From Panopea generosa (taxonomy: Eukaryota; Mollusca; Bivalvia; Adapedonta; Hiatellidae): a stretch of DNA of 64,000 bases. The notes under the pieces are model-generated. The model saw nothing but the letters and a program-made list of their open reading frames with translations. It had not been told where the DNA came from and made no database searches. Positions 1 through 64,000 of this stretch are shown in pieces; within the stretch, counting starts at the first letter, position 1, and every line of letters begins with the position of its first letter. The stretch spans positions 20,881,004-20,945,003 of the forward strand of contig CM055895.1 in NCBI GenBank assembly GCA_029582155.1, read 5' to 3'. The position numbers and the translations under genes were made by a program.

Positions 1-38
1 AGGACTATGTCCACAGATGCGGGTAAGTGGGTATAATA

Positions 39-492
39 TACAGTCAAACCTGTGTAACCGGTCACCTCTGTTAAGCAACCACTTGTCTTAAACAGCCATA
101 TTTGCTAATTTCCATTTTTAACTCGTCTGGACGAAGTCTAAGGAGAGCTATTGCCATGACCCCGGCGTCGGCGTTGTCGGCGTAGTCGGCGTCTGTAGAC
201 ACCCAGGTTAAACTTTTGCATTTAAGTTTAAGATATCTATGCAACCACTCATTGGATGTGAATGAAACTTCGCATGTGTGTTCACCATCATCAATGGAAC
301 ACACAGAGACAAGAACTATAACTCTGGGTTGCATTTTGGCACAGTTATGGCCCCTTTTTGGACTTAGACACCAAGGGCAAGCTTTGTTGTCTTCTGGCAA
401 CTCTTGTTTAACCTGTATTAAGCAACAACCTGTCTTAAAAGGCTGCTTTTGCTCCTTCCCTTGACTGGCTACTTAAGACAGCTTTGACTGTA
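39..492. mobile_element. Inverted-repeat element (MITE-like), TACAGTCAAACCTGT ends
   Basis: The left end (TACAGTCAAACC at 39-50) is the reverse complement, with few differences, of the right end (TTTGACTGTA at 483-492). The subterminal arms both concern the motif TTAAGCAGCC/GGCTGCTTAA. The interior holds a mollusc-type dispersed repeat (GTCGGCGT runs; a segment near gttatggccc). Fragments of the same family occur at 35,918-36,034 and 44,383-44,465. Confidence 0.6.
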
Positions 493-1935
493 TATTGTTC
501 TATTAGTAGTGTTTTAGAAAGTACCAAATGTTTCTAAGATTTGAATGAATATCAATTTGAGATTGTTTTAATAAATGTCAGAAACTATGAGTAACCTATA
601 TTTACCCTTACACCCAGATATTTAGTCGTATTTATGAGTATGAAGCTGTATCTGTGATAAGGTGATTATGCGACACACAATGTCTGACATGCGGCGAAGA
701 GGATTTTATATGTATGCTGGAGTGGGCATCCTGATATACTCCCATTTTCTCCATTCATGGCAGTGTTTGAAATGTATAATACCACCTCCACTCCACATCA
801 CAAAGGTCACAATGTTTAGTGAACTAGGTGACAGATTCACCCACTCAGAAGACTTGATTTGATCATGTTGTTGTGTGGTGTTTAGCATTGCTTTCTACAA
901 TTTTTCAATCAAATTGCGCCAGTGTCTACTTAGACAGTATTCTAAGTGCTGCCACACTGAAGTATAATGCCGCAAACACATGGTTTGATACTTCATCAAG
1001 TTTTATTATACTGAAACCGGGCTGACCAGACCTAGAATTATCCTCTAAATGCTGAGCGCCAAGTTAAAATGACCAACAGTGTTTTCTCCAGCTCCAATTT
1101 TTTGGGGGTCATTGATGACCCACTGTTTAAAAATCTGGGGGGTCATTTTCTAAATCTGGGGGTCATCAGTTGACTAGTTTTAAACTTAACTTGAATAAAT
1201 GGAGGTAAAAAAATACATATTTTACTAAAACAGTTTTACTTCCTGTTTCACACAAATTTCTCAATCAAAACTGCAACTTAAGTTAACAACTTTACTTCTG
1301 GCAAAAAGTTACAACAACTAGAAACTAGTTGATATGCCATGAACTTTTTCAAATGTCGTGGCCATAGCTCAATCACCAACTAGGTCCTAACTATTTTTAA
1401 TGAAAAACACTAAAATTATTTATATAGCTACATGTTTAGTGTTACCAAGCATTATACTCTTTGGAAAACAAAACTTTGTTAAACTTCAAAATTGATAAAC
1501 TTCATATGAAAACTATTATTATATAATATGCTTGAGCAACAGTAAAAGTATTGTTCATTTGCCTATTAGTTTTCACTTATTTATTTTACCAACAGTTTAA
1601 GATACTTCAGCAAAACATAAGTTAAAAACTGTATTTGCTATATACAGGTATATTCTAAATTGATTGTTGTTTTTTTTTTAAGGAAAATGTTGTTCATTTC
1701 GTGTTGGATTGAATATTTGTAATATTTGTTGGATGTTTGGAATATGTACAAGTTGTTTTTATTCCTGATCATTGCATAAGGAATTGTATGTACTATTAAA
1801 ACTAATGTAATGTTAAAAAGAATGGTTAATCATTCAAATCTTTTGGGAGATTGAAGTTAATTGTTACTTACATATATGTTTAAAATGTTTAATATATTAA
1901 AATTGATATTTATTTGTTCATGTTCGATGATACAG
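493..1935. other. DDX46 intron sequence with no recognised feature
   Basis: AT-rich, with no exon-like ORF. A short GGGGGTCAT-type repeat lies at about 1110-1165. A pyrimidine-poor acceptor precedes the exon at 1936. Confidence 0.6.
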
Positions 1936-2098
1936 ACGAACTGGTCGGGCAGGGAACCGAGGCTTTGCTCACACTTTCATAACACCTGAACAGGTGAGGT
2001 ACACCGGGGAAATCATCCGGGCCCTGGAACTGTCTGAAGCTCCGGTACCTCCAGATTTACAAAAACTCTGGGATGAATTCAAAGAAATGGCAAAAACT
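1936..2098 (+). CDS. DDX46: DDX46 exon: end of helicase domain (motif VI)
   Basis: The acceptor ends in tacag and the donor is GTAAGT. The first base completes a Gly codon from the previous exon, outside the window. The exon then reads [19 protein letters not shown] and ends at a complete Thr codon. It covers the arginine-finger motif VI. Confidence 0.95.
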
Positions 2099-5000
2099 GT
2101 AAGTAGCTAAATCACTTATTTCTTATATCTTGTCTTATATCTTGTATCAGTTTTGTTTCTGTTTTTTTTGTATGTGAAAAATAAGATTCCCATTTACTGG
2201 CCCTGTTTCCACCTAGCTGATGCTGACTTGAATGATTACAAATAATGCTGATTTCATGAAGATGACAGATGTTCTTGTAACATTTGAAAAATAAATGGTT
2301 TGATTATTAGCATCATTTTTATGCCATTGAGGGCTAACAGATGATCATTTAACCTAACCCTCCATTCCTGGAAGGTTAATCAGTATCGAGCACACCATCC
2401 ACACAAATAACTTATAACTTTCTCACTTGAATCAGAGATAAGAGATGAATGACAATGAGAGGCCATGTCGTATATCAGTTGTCATGGAAACTGTGGCCGG
2501 GTTGAGATTTGAACTGAAAACCAAGATAGATGCTTGACAGTGTTGATGTTGATGAGAAACTGTTGTCCATACTGTGCTCTCATGTCCACCAATGTGACAC
2601 TTTAATCATTTTAATGTTATAATGTTAGACTGGTGATAACAGCAAATAAGCCTTATCAGATCAACAGCCACTTGATGATGTTGAATAATTGAATCATTAA
2701 TTTGTCTATCATTTGTCATGCAACTACAGACAAGGGGATAGGCCTTGATGAGAGGATGACCCCTCAGCCTGCTGTTAACCTTTATATACTGTAGGTTATT
2801 CAGAGGTCAAATCAAATTTTGAAAATGGCAATGTTAGCTTTTATGAAAAAATACATATATGCTTTACTGGTGATTGCTTTTATAAAAAGATTCATCAATT
2901 ACAATGTTGATTGCTTTTATGAAAAGATGTGTCTATTACACTGTTTGCAGGTTTATTATATTTTTTTGGCCAAATCGAGTTTTCTTGTCGTCTGACAACT
3001 TGTGTTCATCTGTTATTGATACCTGAAGTTTTCTATTATACAGGAAGGTTTATCAATCAAGAGTAGCAGTGGTTTCCATGGGAAAGGTTTCAAGTTTGAT
3101 GAAACAGAGGCCCAGCTGGCAGCTGATAGGAAGAAATTACAGGTATGATATCAGATAATATAGATTTAAATTACAGGTATGATATCAGATTATATAGATT
3201 TAAATTACAGGTATGATATCAGATAATATAGATTTAAATAACAGGTATGATATCAGATAATATATAAAACATTGAGTTTATCGATGTTTTTGAAATTTAT
3301 TTATTTGATAATATAATATCTGTCTGTCATTTCTGAAAAATTTCATCACAATCTTTTGCGATGAACATTTCTTTTTATTGATTTGAAACATACAACCCCA
3401 GTAACCTAAATTCACAAAAAAAAAATGCAACACTTTTATTGTTTGTATATTTTTGTTTAGAATTGGTTTATCTGTATTTTGATATTCAGATCTTGTTTTT
3501 ATGGTATTTTCTTTCAATTTTGCAATAAAATTATTAAAATCACTTAGAGATACTTTGTCAAATGCTTGTTAAATAGTGGAACAACAAACCACAAGCCCAG
3601 ATTTCAAATAGCATCTCTTCAATGAGAATTTGCTGTCATGTGTGCATGAATGACAAGGATGCTATACAAAAAACTGATTTTGTGAATTTAGGTTACGGTG
3701 GTTGTAGGTTTCAAATGAATAAAAAGGATACTTGCAATAGATTGTGATGAAACTTTCCAGGAAAAATAGAAATATGTTACAGTCTCAAATAAAATAAATA
3801 GAAAAAAAAATTGATAAAAAAACTCAATATTGTATTGCTGTTTACATGAGTACTGAGTTTCTAAAGTCTTTGGATGTAGTTCATAGCTGTGATTGGAGTA
3901 ATGTATACAACTAACCTCAATCTGTGATAAAACATTATAGGTGTGACATTAGTATTAAAGGAATTTTCTTGATTCTACTTGAAGAAGACACGAATATGAA
4001 TTGCAATAGTTTGTGCAGCATACTTTCTGACAGTATATAAATTATATATCTGTTTTATTTCTATATAATTAATTTTTTCATGAATAATTACTCTTTCACT
4101 CTAAGGGGGTTGTTCAAAGATCACTTACAATTGAATGCTGAGGCTGTGGGATTGAGCACAGTTTGGTACAAAAACTTTATGTGAGAAAGTGTAAGAACTT
4201 GTAGTCTTCACAGATACTTTTTGTTGCAACTGATATTGTGTTGCTTAAAATTTTTAACTATTACTTTTCCCGACTTTTTATGTGTTCTGTATATAAGGAA
4301 TTAATTATGGTTTCCTAATTACAGAAAGCTGCCCTCGGATTGGCCGACTCTGATGACGAGGATCCCAGCGCTGATGTAAGTCATCAAACTGGTCCTTTCT
4401 TCCCAGTTGTGTTCTAAGTGTATCTTTATTTTGTATTAAAAGACATTCATAATTATTTGATTATGGTTACAAAATTTCAAACTATTAGACTTAGCTATAC
4501 CTTTAATTAAATAGCTTTAAACATGTACCATGCCTTTTTTTGATTGGAAAATACAGATTAAGTCTGCACACCTTGTTATCGACTTGCCAATCAACATACT
4601 GCTTCATCTGAACATGTCCTAATAGCGAACACAAATGAGGTGATAATGCATTTCTTTCTCTAATTATACCCCCAGTTACAAAGTATATGAGGGCTATATA
4701 GGAATCATGCTTGTCTGTCTGGCAGATGGTCCATCCATCCTTCCATCTATCTGTCTGTCCATCTGTCTGTGGACAGTTTTTGTGATCGCTATTTTTTAGA
4801 AACCATTGGCTGGAATTCAGTGAAACTTCACAAGGGTGACTGGTACCAAGCAAGTTGTGCATATTATCGGCATGTTGCACAAGAACAATTTTTCAAGAAT
4901 AATTTGTGGTCACTATTTCTCTGCAACCATTGGCTGGAATTCAGTAACACTTCAGAAGTGATTGGTACCTAGCCTAGTTGTGCATACTATCCGCATATTG

Positions 5001-8000
5001 CACCCAAACAATTTTTCAATGAGTTATGGCCCTTTGTGGTCGCTGTTTCTCAGCAACCATTGGCTGGAATTCAATGACACTTCACAGAAGTGATTGGTTA
5101 CTCTAATTGGTTCACTGTTTCAAAGCAGGCAGCAAAAGGGTACAATAACAGTGTCAGGTTGCCATCTTGGGGTATTCGTCACCTTCAATGATATTTCTAA
5201 GTAACAAGTGAAAATATACTGTGATGTACTGTTAATTTAACAAATGACTTTGGGACCAACCAATAGTTTCCCTTTACTTAAAAGGTGATTACGAGACCAG
5301 TTTATCCAAGAATGGAGTATGATCTCAGTATACATAACTCACCTAAACTTGACTATTATGTAAAATTTAAAAAAATATATTTTGCTATGAAGACTATGTT
5401 GACAAATTTAAAAATGATTCTCAACAAAAGCAATATACATGCTTAAGATTAAGTGCACATTCTCGTGAAATTGAGACAGGACGATATAATGGTACTGATT
5501 GTGCTATAATAGAGTATGTAAACTTTGTAACATTTGTGTTACTGAGTCAGAATATAATTTCTTGCTGTGTTGTACTAAATACAACAATGTTTATACTAAA
5601 TATCTAGACCGTATCAATAAATTTACAGATATCATGTTATCTAAGAATGAGAAAATGTTAAAAATTTCTAAAGAAGCTCTTGTAATAAGGGAAATACCCT
5701 TGAAAATATGATTGTTTTGCAAGATTAATGTACATGTGATGTGTTATTATTTGTGTAATGTTTGTTTTATATGATTATTACAATAGGTATTGTTTTTGCC
5801 ATATTTCTTTGTAAAACTTTGTAAATGGCCAAAGGCAAAATTTGCTGATTGCTGAACAAACTTGAAACTTAAAATTATTAATGCAGGCAATTTAAAAAGG
5901 TAATAAGCAAGGAAAGGCACACAGTAAACATACATGTGATCCTACTCGTCGGTAGGTGAAATACACTGCTTTTAGACCCCATCTACCGCTCTACCGTTTC
6001 AAGTAAAAAATCTACCGCTTTGAAATATCTGCAAAATCTGCATATAGTAAGTCAGCTTGTAGTTTACAATAGATTAAGTGGGGAAATTGTCCGTTGGCTA
6101 GAGAATGTAATGGTTAAGATGGCAGTTCAGAGAAACATGCGTAATCAAACTTTGATAATTATGTCATTCGCAGATAGAGCAGCAGATCGAGGACATGTTT
6201 GCCAGCAGGAAGCGTGTGACAAATGTCGCTAAACCACAGATGCCAACACAGGTATGATTATATATAAATGTGACTGGTGCATTTGTGTGTTTGGTGTTTC
6301 TCATGAGACCATTGAACATATTGCATCAAGTGTTTTGTGTTTTTAAGGTGAATTTCGTAATTTTGTAAAATACATTCTGAAGTATTTTGTTTCTGATGTG
6401 AACTTTGTCAATTACTGTGAAATCATTAATTTTCATTGTTTTTGTTCAAGGACATATTCATGGGGACTTAAATTTGTTGAAAATGAATTTAAGAAAAAAA
6501 ATTTTTTAGTGCGATTTTTGAATAAGAGTATTTCTATTACATAACATACTTTAATTACTGACCTGTACCAGTATTAAGTTGCTGCCTGCACATACACACC
6601 TGGTAATAAATGATCTTTGTAACATGGGGTTATCTTGGGGAGAGATTTCAATTAGTGGCAGCTTTGGTGTCATGAGTTTTTATCAAACTGTTATGAAAAC
6701 AACAATTGAAAACATGTCACAAGTTGAAGGTGTAATCAACGAAAATTAGTCTCCCACGAAAATTAATGATTTCACAGTACATCAAATATATTTCTAATAT
6801 GATCTTTATAAATGACTTTTAGCATTGTGTAATTCTGATATAATTGTACATGACGGGATTATCATCTATTTCAGCCTCTGACAGGTGGACTGATGACAGG
6901 TGGGATAATGACAGGTGGAATACCTGGTAAAATGGGCGTCAACAACCAACTGAAGCTAGAGATGGCAAAACGTCTGGCAGCCAAGATTAACTTCAGCAAA
7001 AATCTGGGTCAGGAGGCCCAAGATATCACACAACAGGCCACAAAAGCCATGTTCCAGGATGGAGTGTCAGCTCCACAAGTTGCTGTAAGTATAAAAATAA
7101 TTTGGTCAATCAGTGATTGTTGTCTGTTTACCTCCTGATTGACGAGGATTGATATACCTGGTTGGGTTGATGGGCATTAATCTCAGCATACAGTTCATTC
7201 AATGGTTATAAATGCAAACAATGTACCAATTCAGCAATACATTGGCTTGTTGCTTGTCAAAAAATGAACAAGATTTCAGAGAATCATTTTTGTCTTGTTT
7301 AATAATTAAATATCACCCACATGGAGGACCTAAACATCATCAATGTGGTAGATTTTTTACGGTTTGGATATTTTCTTTGTTACAGCATCATCTTTTCAGT
7401 AAGTGTATATACATACATGATTTATAAACAAAAACAGATATGTAAACCTGGTAAAAATGTATATTTTTGTTTATTTTCAGTCAAAGACAATAGCAGAACA
7501 GATGGCAGAGAAGATTAATGCAAAGCTTGGTTACACACCTCAGATAGAAGACGACAAGGATCAGAATGGAGATGCGGAAACATTCAAGCGTTACGAGGAA
7601 GAGCTGGAGATTAACGACTTCCCCCAGACAGCCAGATGGAAGGTTACATCTAAGGTATGGTTTTACCTTGAAGCCCTCAGGACCGTTACATTTAATGAAG
7701 TGGATATAAGTTTTGTTTTCATCACACTACAGGTTGTGTATGATAGCAAGTTTTTATTGATGAAGGAAATAATCAGATACATAATAATTTATGCATGTAT
7801 CTTAGTAGAACTATTTCAGACAAAGAATTCTTTCCCTTAAAATCTTCAGATTGAGCTGGACCCAGACATATGACCTGAGCAATGAGCGTTAAGTTTTTAA
7901 GGGTAGATATGGTCTTAGGACACTTTATGGTGTTACCTCATGGTAACAATCACCCACTAGTGGCAGCTATCCTCAGATATCCTGAATATCAAGAGTAAAT

Positions 8001-10351
8001 TGTATTTCAAGTTATTTTCAACAGTAACCAGTTATACATGGCAACCAGTTTTATCAATGCAGGAACACTTCTGGTGTATGTACATGGATATGAGCAGATG
8101 CACGCCGTCCTTCCACAAGTAACTGACAAACTGTCATGCATTAAGTGGTTGTATCAAGCTGGGCTCAAACCCATGACCTCAACATTCAGAGTGATCTTGA
8201 AACAGTGTCATTGAAATACCCAGAAATATCATTTTTAGTGAACCAATATTGTAATGTGTAAACTACCGGTATATTGTTTATGTATTATAAACGATGATTT
8301 CAAATATTGCAAGCATGTTGCACTACATGTAATGTTCAGATGTTTTAAATATTTTTTATGCTACTTGCAGGAGGCTCTGGCTCAGATTTGCGAGTACTCC
8401 GAGGCCGGAATCACTGTGAGGGGAACATACTTCTCACCAGGGAAACAGCCGAAGGAAGAAGAAAGGAAGCTATACCTGGCCATTGAGGCCACCAGTGAGA
8501 TGGCCATACAGAAGGCAAAGAAAGAGGTCACACGTCTCATCAAAGAAGAACTTATTAGACTGGTATGCACATGTACTATTAGTAATGATTATTGCCTCAT
8601 GAATATAGAACTTGTTTGGTATTGCATAATAGAGCATGCACTTGATTTGCAAATATTGCAAATAATGTGTAATGTCTTATCCCAAGTGAACTTTGACACT
8701 AAAACATACTATTAATAAAACTCAAATTAAGGAAATCTAAATAAAAGTTGACTTGCTTACCATATTGGTTGTGCTAGTTTTATTGTATGGATTGGAAGTT
8801 TGGTGCAAAAAGGTACCAAGTGCCCTCTTTTTTTATATACACTTGCTTATTGCATTAATGGGACGAAATTTTATGAAAATAAGGAATTAGATAAATTACA
8901 TATTAAGTTTTGTTAAACAACAAACTCTTAGCATAGCTGCATTAGGGGAACTAGGGAGATTTCCATTATCTATTATCTGTGAACAATGTGCAATAAGCTA
9001 TTGGACGAAAGTTAAGAATATGATATGTGTGTATTTGTATGAGTTTTGTATTTCACAATATTGTATGTCTATGCCATATTTAAATTAATTTGATTTTGTA
9101 AATGGCCATAGGCAATTATTTGCTGATATGTCAATAAACTTATAAACTTCAAAAGAAACCTTTTTAAGGCTGGTATGTCTACCGTATATCGTCGGCCATA
9201 AGTCGAATTTTTCAGACTCCAAAATCACTCTCTGAATCCCTACTCGACTTATGGCCCCGTCCTAGTCCCGAGTGATGATTTTTTTTACCAACGGTCAGCT
9301 CCTACTGAAGTTTTGAACGTCGAATTTCAGTTTCAGCAACAGTCTATATGAACAATGACACCAAAGTGCAGAATTGAATTACACTCTTGTCAATCAACTA
9401 TGCATCTCGCAAACACAAAGGATGATTACGTCATACGTGGAAAGTTACTTTGTTCATGGAAAACTCTGATTGACAGTTGAAAAAAATGATCGGTTTCAAT
9501 TAGACGCTTGATGTTTTAACTCTATGCAAGGGAAACCTTGATCTTGGTCAGCCGAACGATTGCATTGCCTAGCAACCTTTACGATGTTGGTACGGGGTGT
9601 AAACATATATGCCGAAAATTGCCTTGGGATATTTGGGTCAGAAGTAGCCGATTATTGCAATTTGCATTCCCACATATGTGGTGACACTTATCCACGGATT
9701 ACAGAATATACCAAATATTCAACAGAAGACTGCATTTGTTTGTCGGCTGCATATTTGCCGTTGATTCGATAACGGTACATGAACGTATACTGGCGTAAGG
9801 TCAGTTGTGAGTGCAGGCAATCGCTACTGTAGGAATTTTAATATTAAGGTGACCCAAATCTCACCCACTTCCTTTTCGAAAATTCTGGGTCGACTTAAGG
9901 AAGGGTCAATGCAAAAAACTGAGATCTGAAGGTCAAAAAGTCCCCTCGACTTATGGCCCGACTCGCCTTATGGCCGACGATATACGGTATTTAAAATATT
10001 ACTCAGTCTCATGACGGCTAACTTGTGACAAAATAATGCTATGTAGAAATGAGATGAGTATCTATTTAAAGATGTTTCTAAGCGGAAGCGGTAGTGCAAT
10101 GGATAGAGTATTAGCCGCTCACACCAGAGGTTACGGGTTCGATCCCCAAGTTGACCCGATGCCTCTCATAAAACAACATTCAGTACTCAGGTTCTACTCA
10201 GGAAGTTGACTTGAGAGCAGTTCATATAAGCTCTGAGCTTTCATCGCAATCAAGCTAAAATAAATTGGTATAACTAAAGATGTCTTCATTTTCTTTATTT
10301 CAGCAAAATTCCTATCAACCAATCAACAGAGGCAGATACAAGGTTGTTTGA
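1936..10351 (+). CDS. DDX46: DDX46/PRP5-type spliceosomal DEAD-box RNA helicase, C-terminal half (partial at 5' end)
   Basis: Eight exons join in frame: 1936-2098, 3044-3142, 4325-4375, 6174-6251, 6875-7084, 7481-7654, 8371-8562 and 10304-10351 (TGA). All are flanked by AG and GT and every internal junction is phase 0. The first exon starts in helicase motif VI (RTGRAG) at the end of the second RecA-like domain. Next come the [12 protein letters not shown] segment and the acidic [10 protein letters not shown] stretch, both characteristic of DDX46. The late exons hold the conserved block with [20 protein letters not shown] and the C-terminus ending in [15 protein letters not shown]. In other animals this ATPase remodels U2 snRNP at the branch site during prespliceosome assembly in the nucleus. 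The N-terminal RS-rich region, the Q motif and DEAD box lie left of the window. About 275 codons are visible and no break is seen. Confidence 0.96.
3044..3142 (+). CDS. DDX46: DDX46 exon: GKGFKFDE linker, with a tandemly copied donor
   Basis: Thirty-three codons, phase 0 at both ends, finishing in DRKKLQ. The donor ttacag/GTATGA is copied three more times downstream at 34-bp spacing (GT at 3177, 3211 and 3245). The first donor gives the conserved join to KAALGL in the next exon. Confidence 0.94.
3135..3266 (+). repeat. 34-bp tandem repeat containing the 5' splice site
   Basis: About four copies of a 34-bp unit span the last bases of the exon and the start of the intron. Each copy holds the same acag/GTATGATATC donor. 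Use of any downstream copy would add 34 n bases and put a TGA directly after one Val codon. Confidence 0.9.
4325..4375 (+). CDS. DDX46: DDX46 exon: acidic DSDDED segment
   Basis: Seventeen codons ([17 protein letters not shown]) between a ttacag acceptor and a GTAAGT donor, phase 0. Confidence 0.94.
4670..5115. repeat. Dispersed repeat with internal ~120-bp tandem
   Basis: It starts with a (TCTG/TCCA)-rich stretch. Three diverged copies of a ~120-bp segment follow, containing ccattggctggaattcagtg and cacttcacaagtgattggta. The wording resembles the interior of the element at 39-492 and the stretch at 16,790-17,090. Confidence 0.55.
5340..5890 (+). mobile_element. 5'-truncated non-LTR retrotransposon (LINE) tail
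   Basis: Degraded ORF2 C-terminus: [14 protein letters not shown], then in a shifted frame [20 protein letters not shown]. This is the terminal Cys-containing region typical of animal LINE ORF2 proteins. It ends in a 3' tail with ttgtaaatggccaaaggcaa, shared with the copy at 8,740-9,155. One frameshift is seen near 5,500. It lies in a DDX46 intron, same strand. Confidence 0.72.
6174..6251 (+). CDS. DDX46: DDX46 exon: IEQQIEDMF segment
   Basis: Twenty-six codons, from [15 protein letters not shown] to the final PTQ, phase 0. Acceptor ttcgcag, donor GTATGA. Confidence 0.93.
6875..7084 (+). CDS. DDX46: DDX46 exon: glycine-rich insert and [10 protein letters not shown] helix
   Basis: Seventy codons. 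The start has a 15-bp in-frame triplication giving [15 protein letters not shown], a likely lineage-specific low-complexity expansion. The conserved [17 protein letters not shown] block follows. Phase 0, donor GTAAGT. Confidence 0.94.
7481..7654 (+). CDS. DDX46: DDX46 exon: AEKINAKL and [13 protein letters not shown] block
   Basis: Fifty-eight codons ending TARWKVTSK. Acceptor ttttcag, donor GTATGG, phase 0. This is among the most conserved parts of the DDX46 C-terminus. Confidence 0.96.
8030..8222 (-). mobile_element. tRNA-headed SINE, minus strand (eroded head)
   Basis: On the minus strand there is a B-box-like ggtcatgggtttgagccc, then a central domain gtcagttacttgtggaagga. The same central domain follows the tRNA-like head at 36,179-36,345 and at 17,217-17,451. 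Confidence 0.6.
8371..8562 (+). CDS. DDX46: DDX46 exon: KH-like C-terminal segment
   Basis: Sixty-four codons from [19 protein letters not shown] to KEELIRL. Acceptor ttgcag, donor GTATGC, phase 0. The GITVRGTYF...RLIKEEL pattern matches the conserved DDX46/PRP5 C-terminal fold. Confidence 0.95.
8740..9155 (+). mobile_element. Degraded LINE ORF2 C-terminal fragment and 3' tail
   Basis: The readable peptide [17 protein letters not shown] followed by ISYWTKVKN matches the conserved G-E-L/T-G-R-x-P-L...YW motif near the ORF2 C-terminus of animal LINEs. The 3' tail at 9,090-9,150 matches the tail of the fragment at 5,340-5,890. Several stops and frameshifts. Confidence 0.7.
9182..9987. mobile_element. 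806-bp TA-flanked inverted-repeat element
   Basis: Both ends carry the same 21-bp terminal repeat (begins CCGTATATCGTCGGCC) and are flanked by TA (9180-9181 and 9988-9989), as in Tc1/mariner-type insertions. Related cgacttatggccc motifs recur inside. No transposase ORF is seen, so it is probably non-autonomous. Confidence 0.78.
10078..10270 (+). mobile_element. tRNA-headed SINE in the last DDX46 intron
   Basis: The head has an A-box-like tagtgcaatggatagagtat and a B-box-like ggttacgggttcgatcccc at ordinary tRNA spacing. The body is unrelated to any tRNA. A possible target duplication, taaagatgt, lies on both sides (about 10,069 and 10,275). Confidence 0.72.
10304..10351 (+). CDS. DDX46: DDX46 terminal coding exon
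   Basis: Fifteen codons ([15 protein letters not shown]) and TGA at 10349-10351, after an acceptor ending tttcag. The 3' UTR follows. The first clear AATAAA downstream is at 11102-11107, at the border of the 72-bp array, so the poly(A) site is uncertain. Confidence 0.95.
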   Translation, partial: QNSYQPINRGRYKVV

Positions 10352-11099
10352 TGGAGTATCAGTCTACTTTGTATTTACTTATGATTACCACCAGTCTGCT
10401 CAGTGTGGAACAGAGGCACAGATTTATCTGCTGAATGTATTGGACAGTTGATTCAGACAACAATGTGCTCTTGTTTGGATGCCATTGACAATGTGTTCAG
10501 TTATAATGTGTACAAACAACAGATTATAGGTGTCAGCATGCTGTGCAAATTATTTCTAGCTTGTACTTTAATGAAGGAGAACTACTAAGTTTAGTGAAAG
10601 AATCCGAATTCTTTTCATCACATAGGTTTAAATCTATCTCACTTCGCATTCACATTCATCACAGATTTGTTTGTGTCATTTCATTCCCTATCTATTTTGT
10701 ACAATGTCATGTCCTTGTTGTTTTATAGTGGATATGTACAGTGATATGTTAAGAGGTACTGAATGTGCTTCTATTATTGTACTAGCATCTGAAGAAAGAA
10801 GAAACCGGACATCAGATCTGTTTTGTAATGACACGTTATGAAGGGAACTCACAATACAATGTTGAATTATATGGCATTTTAAACTTGAAATCTATTGTGA
10901 TTGAAACATTAATAGTTTACGTAATGCAAAGGGAAATACTGTGCCTATACTCCTTGTCAAGAATATGCTTTTCTTGCAAATGGGATAAATTATTCACTGT
11001 TCCCTATAGGATATAAAAAAAAATCACACCCTAACATGAATCACATATATTCACATTTATGATCATTTACATTTATGCTGGATGACATTTAATCGTCCT

Positions 11100-12175
11100 A
11101 AAATAAATGGTTATACAAGTGTAAAGATCACCAAGGTTACTAAAACAGAAATAAATCATTGTTATTCACTTGAGAGTGGGATGATCTCACCTCATTATCA
11201 CCTCGGTATACTAGAATAAGAATAAATCATGGTTATACACATGAGAATAGGAGCGTCTACCCTCAGTACCACCGAGGTATACTAAACAGGAATAAATTAT
11301 GGTTATACACTTGAGAATTGGATGGTCTCACCTTAGTATCACTGAGGTATACTAAAACAGGAATAAATCATGGTTATACACTTGAGAATGGGAGCATCCT
11401 ACCGTCAGTACCACTGAAGTATACTAGAACATGAATGAATCATGGTGATACACTTGAGAATGGGAGCATCCTACCCTCAGTACCACTGAGGTATACTAGA
11501 ACAATAATAAATCATGGTTATACACCTGAGAATGGGATCATCCTACCCTCAGTACCACTGAGGTATACTAGAACAGGAATAAATCATGGTGATACACTTG
11601 AGAATGGGAGCATCCTACCCTCAGTACCACTGAGGTATACTATAATAGGAATAAATCATGGTTATACACTTGAGAATGGGAGCATCCTACCTTCAGTACC
11701 ACTGAGGTATACTAGAACAGGAATGAATCATGGTTATACACTTGAGAATGGGAGCATCCTACCGTCAGTACCACTGAGGTATACTAGAACAGGAATGAAT
11801 CATGGTGATACACTTGAGAATGGGAGCATCCTACCCTCAGTACCACTGAGGTATACTAGAACAATAATAAATCATGGTTATACACTTGAGAATGGGAGCA
11901 TCCTACCCTCAGTACCACTGAGGTATACTAGAACAGGAATGAATTATGGTTATACACCTGAGAATGGGAGCATCCTACCCTCAGTACCACTGAGGTATAC
12001 TAGAACAGGAATGAATTATGGTTATACACTTGACAATGGGAGCATCTTACCCTCAGTACCACTGAGGTATACTAGAACAGGAATGAATTATGGTTATACA
12101 CTTGAGAATGGGAGCATCCTAAACTTAGGGATGGTCTCACCTCAGTATCACTGAGGTATACTAGAACAGGAATAA
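11100..12175. repeat. 72-bp minisatellite, ~15 copies
   Basis: The unit starts near gaataaatcatggttatac and includes gtaccactgaggtatactag. Because 72 is a multiple of 3, one frame stays open at 11,435-12,154. The outer copies are more diverged than the central ones. Confidence 0.92.
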
Positions 12176-12307
12176 CAAGTGTATAACTACACATTACAAA
12201 GTCATTATGTTGAATGTTGATGATCACACTTGTGGTTGTGGTTGTTTTATTTGCATAAATTAAAATATATATTACATAATAAATGTAGAAATTATTGCTA
12301 TTGATTT

Positions 12308-12954
12308 CAAGTTTGTTTTACTCCCATATGAAACTTAACTTCAGTTTTACTCCTTTGTGAAATTTTACTTCAGTTTTACTCCCATGTGAAATTTTACTTT
12401 GGGTTTACTCCCATGTGAAATTTTATTTTGGTTTTACTTCCATGTGAAATTTTACTTCAGTTTTACTACCATGTTAAATGTGAAGTTTTACTTTGGTTTT
12501 ACTCCCATGTTAAATTTTACTTTGGTTTTATTTCCATGTGAAATTTTACTTCAGTCTTATTCCCATGTGAAAGTTTACTTTGGTTTTTCTCCCATGTTAA
12601 AATTGACTTCAGTTTTACTCCCATGTGAAATTTTACTTTGTTTTTACTCCCATGTGAAATTTTACTTCAGTCTTACTACCATGTGAAATTTTACTTTGGT
12701 TTTACTTCCATGTGAAATTTGACTCAGTTTTACTCCCATGTGAAATTTTTACTTTGGTTTTACTCCCATGTGAAATTTGACTCAGTTTTACTCCCATGTG
12801 AAATTTTACTTTGGTCTTACCCCCATGTGAAATTTTACTTCAGTCTTACACCCATCTGAAATTTTACTTACGTTTTACTCTCATTTCAAATTTTACTTCT
12901 GTTTTACTTCCATGTGAAATTTTACTTTTGTTTTACTCCCATGTTAAAATTTAC
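12308..12954. repeat. 29-bp minisatellite, left part
   Basis: About 22 copies of a unit built on gttttactcccatgtgaaa. The array is interrupted at 12,955 by a TTAA-flanked element and resumes at 15,909. Confidence 0.92.
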
Positions 12955-13891
12955 TTAAAGGGTACCGCACGTCAGAATATAAATGGCTATTTATCGTTAA
13001 ATAGACATGTAAATAACACAAAAATCAACAAATTTTAATTGTACGAAATTTATCAAATGAGAAAAATGACATTAAATATCATGATTTCAAGCGTTTCCTA
13101 AATGCTATGGGCGCCGCCATTTTGTAGCTCTTTTGTGATGGAGGTATTCGGTGACGTCATAACTGCACTTCCGTTCTAGTTATCGCGCAAATTGTATTGT
13201 GTCGTAAGTGACTGCTCTCTACTGAAACTCTTATGTATATACACTAATATACGTAATCAGTTTATATACAGATATACAGTGCATTAGTGAACATCGAAGG
13301 TAGACAATTAAACGCGAAAACGATTCTGAATTGAAGGACTTAACCCATTAAACATTGTTTTCTCTAGCGGAATAAGTGGGTGGAGTAATGCGATATGTTT
13401 TGTGGGCAGCATTGTTTTTTGTTTTCCTAATATGTGATTTCACATTGCCTCAGTGTCAAGCTTCTGGTGACATCACGCGCAAAACGCCTTTATACTTTGG
13501 GGTAGGACTTAAGATTGCAGAATGAAGCGTACGCCTTGGCGTACTACTATCCAAGCTGCAATTTCTGATGATTTCAGTACGAAGATGACCATATGCGACA
13601 TACATATAGACTAAGTGTATATTATCCAGTGGGAAGCTCTTAAAAATGTGCTAATAACATATAGCTCAACTGATTTCTGAAATTTAATTTGTAATTTTAT
13701 ATACTCTTCCAAAATATTGCGAAATTGATATAGCAAACTTTCACAATCTTATAATTGCAGGCTGTTTGAACAGGTGTAATAAACCAATTAACAATAAAAA
13801 CAAGAGGTTAATGCCAAAACATAAGGTGTGAAAACGACATGGTATCTAAAAGTTATTATTAAAATACAAATTAAGGCTAATTAATTGTGAC

Positions 13892-14178
13892 AGGCCCGAT
13901 TAGCTCAGTCAGTTAAGTGTCTAACAATCAATCCAGGTGTCTCGAGTTTGAATCCCCACCCGGCGACAGTCTCTGTGATGATTGACATACAAAATTGTGT
14001 CTCAATATCATTTGTCTCTCACTGCTGATTCGAGTGGGAAAATTATCAGTTACTTGCGGTTGTTGGGTGTGCTCGAGTACTGGTTAACTTTTCAGGAAAC
14101 AGCGGTTAGGTTAACTGAACATCTGTACAGTAAGCCCTCGATGGCAAAAAATGATGCTTAATATTCAGTCAACATTTA
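13892..14178 (+). mobile_element. tRNA-headed SINE (family A) nested in the TTAA element
   Basis: The head gcccgattagctcagtcag (A box) and a B-box-like cgagtttgaatcccc are followed by a body containing cactgctgattc and cagttacttgcgg. A second copy lies at 34,249-34,535. The two share the full body and the 3' end near taaataatgctcaatatt. Confidence 0.82.
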
Positions 14179-15306
14179 ATTGGTCATAAAATCATTTTAT
14201 TAATTTTATAATTAATAGGCAATTTAGTTTATTGATATATGGCTTTTTCACAGTCAACAAGGTCATTATTCGTGAATAGACATTTGAACTACCTCTACTT
14301 CGTAATGAAAAAAGATAAAGTAAAACCTTTGTTCCTTTATTTATTCAAAAATTCATGAAATTTTTTTTTTTACTGTTAAAAAAGTGTTCTGGTATACAAT
14401 TTATGAAAAATATTCATAAAATCATATAACATAATTTTATTACTTGTAAGTTTGCATTGATATTGAAACCCTAATTAACTGAAAATGTTTTAATCGGTAG
14501 TAAGGCATAATACTATGTGATATAACATCCTGTCATAAACCCTGGGGTCATTAAACCTGGGGTGATTACGCTTATTAGGGTACAATATGCACACTGTGGC
14601 AGGGTATTTCTCATTACCACATGGTGTGAATGTGGTGTTGGTGAATTATGAAAGCTCAGCAGGGTGCCAGTAGCTGGACAGTAACATACACTTTGTGCAA
14701 TATGCCTGTAGACATTATATTCCATATGACACTCCCTATAAGGAACAACATTCATACATGTTCAGGGAACTGGTGGAATAGATAATCACCATATATCAAA
14801 TTGGGTAGTAACACCATTTGAATAACCAAAAGACAGTGCCAGTTATGTGAAACAACAAAAAAAAACACCAAAAAAAACTCATTCATGCTTCATGTAAATT
14901 TACCAAAATGGGTATGAAATAAAAAAATTATCAGCCATTTCTCAGTACGAAACAATGGCCGCACCAGCTAAACACGATAAGAAAAGAGATATAATATTAT
15001 TTTTCTTTATTCTCTCTTAGACAGGTAAATATATGTAACAAAACATTTTCCCTTAAATTCGATTCCTGGTCTAAATAGGTTTTGTTTTTTTTATAATGTA
15101 TTGACTGAGTAGCAAACAGTATATACCCTGATAGTACAGTATGAATGTGCAGGCTCGCCTGGATCTACATCAACACTGACGGCAATAATTAAATTTTTAT
15201 CAAGCTATGGGTAATTTTACTATTTTGAAAAATTCAATCATCAATGTCAGGCTACATGATAAGATGTCAGAGTCGTGATTGATGGGTTTCGGGTTTGATC
15301 TCTGGT

Positions 15307-15618
15307 TCATGATCGGTGTGACTGTTTAACAGTTATCATCTTTTTGGGTGAAACCTTCATAAAACATTGCTGTATTATTTCTGTGATACATTCTAAATCT
15401 ACTAAATTTCCAATAGTATGGTCATTGCATCTGCAGCACGTATTTTCGTCAGACGAAAGCAGCATTACACAGTTTCCGCAGCTGCAAAAATCTTTCACAT
15501 GTGTGAACAACTGTGCCGTCTCACTATTTCACTCGTTTTCTAATTCATTTAACTCTGCTTTTGAAAATTCTGGTTCAAAGTTGTAGGCCACAGGTCCTTC
15601 TCCGTTACTAAAATTCAT
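15307..15618 (-). pseudogene. Broken ORF with P2X7-C-terminal-like cysteine motif, inside the TTAA element
   Basis: Read on the minus strand from ATG (15618-15616), 29 codons contain YNFEPEF and end at an in-frame TGA (15531-15529). The same frame then continues for 74 codons to 15,307. It carries FCSCGNCVMLLSSDENTCC and, further on, ECITEIIQQCF. The C-x-C-G-x-C ... E-x-x-C-C spacing and the following CITE resemble the cysteine/zinc region of the P2X7 receptor intracellular C-terminal domain. That domain is also found without a channel in many invertebrate proteins. No channel domain is present here. The stop and the short length mean this copy is not functional as it stands. The assignment rests on motif spacing recalled from the family, not on an alignment. 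Confidence 0.55.
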
Positions 15619-15908
15619 TTTATTATTTTTGCGAGTACCTTTGCCGGTGACTATAATTGCACGTTTCTATATCTGCTGTAGCGTATAAATCAATTATGTT
15701 TTAAACCGGAAGTGCAGTTATGACGTCACGCAGGTATCCAATATGGCGACTTCCACCACAAAGTCGATGTGCGAAAATAACCGTTACAAAACGAGCTGAT
15801 ATATCTTTATAGACTCGAATTTAGGCATAATAATACTTTTAATAGAAAGCTGAACTCATAGCTATTCATATTATCCTGTTTTATATACAGGGTTGCGTTC
15901 CCCTTTAA

Positions 15909-16205
15909 GTTTTACTACCATGTTAAATTTTACTTTGGTTTTAATCCCTTTTGAAATTTTACTTCAGTTATACTCCCATGTGAAATTTTATTTCAGTCTT
16001 ACTCCCATACGAAAGTTTACTTTGGTATTACTTCCATGTGAAATTTGACTCAGTTTTACTCCCGTGTGAAATTTTACTTTGGTATTACTCCCATGTTAAA
16101 ATTTATTTCAGTTTTACTTCCATGTGAAATTTTACTTTGGTTTTACTCCCATGTGAAATTTTATTTTGGTTTTACCCCCATGTGAAATTTTACCTCAGTA
16201 TCAAT
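15909..16205. repeat. 29-bp minisatellite, right part
   Basis: Continuation of the array at 12,308-12,954 with the same ttttactcccatgtgaaa core. It resumes directly after the TTAA duplication. Confidence 0.9.
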
Positions 16206-16314
16206 TATCATTATCAGGTGCTGATTTATAAAGAATTATGTATTTTATTTTAGTTTATTTTATTTTTTGTAGTATTCTTGCATTAAACGTGATTATTTGA
16301 TGTCCCATGCCACA

Positions 16315-16770
16315 GGGGAAAGTTTTAAGCCTGTGTGGTTCCGGCTAAGAATAGAATCACTGTCGATCTCTGCAGAGGAGTAGGAATCCTCCGAATGGGT
16401 GTCGTGTTCATTTTATCATTTTTTGTCATGTTCACTATTGTGGTTAAATTATCAACCCCTGTGTGGTTCCAGGGAGCCATGAGTGATGGCAAGAATAGGA
16501 TCACTGTGGCTTATGCATGCTGTAAGAAGCGACAATTTGAGTAATACAATAGAATTTGCTGAAACTCTGCAGTTCTGCAGGTATCAAGGTTCTAGGTTCA
16601 TTCTGCATATTCATTTGTTGATGTATTTTTTTTAATCTGTATGTTAATTTGTTGTTTTTGTACATGTAGAGTGAACCTCGAATCTTCCTTCCTGTTGGCG
16701 TTGAATAACCTATAATATGATGCTACGCGGTAAAACCCTATTCATTCATTCATTAAAAAGTTTTGTGCAC
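16315..16770 (+). mobile_element. Probable SINE-like dispersed repeat with ATTC tail
   Basis: Two copies of a gtgtggttcc...gaatag(a/g)atcactgt segment (about 16,330 and 16,460) are followed by a body that ends gcgttgaataacctataat, then gctacgcggtaaaaccctattc and (attc)n. The short-tandem tail is typical of bivalve SINEs. No clear tRNA head. Confidence 0.4.
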
Positions 16771-16779
16771 TTTAGCACA

Positions 16780-17088
16780 AGCTTTTTTCATTGGATCTCC
16801 ACCAAATTTATAAAATAGTTATATAACCATAATATTGCTGACAAATTTAAATAAGCCAAATGGGATTATTGTCAGAGTTGCCTTTGAAACATACAACATT
16901 GCACTTTCACACTACATTTTTTTTATTGAATCTTCACCAAACTTACACTAGTAAGTTATATAACCATAATATCTCGGACAAGTTTTTTAACCGCCTAAAT
17001 CGAACAATGGAACTATTTGACTTTGTGTGCAACATATCACCAGAAGGTTGTATTGGATCCTCGCCAAACTTACAGAGCATCAACGTTT
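16780..17088. repeat. Dispersed repeat with ~130-bp internal duplication
   Basis: The segment attggatctccaccaaatttat...ataaccataatat occurs two to three times in diverged form (about 16,793, 16,925 and 17,050). It is non-coding. Confidence 0.5.
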
Positions 17089-17089
17089 A

Positions 17090-18035
17090 GGTTACAGCTT
17101 GAGTATGCTTTACTGTAGCAATTGAAGCAGGCTATGGAACTACAATGTGAATAGACATTGCACCTGGGGTTTCTTGAAGCTGCACCTGGAGTTGGTATTG
17201 GAGCTGCACTTGGATTGTTTTTTTATTGGGTTTAATATCATTTTCAACACATTTCAGGTTATATATGGCACATCCAGTTTTATTAGTGGAGGAAGATCTC
17301 GGAATGAATCTGAGTAGAATCATCGTCCTTCTGCATGTAACTGGCAAACTTTCTCACAAAGTTTTGAAGCGAGAGGGACTTGAACGTACAACCTGGGCAA
17401 GTGAGAAGTAAGTGATTTTGAGACGGAGCCTTAGACCACTCGGCCACAGAGGATTCTGTTCAACAGGAGTTGGCATTGAAGGTGCAACTATAGTTGGCAT
17501 CAGTGCTAAAACTGGTGTAATTACTTGTGCTTCACCTGGAGTAGATCTTGCTGGATGAGGTATTGTTGCTACAACTACGGTTGACCTTGGTGCTTCACCT
17601 GGAGTGGCCAGTGTTGCTGCAACTGGAATAGGTCGTGGTATTGTTGCTGCAACTGGCGTAGGTCTTGGTGCTGCAGCTGTAGTAAATCTTGGTGCTGTAA
17701 CTGGAGAAGGTCTTGGTGCTGCAGCTGTAGTAAATCTTGGTGCTGCAACTGGAGTAGGTCTTGGTGCTGCAGCTGTAGTAAATCTTGGTGCTGCAACTGG
17801 AGTAGGTCTTGGTGCTGCAGCTGTAGTAAATCTTGGTGCTGCAACTGGAGAAGGTCTTGGTGCTGCAGCTGTAGTAAATCTTGGTGCTGTAACTGGAGTA
17901 GGTCTTGGTGCTGCAGCTGTAGTAAATCTTGGTGCTGCAACTGGAGTAGGTCTTGGTCTTGGTGATTGCAATTGGAGTAAATATTTGTACTGTTACTGGC
18001 GTGGGTTTTGGGGCTGTAACTGGAGTTCATGATCT
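17090..18035 (-). pseudogene. Inverted, broken partial copy of the giant repeat exon
   Basis: Read on the minus strand this is Ala/Pro/Thr-rich sequence of the same type as 54,580-55,060 and 56,740-56,850 of the giant exon. Shared marker stretches are ARSTPGEAQVITPVLA (in the large exon, PRSTPGEAYMITPVLA) and the nucleotide run cctgcttcaattgc followed by aagcatactcaagct. The core is a 48-bp tandem (16 residues, APRPTPVAAPRFTTAA), about seven copies. It is broken by a one-base shift near 17,962, by a SINE at 17,217-17,451 and by stops at the distal end. The 8-residue GAAPMPTP array, over 70 units in the giant exon, is here a single unit. Confidence 0.82.
17217..17451 (-). mobile_element. tRNA-headed SINE, minus strand, inserted in the exon copy
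   Basis: The minus strand reads gtggccgagtggtctaaggc (A box), then a B-box-like gttgtacgttcaagtccc, the central cagttacatgcagaaggacg, and a 3' end near gatattaaacccaataaa. The flanks acagaatcc and acaatcc may be a mutated target duplication. Confidence 0.8.
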
Positions 18036-18463
18036 AACTAACGATGTTTAAGTAAGATGTTTTCTCAATCCGCCCACCCCACTAAAAATAAAATGCCTCG
18101 AAAAGTATTTACCACACAAGGAATAAACATTCTTTGATAAAAATGTGCTTTTATACTTTTAAAAAGTGAGTTAGTGTGAGCTGGTCTAATGAATCTGCCA
18201 ACGGCAATCACCTAGTGACTCTCTGCCACCGCTATTGCCAGTAATACGGCAATATGGAATTCTTCAAATCAAGGACCTAAAGAAGACTTACTAATTTGTT
18301 GTTCGAATAAACAGAATACTGAAATATTTTGTTTTCATATGAAAATGTAAAAATCGTAAAAATCATTCAAAAAAATTGTTCAAAACGATAAGAATTACTG
18401 ATATACACCTTAAAAAGATACAAAGGGAGGTAACAATTGATGCTCACTAATTGAAAAAAAAAG

Positions 18464-18500
18464 ATATATAATGCGAGGCATGGCCTCGCATATTATATAT
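18464..18500. repeat. Near-perfect 37-bp palindrome
   Basis: ATGCGAGGC and GCCTCGCAT flank a 3-bp loop (18,471-18,491). AT-rich arms extend the stem with one 2-bp offset. It could extrude a hairpin or mark the end of a mobile element. Confidence 0.8.
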
Positions 18501-18522
18501 TTGTCATCATATGCCTGCTTAA

Positions 18523-18729
18523 CCCTTTACTTCATATAGACGCCTTAGGACACCTCTAATATAGAAAGCTTTTGAATTATTGGGTGAATTATGTTTATAT
18601 TAACTTACAGAGTGGAAAACAGTGCAGGAAGTGTTCAGATTGCAATCAAGCAATCTAAACTCTTCCTGCATTGTTTTCAAAGACCTTCTGTGATTGGTGC
18701 GGGAAAACGCGTATCTATGGAGTAAAGGG
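18523..18729. mobile_element. 207-bp TTAA-flanked MITE with internal hairpin
   Basis: TTAA on both sides (18519-18522, 18730-18733). The terminal repeats CCCTTTACTTCATA and CCCTTTACTCCATA match in 13 of 14 bases. Within it, 18,616-18,679 can fold into a 29-bp-arm hairpin with a 6-base loop. The CCC start and TTAA duplication are piggyBac-like. A second, right-truncated copy starts at 27,148. Confidence 0.85.
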
Positions 18730-18873
18730 TTAACAAATTCAATAAAAATTAACACTCCTGTAAGAACCTCTATATATTATGTAGTAATAACACACACTCT
18801 CCTCCCACACTGATTAAGATTTCTCCAAAAATCTCTATAGGAGCAGCCTCTCTCCCCGACTGAAATATTTCCC

Positions 18874-18904
18874 TAATTATCATTATTATTATTATTATTA
18901 TTAT
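18874..18904. repeat. (ATT)n microsatellite
   Basis: About ten ATT units directly before the SINE at 18,911. Confidence 0.85.
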
Positions 18905-18910
18905 ACATAT

Positions 18911-19072
18911 CGGGGTCCTCCGTGGCCGAGTTATCTAAGGCGCTGTCTGAATATCACTTTATCTGTCACCGCTAAGATCGTAGGTGTGAGTCCCGCTCGC
19001 TCAAAACTCAAACTTGATATGTCATATATAACCTGAAAACATATTGAAAATGGCGTTAAACCCCATTAAACA
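18911..19072 (+). mobile_element. tRNA-headed SINE (Ser/Leu-like head)
   Basis: A box gtggccgagttatctaaggc and a B-box-like cgtaggtgtgagtccc, followed by tcatatataacctgaaaaca and a cgttaaaccccattaaac 3' end. The 3' part matches the SINE at 17,217-17,451, but the central domain is missing, so this is a shorter sister form. Confidence 0.75.
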
Positions 19073-20440
19073 CCCACTACCCCCCTCCCCCCAAAAAAAA
19101 CAACAACAAAAAACAAAAACATAAGATTATTTATTTCCGAGAAACAATATATAGATATATATATATATATATATATATATAATAGTGGTATTTGTTTGGT
19201 GAACGATCTATTCATTTTTTACTAATATACATTTTTACGTCATTTCGGTGTTAGATTTATAAAAAAAATCACGGTGTTTGCCTTTCAAATTTGTTGCAAT
19301 ATTATCAATATATTAATACTATATAGGATAAAAATTAGACGCAATGCATGCGTATTCTGATGCGCCTTCAAGGCACAGTGACTGTATTTTAAACCAGGAA
19401 GTGACCTCAGAATAGTCTCGCCCCGGGGGTAAAATTGATGCGATGTTTGATAAACTAATGACAACAAAATGGCGGTGTTGACAGGATAACACATTTCGGC
19501 TGTATTCTTCTTCTGGATTTAAAGGTAAACACTATTTTCTTGTATTTTAACTATATCAGTCCTAAATCTATTCTATCATTATTTTATTTCTTCGCTGTTT
19601 TTACTTATACAATATGTAACACAACACTTTTTGTAGATCAATACTGTTAAATATTTTTTTTAAAGAAATATATATATTTCTTAACCAAATGCCTGTCTTA
19701 AAGAAAAAATCGTATTAACGCAATTTGTTTATTTTATCAAAGCAACAACAACAATATTACAATATCTACTCCTTGTTTTATTACAATACCCTCCCATGCC
19801 TTGTTTTATTTACTCAAAATGTCATATTCTACACACGCGATGTTTTATCCAATATCAAATATCCTACCAACACAGTGTTCATTATAAAGTACATTATAAA
19901 GCAATCACTTGTCTTAAACAGACACATATTCCAAAATGTTATTTAATTTATCCTCAAAACTAAATCAAATATCTGACCCCCCAGCAATGTACATTTAACT
20001 TGTTCGAATGGTCACATAATTTAAAATATTTTAAAATCGTAATTTATTGTTTATTGTCCTCGGTTTCATTAATGGATTATCAACTTGTGACCTAATATGT
20101 ATTTTTAGAACTCCCACCAAATGTGCTAATTCACATGTTTGTAGTTGTTTATATGCATATTTACATGTTACACAACATGTCCACATGTGTGTTTTACCAT
20201 TTTTATTGTGCATGTGGTGTACTTTGCCTCCCCTCTCCCCACCCACCCATCACCATCAATTAGCCAGCTATATTTTCCAATTACCATATTCAAATGGTCA
20301 CATTTGATAATATAAATACTCCACCCACTTGCTCACCCACCTGTATTCTAAAAAACGGTAAAAGTCGCAAAATACCAAACATCCTATGTTAATGGCAACC
20401 ATATGTTTTATCCTGAAACTCATTAGAAGACAGTATTATT
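19073..20440. other. Intergenic DNA with no supported gene
   Basis: It contains an (AT)n run at about 19,152-19,181 and AT-rich DNA. A GC-richer patch at 19,375-19,520 holds aaaatggcggtg, then a stop after six codons and a GGTAAAC donor-like site. That patch could be a 5' UTR exon or a mobile-element end. Confidence 0.5.
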
Positions 20441-20640
20441 CGGAGGAGGCCGAACCGCCACCAACTCCCTCACACACTCGTCCTAACATGTTCGTACGCA
20501 GTTCATGAGGTATCGGGTTTCAAACACGGTAGACGTTCACAGTCTTAATACATCTTACAATTTTATTTGCGTATGTGACTGTGTGTGCAAGTATTTGTGT
20601 CGTTTAAAAATCACAAAATATTGGCATAAATAACCATTTC
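20440..20640. repeat. ~220-bp repeat unit flanking the 74-bp array (left copy)
   Basis: It shares tcatgaggtatcgggttt, ttaatacatct and tcacaaaatattgg motifs, in the same order, with copies at about 23,260-23,340, 23,345-23,560 and 23,566-23,755. Confidence 0.55.
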
Positions 20641-23255
20641 CAGTGACGACACCATCATCCACATTCTCCCACATGTAATGGGACTGAAACCCGGCGGAGG
20701 CCCCCATACCCTCTTCAGTGACGACACCATCATCCAAATTCTCCCTTATGTTATGGGACTGAAACCCGGCGGAGGCGCCCATACCCACTCCAGTGACGAC
20801 ACCATCATCCAAATTCTCCCTTATATTATGGTATTGAAACCCGGCGGAGGCCCCCATACCCTCTCCAGTGACGACACCATCATCCAAATTCTCCCTTATA
20901 TTATGGTATTGAAACCCGGCGGAGGCCCCCATACACTCACCAGTGACGACACCATCATCCAAATTCTCCCTTATGTTATGGTATTGAAACCCGGCGGAGG
21001 CCCCCATACCCTCTCCAGTAACGACACCATCATCAAAATTCTTCCCATGTTATGGTATTGAAACCCGGCGGAGGCCCCCATACCCTCTCCAGTGACGACA
21101 CCATCATCCACATTCTTCCCATGTTATGGTATTGTAACCCGGCGGAGGCCCCCATACCCTCTCAAGTGACGACACCATCATCCAAATTCTTCCCATGTTA
21201 TGGTATTGAAACCCGGCGGAGGCCCCCATACCCACTCCAGTGACAACACCATCATCCAAATTCTCCCTTATATTATGGTAATGAAACCCGGCGGAGGCCT
21301 CCATACCCTCTCCAGTGACGACACCATCATCCAAATTCTCCCTTATGTTATGGTATAGAAACCCGGCGGAGGCCCCCATACCCTCTCCAGTGACGACACC
21401 ATCATCCACATTCTCCCTTATGTTATGGGATCGAAACCCGGCAGAGGTCCCCATACCCTCTCCAGTGACGACATCACCATCACACTCTCCCCATTTTATG
21501 GTATTGAAACCCGGCGGAGGCCCCCATACCCTCTCCAGTGACGACACCATCATCCACATTCTCCCCATGTTATGGTATTGAAACCCGGCGGAGACCCCCA
21601 TACCCTCTCAAGTGACGACACGATCATCCACATTCTCCCCATGTTATGGTATTGAAACCCGGCGGAGACCCCATTTCCTCTCCAGTGACGACACCATCAT
21701 CAACGTTCTCCCTATGTTATGGGATCGAAACCAAACGGAGGCCCCCATACCCTCTCCAGTGACGACACCATCATCCACATTCTCCCTATGTTATGGGATT
21801 GAAACCCGGCGGAGGCCCCCATACCCTCTCCAGTGACAACACCATCATCCAAATTCTCCCTTATATTATGGTATTGAAACCCGGCGAAGGCCCCCATACA
21901 CACACCAGTGACGACAACATCATCCAAATTCTCCCTTATTTTATGGTATTGAAACCCGGCGGAGGCCCCCGTACAGTCACCAGTGACGACACCATCATCC
22001 ACATTCTCCCTATGTTATGGGATCGAAACCCGGCGGAGGCCCCCATACCCTCTCCAGTGACGACAATATCATCCAAATGTTCCCTTATATTATGGTATTG
22101 AAACCCGGCGGAGGCCCCCATACCCTCTCCAGTGACGACACCATCATCCAAATTCTTCCCATGTTATGGTATTGAAACCCGGCGGAGGCCCCCATATCCT
22201 CTCCAGTAACGACACCATCATCCACATTCTCCCCATGTTATTGTATTGAAACCCGGCGGAGGCCCCCATGTCCTCTCTAGTGACGACACCATCATCAACG
22301 TTCTCCCTATGTTATGGAATCAAAACCCGGCGGAGGCCCCCATACCCTCTCCAGTGACGACACCATCATCCACATTCTCCCTATGTTATGGGATCGAAAC
22401 CCGGCGGAGGCCCCCATACCCTCTCCAGTGACGACAATATCATCCAAATGTTCCCTTATATTATGGTATTGAAACCCGGCGGAGGCCCCCATACCCTCTC
22501 CAGTGACGACACCATCATCCACATTCTCCCCATGTTATGGGATCGAAACCCGGCGGAGGCCCCCACACCCTCTCCAGTGACGACACCATCATCCACATTC
22601 TCCCCATGTTATGGTAATGAAACCCGGCGGAAACCATGTTGTGGTGTTGAGACCCGACAGACGCCCACATACTCTCTCCAGTGACGACACCATCACCCAC
22701 ATTCTCCCCATGTTATGGGATTGAAACCCGACAGACGCCAACATACCCTCTCCAGTGACGACACCATCACCCACATTCTCCCCATGTTATGGGATTGAAA
22801 CCCGACAGACGCCAACATACCCTCTCCAGTGACGACACCATCACCCACATTCTCCCCATGTTATGGGATTGAAACCCGACAGAGGCCAACATACCCTAAC
22901 CAGTGACGACACCATCATTCACATTCTCCCAAATATTATGGGATTGAAACCTGACAGACGCCAACATACCCTCACCAGTGACGACACCATCATTCACATT
23001 CTCCCCCATGTTATGGGATTGAAACCCGACAGAGGCCAACATACCCTCACCAGTGACGGCACCATCATCCACATTCTCCCCCATGTTATGGGATTGAAAC
23101 CTGACACAGGACAACATACCCTCACCAGTGACGACACCATCATCCACATTCTCCCCCATGTTATGGGATTGAAACCTGACAGAGGCCAACATACCCTAAC
23201 CAGTGACGACACCATCATCCACGTTCTCCCCCATGTTATGGGATTGAAACTCAGT
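20640..23255. repeat. 74/75-bp GC-rich minisatellite, ~35 copies
   Basis: The unit core is gaaacccggcggaggcccccat, split here as gaaacccggcgg and aggcccccat, then agtgacgacaccatcatcc. Two subfamilies are segregated. Left of about 22,640 units read cccggcggaggccccc; to the right they read cccgacagacgccaac or cccgacagaggccaac. Unit lengths of 74 and 75 make short ORFs drift between frames on both strands; none looks like a real protein. Confidence 0.93.
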
Positions 23256-23259
23256 CGAG

Positions 23260-23755
23260 GTTCACTTTTGAAGTCACAAAATTGTTGGAGTTTATAACAA
23301 TCATCCCAATAAAACTTACTCAAATGTAGCAAATGGGATAGACCTCGTACCCCTTCTCCCCCTACTGCAGGGAACCTTACTTATTGACTCACCGTTCATG
23401 AGCTACCGGGTTTAAAATCAGATGGAAGTTCGTTTTTAATACATCTGATATTTTTTTTTGATAAAACGTTGAACGTCACAAAATATTGGAGTGAAAACAT
23501 CCATATTACTTTCCTAAAAATTGCTAGAATGTAACATTATTTTTTTAAGATATCAATATTTTCAGGGACACCCCTCTCCCACTCTCCCCAACGTCTTGGC
23601 ACCCAGTACATAAGTTACCGGGTTTTATACCCAGTGGAAGTTTCTTTTATTAATACATATTGTGTATTTTTTTATAAATAGATTAAAAAATACAAACTAT
23701 TGGAGTAAATAACAATATTAACTTACAAAAATACAAAACTTAGTGTTAAATATAT
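23260..23755. repeat. Three diverged ~200-bp repeat units right of the 74-bp array
   Basis: Each carries a ctaccgggtttaaaatcaga-like or ttaccgggttttatacccag-like segment, gaagttcgtttttaatacat and acaaaatattggagt motifs in order. They probably represent the ancestral long repeat within which the 74-bp array expanded. Confidence 0.5.
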
Positions 23756-24295
23756 ATTAACATTTTCCCACTATTCCACCAGCGGGCGGGCGATAACGCC
23801 TCCAACTGTCCCCAAGGTTGGCCTTTCCAATAATTGAAACATGTATTTTTGAATTTAAGCGGTGTTACCATCCACACGGCCTAGTGACAATATATATTCT
23901 ATATCCCTGTATAAGTGACTTAATAATATTTCAACGTTTCGATGGCTGGTACTTCTTCGATATGAAATGGATTTTATAAAAGTAGGTTCTGTTGAATAGA
24001 TAAACTGTTTCAGCCACACGGAACTTTACACGGAGTTTATGGGAATTGGAATCGAAGTATTTTAATTAGAGCGTTGAGATTGAGTTGCGGTGAACGTTTG
24101 CGATACTAACATTGTCTTTATTATACTATATACAGGAATACAGCATACATATTGTCACTAGCCCCTGTGTTATCAACTTTGTAGTCGTTGTCCATTGATT
24201 TCAAATACTTGCACTCACGCATGTAATTAATTTTAACCTGCACTCTTGCAATTTCAACAGTTTGCAAGGTACCAGGGCTGCATTCAGTTATGGAA

Positions 24296-25674
24296 GGGTA
24301 TCACCGCCATAACTCTTAGTCTGAAATTTGTCGTTTGTTCTTTGTGCAATGGGTGTAAATGTTTCTTTCTTCTTAGTTCTTTGTGGGAAATGAAACATTT
24401 CACCCTTGTAACTTTGCTGTTTGTCTATCCTGCTATATCCTATCTTTGTAAAAGTTATATACGTCTTGTCTCTTCGTGTCAGATTAAATATTACTTGCTG
24501 CGTAAAATGTTTATTTAGAATTTGATGCATGTTTCGATATGTGTTTCTGCTGCAGTCAGTCACGAAAATCTTTTTATTCCAATGATCACTCCCTTTGTAA
24601 TGAGTGTAGGGAATGTATTTTGACAGGGTACCGGACTATTTCGACTGTGCTGCCGCTGAACGTCATCATTGTAATAAATCCTAACTTCCCATTATACCGT
24701 TCAGTGGCGCTGCAAAATTACAGACAGGTCCCCTTGTGTACAACCCAAGAAGTTGCGAATGGGAATATTTGCTGTAAACAGTCATTAGAATTCGCGTCTC
24801 TGAATATAGCCTTCAACATTTAGGTCAGCTACCACCATAGACTTATATTATAACGTTTGACCTTATTTTCACTATTTCTACCATACATGGACCAGAAAGT
24901 CCTACATCATATTAAAGTACTATCCTAGACTCATATTAAAATGTCCCCAAAATGGGATCAAAAGTACCTCTTTTTACCACTTGTTTGCCCCTTGAAGTTG
25001 TGTACCCCCACTTTCAGCATGAAAAAAAAACACACTTAATTTCACCAATTTTACTTTCCATACAGTTTCCTTAATAAAATGAATTTAGTCAGTCACAGAA
25101 ACATAATTTTATTTTTTTATTAACACAGACATAATAAACTTATATTTTATTTTGATCATTTGCCAGTTTGACATTTCATCCAACCAAAATTAAGCTTACT
25201 TGAAAAATATATCCCCTGAACACCCCTATACTTTTTTCAGCCGATCATAGAGCTCCTCTCAATGGTGGTAGCTGACCACATGTTCTATATGACCAACGAT
25301 GAAAACAAAGCAACGCCGATTCCACTAGGGACCAGTCGTTATTCTTTCATATACCTCTAGCGGCACCTGTCGTCATAATTGACAATGCCAACTGTGTGTT
25401 TTGCATTGTTACATATGCCGAAGTGCGTTGTACAACATGCTTACTACATAGTTTAACGTTTGCAAATCGAATCCTTTTGAAACACGTGATTATGCTGAAC
25501 TCGTTATATTATGAAAGGAAGTATGTAACTTTTACAATGATAGGATATAATAGCAAAGTTACAGAGGTGAAATATTTCATTTCCCACAAAGAACTAAGAA
25601 GAAAGAAACATTTACACCCATTGCACATAGAACAAACGGCAAATTGCCAACTTAGAGTTATGGCGGTGATACCC
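24296..25674. mobile_element. 1.4-kb element with ~160-bp terminal inverted repeats
   Basis: 24,296-24,460 is the reverse complement of 25,520-25,674 with scattered differences. Both ends begin GGGTATCACCGCCATAACTC. The interior has no recognisable transposase and no clear target duplication was found, so it is either a non-autonomous transposon or an inverted duplication. Confidence 0.75.
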
Positions 25675-26520
25675 GGGTATTTCATAGCAATGGACATTTC
25701 CCATTATGGGCTGATTTAGATTAAACATATTTTATAACTTATGTTACAGATATTTAACATCACATGATAATACATATTTATATATTACATACGCAAATGC
25801 ATCGAACTACAAGTTATAACAACATTAGTTACAGTTCTCTCCATATATTCAATATCAATATATTATATATACCGGAATGAAATGTAATAACATTCATAAT
25901 ATAGGTTATAATAATTAATGAATACTATAAACTTGAAAAGAAGAAACACACAGAAATGTGAACAAAAAAGAAGGGAGGAATCCCCGCTTGATGAACTTAC
26001 CCTGTTGCCCATCTCAATAGAAACCAAACAATTGCCCGTCATATTATTCAATTTAAAATTTCGACAGCCACGCATAGCATACTTTAATAATAAGTTAGTC
26101 GATTTGAAAACGTTGTGTGTTTTTAATATATTTTTGAAATTCTTGAATAATAAATTGATTATGATCATTTGAGATATCTGGAATGCCGTACAGCAATTTC
26201 TTGTACCTAATGGGTGAAATTCACGAGTATTGGTAAAAAGTTATTTCTGTTTCCGTGATATTAAAATCACTTAACATTGTGTTAGTTTTAAATCTAAATG
26301 CAGGTAAATTTACATGAGAATCATTAACTGATGAAATTGTATGAAAAAGTATTTTTAAAGTATTAGCTTTATCTACATCAGATTTAGAATACGAATTATT
26401 AGCGTTAATTAGTGGTGGTACTGTCTCACAGCTTTTTAGAATTGTCCTTAATTAACATTTTGATAGCTTTCCAATATTTCTGTAACATACAGGCGTATTG
26501 ACACGAACTTGTTTATTTCA
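25675..26520. other. AT-rich DNA upstream of the PLA2 coding start
   Basis: No gene or repeat recognised. An acceptor-like cttgtttatttcag sits directly before the ATG at 26,522, so a non-coding 5' exon of the PLA2 gene may lie in or beyond this stretch. Confidence 0.4.
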
Positions 26521-26521
26521 G

Positions 26522-26579
26522 ATGAAATCGCACACAGCCCTGATGATGATTGCGCTGGTCTGCTTTTTTGTTTGTCCAG
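26522..26579 (+). CDS. PLA2 exon: signal peptide
   Basis: ATG then 19 codons, mostly hydrophobic (ALMMIALVCFFVCP), ending with one base of a Gly codon before donor GTACGT. The ATG directly follows an acceptor-like tttcag, which suggests this is not the first transcribed exon. Confidence 0.88.
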
Positions 26580-29500
26580 GTACGTATATTTAATTAACCT
26601 CATGTAATTTAAAGGGAATATATCAGGATTTTTCAAAATGTTTAAATTGACTAAAACAATTATTTCCAATATAACATCCCTATATATACTACATGTAACT
26701 GATTCCACATTGGCAAAAGGATATCTATTTAAACATGCCAAAATATTATATTGAAAAGGGATTTCCTAACATGGGCTGCGCGCCTAGTTTAGACTAAAAT
26801 AGATTTCCATCTTAAAATTGCCACATAACTTGTGACGTATTAAATGAGTCACGCGATTACACTTTGATTTCAATATGATCTACAAGTGATACAATTCATT
26901 TCATCTTAGAAAGTGTCCGAATGACGATATAAAGGTAATGAAGTGCTGTCTATTTTTAGAATGGGGATTTCGTTTTAAGTTTTGCACTCCAATATAAATA
27001 TCGATTATGTCACATTTTGGTGAATTTGAAATACCAAACCATTTGGATTTTATTTATTAATGATAATGAGATGCTCAGTTATCTTTTTTTTAAATGATTC
27101 TATTTTTTTAGACATTTATAGCTTTTGTCCTGATATAATCTCTTTAATCCTTTACTTCATATAAACACCTTTGGACACCTCTAATAAAGACACCTTTGGA
27201 CACCTTATATAGAAGGCTATTGAATTATTGGGTGAATTATGTTTATACTAACTGACAGAGTGGAAAACAGTGCAGGAAGTGTTCAGATTGCGAGCAATCT
27301 GAACTCTTCCTGCACTGTTTTCAAAGGGCATCTGTGATTGGTGCGAGAAAATTATAGCTCATATTTTATTTTATCATTTCGACTGTATGACCAATAGAGT
27401 AATGTATATATACCTGAACATGATACAGAAAAAAAACTCAATGCAAATAAAAATTAAGAAAACAACGTACAGTAGAGATTTATATAAAAATAATAATAAA
27501 ATACAAATTTAATTAGAAAATTAAGAGGTGGTAGACACACATTTTGCAAGTTTATATTCAACAGATAGGTGCAGTTTTCTCTTGCTTAAAAGAAACGGTC
27601 ATCAGTTTAACCAGACTGTTACTAATACATTATATAACTGTGTTTGTGTTTTTTAATTTGGAAGGCGAATGTGGCGTCAGGCGACGAATGAAGCGACGTC
27701 TGGACGAGTTTGGCGAGATGATCTTGCTGAAAACTGACAAAAACCCGCTGGATTTTAACGGTTACGGTAACTGGTGTGGTTATGGCGGGAAAGGGGACAC
27801 AGTGGATGATATAGACGGGTAAGCTCGGTGTTTGGTCAAATGTTTCTCATTTTATTTTGACACATTTGCAATGGATGCCCTCCTACCAACCACTCAACTC
27901 TTGTGGTCATTTTCAACACACCAACTTCAATTAAAGGGAATTGATCTGGATTTTTCAAAAATTTCAAATTGGCTTAGACATTTTTGCCCAATAGATCATG
28001 CCTATATCAGAGACAAAGACGCATAATTATGTCTCTGCCTTTATATAATCATTAACCCCGCAATACCAAAAGGATGTCTATCAAAACATGCTAAAATAAC
28101 ATATTGAAAAGGGGTTTCCTAACTTGGGTTAGACTAAAATAGATTTCCCGCTTAAAATTGCAACATATTTTGTGACGTATTAAATGAGTCACGTGATTTC
28201 ATTTTGATTTCAAATTGATCCGTCATACAGTTGTAAGCGTTGTAAACAAATTGAATCATGTCGAACAGAATTTAAGTGCTGTCTATTTTTGGAATGGGAA
28301 TTTCATTTCAAGTTTACCACATCAATTGAAATATCGATTTTGTCACGTTTTGGTGGATTTGATTTCTAAACCATTCGGATTTTATTTATTAATGATAATG
28401 AGAGACTTTTATCTATTTTAAAAATAATTTTATTTTTTAAGACATTTATCGCGTTTTTTCCTGATATACTCCCTTTGAAGTTGTGCATGTGTCATTAATA
28501 CGCCTAGGACCCAAAATTCATTTAAAGATTTTGAGTACGTAATTAGTATCATATTCTAAATAATTTATATACTATGTATTGAAACATTTGAACGAGAAAA
28601 TAACTACATTTTATATAACACCATACAACTGTACATTAGCACATGTTCGAAAAATTATTCAGTTTTGACTGAAATCTTTGTAGTTTGATATTCGATTTTA
28701 CGATTTTCTTGACACTTCGAGCACACAAAAGTTTGAATTAGAGAGTAAATTTTAAATTAACTGAAGCAAACACAAATTCCTCTTTAAATATGCTATTTCG
28801 AGGAAAACCATTTGAAGTACCTTGTATTAAATGTTTCCCACACACCTGTAACATACAATGAGCAACAATAAATGAATACAGAAACAAACACATAAAAGAT
28901 AGTCAACTGAAATACTTTAAAATCCGATTATTTGAATCACCCTATCAGAAACATTATCAGAATCTTGTTACAAAGTTTTAAAGTTTTAAACAAGCGAATC
29001 ATAGATGCTCACTATAAGCATTACGTGCAGTATAACACGTACTATTGCAAACACTTTTTGACACCTGTGCTTAAGCAATACTGTAATCATTGGTCTGCAT
29101 CGCACGCCGTCTCGAATGCATTCCTGTATCACGCCTGAAAGGGTCGATTCCCAGGCACTGATTGCCCAGTCAGTGGAATATTTTATCACCGTTATGTTTC
29201 CACTGCACTACAGTCATGTGGTGAACGAGAAATTAGGTAGCAATTACAATGTCACACATTTATACCCCATCATATACATGTAGATAGAGAATGGTTCGCA
29301 ATCTTTTTTGTAGTTTAGTAAAACTTTTTACCTGGAATTTACGTTTTATTTGTATTTTGCAGGTGCTGCATGGTGCACGACAAATGCTACTCGCACGTGA
29401 ACAGAGACGAATGCCAAACTTGGCTGAAGTATAAAGTCTACACCACTGAATACAGATGGTCATTCCATAATGGCGTCATAACGTGCAGTAAGTCGATTGT

Positions 29501-30205
29501 CACTTGCAACATGCAATAACTAAGGCATCATATATGTTATCTAGTAGTAATAACTCGACTGTGACCTAAAACAGCTACACGCAGTAACCATGGTAACTAA
29601 GGCAATATATATGTTATCTAGTAAGTAATAACTCGATCGTGACTTGAACCATCTACATGCTGTAACCATGGTAACTAAGGCAATATATATGTTATCTAGT
29701 AAGTAATAACTGGAATGTGACTTGAAATATCAACATGCAGTACCTTACTGTCAACAATAGTACCTTATTGTCATGGTATCGATATACGCAATGTCACCGA
29801 TATGTCAACCTAAACGTTTCAGTACAGCACATGTTTAGGGTTAAACGTATTTACTTTACATCGACAGTAAAACATTGTACATTTGAAACCCCAGTGCTCA
29901 GCATAATTATGTAGATGAATCATCTAGCTCAAGGTCACCATACACGGCCTTGGTGGAGTATCGAACCCACGACCGTCTGATCCTGACACCTTATGATACT
30001 CCTCCACTAGTAAATAATCAATTTATTATGGAATGTTGTATATCTTGCAGGAGATGAAGATACGTGTGCCAAGACACTGTGCGAATGTGATCGCTCTGCA
30101 GCATTGTGTTTTGCGGAGAACATTGACGTGTACGACAAAGCCAATAAACATTCTGGTATCATGAAAGGCATTTCCAGACTGGTGGGCATGAACAGCAGAC
30201 GATAG
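26522..30205 (+). CDS. Secreted phospholipase A2 (group I/II-like), complete
   Basis: Four exons join with phases 1, 2 and 1: 26522-26579, 27665-27818, 29363-29487 and 30051-30205, 163 codons plus stop. Residues 1 to about 19 form a hydrophobic signal peptide. A basic run RRRMKRR near residue 28 looks like a propeptide cleavage site before LDEFGEMI, where mature secreted PLA2s usually begin. The Ca-binding loop GNWCGYGGKG, the active site CCMVHDKCY (His-Asp) and CECDRSAALCF (second catalytic Asp) are all present, with 11 Cys after the signal. Such enzymes hydrolyse the sn-2 ester of phospholipids outside the cell, Ca-dependent, in digestion or defence. The cysteine spacing does not let me pick the exact subgroup by eye. 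The sequence is intact. Confidence 0.93.
26613..27143. mobile_element. 531-bp TTAA-flanked MITE (copy 1) in PLA2 intron 1
   Basis: TTAA at 26609-26612 and 27144-27147. Ends AGGGAATATATCAGGA and AGAGATTATATCAGGA. The interior matches the copy at 27,935-28,474 over nearly its whole length (e.g. gtgacgtattaaatgagtca). Confidence 0.85.
27148..27352. mobile_element. Right-truncated copy of the hairpin MITE
   Basis: Matches 18,523-18,700 (ccttt acttcatata, gaattattgggtgaatta, gtggaaaacagtgcagga), but its right terminal repeat is missing. It abuts the TTAA of the preceding MITE, so the two share one target site. The hairpin at 27,263-27,322 has 29-bp arms with one mismatch and a 2-base loop. Confidence 0.82.
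27665..27818 (+). CDS. PLA2 exon: propeptide and calcium loop
   Basis: Acceptor ...ggaag, donor GTAAGC. Encodes GECGVRRRMKRR, LDEFGEMILLKTD and the loop GNWCGYGGKGD, ending two bases into a Gly codon. Confidence 0.92.
27935..28474. mobile_element. TTAA MITE (copy 2) in PLA2 intron 2
   Basis: TTAA at 27931-27934 on the left and TTGA at 28475-28478 on the right (probably a mutated duplication). Same orientation and length class as copy 1 in the neighbouring intron. A short fragment of the family lies at about 42,698-42,860. Confidence 0.82.
28475..29362. other. Remainder of PLA2 intron 2
   Basis: AT-rich. I see no exon, RNA gene or recognised repeat. Confidence 0.5.
29363..29487 (+). CDS. PLA2 exon: catalytic His-Asp helix
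   Basis: Acceptor ttttgcag; starts with the last base of a Gly codon, then CCMVHDKCY. Donor GTAAGT; ends one base into an Arg codon. Confidence 0.94.
29488..29745 (+). repeat. 77/78-bp tandem repeat starting at the PLA2 exon donor
   Basis: Three units; the shared segment aaggcaatatatatgtta starts at 29,522, 29,599 and 29,677. The first unit begins with the true donor cagtaagtcga, and later units carry tagtaagtaataactcga at the matching place. Confidence 0.8.
29900..30009 (-). mobile_element. Possible tRNA-headed SINE fragment, minus strand
   Basis: On the minus strand a B-box-like gtcgtgggttcgatactcc follows gtggaggagtatcataaggt. The head is incomplete and there is no matching second copy in the window. 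Confidence 0.4.
30051..30205 (+). CDS. PLA2 terminal exon
   Basis: Acceptor atcttgcag; completes an Arg codon, then DEDTCAKTLCECDRSAALCF and a Lys/Arg-containing tail ending in NSRR and TAG (30203-30205). Confidence 0.94.
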
Positions 30206-30595
30206 AGTATACTGCAAACAACAAGCTTGTAAATACGATATTTATATATATATATATAAACAGTAGATAATTCGATGGATATATGACACCAGATGGATAG
30301 GATGGGAAAACAATACCAGCAGACAATATAGTTCACAGAAAATATAGCACACCTGTGACAGCAACAGATGATATAATATCCATATACCAAAACCGGACGA
30401 CATGCTTAACTTTAGACGACAGCAGACATGCACATTAGACGATAGCCAACGATACGATAGATAGACGAGATGCTGTGGCCATTTTCATATTAAAATGTTG
30501 TTGACCATCTCTGTTCCAAAACGCTAAATATCTTTGCTGACATGAATATTTTGGCATTATACAAAAACTATATAAAATGTAAATTTACATTACTA

Positions 30596-30601
30596 AATAA
30601 A
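30596..30601 (+). terminator. PLA2 poly(A) signal AATAAA
   Basis: Perfect AATAAA about 390 bases after the stop, implying a 3' UTR of roughly 400 bases that ends just before the 26-bp array. Confidence 0.7.
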
Positions 30602-30669
30602 CATAACAGTTCCAAAACCACGTACATGACTTTTGTTCTTTTACCTTACATGTTAAAGGTTTGCCTCCA

Positions 30670-33600
30670 TGAGTAAGTTGTGTCCGGAGCCGTATTTGGT
30701 AAACAGTGTTATTTACCATCTTGCATAAACGGTATTCATGTCGTCGTGATTAAAATGTGTTCCGTGTCGTTTTGAGTAAACTGTGTCCCGTGTCGTATTG
30801 AGAAAATTGTGTCCTATGTCGTGTTGAGTAAACTATATTTAGGTAATATTGAGTAAACTGTGTTTTAGGTCGTCTTTAGTAAACTGTGTTCTAGGTCGTC
30901 TTGAGTAAACTGTGCCCCATGTTGATCTGATTTAACTGTGTTTTAGAGCGTCTTGAGTAAACTGTGTTCTAGGTCGTCTTGAGTAAACTGTGTTTAAGGT
31001 ATTCTTGAGCAAACTGTGTTCTATGTAGTCTTGAGTAAATTTAGTTTCGTGTTGTAATGAGTAAACTGTGTTTTATGTCGTCGTGAATAAACTGTGTTCT
31101 AGGTCGTCTTGAGTAAATTGTATCCTTAGTCGTCTTGAGTAAACTATGTTTAATATTGTTTTGAATAAACTATGTTGTAGGTTGTTTTGAGTAAATTGTA
31201 TCCTTGGTCGTCTTGAGTAAACTGTGTTTTAGGTCGTTTTGAGTAAACTGTATTTTAGGTCGTTTTGAGTAAACTGTGTTTTTGGTCGTCTTGAGTTAAT
31301 TGTGCCCCGTGTCGTTTTGAGTAAATTGTGTCCCGTGTCGCCTTGCTTAAATTGTGTGCCGTGTCGTTTTGAGTAAACTGTGCCCTGTGTTGTCTTGGTA
31401 ATCTGTGCTTTTTGTCGTCTTAAATAAACTGTGTTCTAGGTCATTTTGAGTTAACTGTGTCCCATGTTGTTTTGCGCTTACTGTGCCCCGTATCGTCTTG
31501 AGTAAACTGTGTCCTGTGTTGTCTTGAGTAAATTATGTCCTGTGTCATTTTGAGTGAATCGTCTCCTGTGTCATCTTGAGTGATTTGTGTTATAGGTCGT
31601 CTTGAATAAATTGCGTCCCGTGTAGTATTAAGTAAACTGTGTCTTATGTCATCTTGAGTAAACTGTGTTTTAGGTCGTCTTGAATAAACTGTGTTTAAGG
31701 TCATCTTGAGTAGACTTTGTTCTAGGTCGTCTTGAGTAAACTGTGTCCCGTGTCGTATCGAGTAAACTATGTTTTAGGTCGTCTTGAGTAAACTGTGTCT
31801 AGGTCGTCTTGAGTAAATTGTGTCCCGTGTTGTTTTGAGCAAACTGTGTCCTGTGTCGTCTTGAGTAAGCTGTGTCACATGTCATCTTGAATAAATTGTC
31901 TCCCGTGTCGCCTTGTGTAAACTGTGTTCTGTGTCGTCTTGAGTAATATGTGCTATTTGTCGTCTTGAGTAAACTGTGTTTCATCTTTAAGTAAACTGTG
32001 ACCTAGGTACTCTTGAGCAAATTGAGTCCTAGGTCATCTTGAATAAATTGTGTTCTATGTCGTCTTGAGTAAACTGTTTTGTTTGTCATTTTGAGTAAAT
32101 TGTGTCCCGTGTCGTCTTGAATAAACTGTTGTAGGTCGTCTTGAATAAAATGGGTTCTATGTCGGCTTGAGTAAACTGTGTCCGAGTTCGTCTTGAATAA
32201 ACTGGTCTGTGTCGTCTTGAGTAAACTATGTCCTAGCTCGTCTTGAGTAAACTGTGTTTCATCTTTGAGTAAATTTTGTCCTAGGTACTCTTTAGTAAAT
32301 TGTGTCCTAGGTCGTCTTGAATACTGTTTTCTAGGTCGTCTTGAGTTTAATTTTTCCTATGTCATATTGAGTAAATCGTGTCCTGTGTTAACTGTGTTGA
32401 ATGTCGTCTTGAGTAAACTATGTCCTAGCTCGTCTTGAGTAAACTGTGTTTCATCTTTGAGTAAATTTTGTCTTAGGTACTCTTTAGTAAATTGAGTCCT
32501 AGGTCATCTTGAATATACTGTGTTCTATGTCGTCTTGAGTTAACTGTTGTTTGTCTTCTTGAGTAAATTGTGTCCCGTGTCGTCTTGAATAAACTGTTGT
32601 AGGTCGTCTTGAATAAATTGTGTTCTATGTCGTCTTGAGTAAACTGTGTCCAAGGTCGTCTTGAATATACTGTGTTCTAGGTCGCCTTGAGTTTAATTTT
32701 GTCATATTGAGAAAATCGTGTCCTGTATTAACTGTGTTGAATGTCGTCTTGAATAAACGGTGTCCTAGCTTGTCTTGAATAAACTGTGTTCTAGCTTGTC
32801 TTGAGTATACTGTGTTCTAAGTAATCTTGAGTAAACTGTGTCCCAGGTCGTTTTGGGTAAACTATGTCATAAGTCGTCTTGCGTAAACTGTGCCCTGTGT
32901 CGTCTTGAGTAAACTGTGCCTTGTGTCGTCTTGAGTAAACTGTGTTCTTTGTTGCATTGTCTAAACTGTGTTCTGTGTTGTCTTGAATAAACTTTGTTTG
33001 TGTCGTCTTGAGTAAACTGTGTTCTTTTTTGCCTTGTTTAAACTGTGTACTATTTCTGCTTGAGTAAATTGTGTCCTTTGTCGCCTTGTCTTAACTTGTA
33101 CAAGGTCGTTTTGACCAAACTATGTTCTTTGTCGCCTTGTCTAAACTGTGTCCTGTGTCGTAATGAGTAAACTATGTTCTTTGTCGCTTTGTCTAAACTG
33201 TGAACAAGGTCGTCTTGAGTAAACTGTGCCTTGTGTCGTCTTGAGTAAACTGTGTCCTCGGTCGTCATGAGTAAACTGTGTCCTGTGTCGTCTTGAGTAA
33301 AATGTGTCTAGTGTCGTCTTGTCTAAACTATGAACTAGGTCGTCATGAGTAAACCGTGTCCTGTGTCGTCTTGAGTTAGCTGTGTCTTGTATCGTCTTGA
33401 GTACTGTGTTCTTTGGTGCATTGTCGAAACTATGTACTAGGTCGTCTTGAGTAAACTGTGTCCGGTGTCGTCTTGAGTAATGTGTTCTTTGGTGCATTGT
33501 CGAAACTGTGTACTAGGTCGTCTTGAGTAAACTGTGTCCTGTGTCGTCTTGAGTAAGCTGTGTCTTGTGTCGTCTTGAGTAAAATGTGCCCTGTGTCGTC

Positions 33601-33890
33601 TTGAGTAAACTGTGCCTTGTGTCGTCTTGAGTAAACTGTGTTCTTTATCGCATAATCTAAACTGTGTTCTGTGTCGTCTTGAGTAATGTTTGTCCTGTGT
33701 CGTCTTGAGTAAACTGTGTCTTGTGTCGTCTTGAGTAAAATGTGCCCTGTGTCGTCTTGAGTAAACTGTGCCTTGTGTTGTCTTGAGTAAACTGTGTTCT
33801 TTGTCGCATTGTCTAAACTGTGTTCTTTGTCGTCTTGAGTAAACTTTATCCTGTGTCGTCTTGAGTAAACTGTGTCTTGTGTCGTCTTGA
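30670..33890. repeat. 26-bp minisatellite, ~124 copies, with 156-bp higher-order repeat
   Basis: The unit is close to gtcgtcttgagtaaactgtg plus six variable bases. The variable bases distinguish unit types. In 33,540-33,890 the variant aaaatgtgccctg recurs exactly 156 bp apart (33,581 and 33,737), i.e. six units. It begins about 70 bp after the PLA2 poly(A) signal. Confidence 0.93.
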
Positions 33891-34248
33891 CCGCCAATAA
33901 GGAATAATGAATCAGTTATCTATTACACGACGGAATAATGTATTTTTCTTTTAACTTAACTCCAGAATTTGGACCAACCAGTTGATCTCGTCATTCTTTT
34001 TACTTTTCTTTTATAGGTGAAGGTTATCAACAAGTCACTTGGCGTTTATAAAGTGTGTACAAGGGGGGTCTTTGTTGATTAGGTGACATTGTTATTTGGC
34101 AGAAATTAGCCACCATAGAAATCAGACTCGATAGATACTTACTAAAAAGTATGTAAACTCAGAAAATAGCCGAGATTACAGGTTCGATTCTCGGTGAGTG
34201 AACGTCCGTCCAAACGTATTTCCTACATTATCTTATTTGGGTAAAGCC
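33891..34248. other. Unique spacer, nothing recognised
   Basis: No ORF of interest. A weak B-box-like acaggttcgattctcgg at about 34,180 has no A box. Confidence 0.5.
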
Positions 34249-34535
34249 GAGCCCGATTAACTCGGTCCGCGTCTGACTATTAATCCAGGGGCCGTGAGTT
34301 GGAATCTCCATCAAGTCACAGTCTCCGTGGTGATTGAACAACGGCATTGCGTCTCTTTATCATTTGTCTCGCACCGCTGATTCAGGTGGGAAAGTTATCA
34401 GTTACTTACGGAGATTGGTATGCTCGAGTACTGTTTAACTTTCCGAGATCACAGGAAACAATGGTTATGTTAAATGATAGTCTGTTAGCCCTCGACGGCA
34501 TAAAATAATGCTCAATATTAAATCAATCAATCATT
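34249..34535 (+). mobile_element. tRNA-headed SINE (family A)
   Basis: Second copy of the family at 13,892-14,178: gcccgattaactcggtc head, gtgagttggaatctcc B-box region, cagttacttacgg body and an (aatc)n tail. Confidence 0.82.
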
Positions 34536-34699
34536 AATTTGGGCTTATATATTGTGAAAGCATGTCAATCATTAGAGGGTTGAACCACGTCAATCCTTTG
34601 TGCAGAAAAATGAATATTCCAAGCAGGTAAACTCTCAACTTTTTAACCTTTGAAAGCGAGCGTATGAATAAACAGACAGGCAGACAGATATGAAGTCAG

Positions 34700-35007
<308 letters not shown>

Positions 35008-35307
35008 CATGTGACGCCACTACATTTTCTTAAAAAAATCAGTAAGAACATGTATGCATATTTATAATTATTTAACTACAGTTTGTCGTTGAGCACCTGA
35101 GTATTGGTTGAACTCTGTACAACAAAGTTTTTCTTTAAATAATGTTGATATTACTACTAATATCATAAATAATGAATATCAGTCAGAAACGTGACGTACG
35201 CCCGAATTAATAATATTTGTTATGTGAGTTTTATTGTCACAATTCAATGTCACAAAAGAAAAAGCAAATTTCGTAAAAAAAAAAAAATTAATTTTTTTTT
35301 TTTTTTT

Positions 35308-35386
35308 ATACCGACTGCGGTTTGAACATACGACTTCCTGCTTGACAGTTAAACGCTTTAGACGACTGCGCTACGCTGGAGCCATA
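35308..35386 (-). mobile_element. tRNA-like element with A tail (tRNA retropseudogene or short SINE), minus strand
   Basis: On the minus strand, an A-box-like gtagcgcagtcgtctaaagc and a B-box-like cgtatgttcaaaccgc are about 75 bp long overall and run directly into a long A-rich tail. No downstream SINE body, so it may be a retroposed tRNA. Confidence 0.55.
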
Positions 35387-35917
35387 TATATGCACAAGCA
35401 TTTTAACACCTTTTTAAGGTGTTATCTTTGATTTGAACGCCTTTTTTCTATTCTTTTGCTATATTTGTATGTCTTCTACTTTTTAATACCTCATTTATTG
35501 GGATTGAGTCATTCTTCTTTATTGCATATACACTGGTCAAGTGGTTTTATAATTTACTGACCGGTCATGCAAGTTCTAGGTGTTTGCAGATTTCAAATCT
35601 CTCGACTTACTTTCTGTCCTAATAGTTTATGCTGTACCTTCATACTGAAACGTCGCTTCTACTAACTGTTCTAATTTTCTATATAAATATTCTATATTTT
35701 TGCTGACCAACTGAGACTTACTTTGTCTTAGCAGTCCACTCTAACTTTATTTTCGTTATTTTTCAATTTTTCTTGATGCCCAACTAGTACATTTTCCTTT
35801 CTTGTCTATATACCGGTTACATTATAAGGTTATTTTACAGTGTTTTATACAATATGGCAATTTATTGTACGAGTATGTATTCTGGTATAACCATATTGGA
35901 CGAGACGCCGTAAATTG

Positions 35918-36034
35918 GCCTTTTAAAACAGGTTGTTGCTTAATACAGGTTATAGAACTAGAAATAGAAAATATGATTGCTTAAGAAAGGTGACTGCTTT
36001 TACAGAGGTAAACGCTTAGACAGGTTAGACTGTA
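35918..36034. mobile_element. Fragment of the TACAGTCAAACCTGT inverted-repeat family
   Basis: aaaacaggttgttgcttaat, gaaaggtgactgctttt and a gttagactgta end correspond to the right arm of the element at 39-492. Confidence 0.5.
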
Positions 36035-36178
36035 TAGAAATGATACAGTTCGTATAAGGAGCCTGTTAAATGAAATAAAACTCTATCCTTTGTACTAAGC
36101 TCCTCACCCTCTCCAGTGCCGTACAGACTTTCCGTGGTAAACATGGACACGTGTGTTCGCACTTTAGTAGCATTTTAG

Positions 36179-36345
36179 GGTCCTCCGTGACTGATATAGA
36201 AAAAGTGCTGTCGTATATTACCTACTTACCCCTCACCATTAAGGTTGTGGGTTCGATCCTACCGCGGTCCATAAAGTATTTTAAGAAAGTTAGCCAGTTA
36301 CTTGCGGAAGGACGATGCTTTCGTGATTTTTTTTGGTTAATGTAT
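36179..36345 (+). mobile_element. tRNA-headed SINE with cagttacttgcggaagga central domain
   Basis: An eroded A box in gtcctccgtgactgatatag, B box ggttgtgggttcgatcc, then ccagttacttgcggaaggac. It belongs with the elements at 8,030-8,222 and 17,217-17,451. Confidence 0.72.
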
Positions 36346-37869
36346 CTGTAGTGCAGCAGATGTTTATCTTTTCATCACAGTTACTATATTTGGTAGTAGT
36401 TAAAATACGTACCCTCACTCCATTTAAAAAGTCAGTATCAGTCATTTTCAGATGATATTCATGAAATGACAAAGTTATTTAGATCTTGAATCACATAAAA
36501 GACGGTTTTGTTCATTAATGTAAACTTTTGTCAAAAGGAATGTCGACACACTGTCACAGATTTGATTAACGGAATAACTCTCATGCAGCATATAATTCTT
36601 TAATTTTATATCGACAAAAACGTAGTGTCAATGAATTGATTAGACACAATGATAAACGTTTCTTCTTATTACGGGATCTTGACAGGATCTACTGGATTAA
36701 CTTTGCGATAGATACCTCAATCAAAGTTTGCTTGTCCTGTGGTAACGTGACACGTCTCTTAAATATTCAAAATATCTGCAATGACTTCATCGCAATAAAA
36801 ATAATTCATTATTTGAAACTCATGTCCTTGTGGAGGATTATTTAAATTAGCAAATCAAATCTATTTTTCTTATTTAAACTGTTATTCTGCACGAAGTACC
36901 AATACTTGTTAAAGTTGGAAAAAACGCACCGAAAATGATCCAGGCTAACATTACAGATGCGGCGAATGCTGTTATCCATTCCATTAACGATCGTGACTTG
37001 TTTTTCTTTAACTGCAAAAACAGCTTTGACTCTTTGATGAAATTGAATATGCCTTATGCATAAGCGTGCAGATAAATTCTGTTAGCATTTGCCCGCCAGA
37101 TAAATTATTATTTTCCTTATATAACAGATATTGCAGTTTCCATTTATTCTTAAACAATTTCTTTCCGATGAAGCTTAATGCTACATTCTTTCTTTCTTCT
37201 CTAGTTGTATTGTTAAAGGGCGATACCTGTATCCATTGCTGCGGGGTTGTTTTCACCGTTATGACATAGGCAGTGTTGTACCATATAGTCCCAACAAGTT
37301 GACACGAACGTGCGCTCTTGTGCGTTCAATATGTCTACACTCGCTTCTCTTCTGAAAACATAACAATGCATCACTATAAATTACTTTAAACATTGTGGTA
37401 ATGATATAATTACCGAAAAAAAAGTATTATTACAGTACAACAACCATCGTTATATCAAAACGATCAGCAGCATCAAAGTACTACTACAACCTTGATAATA
37501 TATGTCGCTTAAAAACTACCCTCAACGCAAAATGCAAATTCGAAAACTAAACGATTATTATTGTCCCAGAGTTGGATAACATAATCAATCTTAATCAACA
37601 GTCGTTTGATATTCATCACAACATACGTATAACAACTAAAATAATCTTCTAATAAGACACCCCCACACTTTTAAGTTGGTACGTATGAAAATCCATTTCC
37701 TCGTAAATGGCTTATTTGGCAGGTTAAGCTAGTTTAAACAATATTTTTTTTGTTATTAGCATATAACATATACATATATTCGATATACAGCGATATATAA
37801 CAACAGATCTGAGATGAAAGCTATTTATAGCTTGTACAAAGTCTCTCTTCTGGTTAAGTTCGTTACAAG

Positions 37870-37921
<52 letters not shown>

Positions 37922-40339
37922 TTGTAAATATGGTTGTTATATAATGCCTAATCGGTTAGGCCTAAATAAATTGCCTGTTTCCGAATTCATGGCCAAAAAA
38001 ATATGGTAGGTAGGTAGAGATTTTTTTGTTTTATTATTATTTTTTGTTTTGTTTTTTGAAACATGATGTTATGTTGTGTCAATGTATGTTATCTATGTGC
38101 TTTTAATGTTCATGAATGCAAATTTAGATAAAAACAACCAAAAAAACTGATGCTTATGATGTAAACGACTGGTCATTATAGAACATAAAGAAGAAAAATA
38201 CATACCATACGCTTAATAGCATTAAAACACATTTTATTTCATTAATTTCAATGACTGTCACGTGACCAATGACGGTATTAAAGCCCCAGCATCCGATCAG
38301 ACTATCGAATGTAAATTAATTACTCTACAGGGCGTGTTCTATCAACTGGGAGTGTATAATATTGTCTAACAATAGAACATTTATAATAACAGACAGCAAA
38401 ATGTTTGTAAAACAATCAGAAGGTTTACATTGTAACTGATACAGGAATGTTGACTCTGGGGTCAATATCCCATCCCGCTTTAGCATTAGGGGCTATAGGG
38501 TCTTTAATTAATCATTATCAGGTAATTACTGTTTTATCAACGCTATTAAGTGATTAGATAATGTTGTTAACTGATATCAAAGTCATAATGTATATGAACA
38601 TACGTGTCTATTTATTTAAAAAACACAATTCAAGCATTATAACCAGTCTAACAGACATGCCCCAAATCCCTATATATATTAAAGTTGGTATAGCCCATTA
38701 GGAATTATTCAGTACATTTTGGCGGGAAATTAAAAATACATATATATAAATATTAAGAATGTTACTTGTTATGTGCTGATATTTTTGTCACTTTTAGCAA
38801 TTATACTTGGATATTATAATAATACTGGGACGTTATTGATAAAAAGGTTATATTCAACACTTTGTTGAATATATTAGAAATTAGACTAATGTTGATGTGA
38901 TTAAAAACTGCAAAAGGTGTCTTTTATCAACACAATACCTCAAATCATACCTTGGATACAAAGTTGTGTGATAGAAACTGTGCTAATAATAAACTTTAAC
39001 TAATGTTGTTGTTTTATCATACATGTGTATCAACTTTAAATTATAAATTGTGGTGATTATGAACAATGTCAAGGCCGTGCATATCAAAAACAAAATAAAA
39101 AGTAAAAACATAATTAAACATTGGTTCCTGTCATAACAATGTGATACACGATGGGAGATAAAACACTTCAACTTCATTAAAGCAGAAATCATGATGAATA
39201 ATTCAGTTGTAATTGAGAATATACGGATAATTAATTAAGAAAAAGACCAGAAATTGTTTTTGATTTGGTAATTTAAGTCATTTTCAAAGCTTTCATTTGA
39301 CAAAAGCCTTATATATATATTCAAGATTTTCCTAGTGAAAACACTGTTTAGTATGAATCTAAAACTATCATTTCTATTTGATGTGATATAATACACATGT
39401 AAAATGATTCATTCACATGCCACCATAAATCGGACATTTTTTAATAAAGAAGAGGAAATATTATATAATTCAATTAAATATGGTGATTATATACTATTGG
39501 TGATTAAAAAAAGATAATAGAAGGAATTACTTAAAAGTTTGGTAAATCTTGCATGATTTGTAGTTTTTATTTAACTATTATATATTAAATACAGCCATGT
39601 GAGCTACATACAGCATGCCAGTTTGTTTACAAACATTGGTCACATGACAGATACTGACTATTATGCTCCTCATCCCAAATTCAAATTTCTCTGTAACTGA
39701 TTGTCTGTTGAAAGCAATAAGTAATAAATTATTGCAGAATTTATTCTGAAAATTTCAGGAACTTTGAGTAATATTAAAACTATGTTGCATGTCAAATTTC
39801 AAATTTTTCAAATTACTCTCCCAGATCTGAATGTGGTTTGAAAAATAAGGGAAAACACTCCTACCGCCATTACCTCCCTTTTATACCCAGGTTGGGTCTT
39901 TAAGGTAAACAAATGTTAGTTTATATGTTCCGCTATAGTTGGTCCATGCGCAAGGAAAGGGTGTTGTTGAAAAATAACAAAAACATCGCGTTTTGTTGAA
40001 CCATTTTGATGGAATTGTTGCAATAAAACTGGATGTATATCCTCAAATATTTTCTTTGGTTTCTTTTCATTTTGAAATTAGGAATTTTGTTGCTTTTTTG
40101 CGGACACGGGTCTCGGTCTCATTTTATGTTTTCATCCGCCTAAAACTTCATCCGTGAACATATTGTAGAATTTTGCTCTAATATGTTTCATTCCACCTCC
40201 ACAACGCCCTCCTAAAAATAATATTTTATCCCAAGTTTCATATTTCATATTCTAGCTTAATTATTTACACTATAATGACATACTATACTTGAACAAACAA
40301 AAGTAATATAATTGAAACAGCTACCTAATGTATTTTATA
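36346..40339. other. AT-rich intergenic DNA
   Basis: No supported gene. A (CA)n run of about 47 bp lies at 37,872-37,918. Short ORFs have no exon-like flanks or recognisable composition. Confidence 0.55.
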
Positions 40340-41006
40340 AGAAAAGAGGGGCGAGTGAAAATATCATAGCTATTATATTTTATTTTCAACACCCCAAATT
40401 TCATATGTTAAATAGTAGGATAGATGAGGTGAATGTGTGTCTGGGGGAGGGAGGGGATACAATGGATATAACATTTTCACCTGTCCATTTTTCCTTATCA
40501 GATAAATTACATAAATAAATTATAAATAAACAGTAAAGTTTTAGTTTGGATAGACAAGATCAGGTGTGGGGGGAATAATGACACAATGGTTATAATAACC
40601 CACCATCTGTTCTTCTTTTTTTTTTTTCAAGTTTGTATCATTTTAAATAAAACTGTAATGCTTTCTTTATCATAACAAAAAGTTTTGCTCAATTTAAAAA
40701 AACACCCCAGGATGTTGGTGATGAAACTATAATGACTATACTATTTTACTCGCCCAGCTTTCCTTATCAAATAAATCATTTAAATAAAGCAAACATATTC
40801 TTTTTGTCTGTTAAGCATATTAAGTCATACTATTGAAGGGAAGCATTTAAACTTGAAATAAGGATAGACACGATGAGTGTGAGTGATAATATAATAGCTA
40901 GAGACGCTATAATATTTTTCACTCCCTCTGTTATTTTTTTCCTTTTAAGTTTGCTTCATCATAAATGCAAGTTTGATGTTTTTTATCATAGTAAGTAGTA
41001 AAATTC
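40340..41006. repeat. Diverged repeat block ending in a palindrome
   Basis: Motifs of the type ataatattttcac(t/c)c followed by ctttccttatcaaataaat recur at spacings of about 130-170 bp (near 40,455, 40,590, 40,735 and 40,900). The left edge carries the same motif inverted (ggcgagtgaaaatatcatag at about 40,350), so the block may be an inverted-repeat element. Confidence 0.45.
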
Positions 41007-41040
41007 TATAATATTTTCACCCGCGGGTGAAAATATTATA
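41007..41040. repeat. Perfect 34-bp palindrome centred on CCGCGG
   Basis: TATAATATTTTCACCCG is followed directly by its exact reverse complement with no spacer. Confidence 0.97.
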
Positions 41041-44000
41041 CGGATAAAAATATTGACTATGGAACGCAGTGGTATTAAAATACGATACCCTGGGCTGCTT
41101 TCAGCACCGTGACAGAGAAAACATGTTTAATGTCTGGTTCCATAAGATTATTCCATAAGATTAACTGCGTGCAAATATGAGGTTGAGCCAGTGTCCATGA
41201 AAATATATTAGTTAACGTTGTCAACTAAGCGCAGTCCTGATAGACTACCATTTTAAGATGTACCCATATGCACGAGCGCTTTCAATCGTGAAACATCGGG
41301 TATTTCCGTATCCTCCGTATAATATATGTATTGCGTAGAATAAAGGCCGAGGTGATCAGATTGGAGCGCTTAATAATGTTTTATGCCTAATAAGCGTCTC
41401 CATGACGTTTGATAAATGAGCGGAAAGGCATCGAATGAAAACAAAAAAATATTTTTCCCCCATAAAATTGGTTAAAAAGAAAATAGAGTCGGTCAGGAAA
41501 CAGGAAACAAACATTTTAGGCCTTATTGGCCTGATCCTAAGTTCAACTAGTGGAAAAGCACGTCATCATTTAGTAACAATATATAAAATTAACGTTATTT
41601 ACTCACATGAAACAAATAACGATCTAATAAAGTCCAAAGATGTAATTACACAAATTACTTTACACGTGTCCACGTGTCGTTTAAATTTATGGCCGGCTTA
41701 CATAACTTAACTTATTGCCCACTTCCGGTTATCATTTTCCTACAATTTATAGTAGAAAGAGTGGTAATTGAAATCACAGCAACGGTACTTCCTATTTTTT
41801 AAATATTTTTAAATGTAGGTTCACAATGTATGATAAATATATAGGGATATATATTTGTAAACAATATATAGATATATAGACATAGATACAAGCAAAACAA
41901 GAATAAAAGACTAAAGAAAATATATCCGTATGAGTACAATATCCAACGTGTATAATCGTACACCGGATATTGCGACCCCCGAAGCGAGGACGAAACTCTC
42001 CATTCCAGCAACGGCCCTATTATTTTTATTGTAAGTGTATCATCTGCTAATTCTACAGACATTCAGGTACTACAAATACTATTTCAAGTAGCTAAGCTTA
42101 CCATTTGCCATGAATGATATTTAATTCGTAGATAAACTATAGTGGTGTGGTCGTGTCATTTGTTGTGTTGACAAACTCTTTACTTCTTTTTTCGTTGATT
42201 TGAGACAATCTACGTACATTTTTCATATCGGTAAAGACAGGCCATGATTCCGGACAGTGGATAAATTTCACTTGCTTAATCGACACATTCCCAGAGATCA
42301 CCTTTTGTCACAATTGTTTTAAGATCAGAATATAAATATTTTATCTCAACAATTATCTATTACGTAACCAACAATGTCCTGTTTGCTCTTCTCAATTTAA
42401 ACCGTCATTTCAGTTTCGGAATTGATAAACATTGTTATCGAGATATTAAGATAGGTTAGAATGACTCTCGTTTCCGTTTCCGCGGTGGCAATCCAACTTA
42501 ACTGTAACAAAAGCGCGGCGAACATTCGACGTGGCTGTTTCATTAAGATTTACACATATGAATAACAAATTGAATTTACCTGCATAATGTGCCGAGTAAT
42601 GGATGGATAAAACATGTCGGTATAGACTCAATACATTTACAGTTCACATCTATTGATTTAACCCCCCCCCCCCCCCCCCTCCCCCAGAAATTCATTCATC
42701 TAAAGGGAATATATCTGCAATATCAGAAACACATTCCCCCCGAATATACCATGCCTATATATTTTCACTGACCCCGTATTTCCGAAAGGATGTCTTTTCA
42801 AACATGTCTTAATAAAATATTGAAAGGGGATTTCACCGTATTACCGAAAGGATAATCTTATCACAGAAAATAACATAAGTAATTTAAAAATGTTATTAAA
42901 ACAGATTTCAATTAATATTAATAAGGGGGAAATGGCAAAAATCGTCCGAAAAATATGTACCGCTAGGGGAAACTGTTAAAGAGAAACTGCGGTAAAATAT
43001 AAAAACAAAACAAAGATAAAACGAAAGCTGATACTTCATAATATAAGTGCCCATATTTTTGATAATTAACGGCAGATGTAAAAAAAAACATTCAGGAACG
43101 CCTTGAACTACGTTAAATAAGATACCCGCGTTGAAACGGTCAGAAATAATATCGTCTGTTGACAGGCCAAAATGACTTATGGGCAAACCCATCCTCAGAC
43201 TTCGCCTCATCTCTACCTCAAGTAACCCCACAAAACCGTTCTGGACTGTCCTCTTTTAAATACGCTAGTCTGTAATATAAATCCATGCTTAAGGAAAAGT
43301 TATATAATATAAAATATAAATGTAATTACTAATTTTAGAGAACGCAGGTGTATCTTATCAATTTGCCAGAAACGCAAAAGAATTATTCTTTAGCCGACGA
43401 GATGGCGGAGACAAGAACATCAAACACATTTGGTTAATTTGTTGTTTCTTTCAATAACTAATGTATATCAAGGTTCAAAGAGCAATATTATTAAAAAAAA
43501 AACAACACATTTCATCACTCCAGCATTAGCTTCTGTAAAAAGACACAGACACAAAACCACACATATTCGATGTACTTGAGATGAAAGCAAATACATTATC
43601 AAACAACCTCTTGCATTAGGCAGCTCTATATGTGATATGAAATAAATTAAAAATGAAGACATTCTAAAAGGGATTTGCCAATGAAGTACTCTTTTCAGGA
43701 CCGATTTTGTGAATAAATTGTAGTTCAGACGTTCATATATCAATTTTAACTTAAAGTTGCCTTCTGAACACCCTCTAAATTAAAAAAAGAAACGCAAAGA
43801 TTATTCCTCTCATAAAATATTATTGTTATAATTATTATTATTTTGATCATTATTATTATTGTTATTGTTATTGCAATAGTGTTAATAAAATTAGTACATT
43901 ATAAATATCATCGTTCAATAAATGATAGCCAATGGACGTGTAATTTATCGTCAAATCTTTAAAAATCAGTTCTGTTCCCGGTCTGTTCTTGTTACTCCCG

Positions 44001-44382
44001 ATGGGAGGTGTTACATACACGTTTTTCTCTTTTCACTTTGTTACATGGGGAAATGTTTGTACATGTGCGTGACTGTCCGTACAAAATGTGCGTCGTGTCA
44101 TATATCACGGTGCCTTTAATACTCGTAACAGTCATTGTACTTTTAGTCAAATACGTTTTTCTATAAATGTCTTCCTGTGATATCATATCAGAATTACAAT
44201 TAGTGGTATTCTTTAGATGATATCATTCTTCATTTGTATGTGATCCCTTTAAATATTTACATATTTACGACTGTGTCATTTTCTTTTTAGTATAAGAATT
44301 ATACTTTTAAGTTAAGGACCCAATATTCGAAATAAGCGTATTCATGTCGCTTATATTGGTCTTCCAAGGTTGTGAGATCATA
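41041..44382. other. AT-rich intergenic DNA
   Basis: No supported gene. It contains an 18-base C run at 42,662-42,679, a short TTAA-MITE fragment at about 42,698-42,860 and (ATT)-rich DNA at 43,820-43,880. Confidence 0.5.
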
Positions 44383-44465
44383 TACAGTCAAACCTGTCTT
44401 AAGCAGCCACTCAAGGAAAAGAGTAAAAATGACCTCTTAAGACAGGTGGCTGCTTAATGCTTAAT
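44383..44465. mobile_element. Fragment of the TACAGTCAAACCTGT family
   Basis: tacagtcaaacctgtcttaa and an inverted partner gacctcttaagacaggtggc about 50 bp on; a minimal copy of the element at 39-492. Confidence 0.6.
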
Positions 44466-44708
44466 AGTATTTTCATGTGAATTTTCTAAATTAGGCATAT
44501 GATCGTATGCTTCAATAAATTTGAATTTGAATCTGAAATGCCATTCAAATCACAAAATGAGAAATAAAAAATGAAAAATGCATTTTCAAATAAAAAGAAG
44601 CCAGGTTTATTTATCACCATTACCCAAACGAAAGGACTTCTAGTTTCCAAATGGGTGCGTTCTGCCCAGAAGCTCGCGGTTAGACGGGAAAAGACGAGCG
44701 TTGTTCCG

Positions 44709-44770
44709 ATTGGCGACGTTGACAAACATGTGACATACCAACGTCACGTGGGTGCTATACTATTACGTCA
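44709..44770 (+). promoter_or_regulatory. Candidate promoter: inverted CCAAT box, E-box and CRE-like sites
   Basis: ATTGG at 44709-44713, CACGTG at 44745-44750 overlapping ACGTCA at 44741-44746, and TTACGTCA at 44763-44770. All lie 115-180 bp before the ATG at 44,887, in a locally GC- and CpG-richer patch. No TATA box is placed convincingly. Motif evidence only. Confidence 0.4.
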
Positions 44771-44886
44771 TTAGTTACCACCTTGGTAACATATTAGGAC
44801 GTTGTCGATATTTTCCTCAGTTAAATTCTCTATTTGATAGAGAAAATGACGGAATATTTGTCTCCTATTCAACGTAAATATGGATA

Positions 44887-45076
44887 ATGGGTAACGTGTA
44901 TAGTCGCGGCACTAAGTCGCCGGAGAATGCGGCAGATTCTCCGAAAAAGAAGAAAAGCGCGGGGAATTGGTTCCGAAAGAAGATTCTGCATAAAAATTCT
45001 CCAAAAGTTGGCTCCGCCGTAATATTGTCAGGTGTCCCGAACCAGGGTACAGACACAATAGAAGAAATGGCAGAAG
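44887..45076 (+). CDS. First coding exon of the giant repeat gene
   Basis: 63 codons plus one base, donor GTACGT. Features are MGNVYS, ADSPKKKKSAGNWFRKKILH and an acidic end DTIEEMAE. The context before the ATG (gataATGG) is acceptable, and no earlier in-frame ATG extends the frame. Confidence 0.75.
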
Positions 45077-48000
45077 GTACGTTGTGCAATACTGGTTTTC
45101 ATGGCTTCTACTGTATGTGTGTCACTGTGTGTATCACTACTACAAGGCAACATTGGTGTTGGGGCGCTTCAATTATTGGGGGTAAACTAACTGTGTGCTC
45201 CTGTATAATACTGCTTTACAGAGATAATCTCATTGTGTGTGTTTTTTTATTAAACTGCTTTACAGAGATAATCTAACGGTGCGCCCAGCTTTACAGAGAT
45301 AATCTAACGGTGCGCCCATTTACTGCTTTACAGAGATAATCTAACGGTGCGCCCATTTATAATACTGCTTTACAGAGATAATCTCACTGTTTTTTTTTTA
45401 TTAAATTGCTTAACAAAGATAATCTTACTGTGTGCTACTTTGTAATACTGCTTTACAGAGATAATCTAACGGTGCGCCCATTTATAAAACTGCTTTACAG
45501 AGATAATATAACTGTCTGTTCCTTTATAATAATGCTTAACAGAGATAATCTAACTGTGTGTTTCTTTATTATACTGATTTACAAAGATAATGTTATGGTG
45601 AGTTCCTTAATAATACTGCTTTACAAAGATAATCTAACTGTGTGCTACTTTGTAATACTGCTTTACAGAGATAATCTAACGGTGCGCCCATTTATAAAAC
45701 TGCTTTACAGAGATAATCTAACTGTGTGTTCCTTTATGATACTGCTTTACAGAGATAATCTCACTGTGTGTGTTTTTTTTTAAACTGCTTTACAGAGATA
45801 ATCTAACTGTGTGTTACTTTGTAATACTGCTTTACAGAGATAATCTAACGGTATGCTTCTTTATAATCTGTGTGTTTCTTTATAATTCTGCTTTACAGAG
45901 ATACTCTAACTGTGTGTTCCTTTATAATACTGCTTTACAGAGATAATCTAACTGTGTGTTTCTTTATGATACTGCTTCACAGAGATAACCTCACTGTGTG
46001 TTTCTTTATGATACTGCTTCACAGAGATAATCTAACTGTGTGTTCCTTTATGATACTGCTTCACAGAGATAATAAAACTGTGTGTTCCTTTATAATTCTG
46101 CTTTACAGAGATAATCTAACTGTGTGTTCCTTCATAATACTGCTTTACAGAGATAATCTAACTGTGTGTTCCTTTATAGTACTGTTTTACAGAGATAATA
46201 TAACGGTGTGCTTCTTTATAATACTGCTTTACAGAGATATTCTAACAATGTTTTCCTTTCTGATACTGTTTTACAGAGATAATATAACGGTGTGCTCCTT
46301 TATAATACTGCTTTACAGAGATATATAACGATGTGCTCCTTTATGATACTGCTTTACAGAGATACTCAAACTGTGTGTTCCTTTATGATACTGCTTTACA
46401 GAGATAATATAACTGTGTGTTCTTTTATGATACTGCTTTACAGAGATAATATAACTGTGTGTTTTTTTATGATACTGCTTTACAGAGATAATATAACATT
46501 GTGTTCTTTTATGATACTGTTTTACAGAGATAATGTAACGGTGTGTTCTTTTATGATACTGCTTTACAGAGATTATATAACTGTGTGTTCTTTTATGATA
46601 CTGCTTTACAGAGATAATATAACTGTGTGTTCTTTTATCATACTGCTTTACAGAGATAATATAACTGTATGCTCCTTTATAATTCTGCTTTACAGAGATA
46701 ATCTAACTGTGTGCTTTGTTATAATATTGCTTTACAGAGATAATCTAACGGTGTGCTCCATTATAATACTGCTTTACAGAGATAATATAACTGTGTGGCC
46801 ATTTATAATCATGCTTTACAGAGATAATCTAACATTGTGCTCTTTTATAATACTACTTTACATTGAAATTATATAACAGTATGGTCCTTAGTAATTCTGC
46901 TTTACAGAGATAATAGAATGTTTTGTTCCTTTATGATACTGCTTTACAGAGATCATCTAACTGTGTGTTCCTTTATGATACTGCTTTACAGAGACAATCT
47001 AACTGTGTGTTCCTTTATGATACTGCTTTACAGAGACAATCTAACTGTGTGTTCCTTTATGATACTGCTTTACAGAGACAATCTAACTGTGTGTTCCTTT
47101 ATGATACTGCTTTACAGAGACAATCTAGCGGTGTGTTCCTTTATGATACTTCCTTTATGATACTGCTTTACAGATATAATCTAACTGTGTGTTCCTTTAT
47201 GATACTGCTTTACAGAGCTAATCTAACTGTGTGTTCCTTTATGATACTGCTTTACAGAGACAATCTAACTGTGTGTTCCTTTATGATACTGCTTTACAGA
47301 GATAATCTAACTGTGTGTTCCTTTATGATACTGCTTTACAGAGACAATCTAGCGGTGTGTTCCTTTATGATACTGCTTTACAGATATTATCTAACTGTGT
47401 GTTCCTTTATGATACTGCTTAACAGAGCTAATCTAATTGTGTATTCCTTTATGATACTGCTTTACAGAGACAATCTAACGGTGTGTTCCTTCATGATACT
47501 GCTTTACAGAGACAATCTAACTGTGTGTTCCTTTATGATACTGCTTTACAGAGATAATGTAACTGTGTGTTCCTTTATGATACTGCTTTACAGAAATAAT
47601 CTAACAGTGTGTTCCTTTATGATACTGCTTTACAGAGATAATGTAACTGTGTGTTCCTTTATGATACTGCTTTACAGAGATAATGTAACTGTGTGTTCCT
47701 TTATGATACTTCCTTTATGATACTGCTTTACAGATATAATGTTAATGTGTGTTCCTTTATAATACTACTTTACATAGATGATATAATACTGCGGTCCTTT
47801 ATGATACTGCTTCACAGAGATAATCTAACTGTGTGCTCCTTTATAATACTGCTTTACAGAGATTATCTAACTGAGCACTGTTTTGCAAAGGTAATTTAAC
47901 TGTGTCCTTGTGCTCACGTTTGTTATTCTTTTAATGTAAAAAAATATTGAAATATCCTTGAGGTCTTCATTGAAATCCTGTATGAAAATATACTTTATCT

Positions 48001-51000
48001 TGTGTCCTTGTGAATCTCTTTGTACTTTTGCTAAACTAAGACAATTTAGCTGTGTCCTTTTGCGTTCCTTTTATTGTTCCCCTTCATAGTCATATTTTAC
48101 AAAGAATATTAAACTGTGTCCAGATATAAGTTGGCTGTGTCCGTGTGCGCCACTTTGTTAAACTGGATTACAAAGATTACTATTAGCTATGGTTATCTGC
48201 GTACATTAATCACAGTTTATATTTCATTTTATATCCTGTATTACGAAGATAATTTAGCTGTGTCTAAATGCGTTCTAACAATCTCATAATATTGTAAGCA
48301 TTGTAAGTTTCTTTACAAATATAATTAAGTCGTGTCCTTGTTCCACCCTATACAAAGATAATTTGTTTGTGTCGTTGTGCGCTGCCTTACAATGATACTT
48401 TATTTGTGTTCTTGTGCGCCCCCTTACAAAGATAATTTATTTGTGTCTTTGTGTCTCCCTTTACAAAGATAGTTTGTTTATGTCCTTGTGTGTCCCTTTA
48501 TAAAGATAATATAGATTTGTCCTTGCTCGCCCCCTTACAAAGATAATTATTTTTTTGTCGTTGTGCACCCCTTTAGAATGATAATCTGATTTTGCCCTTG
48601 TCACACCTTACAAAGGTAATTTATTTGTGTCCTTGTGAGCCCTATTACAAAGATAATTCATGTGTTTCCTTGTGCGACCCTTACGAAGATAATTTATTTG
48701 TGTCCTTGTGCGCCCATTTACAAAGATAATTAGTTTTTGACGTTGTGCGCCACTTTACAAAGATTTACAAAGATAATTAATTCGTGTGCTTGTGAGCCAT
48801 TTGACGAAAATAATTTATTTATGTTGTGCGCTCCTTTAAAAAGAAAATTCATTTGTGTTGTAGTGCGCCCCTTTACAAAGATAATTTATTTGTGTACTTG
48901 TGAGCCAGAAGACGAAGATAATTTATTGATGTTGTGCGCTCCTTTAAAAAGAAAATTCATTTGTGTTGTTGTGCGCCCCTTTACAAAGATAATTTATTTG
49001 TGAACTTGTGAGCCATAAGACGAAGATTATTTATTTATGTTGTGCGCTCCTTTAAAAAGAAAATTAATTTGTGTTGTTGTGCGCCCCTTTACAAAGATAA
49101 TTTATTTGTGTACTTGTGAGCCATTTGACGAAAATAATTTATTGATGTGCGCTCCTTTAAAAAGAAAATTCATTTGTGTTGAAGTGCGCCCCTTTACAAA
49201 GATAATTTATTTGTGTACTTGTGAGCCATAAGACGAAGATAATTTATTTATGTTGTGCGCTCCTTTAAAAAGAAAATTCATTTGTGTTGAAGTGCGCCCC
49301 TTTACAAAGATAATTTATTTGTGTACTTGTGAGCCATTTGACGAAAATAATTTATTGATGTTGTGCGCTCCTTTAAAAAGAAAATTAATTTGTGTTGTTG
49401 TGCGCCCTATTACAAAGATAATTTATTTGTGTACTTGTGAGCCATAAGACGAAGATTATTTATTGATGTTGTGTGCTCCTTTAAAAAGAAAATTCATTTG
49501 TGTTGTTGTGCGCCCCTTTACAAAGATAATTTATTTGTGTACTTGTGAGCCATTTGACGAAAATAATTTATTGATGTTGTGCGCTCCTTTAAAAAGAAAA
49601 TTCATTTGTGTTGTGCACCCCTTTGCAAAGATAATTTATTTGTGTACTTGTGAGCCATAAGACGAAGATAATTTATTGATGTTGTGCGCTCCTTTAAAAA
49701 GAAAATACATTTGTGTTGTGCGCCCCTTTACAAAGAAAATTCATTTGTGTCCTTGTGAGCCACTTTACGAAAATGAATTATTGGTGTCCTTCCCTTTACA
49801 ATGATATTTATTTGTGTCCTTGTGCGCTCCTTAACAAAGGTAATTTATTAGTGTCCTTGTGCGCCCCTTAACAATGATAATTTATTTGTGTCCTTGTGCG
49901 CCCCCTTACAAAGATAATTTATTTTTGTCTTTGTGTCTCCCTTTACAAAGATAATTTGTTTATATCCTTGTGTGTCCCTTTATAAAGATAATATAGGTGT
50001 GTCCTTGTTCGCCCCCTTACAAAGATAATTTAGTTGTGTCGTTTAGCGACACTTTACAAAGATAATTTATTTGTGTTGTTGTGGGCCCCTTAACAAAGAT
50101 AAGTTGTTTGTGTCATTGTGCACCCCTTTACAAAGATAATTTGTTTGTGTTGTTGTGAGCCACTTTACAGAGATATTTTGTTTGTGTCCTTGTGCGCCTC
50201 TATACAAAGATAATTTGTTTGTGTTCTTGTGCGCCCCTTTACAAAGATAATTTGTTTGTGTCCTTCTGTGCACCTTTACAAAAATAATTTAGTTGTGTCG
50301 TTTAGCGACACTTTACAAAGATATTTAGTTGTGTTGTTGTGCGCCCCTTTACAAACATGTTTTATTTGTGTCAATGACCGCCCCTTTACCAAGATAATTT
50401 ATTTTTGTATTTTTGAGTCCCTTTACAAAGACAATTTGTTTGTGTCCTTGGGTGTCCCTTTATAAAGATAATATAGATGTGTCCTTGTGCGCCCCTTACA
50501 AAGATTTTTTTTTTGTCGTTCTGCACCCCTTTGCAAAGATAATTTGTTTGTGTCCAAGTGCGCCACCTTACAAAAATAATTCATTTGTGTGCTTGTGTGC
50601 CCCTTTACAAAGTTAATATAGTTGTGTCCTTATGCGCTCCTTTAAAAAATAATTTGTTTGTGTCCTTGTGCGCCCCTTTACACAGATAATTTATTTGTGT
50701 CCTTGTGTGCCCCTTTACAACGATAATTAATTTGTGTCCTTGTGCACCCCTTTACACAGATACTATAGTTGTGTCTATATGTGCCCCTTTACAGTGACAA
50801 TTTCTTTGTGTTTTTGTTCGCTCCATTACAAAGATAATTTATTTGTTTTGTTGTGTGCCCTTTTACAAAGATAATTTAGTTGTGTCTTTGTGCTCCCTTT
50901 TATAAAGAGAATCTGTTTGTGTTCTTGTGCGCCCCCTTACAAAGATAATTTATTTGTGTCATTGTGTGACCATTTACAAAATGAAATTATTTGTGTCCAT

Positions 51001-54000
51001 GTGCGCCACATTACAAAGATAATTTAGTTTTGTCCTTGTTCGTCCCTCTATAAAAATAATTTAGTTGTATCCTAGTGCGCCACTTTACATATAAATTATT
51101 TGTGTCCTTGTTCACCGATTTACATAGATAATTTAATTGTGTTTTTGTGAGACACTTTACAAGATAAATGATTTGTGTCCTTGTGTGCCTCTTTACAAAG
51201 ATGATTTATTTGTGTCCTTGTGCTCACCTTTACAAAAATAGTTTGGTTGTGTCCTAGTGCATTCCCTTTAGAAATATAATCTGTTTGTATCATTGTGCGC
51301 CCCCTTACAAAGATAATTTATTTTAATTTAGTTAATTTTTGTCGTTGTCCTTCCCTTTACAAAAATAATTTATTTGTGTCCTTGTGCATCCCTTTACAAA
51401 GATTATGTATTTGTGTCCTTGTGTGTCCCTTTCCAAAAAAAATTTATTTGTGTCTTTGGTCGCCCGTTTACAAAGACAATTTTTTTTGTCCTTGTGTGCC
51501 CCTTTAGAAAGAAAATTTATTAGTGTCCTTGTGCGAACTTTTGCAAAGATAATTTATTTGTGTTGTGTGTGTCCCTTTACAAAGATAATTAATTTGAGTC
51601 CTTTTGCGCCCATTTACAAAGATAATTTATGTGTTTCCTTGTGTGCCCCATTTACAAAAATAATTAAGTCGTGTTGTTATATACCCCTTCCACTTTTACT
51701 TTACAGAGCAATAATTAAGCTGTGTTATTGCATGCCCTTTTTATACTACTCCTGCTTTAAAAAACATAATTTAGAAATGTCCATGTGCCTTGTTTTTATT
51801 AAATTCCTTTGAAATCCTTTGTTACAGAGATAATTTAGCTGTGTTCTTGCGCGCCTCATTGTAATCCTGCATAGAGACTATGTAATGGTGGCCATGTGTG
51901 TCCTTTTGTAATTCTGCTTTACAATAATAATTACTCTGTGTCCTTGTGCACCTATTGTAATCCAGCTATACAGATGGACTGTGTAATGGTGGCCATGTGT
52001 GTCCTTTATAGTACTGCTTTAAAATAATCATTACTCTGTGTCCTTGTGCACCTTTTGTAATCCTGCTATACAGAGAGACTGTGTAATGGTGGCCATGTGT
52101 GTCCTTTATAGTAATGCTTTACAATGATAATTACTCTGTGTCCTTGTGCACCTTTTGTAATCCAGCTGTACAGAGAGACTGTGTAATGGTGGCCATGCTT
52201 GTCCTTTATAGTACTGCTTTACAATAATAATTACTCTGTGTCCTTGTGCATCTTTTGTAATCCTGCTGTACAGAGAGACTATGTAATGGTGGCCATGTGT
52301 GTAATGGCGGCCATGTGTGTCCGTTATAGTATTGCTTTACAATAATCCTGCTTCACATTGACAGTAAGGCCGTGTCATTGTGGGCCCTTTGTAATCCTTC
52401 TTAAGAGTGATGATTAGGTCATGTCCTTGTGAGCCCGTTTGCAATCCTGCTTTTCATTGATAATTAGGCCGTGTTCTTGTGCGCCCCCTTTGAATCCTAC
52501 TTTACAATGATAATTAGCCAGTGTTCTTGTGCGCCCGTTTGTAATCCTGCTTTTCAATGATCATAGGCCGTGTCCTTCTGCGCCCCTTTGTAATCCTGCT
52601 TTACAATGATAATTTGGCCGTGCCTTTGTGCGCCCGTTTGTAATCCTGCTTTACAATGACAGTAAGGTCGTGTCCTTTGTGCCCCTTTGTAACCCTGCTT
52701 TACAAGACAGTTAGGCCGTGTTCTTGTGCTTTCTTTTGTAATCCTGCTTCACATTGACAGTTAGGCCGTGTCCTTGAGCGCCCATTTGTAATCCTGCTTT
52801 ACAAAGAAAATTAGGCCGCGCCCTTTGTAATCATTCTTGACAAAGACAATGATGCTGCGTCATTGTACGCCTCTTTGTAATCCTGCTTTACAAAGACAAG
52901 GATGCTGTGTCATTGTACGCCTCTTTGTAATCCTGCTTTACAAAGATAATTAGGCCGTGTCAGTGTGCACCCCTTTGCAAAACTGCTTTACAACGATAAT
53001 TATGCCGTGTCCTTGTGCGCCCTTTACAATCCTGATTTACAATGATAATTAGGCCTTGTCCTTGTGCGCCCGTTTGTTATCCTGCTTTAGAGTAATAATT
53101 AGGCCGTGTCCTTGTGCTCCCATCTTTAATCTTGCTTTACAAAGATGATTAGGCTTTGTCCTTGTGCGCTTCTTTGTAATCCTGCTTTACAATGATAATT
53201 AGGCCGTGTCCTTGTGTGTCCCTTTGTAATCCTGCCTTACAATGATAATTAGGCCGTGTCATTATGCTCGCATTTGTTATCCTGCTTTAGAGTAATACTT
53301 AGGCCGTGTCCTTGTGCTCCTATTTTTAATCCTGCTTAACAAAGATAATTAGGCCGTGTCCTTGTTCGCCTCTTTGTAATACTGCTTTACAATGATAATT
53401 AGGCCGTGTCCTAGTGCTCCCATTTGTAAACCTGCTTATCAAAGATAATTAGTTCTTGTCATTGTGTGCCCCATTGTAGTCCTGCTTTACAAAGATAATA
53501 AGACTGTATCCTTGTGCGCATTTATAATAAAAATTATAATCATGGTTTATTATGATAATCAGGCAGTATCTTTGTGTGCCCTTTTGTAATCCTGCTTTAC
53601 AAAGATAATTAAGGCTGTGTCATTGTGCGCCCCTTCGTAATTCTGCTTTAAAGAGAGATAATTTAATTGTCCTTTAGTGTCATTCTTAATCCGGCTTTAC
53701 ACAGAATCTTATACTGTGTCCCTATGTGATCATTTTATTGCACCGTTTTGTAGTATTTCTTTACAAATACAATATTGCTGTTTCCATGTGTGCCCGTTTG
53801 CAGCGTAGTTTATTGACCAAAAATTGAGATAAGTGTTGTGAGCCCTTTGATTTCCAGTTTACAAAGATATTTTACCTATGCATTTGTGTGCCCCTTAGCA
53901 TCCCTGCTTTACAGAGACTATTTGGATGTGTCAGTGTTCACCCCTTTGCAAATTTATTCCTAATACATAATTTTGGTTTGTCTTTGTGTGTCCTTTGCAT

Positions 54001-57000
54001 TAATTTTCTTCTTTATGAAAACAAATCTGGTTGCAAACATGCACAATAAATACCATGTAGCTATATCCGTATGTGCAAACGTTGTTATCCTGCTTTACAA
54101 AGATATTTGAGATTGTCTGTGTGCGCTCCTTTGTAATCCTGTTTTAAAGATAATAAATCTGTGCCATTAACCCCCTTGCAATTCTGCTTTACAAAGATAT
54201 TTTACTTATACGCTTTGTGCAAATATAATTCATATTTGTTCATGTTTGTAATTTTATCGCAGCCCTTTGTAATCATACTTTACAAAGATAATTTAGCTTG
54301 CATATGTACATTCTTTTATCACATCTTTTTACATCATGTTTATATATTGTAAAAGTGATATGACTACAGCAAAAAAGGATCCATACGATTTACTGATATA
54401 GAGGATTTGTTTTCTTTGAATTTAACTTTCAACTCGTTAATATATCATAGTATTTGCCGTTATTTTAATGTGAGAGTACACTTTTTTTCTCTCCTAGAAA
54501 TTGCACCAACTTTGGAACAGGCTGCTGAGAAGACACCAGATCCTGTTGAAACCATGATGTCATCTCTAGTCGTAGCAACAAGGTCATCTCTAGTCACAGC
54601 TCCAATGCCTACCCCAACTGCACCACCAAGGTCTAATCCAGTTGCAGCACCAAGGTTTACCCTAATTGTAGCCTCACTATCGACTCCAATTGCAGTCCAA
54701 ATACCTACTCCAATCGCAGCTGAAAGATCTATCCTAGTTGCAGCAATAATATCTACTCCAGCTGCAGCCCCAACACCTAGGCCAATTGCAGCAGTCAGAC
54801 CCACTCCAATTGCAGCTCCAAGACATATGCCAATTGCAGCACCAAGATTTACTCCAGTTGCAGTCCAAAGATATAAGCCAACAGCGGCACCAAGACCAAG
54901 CCCTACTCAAGCTGTAGCAACAATGGCCTCTCCAGGTGAAGCATCATGGCCAACCACAATAACAAGACCAACTTCAGTTGCAGCAGTTTCAGTACCAAGG
55001 TCTACTCCAGGTGAAGCATACATGATAACACCAGTTTTAGCACAGAGGCCAAAAATGGTTGCAGCTCCAAGGCCAACTACAGGTGCAGATCCAATGCATA
55101 CACTAGGTGCAGCTCCAATGCCAACTCCGTGTGCAGCTCCAAGGCCAACTACAGGTGCAGCTCCAATGCCGACTCCAGGTGCAGTTCCAATGCCAACTCC
55201 AGGTGCAGCTCCAAGGCCAACTACAGGTGCAGTTCCAAGGCCAACTATAGGTGCAGCTCCAATGTTAACTCTAGGTGCAGCTCCAATGCCAACTCCAGGT
55301 ATAGCTCCAATGCTAACTCCAGGTGCAGCTCCAAGGCCAAATATAGGTGAAGCTCCAATGCCAACTCCAGGTGCAGCTCCAATGCCAACTCCAGGTGAAG
55401 CTCCAAGGCTAACTACAGGTTCAGCTCCAATGCCATCTACAGGTGCAGCTCCAGTGCCAACTCCAGGTGAAACGCCAATGTCCACTTCAGGTGCAGCTCC
55501 AATCCCAACTTCAGGAGCAGCTCCAAGGCCAACTACAGGTGCAGCTCCAATGCCAACTCCGGGTGCAGCTCCAAGGCCAACTACAGGTGCAGCTCCAATG
55601 CCGACTCCAGGTGCAGTTCCAATGCCAACTCCAGGTGCAGCTCCAAGGCCAACTACAGGTGTAGTTCCAAGGCCAACTATAGGTGCAGCTCCAATGTTAA
55701 CTCTAGGTGCAGCTCCAATGCCAACTCCAGGTATAGCTCCAATGCTAACTCCAGGTGCAGCTCCAAGGCCAAATATAGGTGAAGCTCCAATGCCAACTCC
55801 AGGTGCAGCTCCAATGCCAACTCCAGGTGAAGCTCCAAGGCTAACTACAGGTGCAGCTCCAATGCCATCTACAGGTGCAGCTCCCGTGCCAACTCCAGGT
55901 GAAACGCCAATGTCCACTTCAGGTGCAGCTCCAATCCCAACTTCAGGAGCAGCTCCAAGGCCAACTCCCGGTGCAGCTCTAAGGCCAACTACAGGTGCAG
56001 CTCCAATGCCGACTCCAGGTGCAGTTCCAATGCCAACTCCAGGTGCATCTCCAAGGCCAACTACAGGTGTAGTTCCAAGGCCAACTATAGGTGCAGCTCC
56101 AATGTTAACTCTAGGTGCAGCTCCAATGCCAAATATAGGTGAAGCTCCAATGCCAACTCCAGGTGCAGCTCCAATGCCAACTCCAGGTGAAGCTCCAAGG
56201 CTAACTACAGGTGCAGCTCCAATGCCATCTACAGGTGCAGCTCCAGTGCCAACTCCAGGTGAAACGCCAATGTCCACTTCAGGTGCAGCTCCAATCCCAA
56301 CTTCAGGAGCAGCTCCAAGGCCAACTACAGGTGCAGCTCCAATGCCAACTCCCGGTGCAGCTCCAAGGCCAACTACAGGTGCATCTCCAATGCCAACTCG
56401 AGGTGCAGCTCCAATGCCAACTACAGGTGCAGCTCCAATGCCAACTCCAGGTCCAGTACATAGACCAACTACAGGTGTAACTGCAATGCCAACACCAGGT
56501 GAAGCTCCAATGTCAACTCCAGGTGCAGCTACAAGGCCAACTACAGGTGCAGCTCCAATGCTATCTACAGGTGCAGCTCCAAGACCAACTCTAGGTGCAG
56601 CTCCTATGCCAACTCCAGTAGTGGCTCCTAGGCAAACTCCAGGTGCAGCTCCAATGCCAACTCCAGGTGCAGCTCCAATGCCAATTACAGGTGCAGCTCC
56701 AATGCCAACTCAATGTGCAGCTCTAAGCCTAATTTCAGGTGCAGCTCCAATGCCAACACCAGGTGCAGCTTCATTGTATATTCAGATCGAAGCACCAGAG
56801 TCTGCTTCAATTGCAACAGAAAAGCTTGCTCAAGCTATTACACAAACGGCAATGACAACCGTATCCGTGAATTCAACTGCAGTACCCTCTCCAGACGCAG
56901 TATCAACTTCTACTCCAGTTTTAACAACACTACTTGCCTCAAGTGTAGCATCAAGCTCTGCTCCAGTGCCTCCTTTAGCTGTTACACCAAGGTCCCTCGC

Positions 57001-60000
57001 AGTTGCAGCATCAATGCATACCTCAGTAACTGTTGTATCACCAAAGTCTACTCAATATCCAGTTGCAATACACTTGCCTACTACAGTTGCAACTCAATTG
57101 TCTGCCTCATATAGAGCACCAGGAATAAAGACTGAATCTGGTAGAGCATCTGATGTTAAGGCTAGATATGACGGAGCATCAGATGTAAAGGCCAGATGTG
57201 AGAAATCACCAGATGTACAGGGTGGATCTGATAGAGCACCAGATATAAAGGTTGAATGTGATAGAATACAAGATGTTAAGGCTGAATCTGATAGAGCACC
57301 AGATGTAAAGGCTGAATCTGATAGCGCACCAGATGTCAAGGCTGGATCTGACAGGGCACTGGATATCAACGCTGGATCTGATAGAGCACCAGATGTAAAG
57401 GTTGAATCTGATAGAGCACCAGAAGTAAAGGCTGGATATGAAGAGGCATCAGATGTAAAGACTGGATCTGAAAGGGCACCTGATGTAAAGGCTGGATCTT
57501 ATGGAGTACCAGATGTAAAGGCTGGATCTGATAGGACACCTGATGTAAAGGCTGGATCTGATGGAGTACCAGATGTAAAGGCTGGTTCTGATAGAGCACC
57601 TGATGTAAAGGCTGGATTTGATGTAGCATGTGATGTAAAGGCTGGATCTGATGGAGCACCAGATGTAAAGGTTGGATGTGATATAGCGCCAGATGTTAAG
57701 GCTGAAACTAATAGAGCACCAAATGTTGAGGCCGGATCTTACAGGGCACCTGATGTTAACACTGGATCTGATAGAGCACCAGATGTTAAGACTGGATCTG
57801 ATAGAGCACCCGATGTTAAGGCTGAATCTGATAGAACACCAGGAATAAAGGCTGGATATGAAGGAGCATCAGATGTAAAAGCTGGATTTGATAGGGCACC
57901 TGATGTAAAGGCTAGATCTGATGGAGTACAAGATGTTAAGGCTGAATCTGATAGAACACCTGATGTAAAGGCTGGATCTGATGGAGCACCTGATGTAAAA
58001 TCTGGATCTGATGGAGCACCTGATGTAAAGACTGGATCTGATAGAGCACCAGATGTTAAGACTGAATCTGATAGAGCACCTGGTGAACAGGCTGGATCTG
58101 ATAGAGCAACTTATCCTAAGGCTGTATCTAATAGAGCACCAGATGTAAAAGTTGAATCTGATAGAGCACCTGATTTAAAGGCTGGATCTGACAGGGCACC
58201 TGATGTGAAGGCTGGATCTGATAGAGCACCATGTGTTAAGGCTAGATCTGATAGAACACCAACTGTTAACGCTGAATCTGATAGAGCTCCAGGAGTAAAG
58301 GCTGGATATGAAAGAGCACCAGATGTAAATACTGGATCTGATGGAGCACCAGATGTAAAGGCTGGATCTGATAGAGCACCTGATGTAAACGATGGATCTA
58401 ATGGAGCATCTGATGTAAAAGCTGGATCTGATGGAGCACCAGATGTAAATGCTGAATCTGATAGAACACCTGATGTAAAGGCTGGATATGATGGAGCACC
58501 TGATGTAAAGTCTGGATCTGATGGAGCACCAGATGTAAAGGCTGGATCTGATAGATCACCAGATGTTAAGGCTGAATCTGATAGAGCACCAGATGTAAAG
58601 GCTGAATCTGATAGAGCACCACATGTAAAGGCTGGATCTGACAGGGCACCTGGTGTTAATGCTGGATCTGATCAAGCACCAGATGTTAAGGATGAATCTG
58701 ATAAAGCACCAGATGTAAAGGCTGGATCTGACACGACTCCTGATATAAAAGCTGGATTCGATAGAGCACCTTCTGTAAAGGCTGGATCTGATAGAGTAAC
58801 AGATGTTAAGGCTGAATCTGATTGTGCACCAGTAGACACGACTGGATATGAAGGAGCACCAGATGTAAATGCTAGATCTGATGGAGTACCAGATAAAAAT
58901 GCTGAATCGGATAGAGCACCAGTTATTAAGTCTGAATCTGATAGAGCACCTGATGAACAGGCTGGATCTGATAGAGCAACTTATCCTAAGGCTGTATCTA
59001 ATAGAGCACCAGATGTAAAGGTTGAATCTGATAGAGCACCAGATGTAAAGGCAGGATCTAATGGAGCACCAGATGTAAAGGCTGGATCTGATAGAGCACC
59101 TGATGTAAACGATGGATCTGATAGAGCACCTGATGTAAACGATGGATCTGATGGAGCACCTGATGTAAACGATGGATCTGATGGAGCACCTGATGTAAAG
59201 GCTGGATCTGATGGAGCACCACATGTAAAGACTGGATCTGATAGAGCACCTAATTCTAAGGCTGTATCGAGTAAAGTACCAGATGATAAGACTGAATCTG
59301 ATAGAGCACCAGATGTAAAGGCTGGATCTGACAGGGCACCTGATGTTAATGCTGGAACTGTTAAAGCACCAGATGTTAAGGATGAATCTGAAATAGTACA
59401 AAATGAAAAGGCTGGATCTGACAGGGCTCCTGATGTTAAGGCTGGATCCGATAGAACATCTGATGTAATGGCAGGATCTGATAGAGCACCAGATGTTAAG
59501 GCTGAATCTGATAGAGCACCAGGAGTAACGACTGGATCTGATGGAGCACCAAATATAAAGGCTGGATCTGATGGAACACCTGATGAAAACGCTGGATCTG
59601 ATATAGTACCCTATGTAAAGGCTGGATCTGATAGGGCACCTCATGTAAAGGCTGGATCTGATGGAGCATTAGATATAAAGGCTGGATCTAATGAAGTGCC
59701 TGATGTAAAGGCTGGATCTGATGGAGCACCAGATGTAAACGCTGGATCTGATAGAGCACCCTATGTAAAGACTCGATCTGAGGGAGCATCAGATGTAAAG
59801 GCTGGATCTGATGGAGCACCTAATGTAAAGGTTGGATCTCATGGAGCACCTGGTGTGAAGGCTGGATCTGATGGAGCATCAGATGTAAAGGCTCGATCTA
59901 ATGGAGCACCAGATGTAAAGACTGGATCTCATAGAGCACCTTATGTAAAGGCTGGATTTGATAGAGCACCTGATGTAAAGGCTGAGTCCGATGGAGCACC

Positions 60001-63000
60001 AGATGTACAGGCTGGATCTGATAAAACACCTGATGTTAAGGCTGGATCTAATAGAGCACAAGATGATAAGGCTGAATCTGATAGAACACCAGGAGTAAAG
60101 GCTGGATATGAAGGAGCACCAGATGTAAAGGCTGGATATGAAGGAGCAGCAGATGTAAAGACTGGATATGTTAAGGTACCTGATGAACATGCTTGCTCTG
60201 ATAGTGCACCTGATGTTAAGGTTGGATCTGATAGAGCACCAATTGTTAATGCTGGATCTGATAGAGCATTTGATGTAAAGACTGGATCTAAAACAAGAGT
60301 ATCCAGTGATCAAGCTAACTCTGATAGAGCACATGTTGTTAAGGCTGGATCTAAAAGAAGAACACCCAGTGCTAAGGCTGACTCTAATAGAGCACCTGAT
60401 GTTATGGCTGGATCTAAAAGAATAGCACCCAGTGCTTCGGCTGACTCCGATAGAGCACTTGATGTTACGGCTGCATATACAAGAGCACCCAGTGCTAAGG
60501 CTGTCTCTGATAGAGCACCTGATGATAAGGCTGGAACTACAAGAGCACCCAGTTCTAAAGCTGTCTCTGATAGAGCACCTAATGATAAGGCTGGAACTAC
60601 AAGAGCACCCAGTTCTAATGCTGTCTCTGATAGAGCACCTGATGTTAAGGCTGGATCTAAAAGAAAAGCACCCAGTGCTTGGGCTGACTCTGATAGAGCA
60701 CTTGATGTTACGGCTGCATATACAAGAGCACCCAGTGCTAAGGCTGTCTCTGATAGAGCACCTAATGTTAAGGCTGGATCTAAAAGAAGAACAACCAGTG
60801 CTAAGGCTGACTCTAAAAGAACACATGATGTTATGGCTGGATCTAAAAGAAGAACACCCAGTACTAAGGCTGGCTATGATAAAACACCTGATGTTAATGC
60901 TGGATCTAAAAGGAGAGCACCCAGTGCTAGGGCTGACTCTGAAAGAGCACTTGATGGTAAGGCTGCATCTACAAGAGTAACCAGTGCTAAGGCTGTCTCT
61001 GATAGATCAATTGATGTTAAGGCTGGATCCAAAAGAAAAGCACCCAGTGCTAAGGCTGACTCTGATAGAGCATTTGATGTTAAGGCTGGATCTAAAAGAA
61101 GAGCACCCAGTGCTAACGCTGGCTCTGAAAGAGAGCCTTATGTCAAGGCTGGATCTAAAAGAAGAGCACCCAGTGCTAAGGCTGACTCTGATAGAACACT
61201 TAATGTTATGGCTGGATCTAAAAGAAGAGCTACCAGTGCTAAGGCTGACTCTGATAGAGCACTTGATGTTAAGGCTGGATATAAAAGAAGAGCACTCAGT
61301 CTTAAGGCTGACTCTGATAGAGCACTTGATGTTAAGGCTGGATCTAAAAGAAGAGCACCCAGTGTTAAGGCTGACTCTGATAGAGCACTTGATGTTAAGG
61401 TTGGATATAAAAGAAGAGCACTCAGTGTTAAGGCTGACTCTGATAGAGCACTTGATGTTACGGCTGGATCTAAAAGAAAAGCACCCAGAGCTGAGGCTGA
61501 TTCTGATAGAGCACTTGATGTTAAGGCTGGATCTAAAAGAAAAGCACCTGATGCTAAGGCTGACTCTGATAGAGCACTTGATGTTATGGATAGATCTAAA
61601 AGAAGAGCACTCAGTGCTAAGGCTGACTCTGATAGAACACTTGATGTTAAGGCTGGATCTAAAAGAAGAGCACCCAGTGCTAATGCTGACTCTAATAGAG
61701 CACTTGGTGTTATGGCGGCATCTACAATAGCACCCAGTGCTAAGGTTGGCTCTGATAGAGCACCTGATGTTAAGGCTGGATCCAAAAGAAAAGCACCCAG
61801 TGCTAAGGCTGACTCTGATAGAGCACTTGGTGTTACGGCTGGATCTAAAAGAGGAGCATTCAGTGATAAGGTTGACTATGATAGAGCACTTAATGTTAAG
61901 GCTGGATCTGAAAGAAGAGCACCCAGTGCTAAGGCTGACTCTGATAGAGCACTTGATGTTAAATCTGGATCTACAAGTGCACCCAGTGCTAAGGGTGATT
62001 CAGATAGAGCACCATATGTTAAGTCAAGATCTAAAAATAGAGCACCCAGTGCTAAGGCTGACCCTGATAAAGCACTTGATGTTAAGGCTGGATGTAAAAG
62101 AAGAACACCCAGTTCTAAGGCTGACTCTGATAGAGCACCTGATATTAAGGCTGGATCTAAAAGAAGAGCATCCAGTGCTAAGGCTAGCTCTGATAGAGCA
62201 CCTGATGTTAAGGCTGGATCTAAAAGAAGAGCACCCAGTGCTAAGGCTGACTCTGATATAGCACTTGATTTAAATGTTGGATGTAAAAGAAGAACACCCA
62301 GTTCTAAGGCTGACTCTGATAGAGCACTTGATGTTAAGGCTGGATCTACAAGAGCACCCAGTGCTAAGGCTGACTCTGATAGAGCACCTGATATTAAGGC
62401 TGGATCTACAAGAAGAGCACCCAGTGCTAAGGCTGACTCTGATATAGCACTTGATTTAAATGTTGGATCTAAAAGAAGAGCACCCAGTGCTAAGGCTGAC
62501 TATAATAGAGCACTTGATGTTAAGGCTGCATCTACAAGAGCACCCAATGCTAAGGCTGGCTCTAACAGAGCACCTGATGTTAAGGCTGGATCCAAAAGAA
62601 GAACACCTAGTGCTAACGCTGACTCTGATAGAGCACTTGATGTTAAGACTGGATCTACAAAAGCACCCAGCGCTAAGGCTAGCTCTGATAGAGCACCTGA
62701 TGTTAAAGCTGGATCCAAAAGAAGAGAACCCAGTGCTAAGGATGACTCTGATAGAGCACTTGATGTTAAAGCTGGATCTAAAAGAAAAGCACCCAGTGCT
62801 AAGGCTGGCTCTGATAGAGCACTTGATGTTAAGACTGGATCTACAAGAGCACCCAGTACTAAGGCTGGCTCTGACAGATCACCTAATGTTAAGGCTGGAT
62901 CTAAAAGAAGAGCACCTAGTGCTAAGGCTGACCCTGATAGAGCACTTGATGTAAAGGCTGGATGTGATAGAGCACCCGATGTACAGACTGACTCTAAAAG

Positions 63001-63527
63001 AACACCCGATGTAAAGAAAGCTACATTACCAGACAATTTGAAATTAGATGACCAAAAACCTCGACCACGGAGTTCAAAAACAAAACCTGAACGACGACGA
63101 CCACCAAAAATGCAACAAAAAGTAACAGGACCATCTTCAGAACGTTTAAGGGATGGTGCATCAACAGAATCATCAATGTTGGGTGGTTTACAAAAGTTAG
63201 ACAATGTAATACCAAATGGTAATGTTGATACATCTGTGTCACAAACACAGTCAACTACTGACAAAATTCAACTGAAACCGGCAGTGTCAACACCAATATT
63301 TTCATCGTTTGACAAAAAGGCAGATTCCATTGATTTAAAAGAGTCTGGAAAATCTGTTATTTCACTGGTAAAAAAGGTAAGCGATTTCCGGATTCCAAAA
63401 CGAGCCAAAAATCCACCTCAGAAACCACTCTCCCTGAAGATACCACGGCCTCACATGTATGCTATTCCTGCTCTTGCTAAGGACGACGCTGAAAGACGTA
63501 TTTCATGGACACAAGTAAAAGGAAAGG
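44887..63527 (+). CDS. Giant repeat protein, putatively N-myristoylated, disordered (3' end outside window)
   Basis: I do not recognise this protein. Two exons are modelled, 44887-45076 and 54498-63527; both junctions are phase 1, so G + AA restores a Glu codon and the frame runs open for about 3,073 codons to the donor at 63,528. The N-terminus MGNVYSRG fits the N-myristoylation pattern (Gly2, Ser6). It is followed by KKKK and FRKK patches, which suggests membrane tethering. The rest is low complexity: degenerate Pro/Ala/Thr octads, GAAPMPTP octads, a 10-residue GSDRAPDVKA repeat, and a 21-residue basic compound repeat. A non-repetitive basic, Pro-rich region then follows (PRPRSSKTKPERRRPPK; ISLVKKVSDFRIPKRAK). 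There is no signal peptide, transmembrane segment or catalytic motif. A structural or scaffold role is a guess. Extra exons inside the 9.4-kb intron cannot be excluded. Confidence 0.68.
45195..47900 (+). repeat. 42-bp array with 3' splice-site-like units, ~64 copies
   Basis: The unit reads ctaactgtgtgttccttta then tgatactgctttacag and agataat. Each unit has a branch-point-like ctaac, a T-rich tract and a tttacag end about 31 bases later. 42 is a multiple of 3, so translated frames show LTVCSFMILLYRDN repeats in segments at 45,406-47,899, broken by frame changes. The frames are best explained as by-products. Confidence 0.9.
47900..48340. repeat. Transition zone between the 42-bp and 36-bp arrays
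   Basis: Degenerate units with a tttacaaagat core and gtgtccttgtg segments; period irregular. Confidence 0.6.
48340..51665. repeat. ~36-bp array, ~90 copies, with 213-bp higher-order repeat
   Basis: The unit is close to ttgtgtccttgtgcgcccc followed by tttacaaagataattta. In 48,737-49,700 a composite containing gctcctttaaaaagaaaatt and gagccatttgacgaaaat recurs. Matching points at 49,037, 49,250 and 49,463 give exact 213-bp spacing (six units). Confidence 0.9.
51840..53700. repeat. ~50-bp array and ~100-bp composite repeat
   Basis: At 51,880-52,330 about five ~100-bp units contain gtgtaatggtggccatgtgt. From 52,330 the unit is 50 bp: tcctgctttacaatgataat then taggccgtgtccttgtgcgc and cccctttgtaa. 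The core is the same as in the 42- and 36-bp arrays. Degenerate copies continue to about 54,300. Confidence 0.88.
54498..63527 (+). CDS. 9,030-bp symmetric (1-1) exon encoding ~3,010 repetitive residues
   Basis: Acceptor ctctcctag/AA, donor GG/GTAAGTG. The exon length is a multiple of three with phase 1 at both ends, so skipping it would keep frame. No stop occurs in over 9 kb despite many substitutions between repeat units. Order: short unique lead (APTLEQAAEKTPDPVETM), degenerate octads (about 54,580-55,060), GAAPMPTP octads (55,065-56,775), Ser/Thr/Val-rich spacer (56,776-57,115), 30-bp repeats (57,116-60,285), 63-bp repeats (60,286-62,960), unique basic tail (62,990-63,527). Confidence 0.85.
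55065..56775 (+). repeat. 24-bp coding repeat (GAAPMPTP), ~71 copies, with 17/18-unit higher-order repeats
   Basis: The unit ggtgcagctccaatgccaac plus tcca encodes eight residues; variants are PRPTT, PMSTS and PMLTL. The variant gactccaggtgcagttccaa recurs about 432 bp and then 408 bp apart (near 55,157, 55,589 and 55,997), i.e. three tandem blocks of 18 or 17 units. Confidence 0.93.
57116..60285 (+). repeat. 30-bp coding repeat (GSDRAPDVKA), ~105 copies
   Basis: Ten residues per unit with balanced charge (D, R, D, K); E replaces the first Gly in many units, giving local net negative charge. Common variants are GAPDV, RTPDV, GYEGAS and VNDGS. Confidence 0.95.
60286..62960 (+). repeat. 63-bp coding compound repeat, ~43 copies, basic
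   Basis: Each unit joins an 11-residue GSKRRAPSAKA part and a 10-residue DSDRALDVKA part. The second part is clearly the 10-residue repeat of the preceding block. A 60-bp form with STRAPSAKA also occurs. Net charge is about +3 per unit. Confidence 0.95.
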
Positions 63528-63590
63528 GTAAGTGAACAAATTTATGTGTTCTACACATACCATAAGTTCAAACTTAAATATTAAGCAGGC

Positions 63591-64000
63591 GCGTAGCGTG
63601 ACATACTCAGTTACTCTACAGAGTAACATTTGAGATCAAATTCTTAAAAAAAAATAAAAAGGCTAAAATGTTTATAGAAGCAACAGAAAAGCAGGAGCAG
63701 TACAAATATTTAACGTACTTAAAAGTTGCAGTATAAATTGTTCCATGCATAACGCAACAGTGTGTCCTTTGTGTAAAACTGTGCAGCCAAAGAAGTCGAA
63801 TCTGGGCTGAAATGCTCGCCGTAGATTAATATTTTGTAATGAGTTTTCAGCCCAGTGAAACATAAAAAAGTTTGACAATCAGCAGAAGCCATTTTTTATA
63901 CTTCTATTTCTAAATGTTCCTCCGGACCCACATCAGCGGAAGTGGGAATCACCCTCGCACGCCTTATCCTTGAGTAACTTCCAAATATGTCACGCTACGC
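63591..64000. mobile_element. Inverted-repeat element at the right edge of the window
   Basis: GCGTAGCGTGACATA at 63,591-63,605 is the exact reverse complement of 63,986-64,000. Similarity continues inward (gttactc). The right end probably runs past the window. It lies in the intron after the giant exon. Confidence 0.75.

Follow-up and report, generated by a model that had tools for sequence, protein, structure and literature searches.

A five-copy gene family in Panopea generosa predicted to encode very large, lipid-anchored, repeat-rich proteins

The window analysed here, a stretch of 64,000 nucleotides from Panopea generosa (C2:20881004-20945003), holds the first two exons of what we read, with about even confidence, as a four-exon gene that is one of five copies. 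Its predicted products of ~2,600–3,170 residues would be membrane-tethered disordered spacers or scaffolds with a conserved basic end. As found by search, the five copies share their splice signals and a common pattern of conservation. If expressed, they would make up a so far unrecognised family of very large disordered proteins with a predicted lipid anchor. Its five natural variants, strongly divergent in repeat composition and much less so in length, would make the idea of a length-set disordered spacer testable within one genome. Comparison of the paralogues can also separate a gene with one dominant repeat-rich exon from a chance open frame.

Gene structure and paralogous copies

An earlier sequence-only reading had described an exon 1 beginning with MGNVYSRG and a phase-matched splice to an uninterrupted exon of 9,030 bp, and its coordinates proved correct to the base (Table 1). 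The frame of exon 2 is open from 54359 to a stop at 63535. The exon is a multiple of 3 with phase 1 at both ends and no stop inside, and is bordered by the intron 1 acceptor TCTCCTAG, which ends at 54497 and places CTCCTAG directly 5′ of exon 2, and by the donor GTAAGT after 63527. By itself, the open frame is weak evidence, because the unit lengths of the arrays are multiples of 3 and other frames are open too, also in copy 4. Long antisense ORFs, including one of 600 residues, were set aside as by-products of such repeats. Since the frame proves little on its own, independent copies were sought.

Table 1. Features of the window (positions count from its first letter; exons 3 and 4 lie outside it)
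Feature	Position	Strand	Description
Degraded inverted sixth copy	16323..18026	-	Matches to head/array A, link and 3′ flank of far copy
Promoter block	44754..44816	+	63 columns invariant in 5/5 copies; holds ATTACGTCAT and inverted repeat GTTACCA-CCT-TGGTAAC
Invariant run	44837..44947	+	111 columns: 50 bases of 5′ leader and first 61 coding bases
Upstream ORF ATGGATAATGGGTAA	44880..44894	+	Four codons; overlaps main ATG; identical in 5/5 copies
Exon 1	44887..45076	+	ATG at 44887, MGNVYSRG...; 63 codons and one base; basic patches; donor GTACGT at 45077
Intron 1	45077..54497	+	Minisatellite arrays ~45288-47873, 48311-51677, 51873-53663
Exon 2	54498..63527	+	9,030 bp, phase 1-1; head, array A, link, array B, tail (inner boundaries approximate)
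Head	54500..55039	+	First 180 residues (cut chosen by us); A/P/T/S-rich, degenerate repeats
Array A	55040..56803	+	~588 residues; unit GAAPMPTP / GAAPRPTT
Link	56804..57112	+	Non-repeat, ~103 residues
Array B	57113..63013	+	~1,967 residues; unit SDRAPDVKAG, later alternating with SKRRAPSAKAD
Tail	63014..63526	+	Basic, non-repeat, ~171 residues

Searching the 1.474-Gb genome (39 contigs) with exon 1 gave matches at five sites on the same contig. Four of these copies, at 20.93, 20.96, 21.00 and 21.05 Mb, share one strand and stand in tandem, copy 1 being that of the window; the fifth (the far copy), at 18.66 Mb, lies 2.3 Mb away in inverted orientation. The tail of exon 2 and exon 3 were matched at the same five genes and nowhere else in the genome (six first-look candidates scored for each query). 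Each of the five copies has all four exons, and in every one the lengths of exons 2 and 3 are divisible by 3. Exon 2 measures 9,030 (window), 7,722, 7,410, 6,990 and 8,145 bp and is open in four of the five copies, copy 4 carrying one in-frame TGA, in the tail. The predicted protein has 3,166 residues in the window copy and 2,730, 2,626 and 2,871 in the others, while that of copy 4 stops at 2,287. Copies 2–4 are close relatives of one another and lack 52 tail codons that copy 1 and the far copy have kept.

The donor at 63528 led us to expect further exons downstream. A comparison of the five copies beyond this point, covering ORFs that lie outside the arrays and match at least two other copies, revealed a phase-matched exon 3 of 171 bp at C2:20946028-20946198 and a phase-matched exon 4 starting at C2:20948206, both outside the window. 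Exon 4 ends in a stop, and AATAAA lies directly 3′ of this stop in all five copies. We infer that both exons belong to the gene, which gives the window copy its 3,166 residues. The exon coordinates of the sequence-only reading stood, with the amendment that 63527 adjoins a splice donor and does not end the gene. Exon 3 was also considered as the terminal exon (stop after LGLL). Exon 4 was preferred for its donor GTGAGT, phase-matched acceptor and AATAAA in all five copies, and one more exon may lie beyond it.

In the four-exon model, every one of the 30 splice dinucleotides across the five copies reads GT or AG. The patterns used to locate exons 3 and 4 include their AG/GT, and there the count means that the pattern exists in each copy. 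The splice sites kept in five copies argue that exons 1 and 2 belong to one gene, as previously proposed. The weight of this predicted gene comes from its paralogues, not from the frame itself. The five-copy family, the two additional exons and a conserved promoter block were absent from the earlier reading.

Constraint along the gene

As a neutral yardstick we used intron 2 and the stretch after exon 3, with 701 changes in 3,888 columns, of which ~110 belong to exon 4; only blocks represented by at least four copies were kept. In exon 1, 13 changes stand against ~40 predicted from the introns. Its 4 silent and 9 amino-acid changes are both at about a third of neutral, and p is 1 because silent changes are as rare there as amino-acid changes. 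The tail has 17 silent and 26 amino-acid changes plus the one stop (ratio 0.53, p 0.053), and exon 3, entered with 71 codons in these tests and cut to 57 in the final model, has 9 silent and 10 amino-acid changes (ratio 0.48, p 0.13). Taken singly, these regional tests are weak. Pooling exon 1, tail and exon 3 yields 30 silent and 45 amino-acid changes, with a ratio of 0.58 and p 0.028.

Over exon 2 as a whole, pairwise dN/dS values of 0.99–1.38 indicate no constraint on sequence. From this comparison, the ends of the gene look constrained and the repeats do not. All four gaps in the non-repeat coding parts are multiples of 3, compared with 26 of 77 in introns (p 0.016, on four events only). 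In this test the far copy was left out of the link, three of the five copies represent a short piece of intron 1, and the intron set includes the stretch after exon 3, hence exon 4. Gene conversion between the copies could have inflated the conservation.

A serious rival is a short main product of 156 residues, encoded by exons 1, 3 and 4, with exon 2 skipped or tissue-restricted and its repeats largely passengers. Exon 2 is of phase 1-1 and a multiple of 3 in every copy, and joining exons 1, 3 and 4 leaves an open frame of 156 residues in all five, even in copy 4, whose stop lies in exon 2; the arrays show no constraint on amino-acid sequence. We nevertheless regard such a short main product as unlikely, given the tail ratio above, the splice sites of exon 2 kept in all five copies and a frame open in four of them over 7.4–9.0 kb.

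The near-neutral exon 2, the in-frame TGA of copy 4 and the inverted relic at ~16323-18026 would also suit a lineage-specific cluster in decay, in which the repeats have expanded and which has one premature stop, one relic and no present function. The relic gave no match to exon 1, tail, exon 3 or exon 4. Against decay speak the conserved promoter, leader and exon 1, together with the pooled selection test, and we rate it as rather improbable.

The head departs from the other regions with 11 silent and 68 amino-acid changes (ratio 2.3, p 0.0075; the far-copy head was cut to 492 bases in the selection and gap tests), and its second codon positions vary most (41, versus 28 and 14). Positive selection for diversity in the head and array A, of the kind seen in conflict or recognition proteins, is a possible explanation, to which we give little credence. 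The excess arises from few silent changes (0.40 of neutral), amino-acid change being no faster than expected (0.92 of neutral), and the head was picked after the fact out of four regions. Moreover, its units are repeat-derived, and exchange among units moves existing variants and breaks the test. Since repeat exchange can mimic such a signal, the head does not count for us as a firm case of positive selection.

The repeat chain, its anchor and its likeness to known proteins

On our preferred reading, that of a membrane-tethered disordered chain, the start MGNVYSRG would be N-myristoylated and lie on the cytoplasmic face of a membrane. The N-myristoylation pattern is an MG start whose G opens the motif G-{EDRKHPFYW}-x-x-[STAGCN]-{P}. 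MGNVYSRG fits this short pattern and is identical in all five copies, which favours the myristoyl-type start suggested before; KKKK and RKK patches follow downstream. The two repeat arrays would form a long flexible chain whose job would be set by length more than by exact sequence, and a partner would be held or contacted by the conserved basic end, which comprises the tail and exons 3 and 4. We consider it very unlikely that the protein is instead secreted or structural, a repeat protein of the shell, byssus or silk-like kind that has no lipid anchor. Its low-complexity Ala/Pro/Gly repeats broadly recall structural proteins, but the conserved N-terminus is polar and basic, no signal-peptide-like hydrophobic stretch was read from its sequence, the MG start with S6 fits the myristoylation pattern, and exon 2 has 12 Cys in 3,009 residues and 1.5% aromatic residues.

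The earlier suggestion of ~3,000 disordered residues stood in part. Composition and charge-hydropathy, a crude test, place exon 1, array B and the tail on the disordered side, whereas the head, array A, the link and exon 2 as a whole do not fall there. Array A contains 26% proline and is nearly devoid of aromatic residues. An AlphaFold model of the tail (170 residues, single sequence) has a mean pLDDT of 58 and shows a single short helix, at 111-122. By a hand calculation, a chain of ~3,000 residues would have a contour length of ~1.1 micrometres and a coil span of ~60 nm.

Comparing the five copies reveals arrays of very different proportions. From copy 1 to copy 4 and then the far copy, array A has 588, 1024, 990, 839 and 124 residues, and array B has 1967, 1151, 1087, 1088 and 2164. 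Their sums range from 1927 to 2555 with a CV of 0.11, compared with 0.52 for A alone and 0.35 for B alone, and 5 of the 120 permutations of A and B lengths are equally tight in sum. Because copies 2–4 are closely related and the comparison amounts to ~3 independent points, this constancy is a hint and no proof, hinting that chain length matters more than composition. Counts and entropies of the repeat units are biased, the units having been picked by regular expression. Tentatively, and with more doubt than confidence, we suggest that the paralogues trade a neutral Pro/Ala array for a charged one at a sum of ~1,900-2,600 residues, and that the target of selection would be how far a lipid-tethered disordered spacer can reach rather than its sequence.

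No family was recognised in the sequence-only reading, and our searches agree. Pfam returned no families for exon 2, for the tail with exons 3-4, or for exons 3-4. With exon 1 and the start of the head, CheB_methylest appeared at E 0.11 with 12.6 bits against a cut-off of 24, which we read as chance. PDB sequences gave no match to the C-terminus (E up to 1) or to exon 1 (E up to 5). The 63 pattern stretches retrieved from GTDB genome contigs with the tail included no relative. A search for the Myticin family gave no hit, nor did its 14 control genomes yield one. Five peptides from the repeats and the start had no mention in the open-licence full-text literature searched. Among the matches listed for disordered, repeat or myristoylated mollusc proteins, none was recognisably this protein from titles and abstract openings.

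As there is no family match, the likeness to AKAP12, MARCKS and Bassoon would be one of design only. In AKAP12 (gravin, SSeCKS), a small, isoform-specific first exon is spliced to a single very large coding exon, and the protein is not known to have tandem arrays of the sort found here. The predicted protein shares with it a myristoylation-type start, basic patches, predicted disorder and one very large exon after a small first exon. It differs in its tandem arrays, and no AKAP family was among the Pfam hits. An RII-binding pattern occurs once in common to the five copies, as STPVLTTLLASS/STSVLTTLLASS in the low-complexity link, where it may be a chance match; the far copy's head has two more overlapping matches and exons 3-4 have none. 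MARCKS is far shorter than this protein, with which it shares the predicted myristoyl and polybasic plan, and no MARCKS family was among the Pfam hits. The PEVK region of titin and the side arms of neurofilaments are long low-complexity segments that act by length and charge, not by fold, and we know of no membrane anchor in either. The likeness to them would be that of a length-acting low-complexity chain, and here neither Pfam nor PDB sequences gave a match.

AKAPs have been described as disordered, often N-myristoylated scaffolds that bind membranes through three polybasic regions, and MARCKS as membrane-associated with a myristoyl plus polybasic plan (PMC7752083). The text of a paper that treats the promoters and isoforms of AKAP12 does not contain the term 'myristoyl' (PMC3071728). 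Bassoon is a very large presynaptic scaffold whose constructs are numbered up to residue 3,938. It carries two zinc fingers, three predicted coiled coils and a consensus site for N-myristoylation that is functional (PMC8632625). Giant size and the N-myristoylation consensus are what the predicted protein has in common with Bassoon; unlike Bassoon, it gave no Pfam hit to a zinc-finger family in exon 1 and the start of the head or in exon 2. The myristoylation site of Bassoon is dispensable for its orientation at the Golgi (PMC8632625). Such a site therefore need not be the main anchor, which calls for caution with the putative anchor here.

Promoter and leader

Upstream of the main ATG, the five copies are conserved well beyond the level of an intron. 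The longest invariant run in the alignment of intron 2 measures 55 columns, compared with runs of 63 and 111 in the upstream and leader region. With gaps counted as varying, the invariant columns 5′ of the ATG number 95 among the closest 100, 46 among the following 50 and 71 among the 112 beyond, versus 1,013 of 1,480 in intron 2.

A 39-bp promoter core was found at these five genes only when the genome was searched with up to three mismatches. It holds the inverted repeat and most of the ATTACGTCAT site, which is complete just upstream and which we take to be a bZIP-like site. An RFX X-box was considered for the inverted repeat and rejected by eye, on the inverted repeat only. The X-box consensus of ciliary target genes is GTNRCC(0-3N)RGYAAC (PMC5752003), and GTTACC-5N-GGTAAC has a spacer of 5, outside 0-3.

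For CpG, the observed/expected ratio reaches 1.18 over the 1,000 bp upstream and 1.26 within exon 1. It is 0.54 for intron 1, 0.76 for the tail and 0.10–0.14 for the head and arrays. An unmethylated promoter and a methylated gene body would give this pattern, and the codon make-up of the repeats could give it too.

Codon-position variation in the head and array A

In the head, the first 180 residues of exon 2 of the main gene, variability between paralogous copies is lowest at third codon positions (within 54500-56803, +). Third positions also vary least when units of the adjoining repeat array A are compared inside each copy (five of five), a result biased by the choice of units by regular expression.

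Upstream ORF

A four-codon ORF precedes the main coding sequence and shows no differences across the five copies; it may control translation. Its stop codon shares bases with the ATG of the main frame (ATGGGTAA).

Neighbouring exons and repeats

Features in the window
Feature	Position	Strand	Basis
DDX46/PRP5-like C-terminus, exons	6854-8712	+	Sequence resemblance
72-bp tandem array, ~14 copies	11134-12121	+	Repeat listing
Two separate 29-bp-unit arrays	12315-12956 and 15909-16199		Repeat listing
Sixth main-gene copy, degraded, inverted	about 16323-18026	-	Sequence matches
Phospholipase A2-like exon	27535-27819	+	Pfam match under cut-off
Upstream ORF, four codons	44880-44894	+	Same in 5/5 copies

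The phospholipase A2 match (E 4.7e-7, 30.7 bits) narrowly missed the 32.1-bit cut-off. The helicase-like exons resemble the C-terminus of DDX46/PRP5; of three ORFs scanned there with Pfam, the last gave weak KH matches below cut-off and the first two none.

An open frame of 239 codons (11435-12154, +) overlaps the 72-bp array, and the 29-bp unit, GTTTTACTCCCATGTGAAATTTTACTT plus two bases, is nearly identical between its two arrays. The degraded sixth copy carries head-type repeats, PRFTTAAAPRPTPVAA, and a match to the link, the non-repeat segment following array A. Other parts of it match intron 3 and the 3' flanking DNA of the inverted paralogue 2.3 Mb away.
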